Made by a program: the position numbers and the translations under genes
The notes under the pieces: model-generated
The model's database searches: none
Told to the model about the DNA's origin: nothing
What the model saw: the letters and a program-made list of their open reading frames with translations, nothing else
Part shown: piece after piece, positions 1-64,000 of the stretch
Layout: every line of letters starts with the position of its first letter
Position numbering within the stretch: the first letter of the stretch is position 1
Origin: Eunapius fragilis
Taxonomy: Eukaryota; Porifera; Demospongiae; Spongillida; Spongillidae
Length of the DNA: 64,000 nucleotides
Direction of reading: 5' to 3'
NCBI GenBank assembly: GCA_963681505.1
Contig: OY811981.1
Location: forward strand, 2,711,072 to 2,775,071

Positions 1-1168
1 ACTCCACCAATTCAGGAGACTGGAGGCAAGCAAAGAACTGCTATGGTACCAGGCACAATGCTACATCGTCGTTACATCTGTGAAGCAATCGTTATTACGT
101 GTACATTTACTATTCTAGCTGGTTCTGAACTGGTTTTCCCTCACGTTGGCTATCGTCTTTAGATTGTAATAGTTCATGCATGCGTGTATTTTGCAGCTGC
201 AGCATTTTTTTAGAGCTCTGAAACTGTTTTCATCAGATTAATATTTACTGCCATAATGTGCATACACTTGAAATGTACAGCTAAATTTACCTTGAGGCAT
301 GACTATCTGACCTCTGCCTTTCTTGACACTTCATTTTTCACACTTACATTATAGCAATTGACCTGGTGAACAGAACAAATCCATGCAGCACTAGACAATC
401 TATCCCACTGGTGACCTCCAATTCATGCCCCACTCCTAAAACCTAAACCACCCCCACCACCCCTCCCAAAAAAGCATCTTCCCTCTATGGAGAGGTAGAA
501 GTTGAAAATGGGGGCGTGGATAAAGGTGGGTGGGATGGGGTGCGTCTAAACTAACAGTTAAATGATTATTAAGCTTTAGCTTTTAGGGGTGTGTTGTGAT
601 TAGGGTTTTCAGATGTTTAATTATGATTAATGTGGTTGAAAGGTTTCAAGATATACATGTAAATGTAACTGAAGCCACCCCACCACACTCAATTCACCTT
701 CCCATCACCCTCCCTACCACACCACACCTCATTCACCTGCCCTTCACCCCCCCCCCCCCCCCACCACACCTCCCTACCTACCCATCACCCCACCATTGGG
801 CCCACTCACCATCACTTCTTGTATCTTTACCTCCATTGCAATAATGTCATATAAATCACAGCCAACTGTGGAATCATTATGTTCCCATTAGCATTCTCAT
901 ACTTCTCCAATATTGGGTTATGCATCAGGCAGGGCTGTGAACATTAAAAGCACATGTGGATTATAAACAAGCACATGATATAATGCCTCTCTTACTACAG
1001 CTATAGTCTCTTCCCTCCCCTATCCCCCTCATGTCCCTTTCACTTCCCCTCCCCCCCTCGCCCCACACTCCATCTCATTTTTCTCCTCCCTCTCCCTTGG
1101 TGGCAGAAAATAGTTTGGTTCAATGTGCCCATCAACCTCAGGTGCATCCTCAATGTGTTGTGTCTGTA

Positions 1169-1202
<34 letters not shown>

Positions 1203-1838
1203 TGTACATCTGTGTGTGTGTGTTGTGTTAGGTACAGTCTTGTCTTGAATAAGAAAATTAATCTGTGCCTAAGCCAATTATATATAATTTGATGGACTGG
1301 GGAAGAGATACCAGTCAGCATGGTGCTTAAAATGGCTGATTTAGGCATGTGTAGGAGATATTCTCTTTTAAAACTTGCTGAATATTCAGAGCTGTTTAAA
1401 CTAGAGATATTAATATACAGCATGAAAACAGCTTGCGCCACGGTGAAGCCATTTCATTTCCTGAAGCACTGATGTCGGTTACATGCCGCTCCTCCATTCC
1501 CCTCCTCCCTCTCTCCTCTTTCTCCTCCCCTCCCCTCCACTCCAACTCATATCAGAAGTGAAATATACATGACACATGGTGCATCATGTGATAATAGTAT
1601 GTCACTTCACATGACAACACTAGCCATGTATGTACCCTGCCACACATAACTGCCACTGCATGACCAGAGGTATCTCAGTCAGCACATAACTTCGACCAAA
1701 TAAGGACAGTCAAGTTCCCAATATTGTTACACGCCCACACTATTAGTATTGACACTGTGGCCACGGGATCCATTTGAACTGCCAACAACACTGGTACACC
1801 TCAAATGCTCTAAATGACCCATCCTCCTCGTGTGTTTG
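1..1838. other. Intergenic sequence, no gene recognised
   Basis: I see no supportable gene. The first 160 bases are open in + frame 1 but show no recognisable domain and could be the end of an exon that begins outside the window. The region holds a C-run near 748-762, pyrimidine-rich stretches near 1010-1090 and 1490-1540, and a GT microsatellite at about 1170-1200. Short open frames over the GT tract are products of the simple repeat. Confidence 0.5.
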
Positions 1839-4626
1839 CTAACAGTGCCTGGCCTTGTTGATAAAGTCATTGCGCTTGTCATCTGTGTCCATCCTCGAGT
1901 CATGCTGGTGTGTAACGTCTGTTGAGTGGAACATGGTGGGCTGTACCAAGGAGGTACTACCGCACATGTACCCTGGACCCCCGTCACTGATAGGAGAGGC
2001 TTCCGTAGTAACTGGCATATCTCCTTGCCCAATTGCATTGGCTTCATGCTGGTCTTCTTGGAAGTTGCTGCCTTGTGGATATTCTGGCTGGAAACGTAAC
2101 AAGACATCTTCACAGGGTGATGAGCGACTGGTGTCACTAGAGCATTGACCAGTGCTGTATGAGTTCAGAAGTTGTTGCTGGTGGTGGATAGCACTTGGGA
2201 CCTGAGAGACATTCGGGTTCTCATCAGCACGTTCTACTTGGTGGCTGAAAGTTGAAGTGACATTTATATAACACACTCATTACCCACACATCACATTCAC
2301 CCACACCACATCAGCCCACACATCACACTCACCCACACATCACACTCACCCACACTTCACACATCACTCACATATCACATCCACCCACATCACCCAACAC
2401 ACTTCACTCACCCACACCACACACACCCACATATCATACCACCACACACCACACTCACCCACACCACACACATCACATCCACCCCACCAACACATCACAC
2501 CCACTCTCACACATCACACCCAGCCACATGTCACACCCACCCACACACCACACTCACCTTGGACACATTGAATTTTTCTTACGACTGGGAAGAAGTGGTG
2601 GGAAGGAGGAGGAAGAGATAGGGGAGGAGTTGGTAAGTACTCTTATTAAAGTTTATGTGTGTTTCATACTCTTGGACGCCATCTTACAGGGGGCCCAAAG
2701 TAAAAGCATGAAGGGGAGGGGGAGGGTAGTGGGAAGGAAGTGAGAAGGGGAGGGGAAGGGGAAGGGGAGGGGACGGGGAGGGGAGGAGTGGAATCATCCT
2801 TATTACTGCACTCACCATTTGATGGTGATGATGATGATGACAACAACAGCAGCAAAGGCAACAGCAACAATAACTCCTACTGATAGCCCTGCTGCCATGG
2901 CAACAGGAGGGCCAGTAGCAATGGCATCAACGCCTTCAGTCACCACCAAGCTAATGGAGGGCTTTGTTGGAACATCTGAGGTCATGGGCAGTTTTTCATA
3001 TCCTGGGGAAGAGGATGAGGAGGAAGAGGAGGAGGAGGAGGAGGGGGAGGGGGAGGAGAATGAAGCCATAAAAGATGTGCTGAGGTTTGCAGCTCTGGGG
3101 GTGAGGCTTCTGATGGAAATGTGACCTGACACCCCCTCCACCAGGAAGATCTGACCATCCACCATCTTGATTATGGATGGGTCCCCACTCCACATAAACA
3201 GCCTGCCTTGCCCTGGGGGGGTCACTGCCATTGTGATCACCGTCAGCTCTCCCCCGTAAACGTCCAGTGCCAACACGGTGCCGTTGTTCAGAGCGAAGGT
3301 AAACACGGGACTGTTGCCATGGACACACAACGCATCTGCAAAAGTGTACTGGAGAGATACGTGCACTCTTGGGCGCGTTGATGAGGTGAGGAAGAGGGAA
3401 CCGTTTGGAAAGTGGGTCACGACGGTGTCCCAGCTGGAGCAGGGATAAGGTACCCCCTCCGATGGGCCATAGGGTAGGGCGTCCTCCCTGCAGAGGGAAA
3501 AGGCAACCCCACTTGCGTCTGAGCAACGCACGATGGCTCTGTTGTTGCCGTAGTACTCCAGACGTTGGAACGTGGGACAGTACGGGGCAACACTGATGGG
3601 TAGCACCCTGAGGGGCACCACCTGCCTGTCCAGGTCAGGGTTGGTGATGAAGGCCACCACGTTGAGGTCGTCCATCACGAAGACGTTGTCCGAGATGACC
3701 GGGTTAACGTTTGGACAGTTGGCCTGATCTGGTATGTAGACGGGCTCGGAGAAAAAGTCAGGGTTTATAACGTTCCAGGTGCTCAGGTGCGACAACTGGC
3801 TGGGACCGGCGCTGACATCCGTGAGATCGAGTCTCATGAAGTCGATGAAAGGATTGCTGGCGGTGGCGTTGACGCATAGAAGGAAGGCCGTCGACTGGGT
3901 GGTGAACAGCGAGGAGGTTGGGTTACAGCTCCGAGCGACGGGTATGGTGTTGCGGTTTTTGTACACCAGTGCACCGCCGACAGGGTCATATGTGTAAGTG
4001 ATGTGTGCCACGCCCTTCTCCAGCGGGATGAGGGCGTTAACCATCGTCCCGTTGGAGTGCACGCTGACGTTGCATTGGTGAGGTTTGATAACGCACTCTT
4101 CGGGTAAGGCGTAGCCGTCGATGTTCACGGAGCTGGTTTGACCGGAAGGTGAGGCAAGGCTGACTTGTATCCCAGACTGTTGGTTACTGGCTAGTACTGT
4201 GTAGCGACCGACAGCACCTGTACGACCAGAAATGAGCACTATGATAGATAATAGATAAGTGTGTTTGTGGCGGAGGGGGATGTATCCTCCGCAGTTTGTC
4301 GCCAAAATGATATGCACACTGACACTACTCCGTCAATCCGCTACTCTCGTCGGCTTCATGTTAATAAGGCTGCCTATCTCCCTCCCTCGAAATGCTTACG
4401 CGCGCATAGGCCTACGTGCTACTGGGTTCCAATAACCTTTTCCCTACCCCCGCTTCCACCCTCTCCCCCCTTCCCCGACACCAAACAAAAACCAAATACT
4501 CAGATCCACAATGCCGGACGGTGTGCAAGTATAGAGATATTGGGAAGGGCACTCACAATGTCCAACACTGGTCAAGCCGAACTGCAGGGCGGCCAACGGT
4601 AGCAGCAATCCACGATAGGCTTGCAT
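1839..4626 (-). CDS. Single-pass receptor-like glycoprotein, tandem copy 1 (3 exons)
   Basis: I do not recognise the family. Exon 1 (4626-4557) encodes a signal peptide (MQAYRGLLLPLAAL...). Exon 2 (4217-2816) encodes a Cys-containing ectodomain with many N-glycosylation sequons, a poly-Ser stalk and a TM segment ending IIIITIK. Exon 3 (2244-1839) encodes a roughly 134-residue polar cytoplasmic tail ending KARHC. Donors are GTGAGT and GTGAGTG; acceptors end in ACAG and TCAG. Intron phases are 1 and 2, and the sum (1878 nt) gives 625 aa with no frame break. Shared ectodomain landmarks with copy 2 are SCNP, a Cys-Pro pair before the phrase LEYYG, PYPCS.W and FPNGS/FPNHS, then a Cys before V.G or VNS. 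The tail shows no kinase domain or clear ITAM/ITIM. Role is inferred: cell-surface recognition. Confidence 0.75.
2278..2565. repeat. CA-rich minisatellite in receptor copy 1 intron 2
   Basis: Imperfect tandem units of the type CACCCACACATCACACT fill most of the intron between the TM exon and the tail exon of receptor copy 1. A purine-rich GGGGAGGGGAAGG tract follows at about 2710-2790. Confidence 0.85.
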
Positions 4627-5044
4627 AACTGTAGGTCCCCTGTACAAACTGCTGCATCACTAATATAGCAACAGGAGTAACTTCGTCATTACAAAATAAT
4701 AATAATAATAACTATAATCTATTTTTACATCACACGGGATTACCGGGGGAGTGGAGGAGACCAGTGACGTAATGCATGCGCTGAATCGAAGTGTGGGCTT
4801 GCACGTAAGATCTGGACTGTGTTTAAAATAAAAGTTGGAGTGAACGGAGGAGTGAAAAGCAAGCTGTTCGGACGGAACAGGACCACGCGATTAGCACTAC
4901 ATTAAAAGTACGTGTGTGAGGGGGGGGGGGGGGGGGCTGGTGTGTTGGACGTTGATATATTTAATAATGCTATCTTTTCGTGTACCGGTAATACATTAAG
5001 CCCCTTCATACTATGTGATATCTTACTTTTGGGGGGGAGGGGAT

Positions 5045-5079
<35 letters not shown>

Positions 5080-6573
5080 GAACCCTGCTGCCTCCATTAT
5101 TTTTCAGTTTGGCCAGGCAACAGGATGCTAAAATCAACTGCAAGTAGCAACTAACTTATTAATTATGTTATAATCCTTTGCTTTCTTCAATTCCAAATGA
5201 CACCCAGCTATCATGAACAATATTATCATTTCCCAAAAACCCTAACACAATTTTTATTCCACAACATTATGTTTTCATCATTTTGGTCACGGTACAAAGG
5301 GGTGGGGTCAATGTTTAAAAGGCCTTCAATTTTAGTTTACCTGTTCAAGAAAATTCAGCAGTATGGTGTATATGATGTAATGGAAATTCGATCACGATCA
5401 TAAATTAGTGAATGCCTTTTTATCTAATAATACAATCGAGACCCTATTCTTTAAGGCTGCTAGCATATATGATGCAGTCCACACACCAGGTCTGACTACT
5501 CATACATTATATTCATGCCCTAAGTGTCTCAGACATGTGAGGCTACTGATTTAATTGTGGCGTTGTAAGGTAGGACGTGTCATCTGTTGAAAAAGATTTA
5601 ACAACACGATATCCATCTCACTGCAATGGTGTCATGAATGACTGCAAACCAAAGTCATGTTCCTGAGTTGGGGCAAAGAGGTTAACCAAATGATACACCT
5701 TTCTCCTGTGAGGGCTTGGACAGCTAGCTAGGCTGTGATGGGATCTATGTGAGGGCTTGGACAGTTAGCTAGGCTGTGATGGGATCTATGTGAGGGCTTG
5801 GACAGCTAGCTAGGCTGTGATGGAGGGCTTGGACAGCTAGCTAGGCTGTGATGGAGGGCTTGGACAGCTAGCTAGGCTGTGATGGAGGGCTTGGACAGCT
5901 AGCTAGGCTGGATGTTGATGTGTGTGGCTTTGCTGCCATTTGGGACTCGCTGTGACCTCCGATAAACAGTGGGTCGGTCATGGCTAGGTTCATTAGTTAA
6001 AAATACCAGTGCAGTTGTACAACCGATCAGCCGAGTCCCCAGACTAGCACTCAGATATCATGCCTATCACAGAAAGGTACCTCAAAAAGGTCAATTATAA
6101 AACCAGAAGAGCAATGGTGAAACCATCCACTGTTGAGAAGTGATGGGGTCTGAACCTAAGGACTAGTGAGATTTCCAAAATGGAACTTTTTTCAGTTCCA
6201 AGTGTACTGCACCACATTAAAAAGATTCCCTTAACATGTATGCTCTACATGTTTGCCTGCCACAGGCCCCGCCCCTTGACCCTTCCCACTTCAGTACATA
6301 TGCCAAAGATGGTCAGAGATGACAAGACACATATCCCATATTTACATGCATGCACAGCATAAAAAAATAATAACCCTACACACATGTACGGCAGCAGAAC
6401 ACATAGAAAAGCATGCAGAGGTGAGGGAATGCAGTGTTGGAGATGTGATGACTGTATACCATATAACCATATAAGGCAGGGCATCACCCCCCACATAAAG
6501 GCAGGAGCCATCCAGACCACACCCCCCCCCCCCCCCCCAAAGAAATGAAAAAGAAAAATAATGATAGGTTGCT
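4627..6573. other. Gap between receptor copies 1 and 2
   Basis: No gene supported. It contains two long G-runs (about 4920-4936 and 5046-5079) and a minisatellite at about 5700-5910 with the core GAGGGCTTGGACAGCTAGCT: the first units are longer and share GGGATCTATGT, the later ones are shorter. A C-run lies at about 6523-6538. The promoter of copy 1 should lie just above 4626, but no clear element stands out. Confidence 0.6.
5700..5910. repeat. Minisatellite, core GAGGGCTTGGACAGCTAGCT
   Basis: About six tandem units. Two early units carry an extra GATCTATGT segment that the last three lack, so there are two unit lengths in one array. Confidence 0.9.
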
Positions 6574-9151
6574 CTATGCACGTGTGTTGAGTGCAGCAAT
6601 TTTGCTGTCCATGTCGTTCCTTCTGTCCTCACTTCTGAGTTCTGCATCCTTCTCCACCACGTCACGGGCACTGAGGGAAGGAATGGGCACCCCATGTCCC
6701 GTCTCAAGAGATGACTCCTGTGGAACTGCGTTCTCCTCCATTGGCACGGTGGTGGGCTCCAACATGTTCTGGTCACTACCATGGGGTGTGTTCAAAACAT
6801 AAGCAAGCTCATTCAACTCTGGTGGTGCTGGCACAGGTTGTTCCAAACTACAAGCAGTCTCCATTCCATTCCACTCGGGCATTTGTTCCAAACTACGAGG
6901 GGCCACCATTCCATTCCATACTGGCGTTGGCTCGGGTCGTTCCAGACTGAAAGGGGTCTCCGTTTGGTCTGGACTGCCTGAGGTAGCTAACCCAGATTCC
7001 ACACTCTCATTCTGGGTCACACCAGCTGCCAACTCAAACGTTGCGTCCGAGGAATCAGTGGCAATAGACAAACGTACGGGACCAAGGGTCACCAACTTGG
7101 ACTTGGAGCTGGGCTGCCCTGTTGTCTCCTCACCATGGATACTATCCGCTGTTCTTTTATACCTGAAATGAATAAAATTGCCATCTGATCACAAACACTT
7201 CTAAAACCCACAACACGTGCACAGAAGCCATAAGTTTATAGTTGCATTATAACCCTGACCACATGTACACCTCCTCAACCTCAATAGCCCAATCACTTCT
7301 ACCCTGACCACATGTACACCTCCTCAACCTCAATAGCCCAATCACTTCTTACCTTCTATGTCTGCACCTGCATCCCACCACTGATAAGGTAATGATAATT
7401 GCTATAGCACCACACCCACCACTAATCATCACACCAATCACAATGAGCTGTGTGCCAGTCAGAGAGGACAGCTGAGCTTGAGCTTTGTAGGGAGATGATG
7501 GTGATGGTGACAGTGATGAGGTACGAGGTGATGATGAGGAGGCATCAGGAGATGGTAGCTGTGAGGGTGGTTGAGGGAAGGAGGAAGAAATGGCTGCCTT
7601 GGGGGAGCAGGGACAGGTGTGTTGGTTAGGTGGTCCTACAAAGGAGGTGGAGAGGTCAGGAGGGAAGGGCAGACCCACCACCTCGTGGGGACCATTGGGG
7701 CAGCTGAGGTTGACCACCTTGTACATACGGCCATCGATGAACCCCACGAGGAAGGAACCTTCATGCTCTGAGAAGTCCAGCCCTGGGCAGAGGACTGGGG
7801 AGGAGACAGACCAAGAGCACCCAGACGTTCCCAGTGTGGTCACGCCGCCATCTTGAATTCTGACGGCATACACCGAGCCGTTCCAGTGACGGTAGACAAA
7901 GTGTGGATCTTTGGAGTTGACGCACCTGGCCTCTGACACACCTTCAACTGTGATGGGCGGAGTAGCAGTTCCGTTTTCAAAGATGGCAACCATGGAGTGA
8001 TTGGGGAACATCCACGCCACCACCCCCCAGGTGGAACACGGGTACGGAACGGAGACGGAGTGATTGGCGACAGGCCGCAGCGGTCGGCGACAGGGGTCAA
8101 AGGTGAACGCGCTCCCGGCGGAGCACCTCAGCAGCACTGCACTCCCGTGCGAGGTGCTTCCGTAGCACTCCAGGTGTCCAGAGGAGGGGCACGCCGAGCT
8201 GAGGAACTCAAACGGCATTCCTGTGAACACGTTCGGCGCTGCAGCCGTAAAGGCTGCGACGAATGCATGGGTGCGGTCCAGGAACAGGGCCGTGTCGGCC
8301 ACGGTACCAACCACGGGACAGTAGGCGTTCGAAGGAACGTACAGGGGCGCGTATATGGGGCCAGACGTTGCCATGGAGTCCAAGGTCGTGAAGGTCGGCT
8401 CACCGCTGCCGACGGTAAGCACCAATGATGTCACAGCCGAGTCAGATACACACAGGACGCCCAGTTCGTGTGACGACCCCGCGCTCTGGGCGACGGTGAG
8501 CGGGTTGCAGGATTGAGGTGTGGGGACGAGGGAGACGCGTGTGAGGTTCCATAGCGTGGCCGTGTATTCGTAGTCCAACACCACGAGGGACCCCCTTGCG
8601 GGGACGTACACGCTCAGTAACTCCTTGGGGCCCTCCCTGTATCGGACCGCGGTGGCGTTGCAATTGGAGCGGTGTCCCGCGGCTTTGCACTCGGCGGGAA
8701 GGCGGACGTCGGGGACCAACAGCGGGAACGTGTCGATGCCCGGAGACGTCACGTGTACGTTCAGTCCCTCCGTTGTGTTGTGAACAAAGACATGGTGTAT
8801 CGAACTGCAGCTGTGCACACCTGAATAATAGAGGTGACATGTTTGTCGACAAAGGCCAAAGGGATAAGGGACGCGCCTTAATTAGCATAAATTAATATAA
8901 CCTCTGGCCATATCGACACCTTTCCCGATCCTGAAAATGACTTTCTACGTACTACATCTAAAGATCACATGCCTAAATTGAGCACTTCAAACACCCTAGC
9001 TGGTATCGGGTGTGTGAGATAATGTTTATCGCACACGGTTCCGGGTCCTTAACATACCTGTACAGGTAGTAGCGATCCAGAAGAGAATTAGTGACAATAG
9101 CCGTAGCTTACTCGAACACCAGTCCAAATAATGCCGAAAGTACAAGTCCAT
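6574..9151 (-). CDS. Single-pass receptor-like glycoprotein, tandem copy 2 (3 exons)
   Basis: Paralogue of copy 1 with the same architecture. Exon 1 (9151-9058) encodes an N-terminal signal segment containing LRLLSLILFWIATTC; donor GTATGT. Exon 2 (8820-7353) encodes the ectodomain, a Ser/Pro stalk with SPSPSSP, a TM segment (about 25 hydrophobic residues starting at LIVIGV) and the basic stop-transfer CRCRHRR; donor GTAAGA. Exon 3 (7162-6574) encodes a 195-residue tail starting YKRTADSIHGEE. Phases 1 and 2 match copy 1; 2151 nt gives 716 aa with no interruption. The tail carries an internal repeat of about 16 residues (WNGM..., SLEQ) twice and the phrase ELAYVL. Function unknown; a lineage-specific surface receptor is the simplest reading. 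Confidence 0.77.
7252..7349. repeat. 49-bp tandem duplication beside a splice donor
   Basis: The unit beginning ACCCTGACCACATGTACACC occurs exactly twice in a row. It starts 3 nt beyond the end of receptor copy 2 exon 2, inside intron 2. Confidence 0.9.
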
Positions 9152-9258
9152 TTCTAATACAAGTACAAGTCTATGTGGTACCGTCTATTTTCGCGGCCTA
9201 CTACCGGAAACGACACCGATCGACATTACGTATGACGTATAGCAAGTGCACTCGTGTA

Positions 9259-9263
<5 letters not shown>

Positions 9264-9340
<77 letters not shown>
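9264..9340. repeat. AC microsatellite
   Basis: An almost pure AC run of about 75 bases, just upstream of the first exon of receptor copy 2. Confidence 0.97.
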
Positions 9341-9781
9341 ACACACACGAGGCAATCATTCAAGATACATGTGTGTATATAAAATGGTATAGACATAAAT
9401 CACACAGAAATATACACATACAGCTGAGCTTGAGGGTAAAAAAGCAGTCCGAATTTAAAAAAAAAGCAGGATGTAGGGTGGGGACCCTTTTGATAGAGAC
9501 CTCATTGTTAGTAAGAGTCATGGGGGGGGGGGGGGGGGTACTCAGACAGCTGATGCATCTCTTGGAAGATATGGTACATTTCCTATGGCAAAGATGGTAG
9601 GGACATCTTGCGTTCCTTGTGCAGAGATAGGGGGTTGTTCAGGGTCTACATCTTGTTCCCCGTGCCCTTGGATAGTGGCTACTACTGCTGGACCATCACT
9701 GCTGCCATCTGTACAGAGTTTTGCCTCTTCATCAGGTCTGGAGGAAGGAGGTACATGTAAGTGTCTTACAGAGTTGGAATG

Positions 9782-10412
9782 TGGGGAGTGGGTAGGGGGG
9801 GTGTGCAGGAAGGGGAGATGGGGTGGAGGGAAGAGAGATGGTGGAGGGAGGGGAGAGGAGTGGAGGGAGGGAGAGGAGTGGAGGGAGGGGAGAGGAGTGG
9901 AGGGAGGGGAGAGGGTGGAGGGAGGCAGAGGGTGGAGGGAGGGGAGAGGGAGGGGAGAGGAGTGGAGGGAGGGGAGAGGAGTGGAGGGAGGGGAGAGGAG
10001 TGGAGGGAGGGGAGAGGAGTGGAGGGAGGGGAGAGGAGTGGAGGGAGGGGAGAGGGTGGAGGGAGGGGAGAGGAGTGGAGGGAGGGGAGAGGGTGGAGGG
10101 AGGGGAGAGGAGTGGAGGGAGGGGAGAGGAGTGGAGGGAGGGGAGAGGGCTGGAGGGAGGGAGAGGGTGGAGGGAGGGGAGAGGAGTGGAGGGAGGGGAG
10201 AGGGTGGAGGGAGGGGAGAAGGTGGAGGGAGGGGAGAGGAGTGGAGGGAGGGGAGAGGGGTGGAGGGAGGGGAGAGGAGTGGAGTGAGGGGAGAGGAGTG
10301 GAGGGAGGGGAGAGGGTGGAGGGAGGGAGAGGGTGGAGGGAGGGGAGAGGAGTGGAGGGAGGGAGAGGGTGGAGGAAGGGGAAGGAGTGGAGGGAGGGGA
10401 GAGGGGGTGGAT
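9782..10412. repeat. G-rich minisatellite (GGAGGGAGGGGAGAGGAGT-type units)
   Basis: About 630 bases of near-perfect 15- and 19-base units made only of G and A with one T. It lies in the intron between the ectodomain and tail exons of receptor copy 3. All six frames stay mostly open because of composition, giving false Arg/Gly/Glu or Ser/Pro/Leu proteins. Each unit has runs of three or four G, so G-quadruplexes are possible on the + strand. Confidence 0.95.
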
Positions 10413-10599
10413 GCAGGGTAGAGAGGAAGAGAAGGGGCATGATCAACAGGGAGAGAAGGAATAGGGAACAGATAGTAACATTGCTCTTACAAAAGCGGCT
10501 GATATGGAACAGCAGCTTTGCATATTCTTCGGATAACACTGATATGTAAGACCAGGATTTGTAGAGTCACAAATGAAAACAGAACACTACTTTCACAGA

Positions 10600-10632
10600 T
10601 ACACACACACACACACACACATACAATCAACA

Positions 10633-10687
<55 letters not shown>
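10600..10687. repeat. AC microsatellite in receptor copy 3
   Basis: Interrupted AC run next to the broken TM region of receptor copy 3. Confidence 0.95.
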
Positions 10688-10689
<2 letters not shown>

Positions 10690-12671
10690 CAACACACATA
10701 AAAAGCACTGTACACATGCAACTACATTTCATTAGACAAACATACCATGCTAAAACCAATACCACCACCATCACTATGACTAGCCCCCAACTGTACATGT
10801 GATGATGACAATGATGTACTCTGGTCGGAAAGATGCAACAGATGGTGCATGAGTGGTGGCTGCCTTGGGGGAGCAGGGACAGGTGTGTTGGTCAGGTGGT
10901 CCTACAAAGGAGGTGGAGAGGTCAGGAGGGAAGGGCAGACCCACCACCTCATGGGGACCATTGAGGCAGCTGAGGTTGACCACCTTGTACGTACGGCCAT
11001 CGATGAACCCCACGAGGAAGGAACCTTCATGCTCTGAGAAGTCCAGCCCTGGGCAGAGGACTGGGGAGGAGACAGACCAAGAGCACCCAGACGTTCCCAG
11101 TGTGGTCACGCCGCCATCTTGAATTCTGACGGCATACACCGAGCCGTTCCAGTGATGGTAGACAAAGTGTGGATCTTTGGAGTTGACACACCTGGCCTCT
11201 GACACACCTTCAACTGTGATGGGCGGAGTAGCAGTTCCGTTTTCAAATACGGCAACCATGGAGTGATTGGGGAACCTCCACCCCCCAGGTGGAACACGGG
11301 TACAGAACGGAGACGGAGTGATTGGCGACGGGCCGCAGCGGTCGGTGGCAGGGGTCAAAGATGAACGCGCTCCGGGTGGAGCACCTGCCTCCGTAGTACT
11401 CGAGGAAGGGAGGAGGGGCCTGGGGGCAGGCATCGCCAAGGAGACGGAGACTGTAAAACAGCTTGGGGGGTGGGGCTCAGAGAGGCTAAGAGGAAGTCAG
11501 GACCAGCAGCAAATGCCACAACAGTGGCCACCACAGAGAGCAGAAGACAGTTGGCTAGCTCCTCGACGAGGACAGGATTGGATAGCGACGGCGGGATGGC
11601 GCGGCTATACGCTCTGATTTCCACAAAGGATGAAAGGCAGACGTCGTCCGAGCACAGGTCCAGTCCCAGGGTGATGACATCACTGCTGCCGTCAGGGGAC
11701 TGGCGCAGGGACAGGATCGGCAGCGTTGACCCTTGGACGTATCCCACGGCAACAGGGTTGCAGCTTGCGGATGCTCTTAGGACGCAGGGCGCCGTGGGGG
11801 CGGGGCTCCAACCGATGACATTGTCGTTGTTGTTGGGGCCACGGTATGTGCACGTCAGAGGGAGTATCCCGCCCCCCACAGGGATGAGAATGGTTATGTT
11901 GCCATCGTCCAGGTGGACTGATGTGATGTTGCACTGAGTGTAGCTGGCTCCACACTCTGAGGGAAGGTGGACATTTGGGATGGTGATCGTGATGTTGATC
12001 ATGGCTGACGCGAGGGAGACGTCAATACCGTCAGATCTGTTACGAACAAACACGTAATGCAGTACGCTGCAATTCTCAGCTCCTGTGAGTGTGAGTTGTG
12101 AGTGTAGTGAGGATGACGTGCCATGGCTAATACACATGTGATACCTGGCCTACTTAATTGGGTCCACTATGTCTAACTTTGTCTTGTCTTCCTAACACCC
12201 ATCCCCTCCACAAGACATAATTTATCCCGCAAAAGATTTGAAGGTTCCTCTGGGGTGGTACCTTTGTCATAGTGCACGGAGGCCTGCAACAATGCAGGCT
12301 CTAATATGATCACCTCGCCAGTGACTGTTCTATTACACCGTTTTCTTGTGGATTTACAAAACCTTAGCAACCGTAAGCCAAGTTACACTGCTATAGAGGC
12401 GTGTGCTACAGCCTACAGCCTAGATTAGCTAGCCGCGTATATGGCGCGGTTTTTATATGGCTAAAAATGTAGCGCATTTTCTGTTTGACAAAAAAAGAAA
12501 AAAGAAACAATTCGAAGGTGTCATCTTCTGCGCAAATGCCGGCTTACCAGTTTCCGTGGTAACCACATTTTCGTTCAGGTGAACCGTGGCAGCGGGGGAG
12601 AGGTATATGGACGACAAAGCCAGACATACCACCAGGACTCTCATGACGTCGATATAGAAATAATGGGACAT

Positions 12672-13600
12672 TCCTTTTTTAACAACTTAAGCATTTGCTT
12701 AATAAGAGTGAATGCCAGAGCCATTCTCCGAACCGAACCTGTCTGTTACTGTAAAGGTGTTTATTCTGTATTCTTAATGTTATCTTTGATGATAAAAAAA
12801 TAATTTATTAAAAATACATAACTTGTATTAAACGTCCTAGGGGTTAAGATACAAATCTTATGGGTACGACTTTTTGTCTATAAAGAGGTCCTTTCTCATG
12901 GGGTAGTGTTGTTGGGAGAGGGAGATGGAGTGAAGGGAGAGGGGGAAGGGGAAGGGAGGTGGAGGGGAAGGAGAGAGGGAGGGGGAAGGAAAGGAGAGGG
13001 GGTGAGAGGGAGAGAGGGGAAGGAGAGAAGAGGGGATGAGAGGGAGGGGAAGGATTGGCGCGAATCGAGCGTGAAAATGTGGAGGCACTTTGCAGCAATA
13101 ATCTTCGTAACGGATAAAGAAAATATTAAAAATACATATCAATAGCTAAAGTAAAGGCCTTTCTGCCTACAACCGAATTTGAAGCAATTTGATTACTCCT
13201 ACCAATTAAAAGTTATGGCAGTTTTGAACCCCCGTGAGGTGCAGTATAATAATTAGCGCAGTGCAAAATCTATTTTACCATAGAGAATGTGTTGTATGAA
13301 GTCGCATTTAAAAATAATCCATCCGCAATTTTCTCTACACGGTGGATTACGTCACAGATACGCTTGCATACTACATTGCATGGGTCGAGGCAACGAAATA
13401 ATGCGCCTATGTCACATGAGACACCCCCCTTCCCCCCGGGGGGCGGGATTCGATGCGTGAATACCATTATCGCACACGCTACATGTATTTGACATCGTTG
13501 GGGCATTATTTGACCTCTACCACGGTGCGCGCGGAAGCTTGTGATTCGACGAGCAGTCCATGAGAGAGATTGTTAAACACCGACTTCCTTTTTGTTTGGT
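12672..13600. other. Gap between receptor array and GPCR
   Basis: No gene. It contains a GA-rich tract at about 12910-13050 and one copy of a dispersed repeat at about 13045-13310. The divergent promoters of receptor copy 3 (-) and the GPCR (+) must lie here. Confidence 0.6.
13045..13310 (+). repeat. Dispersed repeat family, copy i
   Basis: A diverged match to 59265-59545. Shared landmarks in order are GGCGCGAA, a run near CTCCGTAACGGAT, AACCGAATTTGAAG, TTTGAACC and a final TATGAAG. Further copies lie at 52800-52990 (reverse) and 59895-59990 (cut short by an LTR). Confidence 0.7.
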
Positions 13601-14632
13601 ATGAATGCATCATGGTGCAACAGAACGTCGGCAAGCCTCACTTCCGAACAAAACGATGGTCTGCTCGTTATCATGGCATCTACGGCGGGTGCCGCTGTCA
13701 TCGTCTGCACAACAGCAGCCACTTTTGTCCTTGTCAAGAAATTGTACAAGCAACTCGTTTACCGATTGGCACTGTACCAGGTCCTCAGCTCGCTGCTGTT
13801 CGCATCACTGCAAGTGCTCCAACTCCTTTTTCTTAACTACCACAAGTACCCTGACGATTATCATCCGTTGTGTGTCATCGTCGCTTTCCTCCAAGTTAGC
13901 TCACGGTTAATCAAGTTGTGCTTCACAGCGTGGGTCACGTTCCACCTCTTCTGCTATGCTGTGTTTTACAAAAACATGAAAAAACTGGAGTGTCTTTACA
14001 TTGTGACGTCACTTGTCGTGCCAGTACTCATTTCCGTAGTCCCATTCACCACTGATTCGTACGGGCTTCTTAAGCCGTGGTGTTCTATAATAAACGCAAG
14101 GAACGGTTGTCCTTTCTTCGTTGGTATCATCGAGCAGTTTCTCCTATGGTATGTCCCAGCGTTCATTTTGCTTTTGACAGAGTCTGTATTCATGATAGTA
14201 ATGATAGCCATATTAGGATACAGGGTGTACCAGAAGAAGATAAGCAGCAGTACTGGGAAAGCCCTAAAGCAGATGCTGCCCCTCACTGCCTATCCCATTA
14301 CGTTCTTTGTGCTCATCATACTTCCGTTCACCAATCGTGTGTACGAAACCACACAACGTCCGCCCAGCTATGGCCTTCACGTTGCCACTGCCTTCTGTAC
14401 CTCTGCATACAGCCTGGCTGCAGGGACAGCTCTCATACTGCACGTCGTGACCATCTCCCCCTGCAAACGTCGTGTTAGCCATGCGAATACGTATAATTCG
14501 AGGTACGGTACTATCCACGAGGAAAGCAGGGTCACAGATGTGAAGAATACGCTGAGCAATAACACAAAGTTCATTCCCCCTAATGAAACTGATATTGATA
14601 ATGAAGCAAAACTCATTCACACGAGCATGTAG
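13601..14632 (+). CDS. Seven-transmembrane receptor (GPCR), cAR-like
   Basis: Single exon, 343 aa from the ATG at 13601 (MNASWCNRTS...). The short extracellular N-terminus carries two glycosylation sequons (NAS, NRT). Seven hydrophobic segments follow at roughly residues 22-45, 55-78, 87-113, 122-142, 170-197, 218-238 and 252-280, then a polar tail of about 60 residues with Ser/Thr-rich and Asn-rich parts. Paired cysteines after TM2 (PLCVIV) and before TM5 (KPWCS) fit an extracellular disulfide. No DRY or NPxxY motif is obvious, so it is not a typical rhodopsin-class receptor. The overall pattern, including SRLIKLCFTAWV in TM3, is closer to the Dictyostelium cAMP-receptor-like class found in sponges. 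Ligand unknown. Confidence 0.8.
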   Translation: MNASWCNRTSASLTSEQNDGLLVIMASTAGAAVIVCTTAATFVLVKKLYKQLVYRLALYQVLSSLLFASLQVLQLLFLNYHKYPDDYHPLCVIVAFLQVSSRLIKLCFTAWVTFHLFCYAVFYKNMKKLECLYIVTSLVVPVLISVVPFTTDSYGLLKPWCSIINARNGCPFFVGIIEQFLLWYVPAFILLLTESVFMIVMIAILGYRVYQKKISSSTGKALKQMLPLTAYPITFFVLIILPFTNRVYETTQRPPSYGLHVATAFCTSAYSLAAGTALILHVVTISPCKRRVSHANTYNSRYGTIHEESRVTDVKNTLSNNTKFIPPNETDIDNEAKLIHTSM

Positions 14633-15109
14633 TTGGTTTATCTGTACAATTGATTGATCATGTGATTTGTAATGTAGGGTTAGACAACAGCATTATACTC
14701 GAAGAGAGTTCACTAGTTCCCACGGATACCAAGAGGGGGACGACCATTAAGGGTGAGCGACAAACAGGCCACAGGACTCTCATGATACAGGGAATAACGG
14801 TACCATTTCATAACCTAAGGACAATACACAACTAATTGTAACGTCCTGGTGGGGAAGGGGTTAAGATACCCCTGAGGGGGAGGGTAGGACTTTTGCCTGG
14901 TAAGCATATAAAGTACTTTGTGTGTGTGTGTGTGTGTGCATGTGCGTAGCCTCTGGTTAGCGTCCAATGTTGGGAAGTGATTTGATTTGTGTCAAGGTGA
15001 TATTCAAAAAGCTTATTAAGGTTGTACAATTGGTTAATAATGGAATAGTGCATAGCTGCCATTGGTTAACTAACACAAAAGTTTTATAAACTTTAAAACC
15101 ACCACATGC

Positions 15110-15213
15110 TCACACATTAATAATCCTTTTCAACATAGTGAAGGCCATTTCAGCGGCATCTGAGGGAACCTGCAAGTATGGAAGTATGGGATGTTGGCTG
15201 TTAGCAGGCTACT

Positions 15214-15270
<57 letters not shown>

Positions 15271-17815
15271 ATGTGTCCAGCATTCAATACCCAGTAGAAG
15301 TGGAGGTTACTGTAGGATTGGTAAAAGGCTCCAGTATTCTTGGTGGCCTCACCAGAGGGAGGGTACAGTGGGACACGATCAGCATCAAGAAAGTTATCCA
15401 GGCCAGTCCAGTTCAATCTGTTAATCCATTGCAGGGTACCTATGTGATGACGAGACATTGAGCTATTTGGCAGGTGAACATCATTTTGTTTAGCTTATTT
15501 CAGAACACCCACACACACACCCACACATGTCCAGGTCTGAACATGCACACGGCTATTCGCTATAAGCATACACACAGCTGCTTTGGTAGACACACAGCTG
15601 CTTTGGTAGACAACTAATGAAGGTGTAGTGATGGTGTTTTATCTAACAGTTAAAAAAGAACTGTGTGTTTATAACAGGGTGTGTGGTTACCTAGAACATC
15701 CACAATGAGGTCCAGCTGTCCACTGTACACCGTCACATTCACTCCATTAGACAGCAGTTCACCAACTAGCATAGTTTTGGAGTGGTATGGAGAGGAAGGG
15801 TGGGAGAGAGAGGTGAGAGGGAGGGGTGAGAGAGAGAGAGGTGAGAGGGAGGTGAGAGGGAGGTAGGAGAGAGGGGAAGGGAAGGGTGGGAGAGAGGTGG
15901 GAAAGAGGTGAGAGGGAGGGGTGAAAGAGGGGTGTGAGAGAGAGAGAGGGAGGTGAGAGGGGGGAGGTGTGAGAAAATGTCATGAGAAAAATTGTGATAA
16001 GCAGTACAATGCCACACTTGCCACCATAGTCTCCTAGCAACATATATTCTTACCAGTGCCCACCACATCTCTCATAAAGTCTCCTGCCTGATGGTCAAAT
16101 ACGTTCCCTGATTGTCCTGTTCAGCAGTGGGGTGGGGGTGAGGGGAAAGTGAAGATGTGAGGTGTGAGTAGTTGTATGTGACACAACAGCGACAGTTCAC
16201 AAATCACACATGCACTAAAGACTCCACACCACCCGCATCACCACACATGCACACACACATCACCCACCTCCCCACACAACGCTTGCAGGGATGTCACCAA
16301 GGTACTTTCTGATTGGTCCGTTCATGAGATCAGCGAGAGGATCGCCCAGGTACACGGACAGGTGCCGATGGCGTGCCCTCTCAAAGGGAGTCATGGATTG
16401 CAGGGAGGCATCATCAGGGACATTGTGCTGGAGAACGTTGTAGAAGTTTACATTGTCAGTCAGCTGTGTGAGGGGAGACAGGTGGAGATAACAAGGGAAG
16501 GAGGAGGTGAGGGGAAGGGAAGGAGGAGGTGAGGGGAAGGGAAGGAGGAGGTGAGGGGAAGGGAAGGAGGAGGTGAGGGGAAGGGAAGGAGGAGGTGAGG
16601 GGAAGGGAAGGAGGAGGTGAGGGGAAGGGAAGGAGGAGGTGAGGGGAAGGGAAGGAGGAGGTGAGGGGAAGGGAAGGAGGAGGTGAGGGGAAGGGAAGGA
16701 GGAGGTGAGGGGAAGGGAAGGAGGAGGTGAGGGGAAGGGAAGGAGGAGGTGAGGTGATGGGAAGGAGGAGGTGAGGGGAAGGGAAGGAGGAGGTGAGGGG
16801 AAGGGAAGGAGGAGGTGAGGGGAAGGGAAGGAGGAGGTGAGGGGAAGGGAAGGAGGAGGTGAGGTGATGGGAAGGAGGAGGTGAGGTGATGGGAGGGAGG
16901 AGGTGAGGGGAAGGGAAGGAGGAGGTGAAAGGAAGGGAAGGGGGAGGTGAGGGGAAGGGAAGGAGGAGGTGAGGGGAAGGGAAGGAGGAGGTGAGGGGAA
17001 GGGAAGGAGGAGGTGAGGGGAAGGAGGAGGTGAGGGGAAGGGAAGGAGGAGGTGAGGGGAAGGGAAGGAGGAGGTGAGGGGAAGGGAAGGAGGAGGTGAG
17101 GGGAAGGGAAGGAGGAGGTGAGGGGAAGGGAAGGAGGAGGTGAGGTGAAGGGAAGGAGGAGGTGAGGGGAAGGGAAGGAGGAGGTGAGGTGATGGGAAGG
17201 AGGAGGTGAGGGGAAGGGAAGGAGGAGGTGAGGGAAGGGAAGGGGGAGGCGAGGGGAAGGGAAGGGGGAGGTGAGGGTAAGGGAAGGGGAGGTGAAGGGA
17301 AGGGAAGGAGGAGGTGAAGGGAAGGGAGGAGGTGAGGTGAAGGGAAGGGAAGGGGGAGGTGAGGGGAAGGGAAGGAGGAGGTGAGGGGAAGGGAAGGAAA
17401 GGGTGAGGGGAAGGTGATGGAAGAAATGAGAGGCAACTGTAGTGCAATTAGATAGAAATGGATTGTTACTTGCAGATAGAAATGGATTGTTACTTGCTGG
17501 CAGGCCCAGACACGTTGGTTATGTAGCAATAACAAAATGCACACATGTAGCAACTGCACATGCACACCCACTCACTCCCACACACCCACTACTTGCATAC
17601 TCACTCCCACACACCCACTCCTGCACACATGCATACGTTCCTCATGTATTCATCCAATATGCTCATACTTACAGATTCTACAGTGTCTTCAGAAAGACCC
17701 CACAAACCAGTGGCTTTGGCATATTCTCCAGCTGCAAGGGCCTCTTGGATGTCTTTGGTAATCAAATCCAGCTTAGCCATCTCTTTGAAGTTGATTTGGG
17801 ACTATGAACAGGAAG

Positions 17816-17898
<83 letters not shown>

Positions 17899-19309
17899 CG
17901 CGCGTGTGTATCACAAATAAACCTGCTAATGTAAGCATGCAGTAAACTCACAGAACCCAATAGATATGCACTCCATGAAGCAACAGAGTCTGAAAAGAAT
18001 TAACAAGAGTGATATAAGGCGGTCATTGGTAGAAATGAGTCTGGTTAATGAACAAATGGAATTTGACCTACCGATCGGAGAGATCCAAGAGTCTCCCAGG
18101 GCAACACCCTTAAATGCACATGTCACCTGGCCCGCTTTGATGGCCTGGGCACAAGGCAAGAAGCACACTAAGCATGAGGAAGGCATACATTGACCAAGGA
18201 CGGCTTACATTGAACAGTGCAAGGCCAAATGCAGCAGTCATTTTTCCTCCATAGGACTCAGAGAATATATAGAAAGGTACATTCTATGAAAATGATCATG
18301 AAATGGAAACTGTATGTTGAACATCAACAAGAAGCATCAAAATATATGAGTTGGTTAAGATTTTCACAAATCAGTCCCCCATTATCACCAATGAAGACTT
18401 CACAACTTAAATATGAGGTGGTGGTGATGGGAGGAGGGAGGGGCTATATGAGGAGGTGGTGATGGTGGTTGGTGATGGAGGAGGGAGGGGCTCAAGGGTG
18501 CACATATAATGACATATTGCATTGGCACTGGTGTGCAATGTTACACGATGTGGGTAAACCTTCAGACCATACATGTATGCCACTCCTCCCAGCATACTAT
18601 AGCCAGGGCTGCTATTCACCTTGTCACGTGCACAAAACGGAGCGAACTAATTACTAGGAAGCATCAGCAGTCTCTATTAGTGCGCAGCCCCCCGCTCCCT
18701 AAATTCCGTACAGTACCTCAAACACTGGTTGTTGCTTCAGGAAGCCTTTAAAAAGGGTCAAGAGGTCGTCTGCTATCTGAGACACGTTAGTGGTGTACGC
18801 TGAGTTGTCAGTGACGTAGCTGTAGCCTGTCCCAACAGGGTTGTCCACGAACAGCACGTTAGCCGCCTTGACCTGTGATAATTAGGTCGTGTAATTATAG
18901 CCCGCTAAACGCGCAATACCCTTACCCATGTGAAAGGGCGTGGGTTTTGGCCAACGTCCAACGGTCCTATCTCCTGGAAGTTACCAAAGCCAGTCGATGA
19001 AGCGCCTGGTCCTCCCTTGTGGTGGGAAGAATCAGTTACTAGAGAATTGTTTAATGCGGCAGGAATATATGAGCTTGCAAAAATTGCTGCTAATTGTAAC
19101 CTCAACTTGTGCATACTTTAATTATAACATACTTGGAGCCACATGACGAGAGGGGTCTGGTTCCGCGGTGCTTCCCCCGTGCTCCCATAGAGCCACCAGA
19201 ACATGTACGCTTGCGGCCTCACATTAACATACCCCCATGCCTGATCTGGTATGTTCTGGCCATGGGCGCTGAAAATCAAACATAGCAGGATGACACCTTG
19301 GCTCAACAT
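15110..19309 (-). CDS. SCPEP1: Serine carboxypeptidase SCPEP1-like (S10 family), 12 exons
   Basis: Secreted or lysosomal serine carboxypeptidase of peptidase family S10. Exons: 19309-19133, 19015-18926, 18872-18717, 18283-18209, 18144-18072, 17989-17952, 17801-17673, 16463-16268, 16116-16054, 15765-15691, 15439-15270, 15169-15110. The sum is 1302 nt, 433 aa, all phases consistent; human SCPEP1 is about 450. Seen: a signal peptide (MLSQGVILLCLIFSAHG), WGYV...YMFWWLY, the oxyanion motif GGPGASSTGFGNF, nucleophile Ser151 in SESYGGK, GVALGDSWISP, MNGPIRK, Asp351 in GQLDLIVD and His413 in NAGHM followed by VPSD. It is head-to-head with Chibby at 19439. Introns are loaded with minisatellites, and the exon 11 donor lies at the edge of a GT repeat. 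Assignment to SCPEP1, rather than cathepsin A or CPVL, rests on these motifs. Confidence 0.93.
15216..15269. repeat. AC/GT microsatellite supplying a splice donor
   Basis: A pure AC run (+ strand) directly abuts exon 11 of the SCPEP1 gene. Read on the gene strand, the exon ends CACATG and the intron begins GTGTGTGTGT. Confidence 0.95.
15785..15970. repeat. GA-rich repeat in SCPEP1 intron 9
   Basis: Imperfect units of the type GTGAGAGGGAGG fill most of the intron between exons 9 and 10. Confidence 0.9.
16497..17410. repeat. Large 22-bp minisatellite in SCPEP1 intron 7
   Basis: About forty tandem units of a 22-bp purine motif (GAGGAGGTGAGG followed by GGAAGGGAAG). A few carry GTGATGGGAAG or GTGAAGGGAAG variants that recur in clusters. 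The long Ser/Pro/Leu open frames on the - strand here are artefacts; only the last 65 codons, exon 8, are real coding sequence. Confidence 0.95.
17817..17907. repeat. GT microsatellite in SCPEP1 intron 6
   Basis: A run of about 80 bases of GT ending in GCGTGCGCGCGTGTG, just upstream (gene sense) of exon 7. Confidence 0.97.
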
Positions 19310-19438
19310 CGTGATATGCAAACATGTGACTTTTTTTTAATCAACGCATTAAATACCGATATCCTATTTCCAAAAATTAGTGCAATATTACGGAAACGCC
19401 GTAGTAACCGCAGTAACAAATAAACAAAGCTTGCGGTT
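19310..19438. promoter_or_regulatory. Bidirectional promoter, SCPEP1 / Chibby
   Basis: Only 129 bases separate the start codons of two diverging genes, so they must share a promoter region. I see no convincing TATA box. The interval contains a T-run next to the SCPEP1 start and short CG-containing stretches. Confidence 0.6.
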
Positions 19439-19896
19439 ATGTCGCTGTTTCGGAGGTCGCAATTTCGCACTCCCAAAAAGCCACAGCCGAGGAAGGCCGA
19501 CTCACTGCCGTCTCTCGTCAACCTAGATGAGTCACTTTACTCCATTCGAGACCTCAAGCTTGACGGAGGACCTATCGTAATGAGGCTTGGAGAACACGAG
19601 CTGTCGTTCGAGGAAGGCCAGTGGACAGCCAGTAAGTCTCGCAACATGTGCAGCAGAAGTTACTTTCATCAAATCCTTCATCTTTCGTAGCTGAATCGCA
19701 GCGGGCTGGTGGCTCGTCAAAAGAATACAACAGACTGAAGAAGGAAACCCTCGCAGTGCAAGAAGAGAACAATCTCTTGAAATATAAAGTTGAGTTGCTG
19801 TTGGACATGTTAGCTGCCAGCAATGCAGACTGTATGGCATTACAGAAGGAGATAGATGCAATAAAAAAGGCAAAAATTCCAACCAAAAAAAGATGA
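19439..19896 (+). CDS. CBY1: Chibby homologue (beta-catenin antagonist / basal body protein), 2 exons
   Basis: In animals, Chibby binds beta-catenin and works at the ciliary base and transition zone. Exon 1 is 19439-19631 (donor GTAAGT) and exon 2 is 19691-19896 (acceptor CGTAG, phase 1). Together they give 132 aa; human CBY1 is 126. The N-terminus has the basic, Pro-rich FRTPKKPQPRKADSLPSL block. The middle has the family phrase LSFEEGQW, like human LKFENGQW. The C-terminal half, from residue 70 on, is a leucine-heptad coiled coil with EENNLLKYKVELLLDML, very close to the human heptads, and it ends in a basic PTKKR. The short length and the intron just after GQWTA support the model. Confidence 0.92.
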
Positions 19897-21625
19897 CTAG
19901 CAGCAATGTTTGTATATTTTTTCATCAGTTTTCTGAATTTTTGAACAAATGCAAGTACACACAGAAAGTTTGCTCATCAGTAGAGGAGTAACATGAACCA
20001 GTCATGAATTGACTGGCTCAGAAATCCAGTAACTAAGGGGACACAAAGTGCAGGGAGTATCCCCATGCGTATGACAAATGGAATGATCCTTACAAGTTTT
20101 GGGAGAATTTTTTCAAAGTGTTGGACATCAATCTCCACAGATCCTTCAGCCTGATATATTAAGCATGGCATGTCACACTATCCACTAACCACCTCCCCCT
20201 TCTCTTCTTCCAAGGAGGAGGAGGGAGTTAAATGGCCTTACCTGGGCTTGACTTGCAGATCTGTATACACCTTCTACACCCCACCAAAGTGCCCAGATGT
20301 CATTTTATAGATGTCTTTTTATACAATATTCCACTCACCAAGTACAAAAATGTACAACACTTCAGCACTCAATTTTATTGCATCTGTGTTTACTAAAATA
20401 AATTACATGATTAGCGCAAGCATACTAATACCACTACATCACACAGTATAGGTACAATTCTAAACATAAACTTTGCTGGCCACAACGATCACATTGGAAA
20501 TCATCTAATCTTTTTGTTGACACAAAATTCAACCCATTGACATCTCAGGTGTATCTTCTTCCCCTCTATACACATGTATAAGATTGTCAAGACAAAATGT
20601 CTAACACTAAATCTATGAAAGTGAATACATTTTTTGGCCTATTTGCTGCACTGGAAAAAAGTTAACATGCCATATAGTTCCAGACGATGTTTGAAATTAT
20701 TTCCTGCCTTGCAATTAAACCACTAAGTACCTGCATTCATTTTCAAGTTGTGATAGTAAAATATGGGTCTGAGAAGCTTTTTAAATTCGATAGCATACGC
20801 TCACCTGGATCAAGCAGGTGTAATGCTCTACCAAATAACCACCCGGCAACATAGCACAATCTTCATTAAGATCCCAACAACATTTTTGAAACAATAAATG
20901 GTACCCAGGCCACTCATTATACACATTATCTATCCAATACCTAACCAGAAGCAGCACATTCTCGTTCAAGTCCACGTGTACACAATGTCCTTCACAGACT
21001 ACTTTTTGTAAGCTTTAGTTAGTCTTGTACCCAGACGTAAAATTGTGTTTAGGCACGAGGCTAAGAGGACACCACACTGAGGGTGTATGATTGTGATGAT
21101 GTTGTCTGTCTTGCTTCCCATGAGTCCAATGATAAGGTTGGCTAGCCAGGCAGATGGAGGTTCAACCAAACCCACTGAACCACCCCAACCTATGGGCCTG
21201 CTAGCAATGGCTCTGATTCGCATTCTTTCATCACATATGAGGTTGGCACAAGCAATACTTATAGATCTGGTTGCATACTGGCTTCTTATGCTTCCACGTA
21301 ATGCATATCACAAGTAGTATTTCCCAATTACAGTTACCTGTATAGTTGGCACATGAGGCAAAACAGCTGCAAGTGAGTTCTGCACATGGTCTACTTACTA
21401 TAAGCGATACATTATATTAGTCGTACCAAAAAGCATTAATAAGACCTGCTTTAAATGGCCTAGGAAAAATATGTCTTTGAGACTGGAAGTTAGAACGGGG
21501 GCCACTTTGAATGCATACAAGTTAGTGCCTCTACAGATATGGGGCAGTAAACAACTGCCAACTGTCTTGGCAATGGTTAAACTACCTACACAATATACTT
21601 CTGTAGGCAACTGGTTTCCACAACG
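19897..21625. other. AT-rich intergenic sequence, no gene supported
   Basis: It follows the Chibby 3' end. Short - strand frames at 20781-21610 hold 60-75 codons each but have no recognisable motif and no coherent splice connection, so I do not call them. Confidence 0.45.
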
Positions 21626-22325
21626 TTAATGTTTAATCTCCCACAATCCTTATTTAAGGATGGCCATCCTTAAATAAGGATGATGACCACTTTGAGTTAA
21701 TTTTGCTCGCTAGTATATCGCCGGCGGCAAATGGCGGTTTCGCCGTATTTACACTGCAATACCGGTTTTTTAGCAATGTTTGATGGAGCGGCGGCAGAAC
21801 AACCACAAGCAGTGCACGTGGTTTCAGTGAGGCTAAGGTACGTCCTGCACGCTTGCGTTTGAGCAGAAGGGAGCATCTACATCAGTACACGTCATTATAC
21901 AAATGCATGATATTAATTTTTAAGTGTTATGGTGTAAATAAGCATAACTTATTAACCACAAGTTATTTCTTCGACGAATCAGGTTGTGAGTATAGCTGGA
22001 TCAACTGGCTATCAGAGAAAATCAAGAGTTTTAAAACCATTATGGTTTTTATGGTCAATAATCTCTACTGTTGTGATCCTTATTTAAGGATGGTGTCAAT
22101 CCTTAAATAAGGATGTGCCACTTCCTCCCTGTTTTACCACATGGACATTCATTATATTGACATCATTTAAAGTTTGTTATGGAGGCTAATCAGTATACAA
22201 TTGACCATAACCATTTTTTTATCTTACTTGCTTGGTTAGCAAAAATATGCAATGTAAAAGATGATCCTTATTTAAGGATAATGACATCCTTAAATAAGAA
22301 TTTTTCCCTGGAGATTAAACATTAA
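21626..22325. mobile_element. TTAA-flanked MITE with internal hairpins
   Basis: Both ends carry TTAA and then a perfect 12-bp inverted terminal repeat (TGTTTAATCTCC left; GGAGATTAAACA right). Inside are three hairpins of the form ATCCTTATTTAAGGAT, spacer, ATCCTTAAATAAGGAT, at 21646-21681, 22076-22114 and 22264-22301 (the last imperfect). The TTAA target is typical of piggyBac-type transposases. No transposase frame is present, so it is non-autonomous. Confidence 0.72.
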
Positions 22326-22683
22326 GTGGCTAAAAAGTATTCCATTTTTCACTTATCCGGTGTTGTTAAAAAGTACACAGACAGTGTCTCTATTGCCAGC
22401 AATATCACTAGCATTTCCTGTATAATTTACTAGAGTATGGACCAAATTTGGGAATCGCTACCAATATCACCACACTCTATCATAGGCAAAGGCTGCATGA
22501 ACTACAGAATACGATAGCTGATAGCGCAGGCTGACCATGTCTTGAGCAGGATTTGTACATTTTTTGTGTGTCCAGTTCACAAAATAGAAGCCAGTTTCAA
22601 ATGTTCTTTTAATGGAAACGGCAATACAGAGCTATATACATAGACTTAGAATACTGACACAAGTCCAAAATAGGAAGTTTCAT

Positions 22684-23238
22684 TTAACACGCGGTTTATG
22701 ACAGATGCGGGGAAATCTTGATTATTTTGGGGAATAATTCCCTTCTAGTGGTTTGTATGATTATTCTTGCAGTAGTTCCTACTTAAAACTCAGTACGTAT
22801 TTGCAACTGCCCTATGGAGTTTTATACAGGCTCGTATTGTCGGACAATTCCGCAAACATGCTGCGCCAGGTGCCCTTTGTTTTTCTATGCAATTCCTGGT
22901 CGATCGCACTACTTATACCACTGTATTGGTTTTCGGTGTATAAAATTGTTTCTTATAACATTCGCTTTTGCATCCATTTATTAAGTATAGGCTATAGTGT
23001 ATATCGGAACTGTACCTTGAATGCTGAGGCACATCGTTAAAACTATAATGAGCTGGCTTTGGTTTCAATATGACAACTGTATATGCCTGCTGATTCTTTA
23101 CTTTTCCAATTTCATCTATAATGATTGGAGTATCATTAACATTAAACATGTTTAACTTAGAAAAAAATCTACAGGAGGGAATTATGAATATTATATATTC
23201 CCAATATTTCCCCGCATCTATCGTAAACCGCGTGTTAA
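22684..23238. mobile_element. TTAA-flanked MITE with about 27-bp inverted repeats
   Basis: Left end TTAACACGCGGTTTATGACA...GATGCGGGGAAAT and right end ATTTCCCCGCATC...GTAAACCGCGTGTTAA are inverted copies with about three mismatches. Both finish in TTAA, matching a TTAA target-site duplication. Length is 555 bp with no transposase. The unrelated terminal repeat makes it a different family from the neighbour at 21626. Confidence 0.75.
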
Positions 23239-23847
23239 AAAAAAAAAAATCAGTACACGTAGCTAGTTTCATTTAATGCCCACTGTACATGCTAAAAGAC
23301 AGCTGCTCGTCATCATAAGCACCACTATATGTACTCCCATAAATGCACCATTACTAGCATTGGGCTCACACTTCGTCTTCTTGTCCTTAAAGTTAAGCTT
23401 CATCAGTTTTGAAATAGTTTCCTGTTGAAAAATTTCGAGGCGGATTGTCGGGGAGAGAAATTTAGCATGCCATACAAGTTCAAATATATTATTTTAGCAA
23501 GCCAAATTTGCCTCGCCAGAGATAATCTATATATATTACCACGCGTGCTGTAACTGCCCAACCGCGGCTATACATTATAATATACCAATGATGTTAACTG
23601 AAGGCAAGTGGATAGCTCTATAACATGAGACAATAGAAAAAAAGAAAGCGAACAGTTTTATCTACCAATTTGAGCGGATTTTCTGACTTCAGTTCACTGC
23701 CCTCACCGCCAGATGCCATACTTCTACATAATTTACCGCCAATTTACTATGATGCAGTCTGGGAACTTGTTCGTGCACGTGACCGTTCTAAAGCGCACTC
23801 GTACACACTCGAACGTTTGTGCGCCGAACTATTAACGGTCGATCAAG
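23239..23847. other. Upstream region of ZNF207-like gene
   Basis: An A-run and AT-rich sequence follow the MITE. Frames just upstream of 23848 (from 23670) are open but fall in a different frame from the zinc-finger gene. They may be 5' UTR. Confidence 0.4.
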
Positions 23848-25821
23848 ATGGGAAGAAGGAAGAAGAAGCCAGTAAAGCCGTGGTGCTGGTATCCTTTTAA
23901 AGTCCAATGACGTGTGGCATTTAGATACGTGCATGGCGTAGTGAGGTTATACAGCGTAGTGTTGAAGTGATGGCACATCGCGAATCTCTATCGGCATGCT
24001 TTATTTACGTCTTGTACTCAGCTATATTTGTTGTCTGTATAATATCCCTACAGCGTTGGGTGGGCATCATATAGAATTTTCCCCCTTTTGTTTCTTAACT
24101 CGTTTGTTTGTCAAGGTACTGCAACCGAGATTTTGATGACGAAAAGGTGCTGACGTACCATCAGAAGGCTAAACATTTTAAGTGCCACATCTGCCACAAG
24201 AAGCTGTACACCGCTCCCGGCCTCGCCATCCACTGCTCCCAGGTGCACAAGGAAACCATCACCAGTGTTCCGAATGCGCTGCCGAATCGCGACAACTTGG
24301 AAGTCGAGATATTTGGTATGGAAGGTATTCCCGAGGCGGACAGGATAGCACACGAGCTGCAAATTAGAGGTAGGTCTGTCTTACTGTCATGGCAGAGCCC
24401 AAGGTCAGTGTTTGTGACGTTCTCCATTGCTCTGTGGACCCTCCCCTGTGAGAGAGAGGGAATGAGAGGGGGTGGGAATGAGTTGTCTGTCTTCTTTGGA
24501 CCTTTCCTTTATGAAATACATAAGCAGAGAGCAGAACTTTGGTTTCTTAGAACAAACGTTTTTATTTTAGTTACTGGCCGCAGTAGCATTGTGATGGGAA
24601 AATGGTTGACTTGCAGCTGATCACAATGTGCACAATTGTGATCATTCCTTGGTAAAAATTCTACTCTCTGCCACCTTATAGGAATGTTTACTTATATTTA
24701 ATATAGGACAGAATATTTGTGTCTTTGCAGTATTTGTTGTAGAAAATAATAATACCCAACTAAACACACCCAAAAGGTACGGGCTATTAAATTTTGAAGT
24801 TTCAGCTTCAGTATTGTGTGTAAACACAGACCTTTGTTGTGTGCATGGCTGCTGCTGATGAGCGACTCAGAGCAAAGGTGGTGGGTGTGGTTAGGACCCC
24901 ACCTCCCTGTCAAAGCGCATGCCTTTCAGTTATAAGGTCAGTACCAACTTTCATAAAGGTGTCACCAAAAGGTTCGGTAGGTCAGATCAAAAAAGGTCAG
25001 CCTATTCTCATTGTGACGTTCGTTTTGGAACATTTGTGATCTTTGTTGTCATAGTGACATTCCAGTTTTTTTGATTTCTTTGCTTTGCAGTGGATACAAC
25101 TACATCCCACCCCCCATTAAGCACGTTGTATATCACAGTGAGTGAAACCCTACCATCATAGTTAATTAATTATGGTTATTAACCAGGAGCCTTAGTGCCG
25201 GTTATTATCTATATCATTTCTGCTAACTGTTATCTCTGCACCAATGTTGGATGGTTTCTGTGGGACTTTTTTTTTCTTTCCTGTTTTGTATATCTTTTAA
25301 GTTTTTTACTTTGCACTTTCCATTGTCAACAGGTTCAGCTGAAAATGTGGAGTCAGATGAACCAATGGCCAAAAAGGCACGAGCAGATGCGCTTAGTTCT
25401 ATGATGTACCCGGTGATGGCGGGCATGGCTCCCGGGATGGGTGCCATGGTGATGCCAGGCATGCCCCCAATGTCCATGATGCCAGGGATGATGCCAGCAG
25501 GTGAGTGCATCTGTGGGGGTGGGGGGGTGTTGGTGTGGGGATGTACAGGTGTTGGTGTGTGTGTGTGTGTTGATGTACGGGTGTATCATGAAACTTTAAA
25601 CTGGTCGAGCTCATGATTATAGATGTTGGATTTTTATTGTGTTCCGATGGTTTTCAGAGGCGCAGCTAACATTGATCTGAATTTAGCTTTGCGTTTACAC
25701 ACAAGTTACAACCATGCGTGGTGTGTAAGGAAGTGTGGATGCGTTGATAGCAATTATGTTTTGTGTACTATATTTAATTGACCTCTTCATTGATGTGTTC
25801 ACCCGGGAACTGAGAAAGCAT

Positions 25822-25876
<55 letters not shown>

Positions 25877-28800
25877 CACACACATGCACACACACACACA
25901 TATATGTATAACTTGACCTTTCTACATGTGTGGTTTGTTAGACTTGACTGGTCACCGTTATCTCTTATCCCTCACATGTTCATCTGTCCTTCCTATCTGC
26001 TTCCTGTCCTTTTCCTCTGGTAACAGGCATGGGGTAAGTGATGGTGCTTGTGTTGTTATTGTCACGTTGCCGTGGAGATGATGACCTTTTGCATGTATTG
26101 GTATAAGATTGTAGACATTACTGAGATTGGTGTTCAATAATTGGAGTGAAAGCTGACATAACCATATGCTCATGTGCTAATGGTTATCATGGGACACAGA
26201 TAATGAACCATGTTTTGGCACTCAGTTTTGTAGTTTTTTTTTAACCTGCATTCGCTTTCATGTGTTTATTAGTAAGATGCTTGTGTGTAGATTGGGAGGC
26301 TCCTCATTGGGAACATGTTCGTGTACTTGTGGGCCCTTACCAGCCAAGCCTTAGTTGTAGCCATCAGTAAAGTAGCCCTTACCAGGCAAGCCTTAGTTAC
26401 AGCCATCAGTAAAGTAGCCTTACCAGGCAAGCCTTAGTTACAGCCATCAGTAAAGTAGCCTTACCAGGCAAGCCTTAGTTACAGCCATCAGTAAAGTAGC
26501 CCTTACCAGGCAAGCCTTAGTTACAGCCATCAGTAAAGTAGCCCTTACCAGGCAAGCCTTAGTTACAGCCATCAGTAAAGTAGCCCTTACCAGCCAAGCC
26601 TTAGTTGTAGCCATCAGTAAAGTAGCCCTTACCAGCCAAGCCTTAGTTGTAGCCATCAGTAAAGTAACCCTTACCAGGCAAGCCTTAGTTACAGCCATCA
26701 GTAAAGTAACCCTTACCAGGCAAGCCTTAGTTATAGCCATCTGTAAAGGCCGACATACACGGGCCGACTTCCTGCCAATTTATCGCCTGCAACTCAAATG
26801 AATATGCGTAAAAACTCCGTAAAACTTTAGTTTACTGAATTTTCACCCGTATTCATTTGAGTTGCAGGCGATAAATCGGCAGGAAGTCGACCCGTGTATT
26901 TTGGCCTTAAAGTAGCCTTACCAGGCAAGCCTTAGTTATAGCCATCAGTTAAGTAGCCTTACCAGGCAAGCCTTAGTTATAGCCATCAGTTAAGTAGCCC
27001 TTACCAGCCAAGCCTTAGTTATAGCCATCAGTAAAATTGTATAGTATTACGAAGACATAATTTATCCTTCAATTCTATTAATCCATTAGTATGTGTGATG
27101 TGGTATGCTATTCAAATAGAAGTTAGAAGTGGATTGGACCTACATGTACATGATGGGATTAATGCACTCTCCTCCCCCTCACAATATCCCACCTCACATC
27201 CCCACCCCTCACGTCATCCCCACCCACTTCTCACAGCACACCACCTGCTCTTTTTGTCTTACTAGTGGTAACCAAAGCCTCGTGCCTTTGTCACCCCCTT
27301 CTCTCCCTCTTTTGCTGAGATGTTCTCTTGGCTAAGTTCCCACCTAGCACCTGTTGCCTAACCAGGCAAGGTGTCTCATGTTTGTTCAGTCTAGCACTGT
27401 TTTGTGGTTTGCACTATTGTAGAAAAAGATACTGCTGTCATCTTAATCAGCAAGATCATTCCAAACCATATCCTTGCCATTAGCAAGAGCTGTTCTCTTG
27501 TACATGAATTCCATACACACTTCCAATGGTGAGACACATAGGTGTCATACTTCCTCCCCACCCCATTCCCCACCCCTGACATGATTGCATTGGATTTTGG
27601 TGTCAAGGAATATTTACTTCGTAGTAGTAGTTTGGTTTATTGTGGACTCAGCCCCACATTTCACCAAGTCTCTCTTTCTCTCTCTCTCTCTCTGTTTCCC
27701 CCAGTATGTCCATGTCCCCTGCAAGTATGGGCATGCCATCACGGCCACTCTTCCCCAGTGCATCTCAGGTAATGTAGCTTACTGTGTCTGTTGTCATATC
27801 CTGAAGTTATGCACACGTCCATGCTCTGTGTCGTACGGTTGGAAGTGCTTAAACCTTTCCACCATTCTTAACAGTTCCTGAGGGCATCACCACAATACAG
27901 CTCATTCAGGATGCAGAATGTAATGGTGTTTTGGTTCAGGGGTGCATCGTGGTGATGATGTAGGGGTCATGGTGCAATGCAAGGATTTCATCTACTGTAG
28001 CTATATGATATTTAGTAACGTCGACATTAATGCAAACAGCATAGTCCAGCCATTAAGTCTATGTTCAGTAGCCAAAAGCATTCTGCGGGACATGTTAATA
28101 CAGTGGGGGGTGGGGGGGAGGGGGGGGGGGGTTAACAATGGAAATTAACATCCTGGAACAATGGAAAATTGCATAGCTCGATTCATTGCATTATTCTGTT
28201 CTCATGATTGGATTTTTGAAGTCAATGCTGGTCAATTACATAATTCACAAATTATGGAACTAAGCATTTACTGTTACATAATTGCTAAAAAAAAATATCT
28301 TGTGTGGTCTTTGCATAAAGACATAGTGACTTCAACAATCCAATTATGAAACTGGCCAGAATCATGCACTGAGTGTTGCTTCCTGTTGTTCCAGGGCATT
28401 GTTTCCTGTTGCTCCCCCCCCCCCCTTGTAGCAGATACTGTAGCTAATTGCAATTTTGATTGGACCTGTTTGAAGAAAGGTTTTATTGGATAAAAGGTAC
28501 TTAGATAATTTCAGTTATGGTTCTGCTGTAGATTACTGGGGAGGTCTGCAGTTTACTAGAGGTAGTATTATTGTGCTGAAGGGCTGTGAACAGGAATAGG
28601 GTACTTAGGATCAAAGGCAAACGGCAACCAGACAGTGATGTTTGGTACTTACCACCAAAGGCATAAAATGCATACCCCTGATAATCCATTTTGTAATTGC
28701 ATCGTATTTATTAGTATTTTGTTTGGCAGGGTCCTTCAAACATGGGTCCACTACTCATGCCTCCGTCCAACATGCCTCCTGTCCATCCCGCTATGTCACC

Positions 28801-29060
28801 TCAACCGCCCGGTTCTGGACCCAGTCCCAGACCCACGTTCCCTGCCTACCAGCAGGTGCAGCAGCTGCCTGGTGCCCAGGCCTCTCCGGCGATGGAACAT
28901 CCCTTGACGCCGTCCATGATGATGATGGGTGCAGCCAACGTTGGCCCCGCCCCCACAGGAACGTCTGATCAGGGCAACAGGGAGGTGCCCAAAGTGGCCG
29001 ATGTTGGGCCAGGCTGCAAGCTGATGCATCCCGAGGAAGACCTCTCACTGGTTTGTTTAT

Positions 29061-29097
<37 letters not shown>

Positions 29098-29705
29098 TAC
29101 ACAGAAAACTACTTGTGTTGGTTTAGTTTCTGTGTAATAGTAGCATATATCCTTGTGATGTAATGTAGGTATAGTTATCATTTTGTATACCATGTGTAAG
29201 ATTGCTTTATTATTATTGTGTTGCTTATTTTTTTCACTTTGGCATGTCTTTATAAAAATGCCACGATGAGATGTGATGGGGCACTCTTAGGAATGCCCCC
29301 TATCATAAAAACCTTTTTTTTTTTTTTGAAAACCTTTCTGCACAGGAGGAAATTCGAAGCCGTCTACAGAAGTACAGAGTCTCAAAACCCTTCACACCAA
29401 TTCACATGTCGTCGTCGGGGGGAGTCCCCTCTGGTGCTCACATGATGTCGTCATCGGGGGGAGTCCCCTCTGGTGGTGCCCCCCCACAGCCCTCGATGCA
29501 GAGCCTCCCGATGCCTCCCATGGTTAGGCCGGGCATGCCCCCCATGGGGATGCCCATGCACCCCATGATGCAGGGAGACGTTGTGCGCCCCGGAATGGGA
29601 CCACCGCCAATGGGCCAGCTGTTGCAGAGGAGTCCGTTTGCCCCGCCCATGGTTGTAGGACAGCGCCCGCCTCCTTCTGGTCCTCCTCCCGTACAGGGTC
29701 ACTAG
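23848..29705 (+). CDS. ZNF207: ZNF207 / BuGZ homologue, 8 exons with a 7-nt microexon
   Basis: BuGZ binds Bub3 and microtubules at the spindle and kinetochore. Exons: 23848-23888, 24116-24373, 25091-25137, 25333-25500, 26027-26033, 27705-27768, 28730-29050, 29346-29705. The sum is 1266 nt, 421 aa, in frame throughout. Seen: the N-terminal [20 protein letters not shown] start, paired C2H2 fingers ([25 protein letters not shown]), the family phrase [11 protein letters not shown], low-complexity Met/Pro/Gly stretches, RPLFPSASQ, and the GLEBS-like Bub3-binding motif [17 protein letters not shown] split by the last intron. Exon 2 has two donors 4 nt apart; only the second (GTCTGT) keeps the frame. 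A possible extra exon between exons 2 and 3 cannot be excluded. AATAAA lies at 29915. Confidence 0.9.
25827..25902. repeat. AC microsatellite in ZNF207 intron 4
   Basis: AC run with ATGCAC interruptions. Confidence 0.95.
26335..27035. repeat. 41-42-bp minisatellite in ZNF207 intron 5
   Basis: About a dozen units containing CTTACCAGGCAAGCCTTAGT and GCCATCAGTAAAGTAG. Variants differ at CCAGCCAAG versus CCAGGCAAG and at TTGTAG, TTACAG or TTATAG. A MITE splits the array at 26747-26907. Confidence 0.95.
26747..26907. mobile_element. Harbinger-like MITE, TAA target duplication
   Basis: A 161-bp element with inverted arms of about 60 bp (left AGGCCGACATACACGGG, right CCCGTGTATTTTGGCCT, continuing inward through GACTTCCTGCC and TTATCGCCTGCAACTC). 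TAA flanks both sides (26744-26746, 26908-26910). A 3-bp TWA duplication is typical of PIF/Harbinger elements. It interrupts the 42-bp minisatellite, so it inserted after the array formed. Confidence 0.8.
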
Positions 29706-30589
29706 TCCCCCATCCTTTGTGTAGCTAAACAAACGTGCATTCCAAACACTGTACGGTGGAGCCACAATGGTGCTGTGGTGTATTGACATACTCTTCATAT
29801 TATGAATATCCTTAAAGTGGTTGTTCTGTTGTGTTACATGGAAGGGTGACAGATTGGAAGACAGATTGGAAATTTGTAGGGCCTAGGGGCAATCATGCAT
29901 TCATTCTTTTATAAAATAAATTGTTAATCCAGGCAGGAAGTCCTTAACGAGTGTGATACATTTTCCCCTGCATTGTTGCCATGGGTACCATGGTGTTGTG
30001 GGTTGCACAACCCATTGGGAAAGGTTAGCTCCCAATGCTGTTTGCTTTGGTCCTCAGAAATGCTTGTATCTAGCATTGAGGCAGGTGGTGATTGCTTTCG
30101 CATTCTCCTTTTGATGCATATCTTGGATGGTGCTCTAGCAGCAGATGCATGTATGTCAGCTGTGGTACATGCGGTCCACACTTGGGGCGTCATATCAACA
30201 TCGCTAAATGTGAAATGTTCAGCAGAATTAATAACTCTTCTCCTGTGGTGAAGCTTCCCCTTTTAGGATAATGATTGGGCACTTACTGTAGTGTTTTGTT
30301 CAGCAGAGAAATGCACACTAGTTGATGTCTCTGGCTTTCTCACTCGTTTGTGTAGTAGTTATTGCAAGCAGTCCCCTACTGTGGCCCTGAATTTCTTTGA
30401 TGAGGAGATGAGGATTGAGACCTGGCAGGCAACAGGCACAGCTTAGTCAAAGATTAGGTGGGCTCCAATCTTGCGCTGCGTTTATCTCCTCTCTTGCCTC
30501 TTCAGGTCACGGGAGTGGTACAAACATTCTGCGGTTACTAAATTCAACACACAGGTTTCACCTCATGACGGCCTATAGCTACTGAGGTA
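29706..30589. other. ZNF207 3' region and spacer
   Basis: 3' UTR with AATAAA at 29915-29920, then sequence without a supportable gene. The part from about 30300 may already belong to the decayed retroelement that follows. Confidence 0.5.
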
Positions 30590-31340
30590 GTCATATACTT
30601 TAGCTTCCCCTGGATCATCCCCAAGAGGTTGGACACTCATTTTTAAGACCTTTTTGGCTTCATCGCAATCAATTCAAGGCATGAAATCCTCTCTGCCTCT
30701 GTAACACATGCAGGTTCCTGGGTCTCTGTTGTTCCCTCCCTGTCTTTGAACCTGCACTAAAATCCTGCTGAATGTCAGGTGCAATTAGGTGGTGGCTGGG
30801 TCTACACCTCAAGGGGGTTCTCAGTGCCCTTTCTGCCGCAGTGTTGCCCTTGACATGCTGGCTCACCATACTGCCTCCTGCAAACATGGTGGAGATGTTG
30901 TGGCTATATATGCTGAGGGACGTTTTTGCTGCATTTTGTCGTCATTCCCATCTTTTGGTGGGGGGCAGGGGCGGGGTGAGGTAATCTATGGGCTAGGCCC
31001 AAACCATGTCAACTCCTGCTCTGCAGATGTCCTTATTCGGGGCTGGGACAGAGGAAAACCAGATGCATTCAATGTAACAGTTATGTCTGTTCTTTCCTCT
31101 GCCACCATAAACGAAGCTAGTGCAGCAGTTGGGGCAGCAGCCTTTGCAAGCTGAGGCTAGGAAGCATGATGGTAACGATGGCAAGAGCCAGGGATGTTAT
31201 TGCCTTAGACACATATGGCAACTGGGGCAAAGAAGCGCAGTGTACATTCTCCCGACTAGCCTTTTTGCTTGCCATTGGCCAGGCCAGCTCTATAAAGCAA
31301 AAATGACTGCAGAGATCTATGGCCACTGAACTCTCTTGTG
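30590..31340 (+). mobile_element. Decayed RT-type retroelement, C-terminal part
   Basis: Pieces in several frames read as the end of a reverse-transcriptase polyprotein common in invertebrate genomes: SQCPFC...LDMLAHH...CKHGGDVVA, then ADVLIRGWDRGKPDAFNVTV, EARKHDGND and YGNWGK-like text (HIWQLGQRS in the shifted frame). Stops and frameshifts separate the pieces. The element class, non-LTR or other, cannot be fixed from this fragment. Confidence 0.6.
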
Positions 31341-31430
31341 AGATTGGTGGAAAGGGCCATGTTAGGAAAGGATGCATGGTGACTGTAGGCTAGATATCTG
31401 TAAAAGATCCTAATATTATTTACGCTGTAT

Positions 31431-31566
31431 TTAAAAATGACAACAGCAATCCTGCTCTAAGTTGGTTGTACCATCCTTGAAAGAATATATACCTGTGCTC
31501 GTGGCATTGGCAGACACCAGTTGATCTAAAGATTCCACGTGCCATGGGGACCCTAGGTAGAAACAC

Positions 31567-31604
<38 letters not shown>

Positions 31605-31752
31605 CGGCATGACTGGCACTGTTCTGCTGACACACAAGTAAAAGTTGTTGCCAACTTCCACCTGAGTGTCTGAGTTCTCCACCTGGATGTTGTGGTGGGC
31701 GACCACACCTCCATACTTGCAGGTGACTGCAGCATGGTAAATGGCCATACAT
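31431..31752 (-). mobile_element. Short fragment of the same retroelement, opposite strand
   Basis: The - strand reads AVTCKYGGVVAHHN followed by a QVE..N phrase, matching the CKHGGDVVA region of the copy at 30.8 kb. A run of about 31 G (31570-31600) interrupts it. Confidence 0.45.
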
Positions 31753-31772
31753 GAATTTAAAAAATATATATA

Positions 31773-32003
31773 GAAGCCATAATTTGAATTGTTAACACCT
31801 CATGCATGAACTTCGGACCTTTTTTTGAATACTTGTGCACTGTAATAAAAGGCGTACAAGTACCTGCACATATGTAGAAGTGCTTATTGAAGCCATAATT
31901 TGAATTGTTAACACCTCATGCATGAACTTCGGACTCTGTTTTTTTTTTTGTATACTTGTGCACTAAAAGGCGTACAAGTACCTGCACATATATGTAGAAG
32001 TGC
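31773..32003. repeat. Tandem duplication of about 115 bp
   Basis: Two copies of a segment starting AGCCATAATTTGAATTGTTA and containing GCGTACAAGTACCTGCACAT lie side by side, differing in a T-run length and small indels. Confidence 0.9.
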
Positions 32004-32178
32004 TAAGTGCGCAATGGCATTCTCCGGTACACGGTTTTGCTTTGTCAGCAGGCCTTTAAATAAATCCTCTTTCTTTTGTGTTTTTGCCATTTAGTTTACT
32101 ATTACAGAAACATTTCATTGCAACATTATATATAGATTGGTATTTGATTGTACCGTACAGCCTACAGGTGTGAAAGTT

Positions 32179-33069
32179 ATGGCACGGGAATTGAGAAAAT
32201 ACCTTCCTGTAGATAGCACAGGAGGAACCCAATGGGACGACGGCGCCAGAGATGGCCCGCCAATCGTGAGTGTGCGTTCGATGCGCGTTCGTCACGGAGA
32301 ACACGTGAACTGCATCCAGGCGACGTACGTACTAGCAGACGGCAACCTTTACACCGCTCCCGCTAGGGGGAGCGATGCGGAAGCGGAGGACACGTTTACG
32401 CTGGACTCTTCGGAGGCCATAGTACGAGTGGAAGGAAAGGTTGCGGGACGCCGCTTGGACCAACTCGTGTTTACCACGAGAGCCGAGAACGGGGATCTGA
32501 GGACGCACGGACCGTACGGTAAAACTAATACGGGCGATGAGGTCTTCAGCATCGAAGGCTACATCGTTAGCTTCCTGGGATGCAGTGATGATAACACGCT
32601 GGTGTCCCTCGGAGCGCGCTACCTTCCGCCGCTGATGCGGAGCATGGAGGTGGGTCTGTGCACGAGGGTATCGTTCGAGGATCCGGTGTGGACGCTACCG
32701 GTCGTGCGGATGAAGTGCATCTGCGTAAAACACGACAGTCGCGTCAGAGCCATCCAGTGCACGTACGAAACACTGGGGGGACGATGCTTCACTAGTTGCA
32801 AGCACGGCGGGTCGGACAAAGGCATAGAGTCGAGCATCGTTGAGCTGCAAGACGGGGAGAAGATTGTGGAGATGACAGGTCGCACGAACGGCGTTTACAT
32901 CGGTCAGTTGGCGTTCGTGACTAAGAAGAAGGACGGTACCAGTGAGGTTCGCGGCCCCTTCGGGAGGACTGGGGACACGGCGTTCAGCGTGCAAGTACAT
33001 GGCTGCATCATGGGGTTTTTCGGACATTCGGGGGATTTTATAGAAGCCATTGGTGCCTATTACGTGTGA
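32179..33069 (+). CDS. Double jacalin-like lectin-domain protein
   Basis: Single exon, 296 aa from the ATG at 32179 (MARELRKYLPVD). The frame is open further up, but no earlier ATG is present. Two tandem beta-prism (jacalin-like) domains are visible. Domain 1 (about 10-150) starts TGGTQWDDG and ends LGARY; domain 2 (about 155-296) starts SFEDPVW and ends IGAYYV. Each contains the family pattern of a strand before Y (IQATYVLADG, IQCTYETLGG), a D.GE or SSE turn before IV..EG/EMTG, QLVFTT / QLAFVT, then HGPYGK / RGPFGR and a F.GCSDD / FFGHSGDF loop near the sugar site. No signal peptide, so cytosolic or non-classically secreted unless an upstream exon exists. Carbohydrate binding is inferred from the family. 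Confidence 0.85.
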   Translation: MARELRKYLPVDSTGGTQWDDGARDGPPIVSVRSMRVRHGEHVNCIQATYVLADGNLYTAPARGSDAEAEDTFTLDSSEAIVRVEGKVAGRRLDQLVFTTRAENGDLRTHGPYGKTNTGDEVFSIEGYIVSFLGCSDDNTLVSLGARYLPPLMRSMEVGLCTRVSFEDPVWTLPVVRMKCICVKHDSRVRAIQCTYETLGGRCFTSCKHGGSDKGIESSIVELQDGEKIVEMTGRTNGVYIGQLAFVTKKKDGTSEVRGPFGRTGDTAFSVQVHGCIMGFFGHSGDFIEAIGAYYV

Positions 33070-33220
33070 TATGACTTCGGTTGGTGTCTACACCCATTTT
33101 AATTGAAAGCTGTTTTTTAAAACAAATATTGCAATATTCGCGCCAGCGGGTGCCGTAATACGTTCTTATTTAGAATGTCGCTACGTCATTTATTTACACC
33201 ATGCAAGGGGCTACAGAAGG

Positions 33221-34002
33221 ATGCGACTAGGTCACCTTTGTGGAGTTGGAATACTCCACGTCTTCCTCTTTTGTCCGCCGGCGAGTGCCCAACACAACAG
33301 CTGGGCGGTTAAGGTCGCGGGAGGCATAGAGGTGGCAAATGACGTAGCGAAGAGAAACGGATTTACCAATCGCGGACAGGTGTAGGCTGTTTGTACATGC
33401 TCAAATCACAAAGGAACTGACTGTTATCCCGATAATAGATAGGTTATCTAGAGGATGTCTATGAATTCATCTCTGAGGGCGGCGGCGGCAGTGGAGTAAG
33501 CACCACGACCAGGCTTCGCGCCAACGTCCAGGTATTTTGCAGTAAAAGAAACACGCATGCAAAGAACATTGCTGAGCAAAGGGTAGGGGTAAGGGTTTAA
33601 GCCATGATAATTATGTTACATGCTAATTTATGAATGCCTGCGTAATGCTGATCTCCCCCCCCCCCCCCCCCCCCCCCCCCCCCAGGTTGGATTTGCGGAG
33701 CAGCAGGTTCCACGGAAGCGTGTGAAGCGTGGTTACTCTGTTCCTACAGACCCTCTGTGGCAGGCCCAATGGCCATGGGTGAGAGTTCGCATTGAGATGT
33801 CGTATAAAAAGTTAGAAACGTTCGGGGAATAAATTCCCAGCCAGCAGTCCTGGGCTTTGTTTGATGGGTGGTTGTATGCTGGATACTCCCAGGATTGGGA
33901 AACCTTGAATTCACTGGGTTTTTTTGTTTGAAACCACCCTGGATATTGTTCGCCAAAAATTATAATTTTTTGTATTATTATAATGTCCTATCGATATCAT
34001 TA

Positions 34003-34069
<67 letters not shown>

Positions 34070-37000
34070 TCATATGTGTGTGGCATCAATACCAGCTCAA
34101 CACAGGTCAGACACTTATGTCAGAAGCAGGTCGAGATCTGAATGTGGAGCCTGTCTGGCTTCAAGGGATCACAGGTTGCAACAGCTATGTGGCCATTGTT
34201 GATGATGGTGAGCTATACATGTGTACTGTGCACACATACACACACACACATATACATAAATACATGCACACCTATTCATGTGTACTGTACTACATACACA
34301 CACACACACACACATATACATACATACATGCACACCTATTCATAAAAAGGTTTAAAAATTATCGTCTCTGATAATTACATACCGGTATATGAACAAACAA
34401 ACATAGAAGAGGATTGGGGAGTGTACCCGGGGTTAATGAGCAGACGTGAACAGGTGGTGATACTTCCATCATGAAGTCCTGGGAACTTTGCCGTTTCACT
34501 ATCGATCATTGTCACAGGATACCACATCTCATTAGTCTGGTCCTAAAACAACACTTGTATCACTGATGTTCCTCTCACTCGTGACCAGACAGGCAGCTAT
34601 CCCCATGCTGAAATGGTGTTCCTCTCTGGCCCATCCCCACGATGAAATGGTGCCCCTGCCTTCTAGTAATGTTTTCATGCATGAAATGCTCTTCATCATA
34701 TTTTTCTTTGTATCTACTTTCCCAAGGTAGTGTTCATACCTTCGTAGAGATGTGTTTACCCATACCTTCATAGAGAGATGTGTGCACCCATACCTTAAGT
34801 ACAATGAAATGGTGACTCATGTACATTCAATGCCTCAATGTCCACCCTCCTCCCTCCCCACACCAATTCAGGTGTTGATCATTATCACACAGATATTTCA
34901 AAAAACTATGTAAGCACCCGTTATCTCCCAGTACACTCTTCTCCCCTACCTCTTCCCCAGTACACTCTTCTCCCCTACCTCTTCCCCAGTACACCCTTCA
35001 CCCCTACCTCTTCCCCAGTAGTACACCCTTCACCCCTACCTCTTCCCCAGTACACCTTCTCCCTTACCTCTTCCCCAGTACACCTTCTCCCCTACCTCTT
35101 CCCCAGTACACCCTTCACCCCTACCTCTTCTCCAGTACACCTTCTCCCCTACCTCTTCCCCAGTACACCCTTCTCCCCTACCTTTTCCCCAGTACACCCT
35201 TCTCCCCTACTTCTTCCCCAGTACACCTTCTCCCTTACCTCTTCCCCAGTACACCCTTCTCCCTTACCTCTTCCCCAGTACTTCACCTCTTCACCGGTGC
35301 ACCGTTTACAATGTCTCTCTCTTCCCCATTAGGTAGCCAACCTCAGTTGGGATTACTATGATGGTGACAGCGACCCATACCCTGGCTTGATGTACGGTGT
35401 AAGGGAGAGCCATGGTACCAGCTGTTCAGGAAGTGTTGCCATGGTGAAGAGCAATGCTGTTTGTGGAACAGGAGTAGCCTTTAATGCTGGCATAGCAGGT
35501 GACGGCATTAACCAGTCTTATTCTATTTGATGCCCACCCTCACCTATTCCTCTTCGTCCAACGCTTTGATCTTTTCACACTGTGGTTGCTAGGCATCAGA
35601 CTCCTGGGCCAGTCCAACAGTTTAGACATGCAGGAGGCCAAGTCTCTGTCCCATTTATATGGCTATGTGCAGGTGTACAGCAATAGCTGGGGACCCGACG
35701 ATGATGGGAAGACCGTGATGGGACCTGGACGTTTGACCAGCATGGTACTGGAGCAGGGGACAAAGAAGGTGGGGCTACGAAAGATGAAGTAGGCGTGGTC
35801 TAGATCCACCTTAGCTTGAAGTATACATAACATGTACACACATGTTTATTTATGCATGCTTACATGTACGTCTGCATACACACATACTGCATGCACACAC
35901 ACACACAAACCACAACACGCACATGCACACACACATGTACACACATACACATACACACACAGGGCCGAGGTGGTAAGGGTTCCATCTTCATATGGGCCTC
36001 AGGTAATGGGGGTCTGAACTCAGACTGCTGTGCGGCTGATGGATACGTTACGAATGTGTACACCATCGCCATTGGGTCGGCCTCTTCTGCTGGTACGGCT
36101 GTGTACTATGATGAGAAGTGTTCAGCAAAGATGGCTGTGGTCTATATGTACACCACCAGTGGATCTGTGCAAGTGGTAGGGTGGGGAGATCCATGTAGGG
36201 TGTGGGGGTCCATCTATGTAGGGGTATGGGGTCCATCTATGTAGGGGTGTGGGGGTCCATCTATGTAGGGGTGTGGGGGTCCATCTATGTAGGGGTGTGG
36301 GGGTCCATCTATGTAGGGGTGTGGGGGTCCATCTATGTAGGGGTGTGGGGGTCCATCTATGTAGGGGTGTGGGGATCCAGGGGTGTGGGGGTCCATCTAT
36401 GTAGGAGTGTGGGGGTCCATCTTTTGTAGGGGTCTATGTAGGAGTTTTATCCATCTATGTGTGGGGGTGTCCATTGATGCAGGATGATGGTACTATAAGG
36501 TTGTGTTAGGTGTAAGGTCACAGTAGAACCAGACTATGGAGCCCATATATAGTTCGGCATTTATCCTATAATGCATTCCAAATAGAGCACAACGTCAGTT
36601 GGTGGTAAGTGCACACAGACCTTCTCAGGGACCAGTGCTGCTACTCCTATGGCTGCAGGGGTCGTTGCCTTGGCACTGGAGGCAAAGTAATCCTATGATC
36701 TTTTGTGATGAGGATGATGATGGTGTCATCCTATTTTTAGTAACAACCTTACATGGAGGGATGTGAAGTATCTCGTGGCTTACACCTCAAACATCAGTCG
36801 CCTGTCACAGGGTGCTGGGGAGTGGTTCCTCAATGGAGGGGGGCTCTATTTCAGCCATAGGTTTGGGTTTGGAGCCATTGATGCAGAAGCCTTGGTCCTC
36901 AGGGCCAGACACTGGTCCCCTGTACCTGAGCAGACTCAAGCCACCATTGTACCCTCTGGTGCTGATAATGTGTAAGCTACAATGGAGTGCACCAGTGTGT

Positions 37001-37910
37001 AGTGGGTATGGTAATTCTAGATGAGGCCACAGTAATGTGTTTAGATGTTATCTCCTTTTCATACATTGCCTACCAGCTCAGTTAGATAATGGTCAAGTGC
37101 AGTTTTCATATAATGAAAATGAAATATAAAACGTTTCAATGATTTAGTGTGTACTACATAGTAATAACTGCCATGACCAACACTGAACATGACAAGTTAA
37201 TAAACAGTCCTGATGTAGTGCATGTATGTGTGTATGCGTGTGTATATGTGTAAGTGCATGTCGTACAATGGAGGTTGGTTATCAGTGACCTCTATTGCAG
37301 TGTGATAACACCAGGTAGCTCCCACACTGTCACCTTGGCATACCAGGGCACAGGTGTTGGCTACGTGGAGCAGGTGGTGGTGACCATGACCCTAAAGCCC
37401 CAAGGACTGCTCTCAGGGTCTGGCCGTGGGGACATTTACATCACCCTCCAGTCTCCATCGGCAACCACCTCCACCCTCCTCTTCAAGCGGCCATACGACA
37501 CTGACCGGACTGATGGCTACTCCAGTTGGCCCTTTGTGTCTGTCCACTTTTGGGGGGAGGAGCCCCTGGGCAGTTGGACCCTCGCTGTCCACTATGATGG
37601 GACCAGTGGCCAGATCATTCTCAGCGGTTTGAGTATGACCATATATGGTACTGCTTCAATACCTATGGCAGTGGCTCAGACCACACCCACCAGCTGTGGG
37701 CGGGGTTACTACCGCAATGCCAGCACCCTTGAGTGCATGAACTCATGTGACTACACGATTAGGAGTGGGTACTGTTATGACCCAGCACAGCCAGAGGAAG
37801 TGTGTGTCCGTGTGGCCCTCCCTCCTCTGAGCTCTTCTGCCATGGTGCAGGCCAGTGGTACTGTTATGACATCACTGCTCTGGGTGTTGGGTTTGTATGT
37901 GTGTGTGTGA
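33221..37910 (+). CDS. Furin-like proprotein convertase (S8 kexin family), 11 exons
   Basis: Calcium-dependent protease that cleaves precursors after dibasic sites in the secretory pathway. Exons: 33221-33379, 33454-33495, 33686-33778, 34096-34207, 34872-34909, 35333-35498, 35593-35768, 35963-36175, 36586-36686, 36741-36971, 37301-37910. The sum is 1941 nt, 646 aa, in frame. Seen: a signal peptide, prodomain (NSWAVKVAGG) and autocleavage site RKRVKR (ends at 82). The catalytic set is Asp134 in IVDDG, His175 in ESHGTSC, Asn277 in ASGNGG and Ser350 in GTSAATPMAAG, all evenly offset from human furin. A P domain follows (about 445-580). There is no furin-type Cys-rich domain. The C-terminus is Ser-rich then hydrophobic, like a GPI signal or short TM. 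Exons 1 and 2 are less certain than the rest. Confidence 0.9.
33655..33683. repeat. Poly-C run serving as polypyrimidine tract
   Basis: About 28 consecutive C lead straight into the AG acceptor of convertase exon 3. Confidence 0.9.
34004..34066. repeat. GT microsatellite before convertase exon 4
   Basis: GT run about 30 bases upstream of the exon 4 acceptor. AC tracts with a tandem duplication (containing ATACATGCACACCTATTCAT) follow exon 4 at about 34228-34343. Confidence 0.95.
34930..35290. repeat. C/T-rich minisatellite of about 27 bp in convertase intron 5
   Basis: About a dozen units of the type CCAGTACACCCTTCTCCCCT followed by ACCTCTT, with small length changes. Confidence 0.95.
36180..36430. 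repeat. Minisatellite of about 24 bp in convertase intron 8
   Basis: About ten units of GGGGTGTGGGGGTCCATCTA followed by TGTA, starting just after the exon 8 donor. Confidence 0.95.
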
Positions 37911-38340
37911 TGTGTTCATAGACCTCTTCCTATGTGGACCTCTTCCAATCTACTGTGTACATAATGAGCTATGGATAATGTATATTTATTATGAATTGAA
38001 AGAAACACTGCAGACTTATAAATCATCACTGCTGCATGACCTAAGGTATCTCTTAGAATTTTAAGTAATTAGAAAACATGTCTAGGCCCCTTTTCATTGC
38101 AACAATCCCACTGAATGTAGCTTCGTAAGATGGTTTTCACAAAACCACGTGTAAAAGTTGGTCAAGAGAAAACTTCTTTTTCTAACTGACTATAACATTC
38201 ATATTACAGTGAAATGTGAAACAGTTAAAAATCAGTAAAAATCAAATGGAAAAATAAAGCACTCTTACAATACTGAACATGTCAAAATATATGTTATGTG
38301 TAGACTAGAAGCACCTATTCACCCATGGCTAATTGTTGGT
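37911..38340. terminator. Convertase 3' region
   Basis: AT-rich 3' UTR or intergenic sequence. AATAAA at 38254-38259 is a candidate poly(A) signal for the convertase gene. The opposite-strand GTPase copy begins at about 38359. Confidence 0.4.
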
Positions 38341-38358
38341 CATATTTTAATTATTATT

Positions 38359-39985
38359 CTATGATATTTTACAAAGTGATTTTTTTGGTAGCTTTGAATG
38401 TTGACCAGTCTGAGTGTCATCATCTGAGAGGTCCTCTTCAGTAAAACCAAGGTCTTTCAAATACTCTTCCATTGTTTGCCCTTTTATATGAGATATAAGC
38501 CTTGCAGCCTCTTTTGCTCTTTCATACTGGTGCACACAGTCCTGCCATCCAGGTAGGGGGTCACTTTTCTCTGCTAGAATTAGCAATTCTATATATTGAA
38601 CTTGAGGTAGGGGGTTTGGTTTTTAGAGCAATTTTGTCCAGATTTTTTATGCATGCATGAGCTTTTTGAATGCACTTCTTTTTCTAACTGACGTTTCTCA
38701 GTGGTGATCTTTTTCACTATTAATTCCTTTGCTCCTTTTCCTTCTTCAGCTATGTGGTATATCTTCTTTCTCTGAATACATTTCATACCATTTTGGGTTA
38801 TTTACATGCTGCTGCCAAGAACACTTACCAGGGCAAACTGTACAAGCCGCATTGCTTGGGTCATTTTGTGGTTTCATGGCTGCACATTGGTGTTTGTCTT
38901 CATCACGATTAATTCCACAAGGATAATGGCAGGTGCGGTTACAAGTAAGGCAGTTAGTCACATACTCACCAGCAGCTAAATGTACTAGTTTGTCTTTGTT
39001 TGTCTACCACTACTTCATAGTCGATATTTTTACTTGCATCCATGGCTTCCTTGTGTTCTCGTAATAACTTTTTCTCTTGCTCAAGCAGTTAATTTTTGAC
39101 ATGCCTTCAGTAATATTTTTCTGCAAACCTTGAATGCACACTTCCAGTTGCTTCTATCTTTAAGTACTTCTATTGTTAATGTTAGGCTTTTACTGTCAAC
39201 TTTTTGAAACCCAATTAGAAATGATTTGATACCGTCAACTCCCATCTCCCAAAACATCTTACTGAAATTGTTTGCGCCACTTGGAGGAGTAAATAAAGCG
39301 GAGTTATTGAATATAAATTTTTTATCTGTAGGAATACCTGCTTCTTTTAGTGCTTCAAACACCTTAGATGTTCCTCCACCTGCATGTGTTGCCATTATGA
39401 AAATATTGGATCCTACGTCTTTTCCAAATATTGACATGACAGCATGAAATATATATCTTTGGGTAGGTGTAAGCCTGGAGTCATAAGCTTTGACAGTAAG
39501 TGCAATTCCATCCATATGATCTATTCCATATTGGGATGGGGTAGAGAAAAGTCTTAAATTTGATCCATAAGCTTTTTATCTTTTTCAAGCCTTGAGTATC
39601 ACCAAAACCAGGAGTATCAATTATTGTGAGGTTGAAGATGATTTTGGATCCCTGGACCAAATGGAATGTATATGCTGTAATCCCCTGAGTTTGGCTTTGT
39701 GTTTGACTTTTGCTTTCAGGTATGAGCACAAATCGAAATGAATCTTCCCATTTAATGCCAAAGATATAATTAACAATAGCATTAATTAGTGTGGACTTCC
39801 CAACTCCACTTCCCCTACTATCATGAGAGCTTTAGTGGGCAGTGAAGGGTCTAGACATTTAGGGCCTATCTCAACTTTCTCAATTTTTTTATTTTCATCT
39901 CTGAACACCCTGATAGTGGTAACTTGGTACAGCATTAGTTCTGTGTTTCTTTGGTAACCTCTTGCAACCATACTACCCAATGTAG
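38359..39985 (-). pseudogene. AIG1-like GTPase with Cys-rich region, copy A (broken)
   Basis: Same family as 45.1 and 56.8 kb. Recognisable in - strand order: LMLYQVTT..., a ruined P-loop (VGEVELGSPH where copy C has VGGTGVGKST), LIPESKSQTQ, the G3 motif DTPGFGDTQG, SIFGKDVGSNIFIMATHAGGG (G4), the Cys-rich block TNCLTCN.TCHYPC...CTVCPGKCSWQQH, and an acidic C-terminus EEDLSDDDTQT. Frame changes occur at the P-loop, near 39580, around 39080-39010 and near 38745, so no intact protein can be made. Family knowledge: such septin/AIG1-like G-domain proteins are expanded in fish and many invertebrates. Confidence 0.8.
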
Positions 39986-40353
39986 GGGTTAATACTGGCT
40001 GTGGTGATACTATCTGTTGTGATGTAGTACTTGTTGCACTTGAAGAACCTGGGCAATATAAAATTCAAACCTTTTCTTTGCATAGACTAAATAAATTGCT
40101 TTGTGATTATAATTATGCACTAGTTTTGAAAGCAAGGCAAGAAATTGTCATACCGTTATGGATCCTTTCTTCAGGCGTATAATAGACTATGCATGATATT
40201 GGTGTCCCATATAATGTTTAGTTAGTTTCACTTTAATAAGCATACATCATGTCATTTTGTATGTGAAGTTATAAATTTTATTTCTGCATTGTGCTTGGGT
40301 TGTAGAACCAAGTTTTGTTTGCATTATGATAAGTGTACTCAACAGCAGGTTCA

Positions 40354-40800
40354 TTATTCCTCCTTAAAAAAAATTATGAACATCTCTACAGTCCTTGAAT
40401 TTATAATGGTGGAAATGAATACAAGAGAATATATGAACGATAATAAAGCACTAGAACTAAAAGTCACAAGAGGTGGTTGGTGGGACACATTGCCTAGGCA
40501 TTCTGTTAGGGTGAGGCTGAGGTGACTGTACATGTTGGATGTAACCTCATTTGGAGGTCGACATACTAGCGTCGTGGTTAGTTTATTGGAAAGGGTTGAG
40601 AATACCTTGACAGCTTCTTTGCCCCATCTCCAAAACACTTTCCACAACCAAAGGGATGCATGACCATCCTCTAAGGCACATGTCTCATCATTCCTTGAAT
40701 GCTTAGCCTCATCTCCCATCTCTGCTGCATGACCACAAGTTTGAGCCGCTTCCTGTAAAAATTGGAAATTTAGTGGATTGATAACCGTAATTAAAGTCAA
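40354..40800 (-). mobile_element. Retroelement C-terminal fragment
   Basis: The - strand reads KHSRNDETCALE...WLWKVFWRWGKEAVKVFSTLSNKL, the usual end of the same RT polyprotein family seen at 30.6 kb (RKH..ND.KC..LGW, then YG.WG.EA..F). An open frame of 148 codons covers it, but no upstream RT domain is attached. Confidence 0.55.
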
Positions 40801-40936
40801 ATGTACGGGACCAGTTAGGCACTAGAATATCTGCTGTCTGGATTGGTCTTTAGAAAGAATGCAACTTCGCTTCTCAATGTGGGAAAGGGCATGCCTTATG
40901 GTAGAAGTCAGCCTTGCACTGGTTGTGCCTGGAAGC

Positions 40937-41103
40937 AAAGGTGGTATGAACAAGGAGACAAGGTTTTGGGGAAAGGAACATGAGGCAAAAACCTATATAC
41001 TTAGCACATGTAAATGTAATAGAACCAAATAAATAAATAAGTATATAGGTTTTGTCTCATTTTCCTTTCCCCAAAACCTTGTCCCCTTGTTCATACCACC
41101 TTT
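40937..41103. repeat. Inverted repeat, 67-bp arms
   Basis: The left arm 40937-41003 (AAAGGTGGTATGAACAAGG...CCTATATACTTA) and right arm 41038-41103 are reverse complements with only a handful of mismatches, separated by about 34 bp. It sits between retroelement fragments of opposite orientation. Confidence 0.85.
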
Positions 41104-41169
41104 CAATTCCTATATACTACCAACTATTTCATTGGAGATGTTTTTTAAATTTTTATTTGAACGCTTGAT

Positions 41170-42300
41170 GTAAATCCTGTGTTTGTGTGAAATCGAACAG
41201 ATCCTGTACGAATTGCCAGCCCATGAAGCATGGAGGGTGTGCAAACTCCAATCAGAGTACCGCATTTTCACCTTCCAGGCACCAAGAGTCCATATCAACA
41301 ACTAGCGCCTGCTTGCAACCATTGGTTGTAGTGGAACCTTTTGGAATCAAAGCACCCTTATGCTTGATCTCATCTCATCAGTGGGCCCTTCTCTTGGTTT
41401 ACTGAAATGTGAGGTGTTTGGCAAGAATATCCCATGGCAATTTCATATCCCTCACCTTGATATCTTAGGTGCCCCAATAGGTGATGAGATTTTCTGTAAC
41501 AACTTTGTGGCCCATAAAGAATCATTCCTTCTCCACCAGTTACAGCCCTACAAAGTGTGCACCATTTTGCCATATCACCTCCAACTTTAACAAAGTTATC
41601 ATTCACCACTGTGTTACAGAGTGTTTGGCCCTTAATCTGTCACTACAAAGTTCTGGTTGGAAGCAAGCTTGTTTAAGTCTCGAGGTTTTGGCTTAATTAA
41701 TATCAGCCATACCTAGGCTCAGTCAGCTCTTGGGTTTGACATGGCTCCCAATGACATGCAGTGGACTATCAAATGGTGGCTTGGTCTGCCTCTAACACCA
41801 GAAGGAGGGGTATGTGCTTACTGTCTCGATAAAGCTCTGGTGTGTGCCATGCAGCTACCTGCAAATCTGGGGGAGATGTAGTGATGCTATATTTTATTTC
41901 TGCAAAAGAGCTTATAATTAATTTGTTGAACCCAAAACTGTAAGCTGGTGCTGGTCTGGGTCATAAAAGGAGGCTTACAAGGCCTGCAGATATTCTAATT
42001 GCAAGCTGGTCCACCGGTGATAAGCCTGCAGCCATTAATGTGTCGATCACTTCTCCGGTTAAATCAAGCATTTTGTAAGAAGCGGTGTGGTTTCAGGTGC
42101 TGCATCTAGGCAGACAGAGGAGAGAGAACACACATTTAATGATACCATTTGCTCTGAACTGGGTTGGAAGTGTGCTCCACTAGTGGTGTAGTCATTTGGA
42201 GCATGGGGAAGAACAGCAGGCCAGTTTTTTTTCACAACTTGCAGTGCGTCTCGTGCGGCACAAGGCAATTCCACTAAGGCCGCCATGCTGAATTCCATTT
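41170..42300 (+). mobile_element. Decayed RT-type retroelement with RT C-terminal region
   Basis: + strand text in shifting frames includes SLGLLKCEVFGKNIPWQF, PHLDILGAPIGDEIFCNNFV, then GWKQACLSLE, and a final part with ADILIASW-like and WSMGKNS remnants. This matches the RT thumb and C-terminal region of the family at 30.6 kb. Multiple stops break it. Confidence 0.55.
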
Positions 42301-42918
42301 ATTGCAGGATAAGTATCCTCTTAGTTCGAGCCAATGCTCGTGCTTTCATTGCGTGGTCCAACTAAGAAGCCACAACAATGGACCTGCTTGAGTGTTAGGG
42401 TGTTGTTTGTGCATGGTTGTTTGTATATATATGTATTGTATTTACTAACAATGTAATAATACAGTACTTATATATACAATCAACCTTGCACAAAACTACA
42501 CCATAACCTCAAGCAGGTATATTGTTGTGGCTTCTGTAAGCAAATAATATTTGAAACACTTTTTTATTTTTTAATTGTACCAGTAGAATTGCAGAAGGAT
42601 TAATGTTATGCTACTTACTGAGTTGCTTACTTTTCACATTATTCTACCCTACCATTTTTCTATAGCAAACATCTGCCCTTATCCATCTGCATGAGAGACC
42701 AACATCAGTTTGAATCACTGGACAGTAAAATAATTATAAACCCCCAAAAGGGTCCACACAGATTTCACTGCATGAGCACAGCCTCATACAATATGCCCAG
42801 TCCTGGCTTTATATGTTAGCTTGGTGCATTATTTCTCTAGTGAGTTATGATAACTAAGAATTATTGAACAAGGAACTACATGGCTAAGGGTAATAATATA
42901 ACAACTTACAGCTCTTCT

Positions 42919-43713
42919 TCACCTGCTCTTCATATTTGCTAAGTAACTTTCCCTGTAACTCATACATACAATGGCATGCCTTAGCATTTGATGGGCAGGG
43001 TCAATCAGGTCTATGTAAGCCTTTCGACACTCTGTTTCAAGCACTGGTACTTCAATTGGCACTGGTCATTGACCTTTATTCGTGAAGGTCCTGGATCTGG
43101 AAACTTGCAAGTGAAAAGAAAATATGTCCAATTTCTCTGAGTATTTTGGTGGGTCTTGAAGGGCCTCTGGTGACATATATGCAGGACACCTAGAAGCACT
43201 TGTGAGCTTGGAGGAGTGTTTATTATCCATTAATTTGAACATTCCAAAGTCAGTGACCTTTGCCCTCTTGTCTCCAGTTAGGAGAACATTGTTGCCTGAG
43301 AGGTCATGGTGAATGATGTCATTGGAATGGAGATAGGCTAAGGCCAGACATATGTCATGGCAGAGGTTGACCTGGGTGCGGAAGGGAGGGGGAGGAGTAC
43401 TAGACTTCTCCAAGAAAGTGGTGAGGCTCTGCTCCATCAGCTCCATGAGAAGGATCTGACAGCCTGGTCCATCACTATGGAGGCCAAGGTATTGTATGAT
43501 GTTTGGATGCTTTGGGGCACCAATCACCTGACACTCTTGTTGGAACTTCTGGTTGTTCCGTTCACAGGCCACTACGGGGTGAAGGAGCTTGGCAGCACAC
43601 AGCAGTTCATCACATAGGGCCTAGCACACCATTCCACAGGCCCCTTTGCCAAGCTCTTGGTCTTTCAATATTTGAATTTTCTTGAAATGATAGGCACCCA
43701 GAAGTTGAGCCAT
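42919..43713 (-). pseudogene. Protein kinase domain pseudogene (TKL/Tyr-kinase-like)
   Basis: The - strand starts MAQLLGAYHFKKIQIL, then the Gly-rich loop LGKGACGMV, followed at once by an in-frame TAG and a 1-nt loss. The frame then recovers with HPNIIQYLGLH, LLMELM, ICLALAYLHSNDIIHHDLSGNNVLL (catalytic HRDL changed to HHDL), VTDFGMFKL and the APE-like SPEAL. The frame breaks again near 43110 after KLDIFSF. KFPDPGPSRI and the last part LETECRKAYIDLIDPAH...NMKSR lie in other frames. Sponge genomes hold many kinases with this FPDPG and IDLIDPAHP-like tail; that statement is from memory. Confidence 0.8.
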
Positions 43714-45140
43714 TCCTACTCGCCTGCTCGTCTAGTATGCTCAAGCCTGATAAATTTTAGTGGAGTGCGTCATCGGCTCTGTTTTTGCTCCCGGTGGTAA
43801 AACTGTTTTCATTACCGGTAATCTTAATCTCACTTTGCAGGATGTAGACATTAAATTTCTTACCCCCCCCCCCCCCCCCCCCCCCCCCTCCCCCCCTCCA
43901 AAAAAAAACCAGTGAAGACACATACCGCCGATGTTCACCTTGTGTTTAATTACTAGGATCCGAATAGTTAGGCTTGCCAACATCCTCCCCGCACTATGAC
44001 GTCATTATCATTTCATGTACACATGTATCTTACAGCACAGTGCGGACGACGCGAGTATAGCTACCGTCACTGCCTGATCAGACGTATTGACGCTAACTAG
44101 TTGGCGGAACCTTCCGCCAACTGCATTGCCATCATCTTTACACTTAATTTTCTCCGCCAACAAGTTTCCTGAGCTGTACTGTACACATGTACCACACCAG
44201 CGCAAGTACAGAGGAGAGGGAGCAACTACGGAATTCCCCCGTCTGCACAGTACTAGCCACCGTCAATAAGACACTATTGGGTATGATCTTGACGAAGTGC
44301 TCATTGTTGTGCAGTGTAGCACAAAGAATTATATACCGCGCGCAGCACTCCATACTAAACGTCATCTTAACCTTAATTCTCCAGGTCCAAGTCCTACGTG
44401 TAGGACCAATATTTGAAAATTCATTATAAATAGAAATGCATGTGCGCTACTATATACATTCTATGGCAGTGTTTTTACTCTAATTGGTTTTGCCATTTTT
44501 ACCGAAAATGCACTGTAGGTTTTCAAGATTTTGTCCATTCACTTGGCTATTCCCGCAACATGCGCCTGACAAATACCTATCGTTCATAAGCTTGTGGAGC
44601 TAGCAATTTCCAAATCTACAATGTACTTTTTTATATGCTTAGTGCAAAAGACCTGTCTTACTACCCCCTTCTTTTAACATGTTGCTCTGATCGTCCCAAC
44701 ATTACTTCTTAGTACTTTAAGTTGCTTTGCGATTTACCGCAAATACATCTTTTAGCAATGCAGTCCCAGAGGGAGGAAGGTGTGATGTTATAGTTGACTT
44801 GTGCAAGTGAAATGTAAGCTTAATTCAAAGTTCAAAATTCTTGCACCAATGGAAAACATGTTGTTCGCAGGTAAGTTATCAAGTTTGTTTACAATCTTGC
44901 AACATTATGATCTTAAAATGATTTAGCACCTATTCTGGGAGTATAGGATGATCCATGCCTGAGGGAAGGAAGGAGAGAGTGACCTTACCTCATGACTACA
45001 GAACTTTAACCTTCAGTCCACTTTTGTATAGAAGGATGGTTTTTGACCACGTACACATGTATACACGAGCATATCAAAACTATGCTATAAAAACATGCAC
45101 TCACCTATCTGTGGCTAATTCATTGTTATGCACAACTATT
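43714..45140. other. Spacer with a C-run
   Basis: No gene supported. A C-run of about 28 lies at 43863-43896 with two interruptions. Short frames on both strands at 44.0-44.4 kb have no motif. Confidence 0.5.
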
Positions 45141-46797
45141 CTATGATATTCTACAAAGAGTATTTTTGGGCAGCTGTGAATGCTGAACAGTCTGAGTGTC
45201 ATCATCGTCTGAGAGGTCCTCTTCAGTAAAACCACATTCTTTCAAGAATGCTTCCATTGTTTGCCCTTTTATATGAGACATAAGCCTTGCAGCCTCTTTT
45301 GCTCTTTCATACTGGTGCACTCGGTCCTGCCATCCAGGTCGGGGGTCACTTTTCTCTGCTTGAATTAGCAATTCTATGTACTGAACTTGCGATAGGGGGT
45401 GAGGTTTTAGGGCAATTTTGTCCAGATTTTGAATGCATGCGTGAGCTTTTTGAATGCAAGAGAACACTTCTTTTTCTAACTGACGTTTCTCAGCAGTGAT
45501 CTTTTCCACTATTGCTTCCTTTGCTCCTTTTCCTTCTAAAGCTATGTGGTATCTCTTCTTTAAGTCCTCATAAGTGCGCACTTCTTTCTCTGAATACATT
45601 TCATACCGTTTCGGGCTATTTACATGCTGCTGCCAAGAACACTTACCAGGGCATACTGTACAAGCTGCATTGGCTGGGTCACTTTTTTTCATGGCAGCAC
45701 ACTTGTGTTTGTCTTCATCATGATTAATTGTACAAGGATAATGGCAGGTGCAGTTACAAGTAAGGCAGTTAGTCACGTACTCTCCAGGAGCTAAATCTAC
45801 TAGTCTTTGTTTGTCTACCACTACTTCATATGTGAAGTCTTTATTTGCATCAATGGATTCCTTGTGTTCTCGTAATAACTTTTTCTCTTTCCTCAAGGAG
45901 CTAATTTTTGACATGCCTTCAGTAATATTTTGCTGCAAACCTTGAATGCACACTTCCAGTTGCTTTCTGTCTTTAAGCACTTCTTTTGTTAGTGTTAGGC
46001 TTTTACTGTCAACTTTTTGAAACTCGGTTAAAAATGATTTGATACTGTCAACTACCATCTCCCAAAATATCTTACTGAAATTGTTTGCATGTGGAGGAGT
46101 AAATAAAGCGGAGTTATTGAACATAAATTTCTTATCTGTAGGAATAACTGCTTCTTTTAGTGCTTCAAACACCTTAGATGTTCCTCCATCTGCATGTGTT
46201 GCCATTATGAAAATATTGGATCCTACGTCTTTTCCAAATATTGACATGACAGCATGAAATATATATCTTTGGGTAGGTGTAAGCCTGGAGTCATGAGCTT
46301 TGCAGTAAGTGCAATTCCATCCAAATGATCTATTCCATATTGTGATGGGGTAGAGAAAAAGTCTTGAATTTGATCCATAAGCTTTTTATCTCTTTCAAGT
46401 CCTTGAGTATCACCAAAACCAGGAGTATCAATTATTGTGAGGTTGAAGGCGACTTTGGATCCCTGGACCAAATGGAATGTATATGCTGTAATCCACTGAG
46501 TTTGGCTTGTGTTTGACTATTGCTTTCAGGTATGAGAACAAATCGAAATGAATCTTCCCATTTAATGTCAAAGATATAATTAACAATGGCATTAATTAGT
46601 GTGGACTTTCCAGCTCCTGTCTGCCCTAATATCATGAGAACTTTAGTGGGCACCGAAGGATCCAGACATTTAGGCCCTATCTCAACTTTCTCAATTTTTT
46701 TCTTTTCATCTCTGAACACCATATAACTGGTAACTTGGTACAGCATCAGTTCAGTATCTTCATTCAGTCTTCGATACGCTCATGCTACCATGCTAGC
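45141..46797 (-). pseudogene. AIG1-like GTPase with Cys-rich region, copy B (frameshifted)
   Basis: Close paralogue of copy A and better preserved. P-loop GQTGAGKST, G3 DTPGFGDTQG, G4 ATHADGG, then helical linker, Cys-rich block TNCLTCNCTCHYPC...CTVCPGKCSWQQH (about eight Cys/His, probably zinc-binding), RYEMYSEKEV, a basic/acidic coiled region and the acidic end EEDLSDDDDTQT. Compared with copies A and C, bases are missing near 46510 (before the G3 region) and near 46305 (in the IALT segment), so the G domain is split over three frames, while the last 368 codons are open. It could be a recent pseudogene or reflect sequencing errors. Confidence 0.8.
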
Positions 46798-48064
46798 CAA
46801 GGTAGGAATCACTACTGGCTGTGATGAGGTAGGAATCACTACTGGCTGTGATGAAGCCCCCAATGTTCTTAGGCAACATAAAACAGTAATACCTGCATAA
46901 TTTAGTTCTTTGTACAGGTAATGAACATTGCTGTATGATTGTAATACATCTTGCACATCAGGACTGAAAATTCTTATGCCAGATGAATATAGAGTGATTG
47001 CTGTTTATCTTATAGGTTAAATCTGTACATCTTTATTACATTTCTTATCCTGAAATCACCCATACTTGCATATCATCTGGGGCTTTGAAGTTCTTAAGAA
47101 CAGACAATTAAGTACAAAGAGCAATCAAGATGAGTTTTTATTCCTTTTCAGTGTGGTAATTGTGCTATGTGTACTGTTATCTCACATTTGTTTATTGGCT
47201 AGCATATGTGACCCAAATATAGAGTGAGGTGAGGTGCGTGTGTTGGCCATATGCATTTGTAGGCCAGAGTCATTGGTTATTGTATTGGTGATGACATTGG
47301 TGTCATGTTAAAACTCTCTCTATTTTTTTGACGCATGCCTAGATTATTGTTAGGGAAAAAACTCTGATGGAAATGTATGCTGCCCGGCTAGAGGTATAGT
47401 CCAATTACTTCTTGTGTCGTACTTTTCATTAGAACTAAAAAATAATAATATTGGGGGTAAGAAATGGTTTGCCTCAATGTAACCATTTGTGGCTCCCAGG
47501 AATTACTTTATGACGACAAAGAGTAGTTTCAGTAAATAAAATCTGCAAGTGACCTCAAAATTGTCACCTAGTCTCCTTCCTATTTTGACTATGCATACAA
47601 ATAAGATGATACCTGCAAGACCTATAAGAAGAAAGGTAGGACTGAGCACAAAGTAAAAAATTATTGGAGAAAGTCTATCGTTCCAGAGACGATCACTAAG
47701 GCTATAAGTTGGTCAGCGTTGCTTACAGAAAGAAATCAGAAACTGCAGCAATATAATATCTCAAGAAGGTGGAATGATCCATACATGTACATGCACATCA
47801 CGAAATGTAATTCTTATGTTATTGCACACATTCAAACATTTTTTGAAGCTTTGAACATTACCTGTGGTATAAAATGACCTAGCTTTTCAATGCTCATGAA
47901 TTTTTCAGATGTAGATGATTAGTGTAGGAAGACAACCAACTGATGCTGACATTATGGACAGTGTGTTGCCATAGACAGTGTGCGATGACAATAAGCCACC
48001 CACCCCAAAGAGAGCATTGATGTGAGGGGGTAAAAAACTTCCCTCACGCCATTAGAAGTAGATG
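46798..48064. other. AT-rich spacer, no gene recognised
   Basis: It should hold the 5' exon and promoter of GTPase copy B and any 3' exon of the zinc-ribbon gene, but I could not identify either. Confidence 0.4.
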
Positions 48065-51043
48065 TTAACTTACATTATTGGACTTACGTCTAACATCCTG
48101 TGGCTCATCTCCATCAATGTAACTTCCTCTCTGTCGCCGGATTGTGAATTTGAAGGAGCCACAATTCTTTTTGGAGCACACCACATGATGTGTGTCATTA
48201 TTTGCCTCAGATCCACACAAATAGCAATGTGTGAATTTTCTTCTGGTTGCATATTTCATTAGCTGACTCATGGCACTTTGTGTTTCACTGACAACTATCC
48301 TGAAGGTACATTGCCCATGGCAGTTTACTCTATTCCTAGTATGTCGTACTGACCTGCCACATAATGGGCAATAATGGATACTTGATAATTGTATTTCCTG
48401 AGGAACATCAAATTGGGCACCCTTACATCTGATACAGAATATGATGTCTTCTTCAATTATCATTTTGGTCCCGCAAAGGTAGCAGAAGTTCATCATACCA
48501 TCCTTGGCATAATAATTCAATAAAGTTCCACAATGACCTTTTTCAGAAAGCCTGAATCTTGAACAACCACAATAGGTAACTCCTTTTCGGAACATAGCTT
48601 TCTTGCCACATATGATGCAGTATTTGATATCATTCAAAGGAACTGATTCACAGTGCTGATGGAGAGGGCAGAGCTATAATTAGTGCACCCAATTACAACG
48701 TAACTGCATCTAGTTATTCATATAAACAAGTATAACATTATCTTTGATAGAGATATAGGCTTGCAAAGTAATTTTGGCTGGAAGGAAACAAGCATCAATG
48801 AATGAAACAGACTTATAACACTACAACATCCTATTGTAGGTCTGTTTCATCAATGATACCCCGTTTTTCACCACTAGTATTGCCTTGTAATCATAAGTAT
48901 ACTTTATCGAAGAGGAGTTTTAACTTAGCTGCTGTATTTATTTACTGTGTAAGACCCTAATATGTCTGAGTTGCAATGGCCCAGGATTACATCACTGCTA
49001 TGAAGCAAGGTGACTTGAGCTTTTTGTGTAGATGATACTCAGGTATCAAGGAGTAGATAGAAAACCAATGTTTTTGAACTTCGGTTGACACCTCAAAGAT
49101 GAGCCATTTTAATTGCCATATACACAATATTGAAATTGGCAATATAGCACTTTGTTACATACCTTTAGCATTGAGTGTATGTAAAAAGCAAGACCTCTGG
49201 CTGAAAAGGAAAATGTAAATAGAAATAGATCTGCAATTGTGCATCTATAGTTAAAATGTCTGATATATAATAGGGCTATTTCATTTTTCCATTTCTGTCA
49301 ATCTTGTTTCTGTGCTTTTACACTACCTTTGCCTTCCAATCCTATATGCTATGAACTTTCTTGCTGTTACTTGAATTAAATAATGACTGCAAAGTTATGC
49401 TCCCTTATCAGTTCTTTTTTAGAAATGATGGGCATTGAGTGTTTGCCTCACAACATAAATTCTTTTTCTGAGAGTGATTTCTCCTGGGCATGGGCATTTT
49501 AGTTTTAGTTGTTGTAAGGTTGTTACGTTTAGCTGCACAAAGGGACCTTCGAAACTTGCCAGCCATTTTGGACTGGACTGTAAATGATTGCTTCCTACAA
49601 TTGAAAGGAACATTTGAAATGGGAATACTTTTGAGGGGTTTGATTAGTGCCTTGAGCACAACCAGGATGCAGACGGAACAGAAGTGTTGGTGAATGACAG
49701 CATGTGAAGGTGGTTCCTCTATGATTGAAGGCACATCTTGCACCTGATAATGTTTAGGATAGGCTTAAAGTATGAGGATGTGGCAGATGTAAACACTGAA
49801 ATGCAATTATTTCTTGAAACCCAGGAGCACATGTTTTGTGTCGAGTATCCCTAAGTGTGTTGCGTCTAGCTAACAGAAACCCTCCACAGTAATGGTCATA
49901 TTGTATATGAGGACAGCTATTTTGTTTCTTTTCAAACTGCAAAAAGTTTGCTTGTGTGTGGTACCCCTATTTTGTGAAGAATGGCCACACCAAGAAGTTT
50001 CTGAGTTGGCTTCTGACTGCCCAGACAGGTGATGCTTTCATTACCCACTATGCATTTGTCAAGAACCAAATATATATGATATTGCATGCATGGAAGAAGT
50101 GGTTCTGTGAAAGAGTGACAGATTGTAGTATCCTTTGTAGACCTGTTGATTATCATTTTAAGATGCGGTGGGCTGGTGAGAATCCAAATTGCAATGATAC
50201 ATAACAGAAACGGTTAAATTGGATCACCACCACCCCTCCCCCTCCACACACAACTCAGCAAATGGTTGTTGTGGTAAGTTTAACCACAGCTATTAACAGC
50301 TTGTGTATGCACTTCCTTGTAGGGGAGCAGGCATTGTCCTTACTTATATGGAACTACTTGGGTCAGGCCAGCTGGCGTTGACCACTGCATTATCTCAATA
50401 CTCTACAAGTATGTTCACAGTTAGGATGAACAATTTGGGCCCAGCAGTAGAAATTCATACATTTGAAATCTTTATAGCGCAGAAGCACATGTACATAAAT
50501 CAGGCCGACCTTTCTCAGTAAGTATTCGCTTCAACTCTTAAACGTCACATTTTATCTCATGGAAGGACCATTAAAATAATTTCGAACTCTTTACTCCATA
50601 TGGGCAAAAAAAAAATTATTTTCCTTGTCAGTACAGAAATGTTGACTGACACGGAGTACCATTCTCCTAGTGAACAGCCTAAATGGTTAAAATGTTTGTC
50701 ACAATTATGAACCAATTGTAGGGCTTTGAAAAAGGACCCTTGGTTACGACGTAGACGAAAAGATACCAATTGACAACATACTATAAAAAATAAATGCACA
50801 TGTACAATGTAATCCACCCGTTATTAGTGCGCAAACGAATCGCGTTATGTATAGCCTGATATGTCCGGCTTGGCCAGCCTTTTAATGCAGTCAGCACGTA
50901 ATAATTTATCTTACCTTCTTTGTAGGTCTGGTAAGTGGTGAAAATTCTCCCCAATAAGATCCCCCGGTGTCCGTGCTCTTGCGCCTTTTTGATGGTCCGG
51001 GTTGGCTCTCATGTTCACAATAAGAATCGGCTACGTCCGCCAT
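48065..51043 (-). CDS. Multi zinc-ribbon protein, 2 exons visible
   Basis: I do not recognise the family. Exon 1 is 51043-50915: ATG, then 43 codons with MADVADSYCEHES and a KRRKS basic patch that could be a nuclear signal; donor GTAAGA. A phase-0 acceptor (CTCCATCAG) at 48655 opens exon 2 with HCESVPLNDIKYCIICG. Exon 2 holds about four ribbon-like units, each with paired cysteines: CIICG/CGCSRF, CYLCG/CIRC, CPLCG/CHGQC and CYLCG/CSKKNC. A strong GTAAGT donor at 48073 suggests a further exon; if it is not used, the frame stops at 48065 (239 aa). The 2.2-kb intron is long for this window, and an exon could be missed in it. Nucleic-acid or zinc binding is inferred only from the cysteine pattern. 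Confidence 0.62.
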
Positions 51044-51199
51044 AGTTAGAGCAGAGATCTCTTGGGGAACAGCGATTTTGTTATGCTTGCAGTAATTAAG
51101 ATTATTAATAGATCAGGGCGTGGCGCATTGCTGTTATGCACCTATCAACGTCAACCCCCGACTCCCCCACCCTCCCCCATCCCCCCCGCCCCCTCCGCA

Positions 51200-51320
51200 T
51201 AGTCTCGTGCCCATACCCAATGCATCGCAGCTGCAGGTGGATTACATCCCCGCTACGCCTATGCGTAGCGGTGATGTAACCACCCGCAGCTGCGATGCAT
51301 TGGGTATGGGCACGAGACTA
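51200..51320. mobile_element. Near-perfect palindromic MITE, 9-bp target duplication
   Basis: A 121-bp foldback: arms of about 58 bp (outer end TAGTCTCGTGCCCATACCC) with a tiny loop near CTACGCC. It is flanked by CCCTCCGCA (51191-51199) and CCCTCCGTA (51321-51329), a 9-bp target duplication with one difference. The end sequence matches the element at 52699. Confidence 0.85.
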
Positions 51321-51539
51321 CCCTCCGTACTGGCTTAGGTGGGAGCAGGGTTGCCGAAAGTCAGGCCAGGGTCCGGCCTGTGACCTGAAGGTCAGGCCAG
51401 GCCTCCGGCCCGTGGCCTGAAAGGTCGACCCGAAAGATGCAGTTATTAAATTTCATGCTAAAATTATTAAATATTAATTAACAATATATGAGACATGTAC
51501 AAGTAACGTGACGCGCGTGACGTTTATTCATTCGTTAGC

Positions 51540-51881
51540 GCCGTCACTAGCGCTACGAATACAGCTTCAGGTGACTGTGGTGGGACTGGTGGCTCCTCTG
51601 TAGCAGATATATCTCATAAGCTTGTGTCTCCTATAAACCCAGACCGCTGGGTTTATAACACTGATGAGCTTATCAGGTACCCGCAACGACGCAAACAACC
51701 CTCCGTGGTGTGGGCACATTTCAAATTGTACAAATGTCATGAAAAGAGAGGATATGAAGGGTTTACTGACAAAGCTTGGTGCAACCACTGCCACAAGCCC
51801 TTTGTCGAACGACCTATATACGTAGAGAAGTTAAGGATAAGTTTGATGCTTTGTTTTCAGTTCCCGAAACACGACAAGTGA
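51540..51881 (+). CDS. BED-type zinc-finger fragment
   Basis: Open + frame with SVVWAHFKLYKC, GFTDKAWCNHCHKPF, the first half of a BED finger (W..F, C..C). The expected downstream H...H pair is missing, so the exon probably ends at an unrecognised donor or the fragment is broken. BED fingers are common in hAT transposases, and hAT-like DNA lies 1.2 kb away, so this may be transposon-derived. Start unknown; the frame is open from about 51540. Confidence 0.45.
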   Translation, partial: AVTSATNTASGDCGGTGGSSVADISHKLVSPINPDRWVYNTDELIRYPQRRKQPSVVWAHFKLYKCHEKRGYEGFTDKAWCNHCHKPFVERPIYVEKLRISLMLCFQFPKHDK

Positions 51882-52131
51882 ATGCTACTTCTCCTATAGA
51901 TCATAGATAGTACTATCTATGTATAGATCCGCTTGCATGGTGGAAATTGCACGACTCGCATTTTCCAAGAATTTCTAAGCTTGCAAGAAAGTACTTTATA
52001 AGTACAATAGACCCTTCCCTTTAACGGAATGCAATTATTCTTAATCGCGTCGGCGTAGGACTGTACTAGGCTGTTGACATATTTAAACCTTCTTGTCTAG
52101 AATTTTCGACCGACCAAGCCTCTGTAACAAC

Positions 52132-52321
52132 AGTACTCACAGAGGCAGACATCCCCGGTGCATTTCTCGAGGAGCCACTAGAGATCCATAATATGGCAGC
52201 GCTCCGAAGGTGGCTAATTTGCCACGGGATAAAAATGCCATCGGCTAGCCGAAAGCAAAGCCTAAGCCTCAAGGGGATCGCTTTGTCCATCCAAAGGAAA
52301 GTGACAGCTGCACACGCGATG
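52132..52321 (+). CDS. SAP-like domain exon
   Basis: The acceptor CTCACAG is followed by an open frame reading ADIPGAFLEEPLEIHN, MAALRRWLICHGIKMPSASRKQSL and KGIALSIQRKV, then the donor GTAAGC at 52322. The pattern L..WL.C.GI....K...L resembles the SAP-like module at the start of transposon-linked proteins in corals and sponges. Neighbouring exons were not found. It may be the remnant of an element. Confidence 0.4.
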
Positions 52322-52698
52322 GTAAGCTTTAATATCCGTCTCTACAAGGCGAAGCGATCGAATCCAACGTTCCCTCCTACTTTTTTCGACTGGAATACGG
52401 TGCATAGATACTCTTGTCCAACTTACGAGTCATTTTACACACGACACGTACGTCTCCCGTCATGATTCTACACAGGAAGAACTCCGGAAGTGACGCGTTA
52501 AGAATAATTGCATTCCTTACGCCGTTAAAGGGATGGAACGTTGCACGAGAAAATGGGTCTTGTGGATTTATATATATTTATATATATAACATTAAAAGCA
52601 AATCAATATAATAGTATCTCCTGAAATATTAACGCCTATTTTTAACACAACATACCACACCATTACTATATGTGAAAATCCATTTTGGTGTCTTACAC

Positions 52699-52784
52699 TA
52701 CTCTCGGCCCCAGACCAATATGACGCAATGTTTATCGCAAATGTATCATATAATACGTGAGTGTAGGGTCTGGGGACGAGACTA
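52699..52784. mobile_element. MITE of the TAGTCTCG family, 9-bp target duplication
   Basis: An 86-bp element with 18-bp ends TACTCTCGGCCCCAGACC and (reverse) TAGTCTCGTCCCCAGACC. It is flanked on both sides by GTCTTACAC (52690-52698 and 52785-52793). Nine-base duplications are typical of Mutator-like transposases. Same end family as 51200-51320. Confidence 0.85.
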
Positions 52785-52799
52785 GTCTTACACATGCAG

Positions 52800-52990
52800 G
52801 CTACCGACGTTACAAGGTACGATACCCCGTAGAGTTTTTAATGGCTATATCTCCTGGTAGGAGCGTCTAAATCGGCTCAAACTCGATACATACGTACAAG
52901 AGTCCTATCGCTATTGATTTGTTCTGTTCGTTAATTTTTACTTTATCTATTACAGGTGTGCAAAGTAATTGCATATTTCCCGGTCGTTTC
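52800..52990 (-). repeat. Dispersed repeat family, copy ii (reverse orientation)
   Basis: The - strand shares TTAATGGCGCGAAA, AATTACTTTGCACA, AAAATTAACGAACAG and GACAAATC-like text with the copies at 13.0, 59.3 and 59.9 kb. Confidence 0.7.
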
Positions 52991-53090
52991 GCGCCATTAA
53001 CCTGGCATCGAGGGCATGAATATCAAACGTCTGGTTCTGTTCCCCTTCATGACTTCTTCAATATAGCGAACAGAAGCTAAAGATTCAGAT

Positions 53091-53857
53091 TCAGTGGCGT
53101 AGCGAGGGGGGGGGGGGGGGGGGACATATGTCCCAGGCGCAGGGGTTTAGGGGCGCCAAAATAGACAATTTGCACAGATAATTATCGCGCTAACTCGAAC
53201 GGGCCCCCCGGGCACATCTTGAATCAAACATCTACACTCGATCTGCACGCACATTTATTTCTAATCACCGACATTGAAGATACGGTATCCAATCATCATC
53301 TCCATAATCTGTTGAATAAACCCACGACACATTGCAGCTCCAGCTTCAGGGTTATCGCTCGCTGCCATTCAATGGCAGCGAGCGATAACCCTGAAGCCTG
53401 TGCATAACAGGCTCACAATGATTGTGAGCCTGTTATGCACAGGCTCACAATGGCAGCGAGCGGTTAGCCATTATCGTACAGACAGGTACACATAGCGCCA
53501 GTCATAAGCTCGAGGGTAGTTTTGCGGGGGCGGATACTTCCCCAAACTAAATTTTAAACGATTGAATGTACGTGCGACGGCACAGGGTTGCTTGCGGACA
53601 GTGTATTAAATTATTGTCTGTTAATACGAAAGTATCATGTTTTTGTGGCGCAAAGCAGCTGGGGCTCCGCCCCAGACCCCTTCTGGGATGATCGAGGCCC
53701 CGGCATATCCCTCTCTGCCCTTGCGGCTGCATACCAACCCTCGCTGCAAATCCTAGATCCGCCCCTTTATTTGTAGGGGGGAGGGGGGGGGGGGGGGGGG
53801 GGCGGCGCCATTATTGCATTATGTCCCCGGGCGCTCAACAACCACACTACGCCACTG
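53091..53857. mobile_element. hAT-like non-autonomous element, 8-bp target duplication
   Basis: The ends CAGTGGCGTAG and CTACGCCACTG are perfect inverted repeats, and TTCAGATT flanks both sides (53083-53090, 53858-53865). CAGTGGCGTAG is a familiar hAT-type end, and 8 bp is the hAT duplication length. The 767-bp interior has G-runs near each end, GGCGCC next to each, and the nested hairpins at 53341-53460. No transposase frame. Confidence 0.85.
53341..53460. repeat. Two back-to-back perfect hairpins inside the hAT-like element
   Basis: The first hairpin has arms CAGGGTTATCGCTCGCTGCC and its complement around CATTCAATGG. The second has arms GCCTGTGCATAACAGGCTCA and its complement around CAATGATTG. 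A partial third copy of the first arm follows (GGCAGCGAGCGG). Confidence 0.9.
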
Positions 53858-53865
53858 TTCAGATT

Positions 53866-54910
53866 CAGCTGCCATCAGCATACACAACACGGTACGTAGG
53901 TCTACTAATACGCGCACGTAGAAATCGAGCGTGTTGGCTCGGTCAAACTGCTTGAGTTTCAATCCATTTATGCGTGCACAACGCTATAGAGCATGAAAGT
54001 GTACGGTGTCTGGGGCTAGCTTAATTTGAAACGCAACCTTTCCTTTCTGATTTCTGCACACGCACAGATATATCAAACATGCACCCCCTTGTAGCTACAT
54101 GTATTTACCAACATGCAGTACTCTCATTGGCCTACTAAAACCTGTTTCTTGTTTAATTTATTTTCATTGGTGAACTAATTATAAATACATGTATTTGGTT
54201 CTACAAAATAAAATCCGTAGGTCACAAGTACACACACACACATACACACACACGCACACACACACGCACACACACACACACCACACACACACACACACAT
54301 GCACAAACTCACATACATACACAACCCCAGATCAGAGCAACTGGTGTCATTTAATTCTGTCAGAATGCTCCCTCATGCTTAGCTAGCAATCGGTGTGTGC
54401 TTGGCATAGTTGATTGTTTGCCCAAAAGGAGTCAGGTGACAGTGGGTGTACTGGAACCAAGGTTACCATTTGGTTAGCCCACACCTTGATGATGGTCAAG
54501 GTAAGGTGATTAGGTCAGGATAAACACCCAAAGGGTGCTGCCTGCCATTGATGTATAAACAATAACACCTGTAGCAATGCATGTATAAGTACAGCCAATG
54601 CACAAGTGGTAAGCCATGCAGCTGGCATGTAGCTGTAAACTGAGTGATTGCACCCCACCCATACCATCCTTTATATATACATGTGTGACCTGGAACCATA
54701 CCAGGTGTCAATATTTTGGGGACAGTGTTTTGGATTGGGTATGACTGAAAGTGAGGGAATTAGTTAAATGGAGGTGAGGCTTTCCCAGCTTTTAGGTTCA
54801 GGGTTGAATGGAAGTGAGGCTTTCCTAGGGCATCCTCCAGGCTACAATCTAGGTGGGAATTAGCTGAATTTAGTGTATTGCGATGTTGCTATGTGCACTT
54901 ACACACACAG

Positions 54911-54946
<36 letters not shown>

Positions 54947-56802
54947 ACACACACACACACACACACACTATGGGCAGTCAGTCATTCACACATCAACATC
55001 AATGCTTTGCTATTGCAATTTAATTTATTTCCTAATTGTCCACCTACATACAAACACAACTACCTTTAGTAGTCATCCTATTCATCACATGTTTCACTTT
55101 GTATCTAAATTTGTATTTCTATTGGAGCCTTTGCTGTTTCTAAATTGTCTTGCGTTTCAATGTGCACATTTATGCTTGCACACACATACACACCACACAC
55201 AAGCACGATCATACATTTTCAACTACAGTCACAATTGTGTAAATTTGTGTCTCTTTGCTCTGGCAATATTACTACCAATTACCAACAGGTCTCTTGTTGC
55301 CTTTTGCACTTTTAAGCATATGCATGCACATGCACACACACACACACACATGCACATGCACACACATTCATGTACACACACAGGAGTCATGCTTCAATCA
55401 CAAACATGTGCATAGCATACATAAAAATGGCTTTGGCAGTCATCCACCAAACACACACACATGCACACAACTGGCCTCTCTGCTTTGTAAATTTGTGTTT
55501 GAATTATTATCTAATTACCCTGTGGTCTCTTGTTGCTATATGCACATTGAGATGTGAGCCTGCACTACAAGAATGCACACTCACCCAGGCATGCATGCAC
55601 AAACACACACACAAACTAACTAACAAACACACAAACATAAGTACAAACCACCCACTCTTGTTGACACCATTCTGCTCACACTTGTACCTCCAGCATTATA
55701 GCCTGTTACCCTTTAATTCACCTCTTTTGCAATTTCCGTTTATTTATTTTTCTACTGCTCCTGTTTGGCTTCCACTAATGTACCCATGGCATCCAGATGC
55801 TCATGTCCCATCACCTGCACTAGATGCTCATGTCCCATGATCCTAAGTACTAATTTATCAGGTTGAGTAACGCCAGCAGCTAGGTACATGCACAACCATA
55901 GGTCATCACCCACAGCTGTTGAGGTTTTCAATACACAGCACATGAATCCAGGCTAAGAATCTCCTATGCTATGGATAGATAGATCCTGAGCTGGCTTTCT
56001 GTGATTCCATTATAATTAATTGCCCTTCACCTTGACCCATCCATGTTGCGACTTGGCTCATGGACTTGTCTTATGCCATAGGTTGACTACCCCCACTAAC
56101 AGGAGCAGCAGAAGGGGGGGGGGGGGGGGGGGTGGGGGGGCGATGGGGACTGTAGCCCCCCAAAATATGATGTTGGGGGGACGGGGGGGACAGAGCCCCC
56201 CCATAATTGTGACACACCTTAATAAGAATAAGCGTTAGCGGTGTGGTTCACGTAATGTAATTCGCTGCCAGTAGGCCACTCATAGATTTAATTACCTGTC
56301 CAATTGCTTCGTTCGCTTCGTTCGTCGGCAAGTTTTGAGCAAGTTTTGAGCAGCATGCAAGTGTACGATGGTAATCAGAGATAATATCTGTCACTGCACT
56401 GCTCTGGCAGTTGGTGTGTGTGCACACATGTGTGGTTGTGTGACCACTTCCTATTTATTATGTACGCAACGAGTATTTTGGATGCAATCCAACATAAGAC
56501 ATAGTTGAATATATTGCACTGTAGAGCTTTATAGGAAGAAACACACAAGGTATGTGCAGATTATACACAAATGCATGTGCATGTATTCAGCTTGGTAGCA
56601 TGCATATAGTTGTTGGTGTTTTGTTCTGACAAAGCTCCTATTTAAGAGATTTTATTACCTTGTGAAAAGTTACCAAACGGTTTTCCATGCGGGGACGAAA
56701 AAGTTTTCTCAGTTTTACAAATAAGCAAGATCACAATGAAATGTTAAACATCCTCATATATGTCTAATTTATGTTGTGTGTAGTCTGCAAACATACATAT
56801 TA
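53866..56802. other. Repeat-rich spacer
   Basis: No gene supported. It holds AC tracts at 54230-54310 and 54900-54970, a diverged tandem array at about 54970-55620, and a G-run near 56115-56140. Open frames across the AC tracts are artefacts. Confidence 0.6.
54900..55620. repeat. Diverged tandem array, units of about 180 bp ending in AC tracts
   Basis: About four units share, in order, an AAATTTGT phrase, CTAATT or CCAATT, CTCTTGTTGC or CTTGCGTTTC, TGCACATT or TGCACTTT, then GCATGCACA with an AC run. Units are 55-75% alike by eye. Confidence 0.65.
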
Positions 56803-58244
56803 CTAGCTGTTCACTTTCAGTTTGAATACATGTGATACTTTACTTATAGCCTTTGTTACAAGTTTACTGAATGTACTACCATCAGCTGAGAGATCCTTTT
56901 CATTTAAACCAAGGTCTTTATCATCTGTAAGGTCCTCTTCATTAAAACCACGTTCTTTCAAGAACTCTTCCATTGATGTTTGCCGTTTTATATGGGATAT
57001 GATGTCTGCATAGTTCTGTGCTCCTTCATCCTGCTGAAAATCCCATCCAGGTTGTTGGCGCGTTTCTGCTTGTGATTCTATGAATTGCACTTGTGATATG
57101 GGGCTAGATTTTTGCGCAGTTCTATCTAAATTTTGAATGCATAAATAAGCTTGTTCAAAATCTTTTTTTAATTGAGATTTTAGATAAACTATGCCTTGTG
57201 CCTTTGCTCCATTTTCTCCCATGGTGTCCTTCCATTGGTGTACTTCCTGTGAATGGGCACATGGCTGCACAGTAGAAGTAGCATTATGTGGTTTCTGTAA
57301 CATTTTCATTTGTTTCAAGTCACTAATTACTCCATTAATACGTTTTAGCAACACATCTAGGTGCTGTTCATTGGTTAATAATGTTAGGCTTTTAATTTCA
57401 ACTTTTTTAAATTCAGCTAAAAATAACTCGACATTATTGACTCCCAATTCCCAACGTTTTTTAACAAAATCTTCTGCATTAGATGGAGGAATAAACAGGG
57501 CAGAATTATTAAATTTAAATGTCTTATTTGTTGGAATACTAGCTTCGTTTAATGCTGCAATCACCTCTGATGGTCCTCCATCTGCATGTGTTGCCATGAT
57601 GTAAAAATTGCTTACTATATCGTTTCCAAATATTGACTTCATGGCATTAAATATATATCTTTGCGTATGTGTTAGTCTGGAGTCATGGGCTCTGACAGTA
57701 AGTGCAATTCCATCTACGTGATCAATTCCATCTGGGGCTGATGTAGTAAAAAGGTCTTCGATTTGATCCATAAGCTTTTGGTCTTTCTCAAGCCCTTGAG
57801 TATCACTAAAACCAGGAGTATCAATTAACGTGAGGTTGAAGGCGATTTTGGATCCCTGAACCAAATGGAATGTATATGCTGTAATCCACTGAGTTTGGCT
57901 TTGTGTTTGGCTTTTGCTTTCAGGTATGAGCACAAATCGAAAGCGATCTTCCCATTTAATATCAAAAATGTAATTAACAAAAGCATTAATTAGTGTGGAC
58001 TTTCCAACTCCAGTTCCCCCTACGATCATGAGTACTTTAGTAGGCACTGAAGGGTCTAGACATTTAAGACCTATCTCAACTTTCTGAATATTGTGCTTCC
58101 TATTGCTGTGTATTTGGTGACTGGTAACTTGGTACAGCATTAGTTCAGTATCTTCATTCAGTCTTCGATACGCTCGTGCTACCATACTACCCAATGTAGG
58201 AATCACTACTGGCTGTGAAGAAATACTTATGGCACTTGAGGTAC
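56803..58244 (-). CDS. AIG1-like GTPase, copy C (open frame)
   Basis: The only copy of the three with an open G domain. The exon begins at 58244 after GACCAG and stays open to TAG at 56803, about 480 codons; the start exon was not found, and the first in-frame ATG in this exon is in GSMVARAYRR. G1 GGTGVGKST, G2-like region after it, G3 DTPGFSDTQG, G4 ATHADGG. The frame then runs through a helical segment (LTLLTNEQHLDVLLKRI), a coiled part and acidic EEDLTDDKDLGLNEKDLS. Unlike copies A and B it lacks the Cys-rich TNCLTCN...CPGKC block, so it either lost that region or never had it. Expected role: GTP-dependent membrane or cytoskeletal switch, by family only. Confidence 0.8.
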
Positions 58245-59264
58245 CTGGTCAATGTAAACGTTTTTAAAATTAACATCAGTATCATTGTTTACATGTAAAA
58301 ACCAAATGAATATTGCTGCATGATTAACACTATTATGATATATGGATCGTTGCCATGAAAAATGACCTAATGCCACTTTCCAAGACAAACAATGCTTGTC
58401 AGTATTAAATGTATGGCTGAACTATGTTAGTAACACTTATTTATAAAATGTGTCATAATGAAGGAAAAGTGGTGGCTGTGCCTAACGAGACTCCCGATAG
58501 ACAGTGTGACTTGTTATTGCTATTGAACGAGAACATTTGTTGGACTCCATGAAAATGTATCATTTTACATAACTACTACATAATGTACACGCTTGTAACC
58601 AGTCCCATTTTGTTTCTCATTCTCCCTTTATTATCATAGAGTGCAATTGCAATGTATCCATCAAACCAATACTGAGCTGTATTGGTTTGAAAAAAGTGAA
58701 GTATGCTTGGCATTAAATATTTTAACAATTAACAAGAAAGCTTTTTTTAAAACAAGTAAGTAAAAAAATCATCTATGGTAGTATATAGGAGTTGAAGGCT
58801 GGTGTAAAAGTAAGGGAACAACGTTTAAAGGAACAAGGGTGAGAGAGAAAAATTTAACACACCTATATCCTGCAGACATAAACTTTAACCATGCATACAG
58901 ACTGCTAAATATAAGCCCTTAAATTTTTCTCACTCACCATTGTTCCTTGAAGCCTTGTTATCATGGCTCTGACGTACTGTTATAGGTTGTGAGCCTATAA
59001 ATGGTCATGCAATGAGTGGCACCCAAAGAGTATGACCGAATCGACAGGGACACATATTGTTGTGCGCGCGTATCGGTACTGGTAGTATGTACCGTGTTTT
59101 GTATGGTGATGGTAGCTGAACCCCACACATTTTGATCGCTTAACGAATCTTGTTCGTTATAGAAGAGAACCACTGACGTTTGTAAGAACGTAAATTAACG
59201 GTGGTACTTCAGTTGTATATATAGTGGCATGGGCATGGGAGGGGAACCAGGTTGTAGTAGGTTA
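58245..59264. other. Spacer upstream of GTPase copy C
   Basis: No gene supported. It must contain the 5' exon and promoter of copy C. A small perfect hairpin (CAAACCAATAC...GTATTGGTTTG) lies at 58663-58690. Confidence 0.45.
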
Positions 59265-59545
59265 ATGGCGCGAAATGAACGAGAAATGTGAAATTACTTT
59301 GCACAGCTGTATCTCCGTAACGGATCAAGAAAAAATTAACGAACAGGACAAATCGATAGGTACAGGACCCCTCTGCGTATAAACCGAATTTGAAGTTAAT
59401 TGAGATGTCCTGCCGAAAGATATGGCCAGTTTGAACCGCAAGGGGTATCGGACGTTGCAACACTGGCATGAAGCTAATGCAAGAGCCCAAAATTTATTTT
59501 ATCAGAGAGAAATGATGTAGTATGAAGTGTTGAAAATAGGAAGTC
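59265..59545 (+). repeat. Dispersed repeat family, copy iii
   Basis: The best-preserved copy, from GGCGCGAAATGAACGAG through CTCCGTAACGGATCAAG, AACGAACAGGACAAATC, AACCGAATTTGAAG and AGTATGAAG. No coding frame. It is probably an old non-autonomous element. Confidence 0.75.
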
Positions 59546-59894
59546 AGTAGCATTTCCGGTTCGGGAGATGTAGCGATTTCAAAGTGAATCATTTTTATAA
59601 GTTTATATATATAAACGTGATACGCGTGAACTGTCCCATATGATGTAAATTCACTGTGATGTAGATGTGCATATCCAGAACATTACTAAATACAGAATGC
59701 AAGGTTCTCAAAATTTTTCTGGGGAAGCCTCTTCCCCCCGCTGTCATCACATGCCCTGCCATCAATATTACCCTCCTTATGCCACTGCTTGTTTACTAAG
59801 AAGATGAATGGATGGAGCATGGTGCAGCACAGGAAACATTGCATATTCATGTACTCGAAGGAACAGGAAGTCAGTTGAAATAGGCTTATGGTGT

Positions 59895-59992
59895 GAAAAA
59901 AACCCAGGAATGTGCAATTACTTTGCACAGCTGTACCTCCGTACTGGATAAAGTAAAAATTAACGAACAGGACAAATCAATAGTACATGTAC
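59895..59992 (+). repeat. Dispersed repeat family, copy iv, cut by an LTR
   Basis: It contains GCAATTACTTTGCACAGCTG and AACGAACAGGACAAATC, then stops where the putative LTR begins. Confidence 0.7.
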
Positions 59993-60210
59993 TGTAAGTT
60001 CCAAATTTGAAGAGATATGGATTCTCCTTGTAATATATGACTGTATTATATGGACTATGCGCATGCATGCGCAATGATGTATATATTGGGCTGCACACGT
60101 ACACCTTGCCATTGTGGGAGGGCCCAGGAGCCTTGAGGAACAGGCTCCCGATATAAATGTATGCTTTGCTGTAATTGTCAGTCCGATGATTAAGTGATCC
60201 AATTATTACA
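59993..60210 (+). repeat. Putative 5' LTR of Ty3/gypsy element
   Basis: It begins TGTAAG and ends TTACA, the usual TG...CA ends with a short inverted repeat. It is immediately followed by a primer-binding-like TGGCGACGAGG at 60212, a common start of the internal region in invertebrate Ty3/gypsy elements. The 3' LTR is outside the window, so the 218-bp length is provisional. Confidence 0.6.
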
Positions 60211-61685
60211 CTGGCGACGAGGGTGTACTTATGGCAGTGGCTTTCGGTCACATTCGTGAGTTTGAATTGGGTACGGAGTCAATATCGGCATATTTGGAAA
60301 GGGTACTACTGTATTTTGTTGCAAATGATGTTGCTAATGAAAAAAAGGTGGCAGTGTTGCTTAGCGTTATAGGGAGCAAGACTTAAGTATTGCTACGCAG
60401 TCTACTACACCCAGAGGTGCCGAAGGAAAAGACATTTGACCAATTAGCTAAGACACTAAAAGAACACCTGGAGCCAAAGCCGCAAACTATTGTGGAGCGG
60501 TTCCACTTTCACCGTAGGAACCAAGAACAGAGTGAGTCAGTATTAGACTATATAGCAGAACTAAGACGTCTTTCTGCAAGATGTGACTTTGGGGGGTATT
60601 TGAAAGAAGTGTTGCGTGACCGTTTTGTATGTTGCTTGTCAAACGAAGCAACCGCTGACTGAACAGAACCTGGACCTTGCCAAGGCACTGGAGGTGGCTC
60701 AGGCTATGGAGGCGGCGCAGAAGAATGCGCTACAGTTCAAAGACCTGTCGGTAGGGCGTGTGAAGCTGGACCCAAAGGTCAGTCAGGTTGCGGAAAAACA
60801 GGTAACACCTTGTAGGAACGCATGTTATCGTTGTGGCAAGAACAATCATGTTGCCAACAAGTGTAAATTTTATTGACGCCACGTGTTATTGCTGTGGAAA
60901 GACGGGTCATATTGCTTCCGTATGTAGGAGAAAGCAGAAGGATGAAAGGAGAGGGAGTAATAAATTGCGTTGGGTAGAGAATCAGTCAGAAACTGAGGAA
61001 GGTGATGAAGATAGAACTGGAGAGGAGGATGACAGAACTGAAGGTATTTGCACCCTATCAGAACCATCTGGTAGGAAACCCATGTTGGCCGATTTTAAAA
61101 TCCAGGGTGTATGTCTTACAATGGAAATTGATACTGGTGCAGCGGTAACCTTGACATCTCTAGTCATATTTAATAGACATTTCCCAAAAAATGACTTTAT
61201 CTCCTAGTTCAGCACGACTCTCAACATATACTGGTCAAAAGATTTCTGTATGTGGTGAAATCAAGGTTAAAGTAAGGTATGGCAGCAAGTGAGGGATGGA
61301 CCAAATTTGGTGGGAAGAGATTGGCTTCGGCGTTTCAAACAGGACTGGCATCGTATAAAAAAGGTGCAAGTGTGTGATAGTCTCAACAGTGGACTCGACA
61401 CACTGTTAACTAGATTTGTAGAGGAGTTTGAGAAAAGTAAGGACCCAATTGTTCCATAACTTAGCGAAGTTGCATTTAAAGGATCAGAGTAAGCCAGTAT
61501 TTTGGTCTGTACCTTTTGCATTGAAGGAAGGAATAGAGGAAGAGATAGATCGATTAGAACAGGATGGAATTGTCCACAGAGTAATGCATAGTGAGTGGGC
61601 CACCCCAATTGTACCAATTTTGAAACCAGATTAAAAGGTACGGATTTGTGGTGATTTCAAGGTCACAATTAACCCTGCCCTAGAT

Positions 61686-62927
61686 GTGGATAGGTATCCC
61701 TTGCCGAAACTTGAAGAACTGTTAGCAACAGTGTCTGGGGGAAAATGGTTTAGTAGATTAGACCTTACAAATGCATATTTACAATTGGCTTTAGATGAAG
61801 AGTCCCAGAAACTTTGTACCCTTAACTCATCGAGGGTTGTACCAATACAGGCGTATGCCGTTTGGAATAGCATCTGCTCCAGCCCTGTTTCAGAAAACAA
61901 TGGATTCTGTACTGCAGGGGATCAAACACATGGGGTGTACTACATTGATGACATCCTAGTGACAGGCAGAAATGAGAGTGAACACTTAAGAAACCTGGAG
62001 CAAGTTTTCAACAGATTGAAAGAACATGGAATACGATTGTGTAAGGATAAGTGTGTTTTTCTCTCCCACTCAATGGATTTCTTAGGCCATCAAATTGATG
62101 CAGAAGGGATCCATCAATTGCCAAGTAAGGTAAAAGCCATGATAAAGGCCCCTGCTCTTAGAAACATTGCCGAATTGAAATCATTTCTAGGAATGGTAAA
62201 CTATTACGCCAAGTTCTTGCCAAATGTGTCCACCCACCTGTTTCCTCTGTATGCACTATTAAAGAAAGAACGTGGTTGGAAATGGGACAAGGAGTGTCAG
62301 CATGCCTTTGTCCTAATAAAGAAAATGCTTAGTTCCACACAGGTTCTTACTCCTTATGACCCTAAACTACCACTATGTCTGGCAGCAGCCGCCTCAGCAC
62401 ATGGACTTGGAGCTGTCTTATCACATGAGTGGCCTGATGGCAGTGAACGTCCCATAGCCTTTGCATCACGTACCTTGGCATCAGCAGAGCGTCACTATGC
62501 TCAACTTGAAAAAGAAGCATTGGCCTTAATCTTTGGTATAAAGAAATTTCATCAATACCTATATGGGCGTAAGTTTACTCTTGTGACAGAACATAAACCT
62601 TTGACCACCATACTAGGACCCAAGAAGGGGATTCCAGTGGTAGCAGCATCCAGATTGCAACGTTGGGCTCTGCTTTTGGCAGCATATACCTACAATATAC
62701 AGTATCGGTCTACACATGACAATGGAAATGCAGATGGACTTTCACGTCTACCATTACTGGAGGACCAACCTGATGTGGAAGGTTTAGAGGCAAGTGTTTT
62801 CAGTGTAGAACAAATTGAAGCACTCCCAGTTACTGCAGCTCACTTAAGGCAGGCAACACATAGTGACCCAATATCAAGTAAGGTATTGCAGAATCTAAAG
62901 CAAGGTTACTGGCTTGATCAAAGATAG
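61686..62927 (+). pseudogene. Ty3/gypsy RT-RNase H fragment
   Basis: The longest surviving frame of the element, 413 codons: RT palm with YIDD, thumb, connection and RNase H (LGAVLSHEW, IAFASRTLASAERHYAQLEKEALAL). The expected sequence between TLNSSRVVPIQ and CSSPVSEN is scrambled by compensating indels, so even this piece is not intact RT. The start is arbitrary, because the frame continues upstream to the stop at 61632. Confidence 0.85.
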
Positions 62928-63096
62928 CATGAGTTGTCAATAGAGAATGACACCTTATTATGGGGAATAAGGGTGGTGATACCTGCTAAACTTAGACAGG
63001 AGATATTGCAAGAGTTACATCATAACCATCCTGGCATATCTAGAATGAAGTCATTAGCAAGAGGACATGTATGGTGGCCATCTATAGATAAGGACA

Positions 63097-63594
63097 TTGA
63101 GGATTGTGTGCATGGTTGTACTGCGTGTAGAGGTAAAAACTACTGTACCTCTAGCTCCCCTACATCCTTGGGTTTGGCCAGGGAGACCATGGCAAAGAGT
63201 ACATGTTGACTTTGCAGGACCAATAAATGGAAAGATGTTTATATTGTTAGTTGATGCCCATTCAAAGTGGCCTGAAGTGTTTGAGATGCCGAACACAACA
63301 TCTCAGAAAACAATTGAAATTTTGCGACAGGTGTTTTCAGCATATGGATTGCCTGAACAAATAGTCTCAGACAATGGACCACAATTCATATCAAGAGAGT
63401 TTGCAGAGTTCATGGCTAAAAATGGAATAAAAGATATCCATAGTGCTCCATACCATCCTGCCACAAATGGCCAAGTGGAAAGGTTTGTTCAAACATTTAA
63501 GCGAGCTATGAAGACAGGTACCACCAAAGTAACACTCAATCAGAGATGGCTCTTTTTTGTTGTCATACAGAACCACACCCCACAGTGTGATTAA
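63097..63594 (+). pseudogene. Ty3/gypsy integrase core fragment
   Basis: Contains the first Asp (HVDFAGP), the second (SDNGPQF) and the Glu (NGQVERF) of the DDE triad. It is open to 63594, after which the C-terminal part is degraded. Confidence 0.82.
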
Positions 63595-64000
63595 TGTTCC
63601 CCCATGTGTACTATTTCTGCAGAGAGAGGTGAGGACAAGGCCCCTATATGCTGAGGGAAACTACTGAGAAACAGGTCTGCAAGAAACAAGCACAGCAGAA
63701 GTAGAACCATGATAAGAAGGCCAGAGATAGGGAGTGTGCAGAAAGAGAGACTGTCTTGTCAAGAAATTATGGCAGAGATCCCAAGTGGGTTCGGGGCAGA
63801 ATTGGAAAGCAATGTAGTCCTGTGTCCTACCAGGTGGAATTTTGCCTGATGGTAGGGTTTGGAGAAGGCATATTGAGCAGTTGAGTGCAGTACCAGAAGC
63901 CGTATGTGTGCCAGTGCCTACCACCAAGGTGGATGGAAGAGCACCCGACATGACAGAGCCAGTTGAAGTTGCCGAGAAAACAAGGCCAATGGAGGAACTG

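Follow-up and report, generated by a model that had tools for sequence, protein, structure and literature searches.

A cluster of paralogous, predicted membrane-anchored surface proteins with a common tail motif and a shared ectodomain tract on chromosome 11 of the freshwater sponge Eunapius fragilis

Chromosome 11 of this freshwater sponge carries four intact paralogues (A, B, D and E) and two broken copies (C and a copy of A) of a gene family whose sequences make it reasonably probable that the members are membrane-anchored surface proteins, with ectodomains that bind outside the cell and tails that provide one docking or sorting site, at a locus shaped by duplication, gene death and gene conversion. 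A, B and C lie in the window, i.e. the whole stretch of 64,000 nucleotides that was analysed (Table 1). When the flanks were examined (140 kb to the left, 20 kb to the right), the two further intact members D and E and the broken copy of A were found to the left of the window, giving six loci near it. The preliminary description, which had proposed a tandem array of three genes for a membrane-anchored family, is supported as to the family and its tandem growth, but the cluster extends beyond the three genes by two intact genes and one broken copy.

Table 1. Predicted features of genes A, B and C and of the tract common to B and C; positions refer to the window
Feature	Position	Strand	Basis or remark
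Gene A exon 1, signal peptide, phase 1 end	4557..4626	-	ATG start, open frame, GT donor
Gene A exon 2, ectodomain, Ser/Thr/Pro-rich stalk and TM, phase 2 end	2816..4217	-	Open frame, splice sites; B homologue E 2e-24; strong hydrophobic segment 471-489
Gene A exon 3, 27-nt juxtamembrane, phase 2-2	2558..2584	-	Hand-modelled from splice sites, open frame kept
Gene A exon 4, cytoplasmic tail, ends DTDDKRNDFINKARHC	1839..2244	-	Translation of model
Gene B exon 1, signal peptide, phase 1 end	9058..9151	-	Open frame, splice sites
Gene B exon 2, ectodomain, Ser/Thr/Pro-rich stalk and TM, phase 2 end	7353..8820	-	Open frame, homology to A; strong hydrophobic segment 490-508
Gene B exon 3, cytoplasmic tail, RSEDRRNDMDSK close to end	6574..7162	-	Translation of model
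Gene C exon 1, signal peptide, phase 1 end	12548..12671	-	In-frame ATG at 12671 and 12644
Gene C exon 2, broken	10746..12082	-	N-terminal half open, then frame shifts, stop in TM region
Putative gene C tail exon	9542..9737	-	TGA at exon 2 junction
B/C tract, B side, C-terminal part of ectodomain	7591..8128	-	DNA alignment with C
B/C tract, C side	10857..11386	-	8-bp deletion relative to B

All gene models are sequence-based, and the splice sites of A, B, D and E were picked by hand, in D and E so as to keep the frame open. Across GT/AG junctions and without internal stop, A (4626..1839, minus strand) is predicted to encode 634 amino acids and B (9151..6574, minus strand) 716. In both models the signal exon ends in phase 1 and the TM exon in phase 2, and the models of D and E have the same phases. 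The three-exon layout that had been described for the array therefore holds for B, and its phases for A, B, D and E, but A was modelled with four exons and C is broken. The phases would also permit replacement of homologous exons, though not free shuffling: exon 2 is of phase 1-2 and thus not a symmetric cassette.

Hydropathy was calculated according to Kyte and Doolittle with a 19-residue window and a threshold of 1.6, and topology was otherwise read from the translations. A, B, D and E each have one strong hydrophobic segment after the stalk, and the 50 residues preceding this segment contain 40-52% Ser/Thr/Pro as compared with 23-29% overall. The signal segment lies above the threshold in D and E and below it in A and B. 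Additional segments above the threshold were found in the ectodomain of E (peaks 1.84 and 2.31), and B has a marginal extra one (1.71). A, B, D and E are putative type I single-pass proteins.

The ectodomains of A and B share 27% identity over 414 columns (E 2e-24). When five sequences were compared by BLASTP, eight of the ten pairs among A-E fell below E 1e-3, among them the N-terminal half of C against A (E 5.6e-10) and B (E 1e-12), and the pairs A-E and B-E gave no match. Leave-one-out profiles run over 2,805 open reading frames of 224 kb retrieved E (2e-07) and D (8.4e-11). In profile-profile comparison, A/B/C and D/E were alignable over 110 N-terminal columns only (E 1e-07). The members have an N-terminal module of about 115 residues in common; the ectodomain contains Cys residues, and each of the five ectodomain rows (that of C being partial) carries 5-8 NxS/T sites.

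C is a broken gene. Its matches to B are spread over three frames, the first stop is codon 275 when exons 1 and 2 are joined and the ATG at 12644 is taken as the start, and with the splice sites chosen here the TM-tail junction reads TGA. Within the ectodomain exon, B and C share a tract in which 514 of 538 columns are identical (95.5%), and the DNA flanking it is unalignable. Among the base differences over 176 codons of the tract, counted with three gapped codons excluded, 4 are synonymous and 12 are of another kind. High identity between unalignable flanks is best read as gene conversion. The tract also bears on the Cys landmarks that were said to be kept in three ectodomains: PYPCS.W and FPN.S of C fall inside it, so for these B and C count as one observation, not two.

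The tails, 60-195 residues long, are unalignable over most of their length, but the earlier statement that they have no visible similarity does not extend to the C-terminal region. All four intact tails carry the motif [ST][ED][DH]x[KR]N, starting 12-23 residues from the end. It was first spotted by eye and is based on four sequences, two of which (D, whose donor is GTTTGT, and E) have tails resting on hand-chosen splice sites; shuffled sequences reached it in 3/500, 0/500 and 1/500 cases at widths 8, 10 and 12. The motif was not seen in the putative tail exon of C. For the last 25 residues of A and B, 6 of 5000 shuffles reached the observed score; for the tails the numbers were 28/1000 (A-B), 90/1000 (A-C) and 630/1000 (B-C).

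These results speak to the earlier proposal that the family consists of receptors which keep their ectodomain type and exchange tail exons, thereby swapping signalling outputs. Constant intron phases and tails that are mostly unalignable between copies are compatible with it. In output-swapping (paired) receptors, however, related ectodomains carry tails that are unrelated or opposite, and the motif common to the intact tails counts against such swapping here. Moreover, the broken duplicate of A, the single recent duplicate observed, retains the tail exons of A (85.9% over 2044 aligned columns), and the sole exchange observed, the B/C tract, lies inside the ectodomain exon. Output swapping by tail-exon exchange is highly unlikely. 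As for the fast divergence attributed to the tails, paralogues of unknown age cannot show a rate.

Beyond the cluster, the genome was searched with single-protein queries of low reach, which found no convincing further member. A match to A at C15 (E 0.265) was rejected as chance because the open frames at that locus are merely short and repeat-like, and a match to E at C16 (E 2.05) was judged to be chance on its E-value alone. Since A as query missed C, D and E, the number of family members is a lower bound.

A tandem cluster with broken copies, an ectodomain tract common to two copies and no sign of tail exchange could also be expected of a polymorphic locus for allorecognition or immune receptors, in which the ectodomain is diversified by conversion and duplication, as has been described for Dictyostelium tgrB/C. 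From the sequence we consider this unlikely: the searches, at the reach given above, place the family at six neighbouring loci, the cluster was read from one haplotype, at 20-30% identity the copies could be both ancient and stable, and one of the two partners of the B/C tract, C, is dead.

In the libraries searched, known domains did not account for the proteins. In Pfam, no family was obtained for A, B and both pieces of C at E-values up to 5; up to 10, D had none and E three sub-cut-off matches in the stalk/TM region (best E 0.038). None of SRCR, Ig, IPT/TIG, Sema, NHL, WD40, FG-GAP and others matched the ectodomains significantly in Pfam. Tgr proteins have IPT/TIG-type folds; the sponge ectodomain pieces of A-E differ from them in having no significant Pfam family. 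NCBIfam, scanned with A, B and the pieces of C, gave no match. Among PDB sequences there was no match for B, and the profiles A1 and A3 had weak matches only (best E 0.41). Assignment to a known domain was thus rejected, and the description of the family as undescribed stood up to the Pfam, NCBIfam and PDB sequence searches. Self profile comparison detected no internal repeats as a sign of a propeller, and the hydrophobic moment, used as a test for a beta-fold, was weak (z 0.4-1.5 over five rows). Bacterial or viral relatives were likewise rejected, as none were found for B in GTDB contigs, where the search reaches close relatives only, or in phage records, nor for A in viral contigs at the same reach. 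The family is not named among the literature matches listed, which consist of titles and abstract openings and cover few subscription papers.

The tails of A and B, the two scanned, have no significant Pfam domain. Together with the NxS/T sites and the Ser/Thr/Pro-rich stalk, this would suit surface glycoproteins of an ordinary kind, specific to the lineage, that serve adhesion or structure without signalling and whose tails merely anchor or sort. We regard this as unlikely, arguing that tails of the observed length with a common motif look like more than anchors.

Several known systems resemble the cluster. The Dictyostelium tgr family (TgrB1/TgrC1) likewise consists of surface recognition genes that lie in clusters and undergo local duplication and recombination, but for these allorecognition and polymorphism are reported (PMC12324515), whereas the sponge cluster is known from the sequence of one haplotype. 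Sponge SRCR receptor expansions, discussed as non-self recognition (PMC10855680), are also expanded genes with Cys-containing domains; the cluster differs in lacking an SRCR match in Pfam. The CEA/CEACAM family similarly comprises surface paralogues shaped by gene conversion and duplication (PMC7042247, PMC2832619), but the sponge proteins gave no Ig match in Pfam, and the CEA/CEACAM family includes activating and inhibitory receptors (PMC2832619), whereas the intact sponge tails carry a common motif.

Altogether, a role in recognition or adhesion, with a single common tail function, is most likely for the members, although plain adhesion or structural roles fit the evidence as well. The ectodomain would bind something extracellular (a neighbouring cell, matrix or a microbe), and the tail motif would act as a single docking or sorting site for all members, so that these would differ in binding and not in signalling. 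The locus would change as genes duplicate in tandem, die or receive patches from their neighbours by conversion. A more specific version, in which half-ectodomain conversion between neighbours creates new specificities for self/non-self or microbe recognition, with output via the one conserved tail motif, appears quite unlikely.

The molecular basis of tissue recognition in sponges is poorly known. If the role is plain adhesion, the cluster would still represent a protein family unnamed in the domain libraries searched. As a compact cluster with a common tail motif and a copied ectodomain segment, it offers concrete genes and a peptide to test.

The receptor finding spans window positions 1839..12671 on the minus strand (C11:2711072-2775071 being the window, contig C11 position = 2711071 + window position p). 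Models of genes A and B, for which splice sites were picked by hand, translate without an internal stop, with introns of phase 1 behind the signal exon and phase 2 behind the transmembrane (TM) exon. The scheme of signal, ectodomain plus TM and tail exons, assigned to three genes in the preliminary description, thus holds for A and B, except that A has four exons; C is broken. Flanking sequence, 140 kb on the left and 20 kb on the right, was examined as well; it contains a broken copy of A and two further genes, D and E, which show phases 1 and 2 at the two corresponding junctions.

Receptor genes and neighbouring open frames (window coordinates unless a flank or left-flank piece, L, is named)
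Feature	Position	Strand	Remarks
Gene A	4626..4557, 4217..2816, 2584..2558, 2244..1839	-	634 aa
Gene B	9151..9058, 8820..7353, 7162..6574	-	716 aa
Gene C, opening	exon 1 to 12548, exon 2 from 12082	-	in order, phase 1
B-C tract	C 11386..10857 / B 8128..7591	-	514/538 columns identical
Broken copy of A	-4170..-7259		left of A; includes A's tail exons; far end is the limit of compared sequence
Gene D	-64663..-66370	-	three exons, 532 aa, intact as modelled
Gene E	-48144..-46136	+	four exons, 604 aa, intact as modelled
Run of 2500 N	-64499..-62000 (L015)		~160 bp upstream of gene D start; either a gap or withheld sequence
Subtilase (S8) frame	L014:2944-4842	+	between D and E
Hydrophobic frames	L012:6225-7172, L011:4289-5236	+	316 aa, near-identical by eye, ~8 kb apart, between E and window; L012 copy without Pfam match
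Dicty_CAR-like frame	13577-14629	+	351 aa; weak seven-TM match, E 5e-4, 19.7 bits (cut-off 21); ~900 bp from gene C, opposite orientation
Lectin frame	32095-33066	+	two Jacalin-like stretches, 1.3e-38
P-domain frame	37254-37907	+	proprotein convertase
GTPase-like frame 1	45144-46385	-	frames 1-3 alike by eye; no Pfam match
GTPase-like frame 2	56806-58248	-	Pfam matches septin, AIG1
GTPase-like frame 3	right flank 73071-74633	-	called by eye
Retroelement frame	61635-62924	+	reverse transcriptase / RNase H

Hydropathy profiles (Kyte-Doolittle, 19-residue window, threshold 1.6) of A, B, D and E each contained one strong hydrophobic segment, behind a stretch in which Ser/Thr/Pro made up 40-52% of the preceding 50 residues vs 23-29% overall. 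The N-terminal signal segment exceeded the threshold in D and E and stayed below it in A and B; the ectodomain of E had two more regions above it (peaks 1.84 and 2.31) and B a marginal one (1.71). Because of these weak signal segments and extra regions, single-pass type I topology is only likely for the four proteins, and least settled for E.

DNA alignment of B with C was restricted to one tract, both sides of which were unalignable apart from simple repeats, and N-terminal to it the proteins were ~30% identical. Within the tract, 4 synonymous and 12 other base changes were counted in 176 codons, 3 gapped codons being dropped. Since this patch has divergent flanks on both sides, gene conversion fits better than simple fusion. 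A 301-bp self-match is a product of overlapping cuts and no second tract. The Cys landmarks had been described as kept in the ectodomains; PYPCS.W and FPN.S of C sit in the tract, so that C gives them no independent support. The N-terminal half of C is an open frame, matches to B are spread over three frames, and there are an 8-bp deletion relative to B and a stop codon within the TM region; in the model, the junction of TM and tail exons reads TGA. In its assembled form, gene C is a pseudogene. The broken copy of A comprises four blocks, of which the long ones cover 2044 aligned columns at 85.9% and 890 at 84.2%.

Leave-one-out profiles recovered E at 2e-07 and D at 8.4e-11 among 2,805 ORFs, and a five-row profile placed 10 ORFs above the inclusion threshold in 224 kb, all within the six loci (ORFs of at least 40 aa, outside mostly-N stretches). 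In genome-wide single-protein searches, B (E <=0.001) matched A, B and C, 4 times in total, D only itself (E <=0.01), the N-terminal half of C found A, B, C and D (E <=10), and E itself plus one weak match (E <=10). The A query (E <=10) gave 7 matches, namely A, B, four pieces of the broken copy and a weak one; as it missed C, D and E, distant members elsewhere in the genome would escape. BLASTP reached E <1e-3 in 8 of the 10 pairs among A-E, with no match for A against E and B against E. Profile-profile alignment of A/B/C with D/E extended over no more than 110 columns at the N-terminus (probability 94.3, E 1e-07), making the N-terminal module the core common to the family; position and exon structure suggest homology of the rest to D/E.

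The tails had been described as lacking visible similarity. For whole tails this agrees with the A-C and B-C comparisons, where 90 and 630 of 1000 shuffles reached the score (A-B, 28 of 1000), but the ends of A and B are alike, only 6 of 5000 shuffles reaching the score of their last 25 residues. The best width-12 block in the tails of A, B, D and E (DTDDKRNDFINK / RSEDRRNDMDSK / PSEDEKNRWLSK / PSEHRRNMHQSA) starts 12-21 residues from the C-terminal end; 3, 0 and 1 of 500 shuffles reached the observed scores at widths 8, 10 and 12, for a similarity noticed before the test and with D and E tails that depend on chosen splice sites. Its position near the end, which lies outside the score, adds weight to the motif. 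It was not seen in the putative tail of C. The tail of B (6574-7162) also carries a short internal repeat, WNGM...SLEQ, present twice in the translation. That the family swaps tails, and with them signalling outputs, now appears highly improbable.

No significant match was obtained in Pfam-A, NCBIfam (A, B and pieces of C) or PDB sequences, and none of the titles and abstract openings listed in literature searches names the family. Sponge genomes commonly hold families without a named domain, so this lack is not remarkable by itself.

Altogether, the genes lie in a cluster, encode a family of membrane-anchored proteins and keep constant phases. The intact members have a tail motif in common, some copies are broken, and an ectodomain tract has been copied from one neighbour to another. 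As cell-surface proteins, the members probably serve in recognition or adhesion, and a single tail function would be common to them. Recognition of self or microbes specifically is unlikely, and its boldest form, a recognition locus with half-ectodomain conversion and one conserved tail motif, somewhat more so. The conserved tail motif together with the copying of ectodomain patches is the part worth following.
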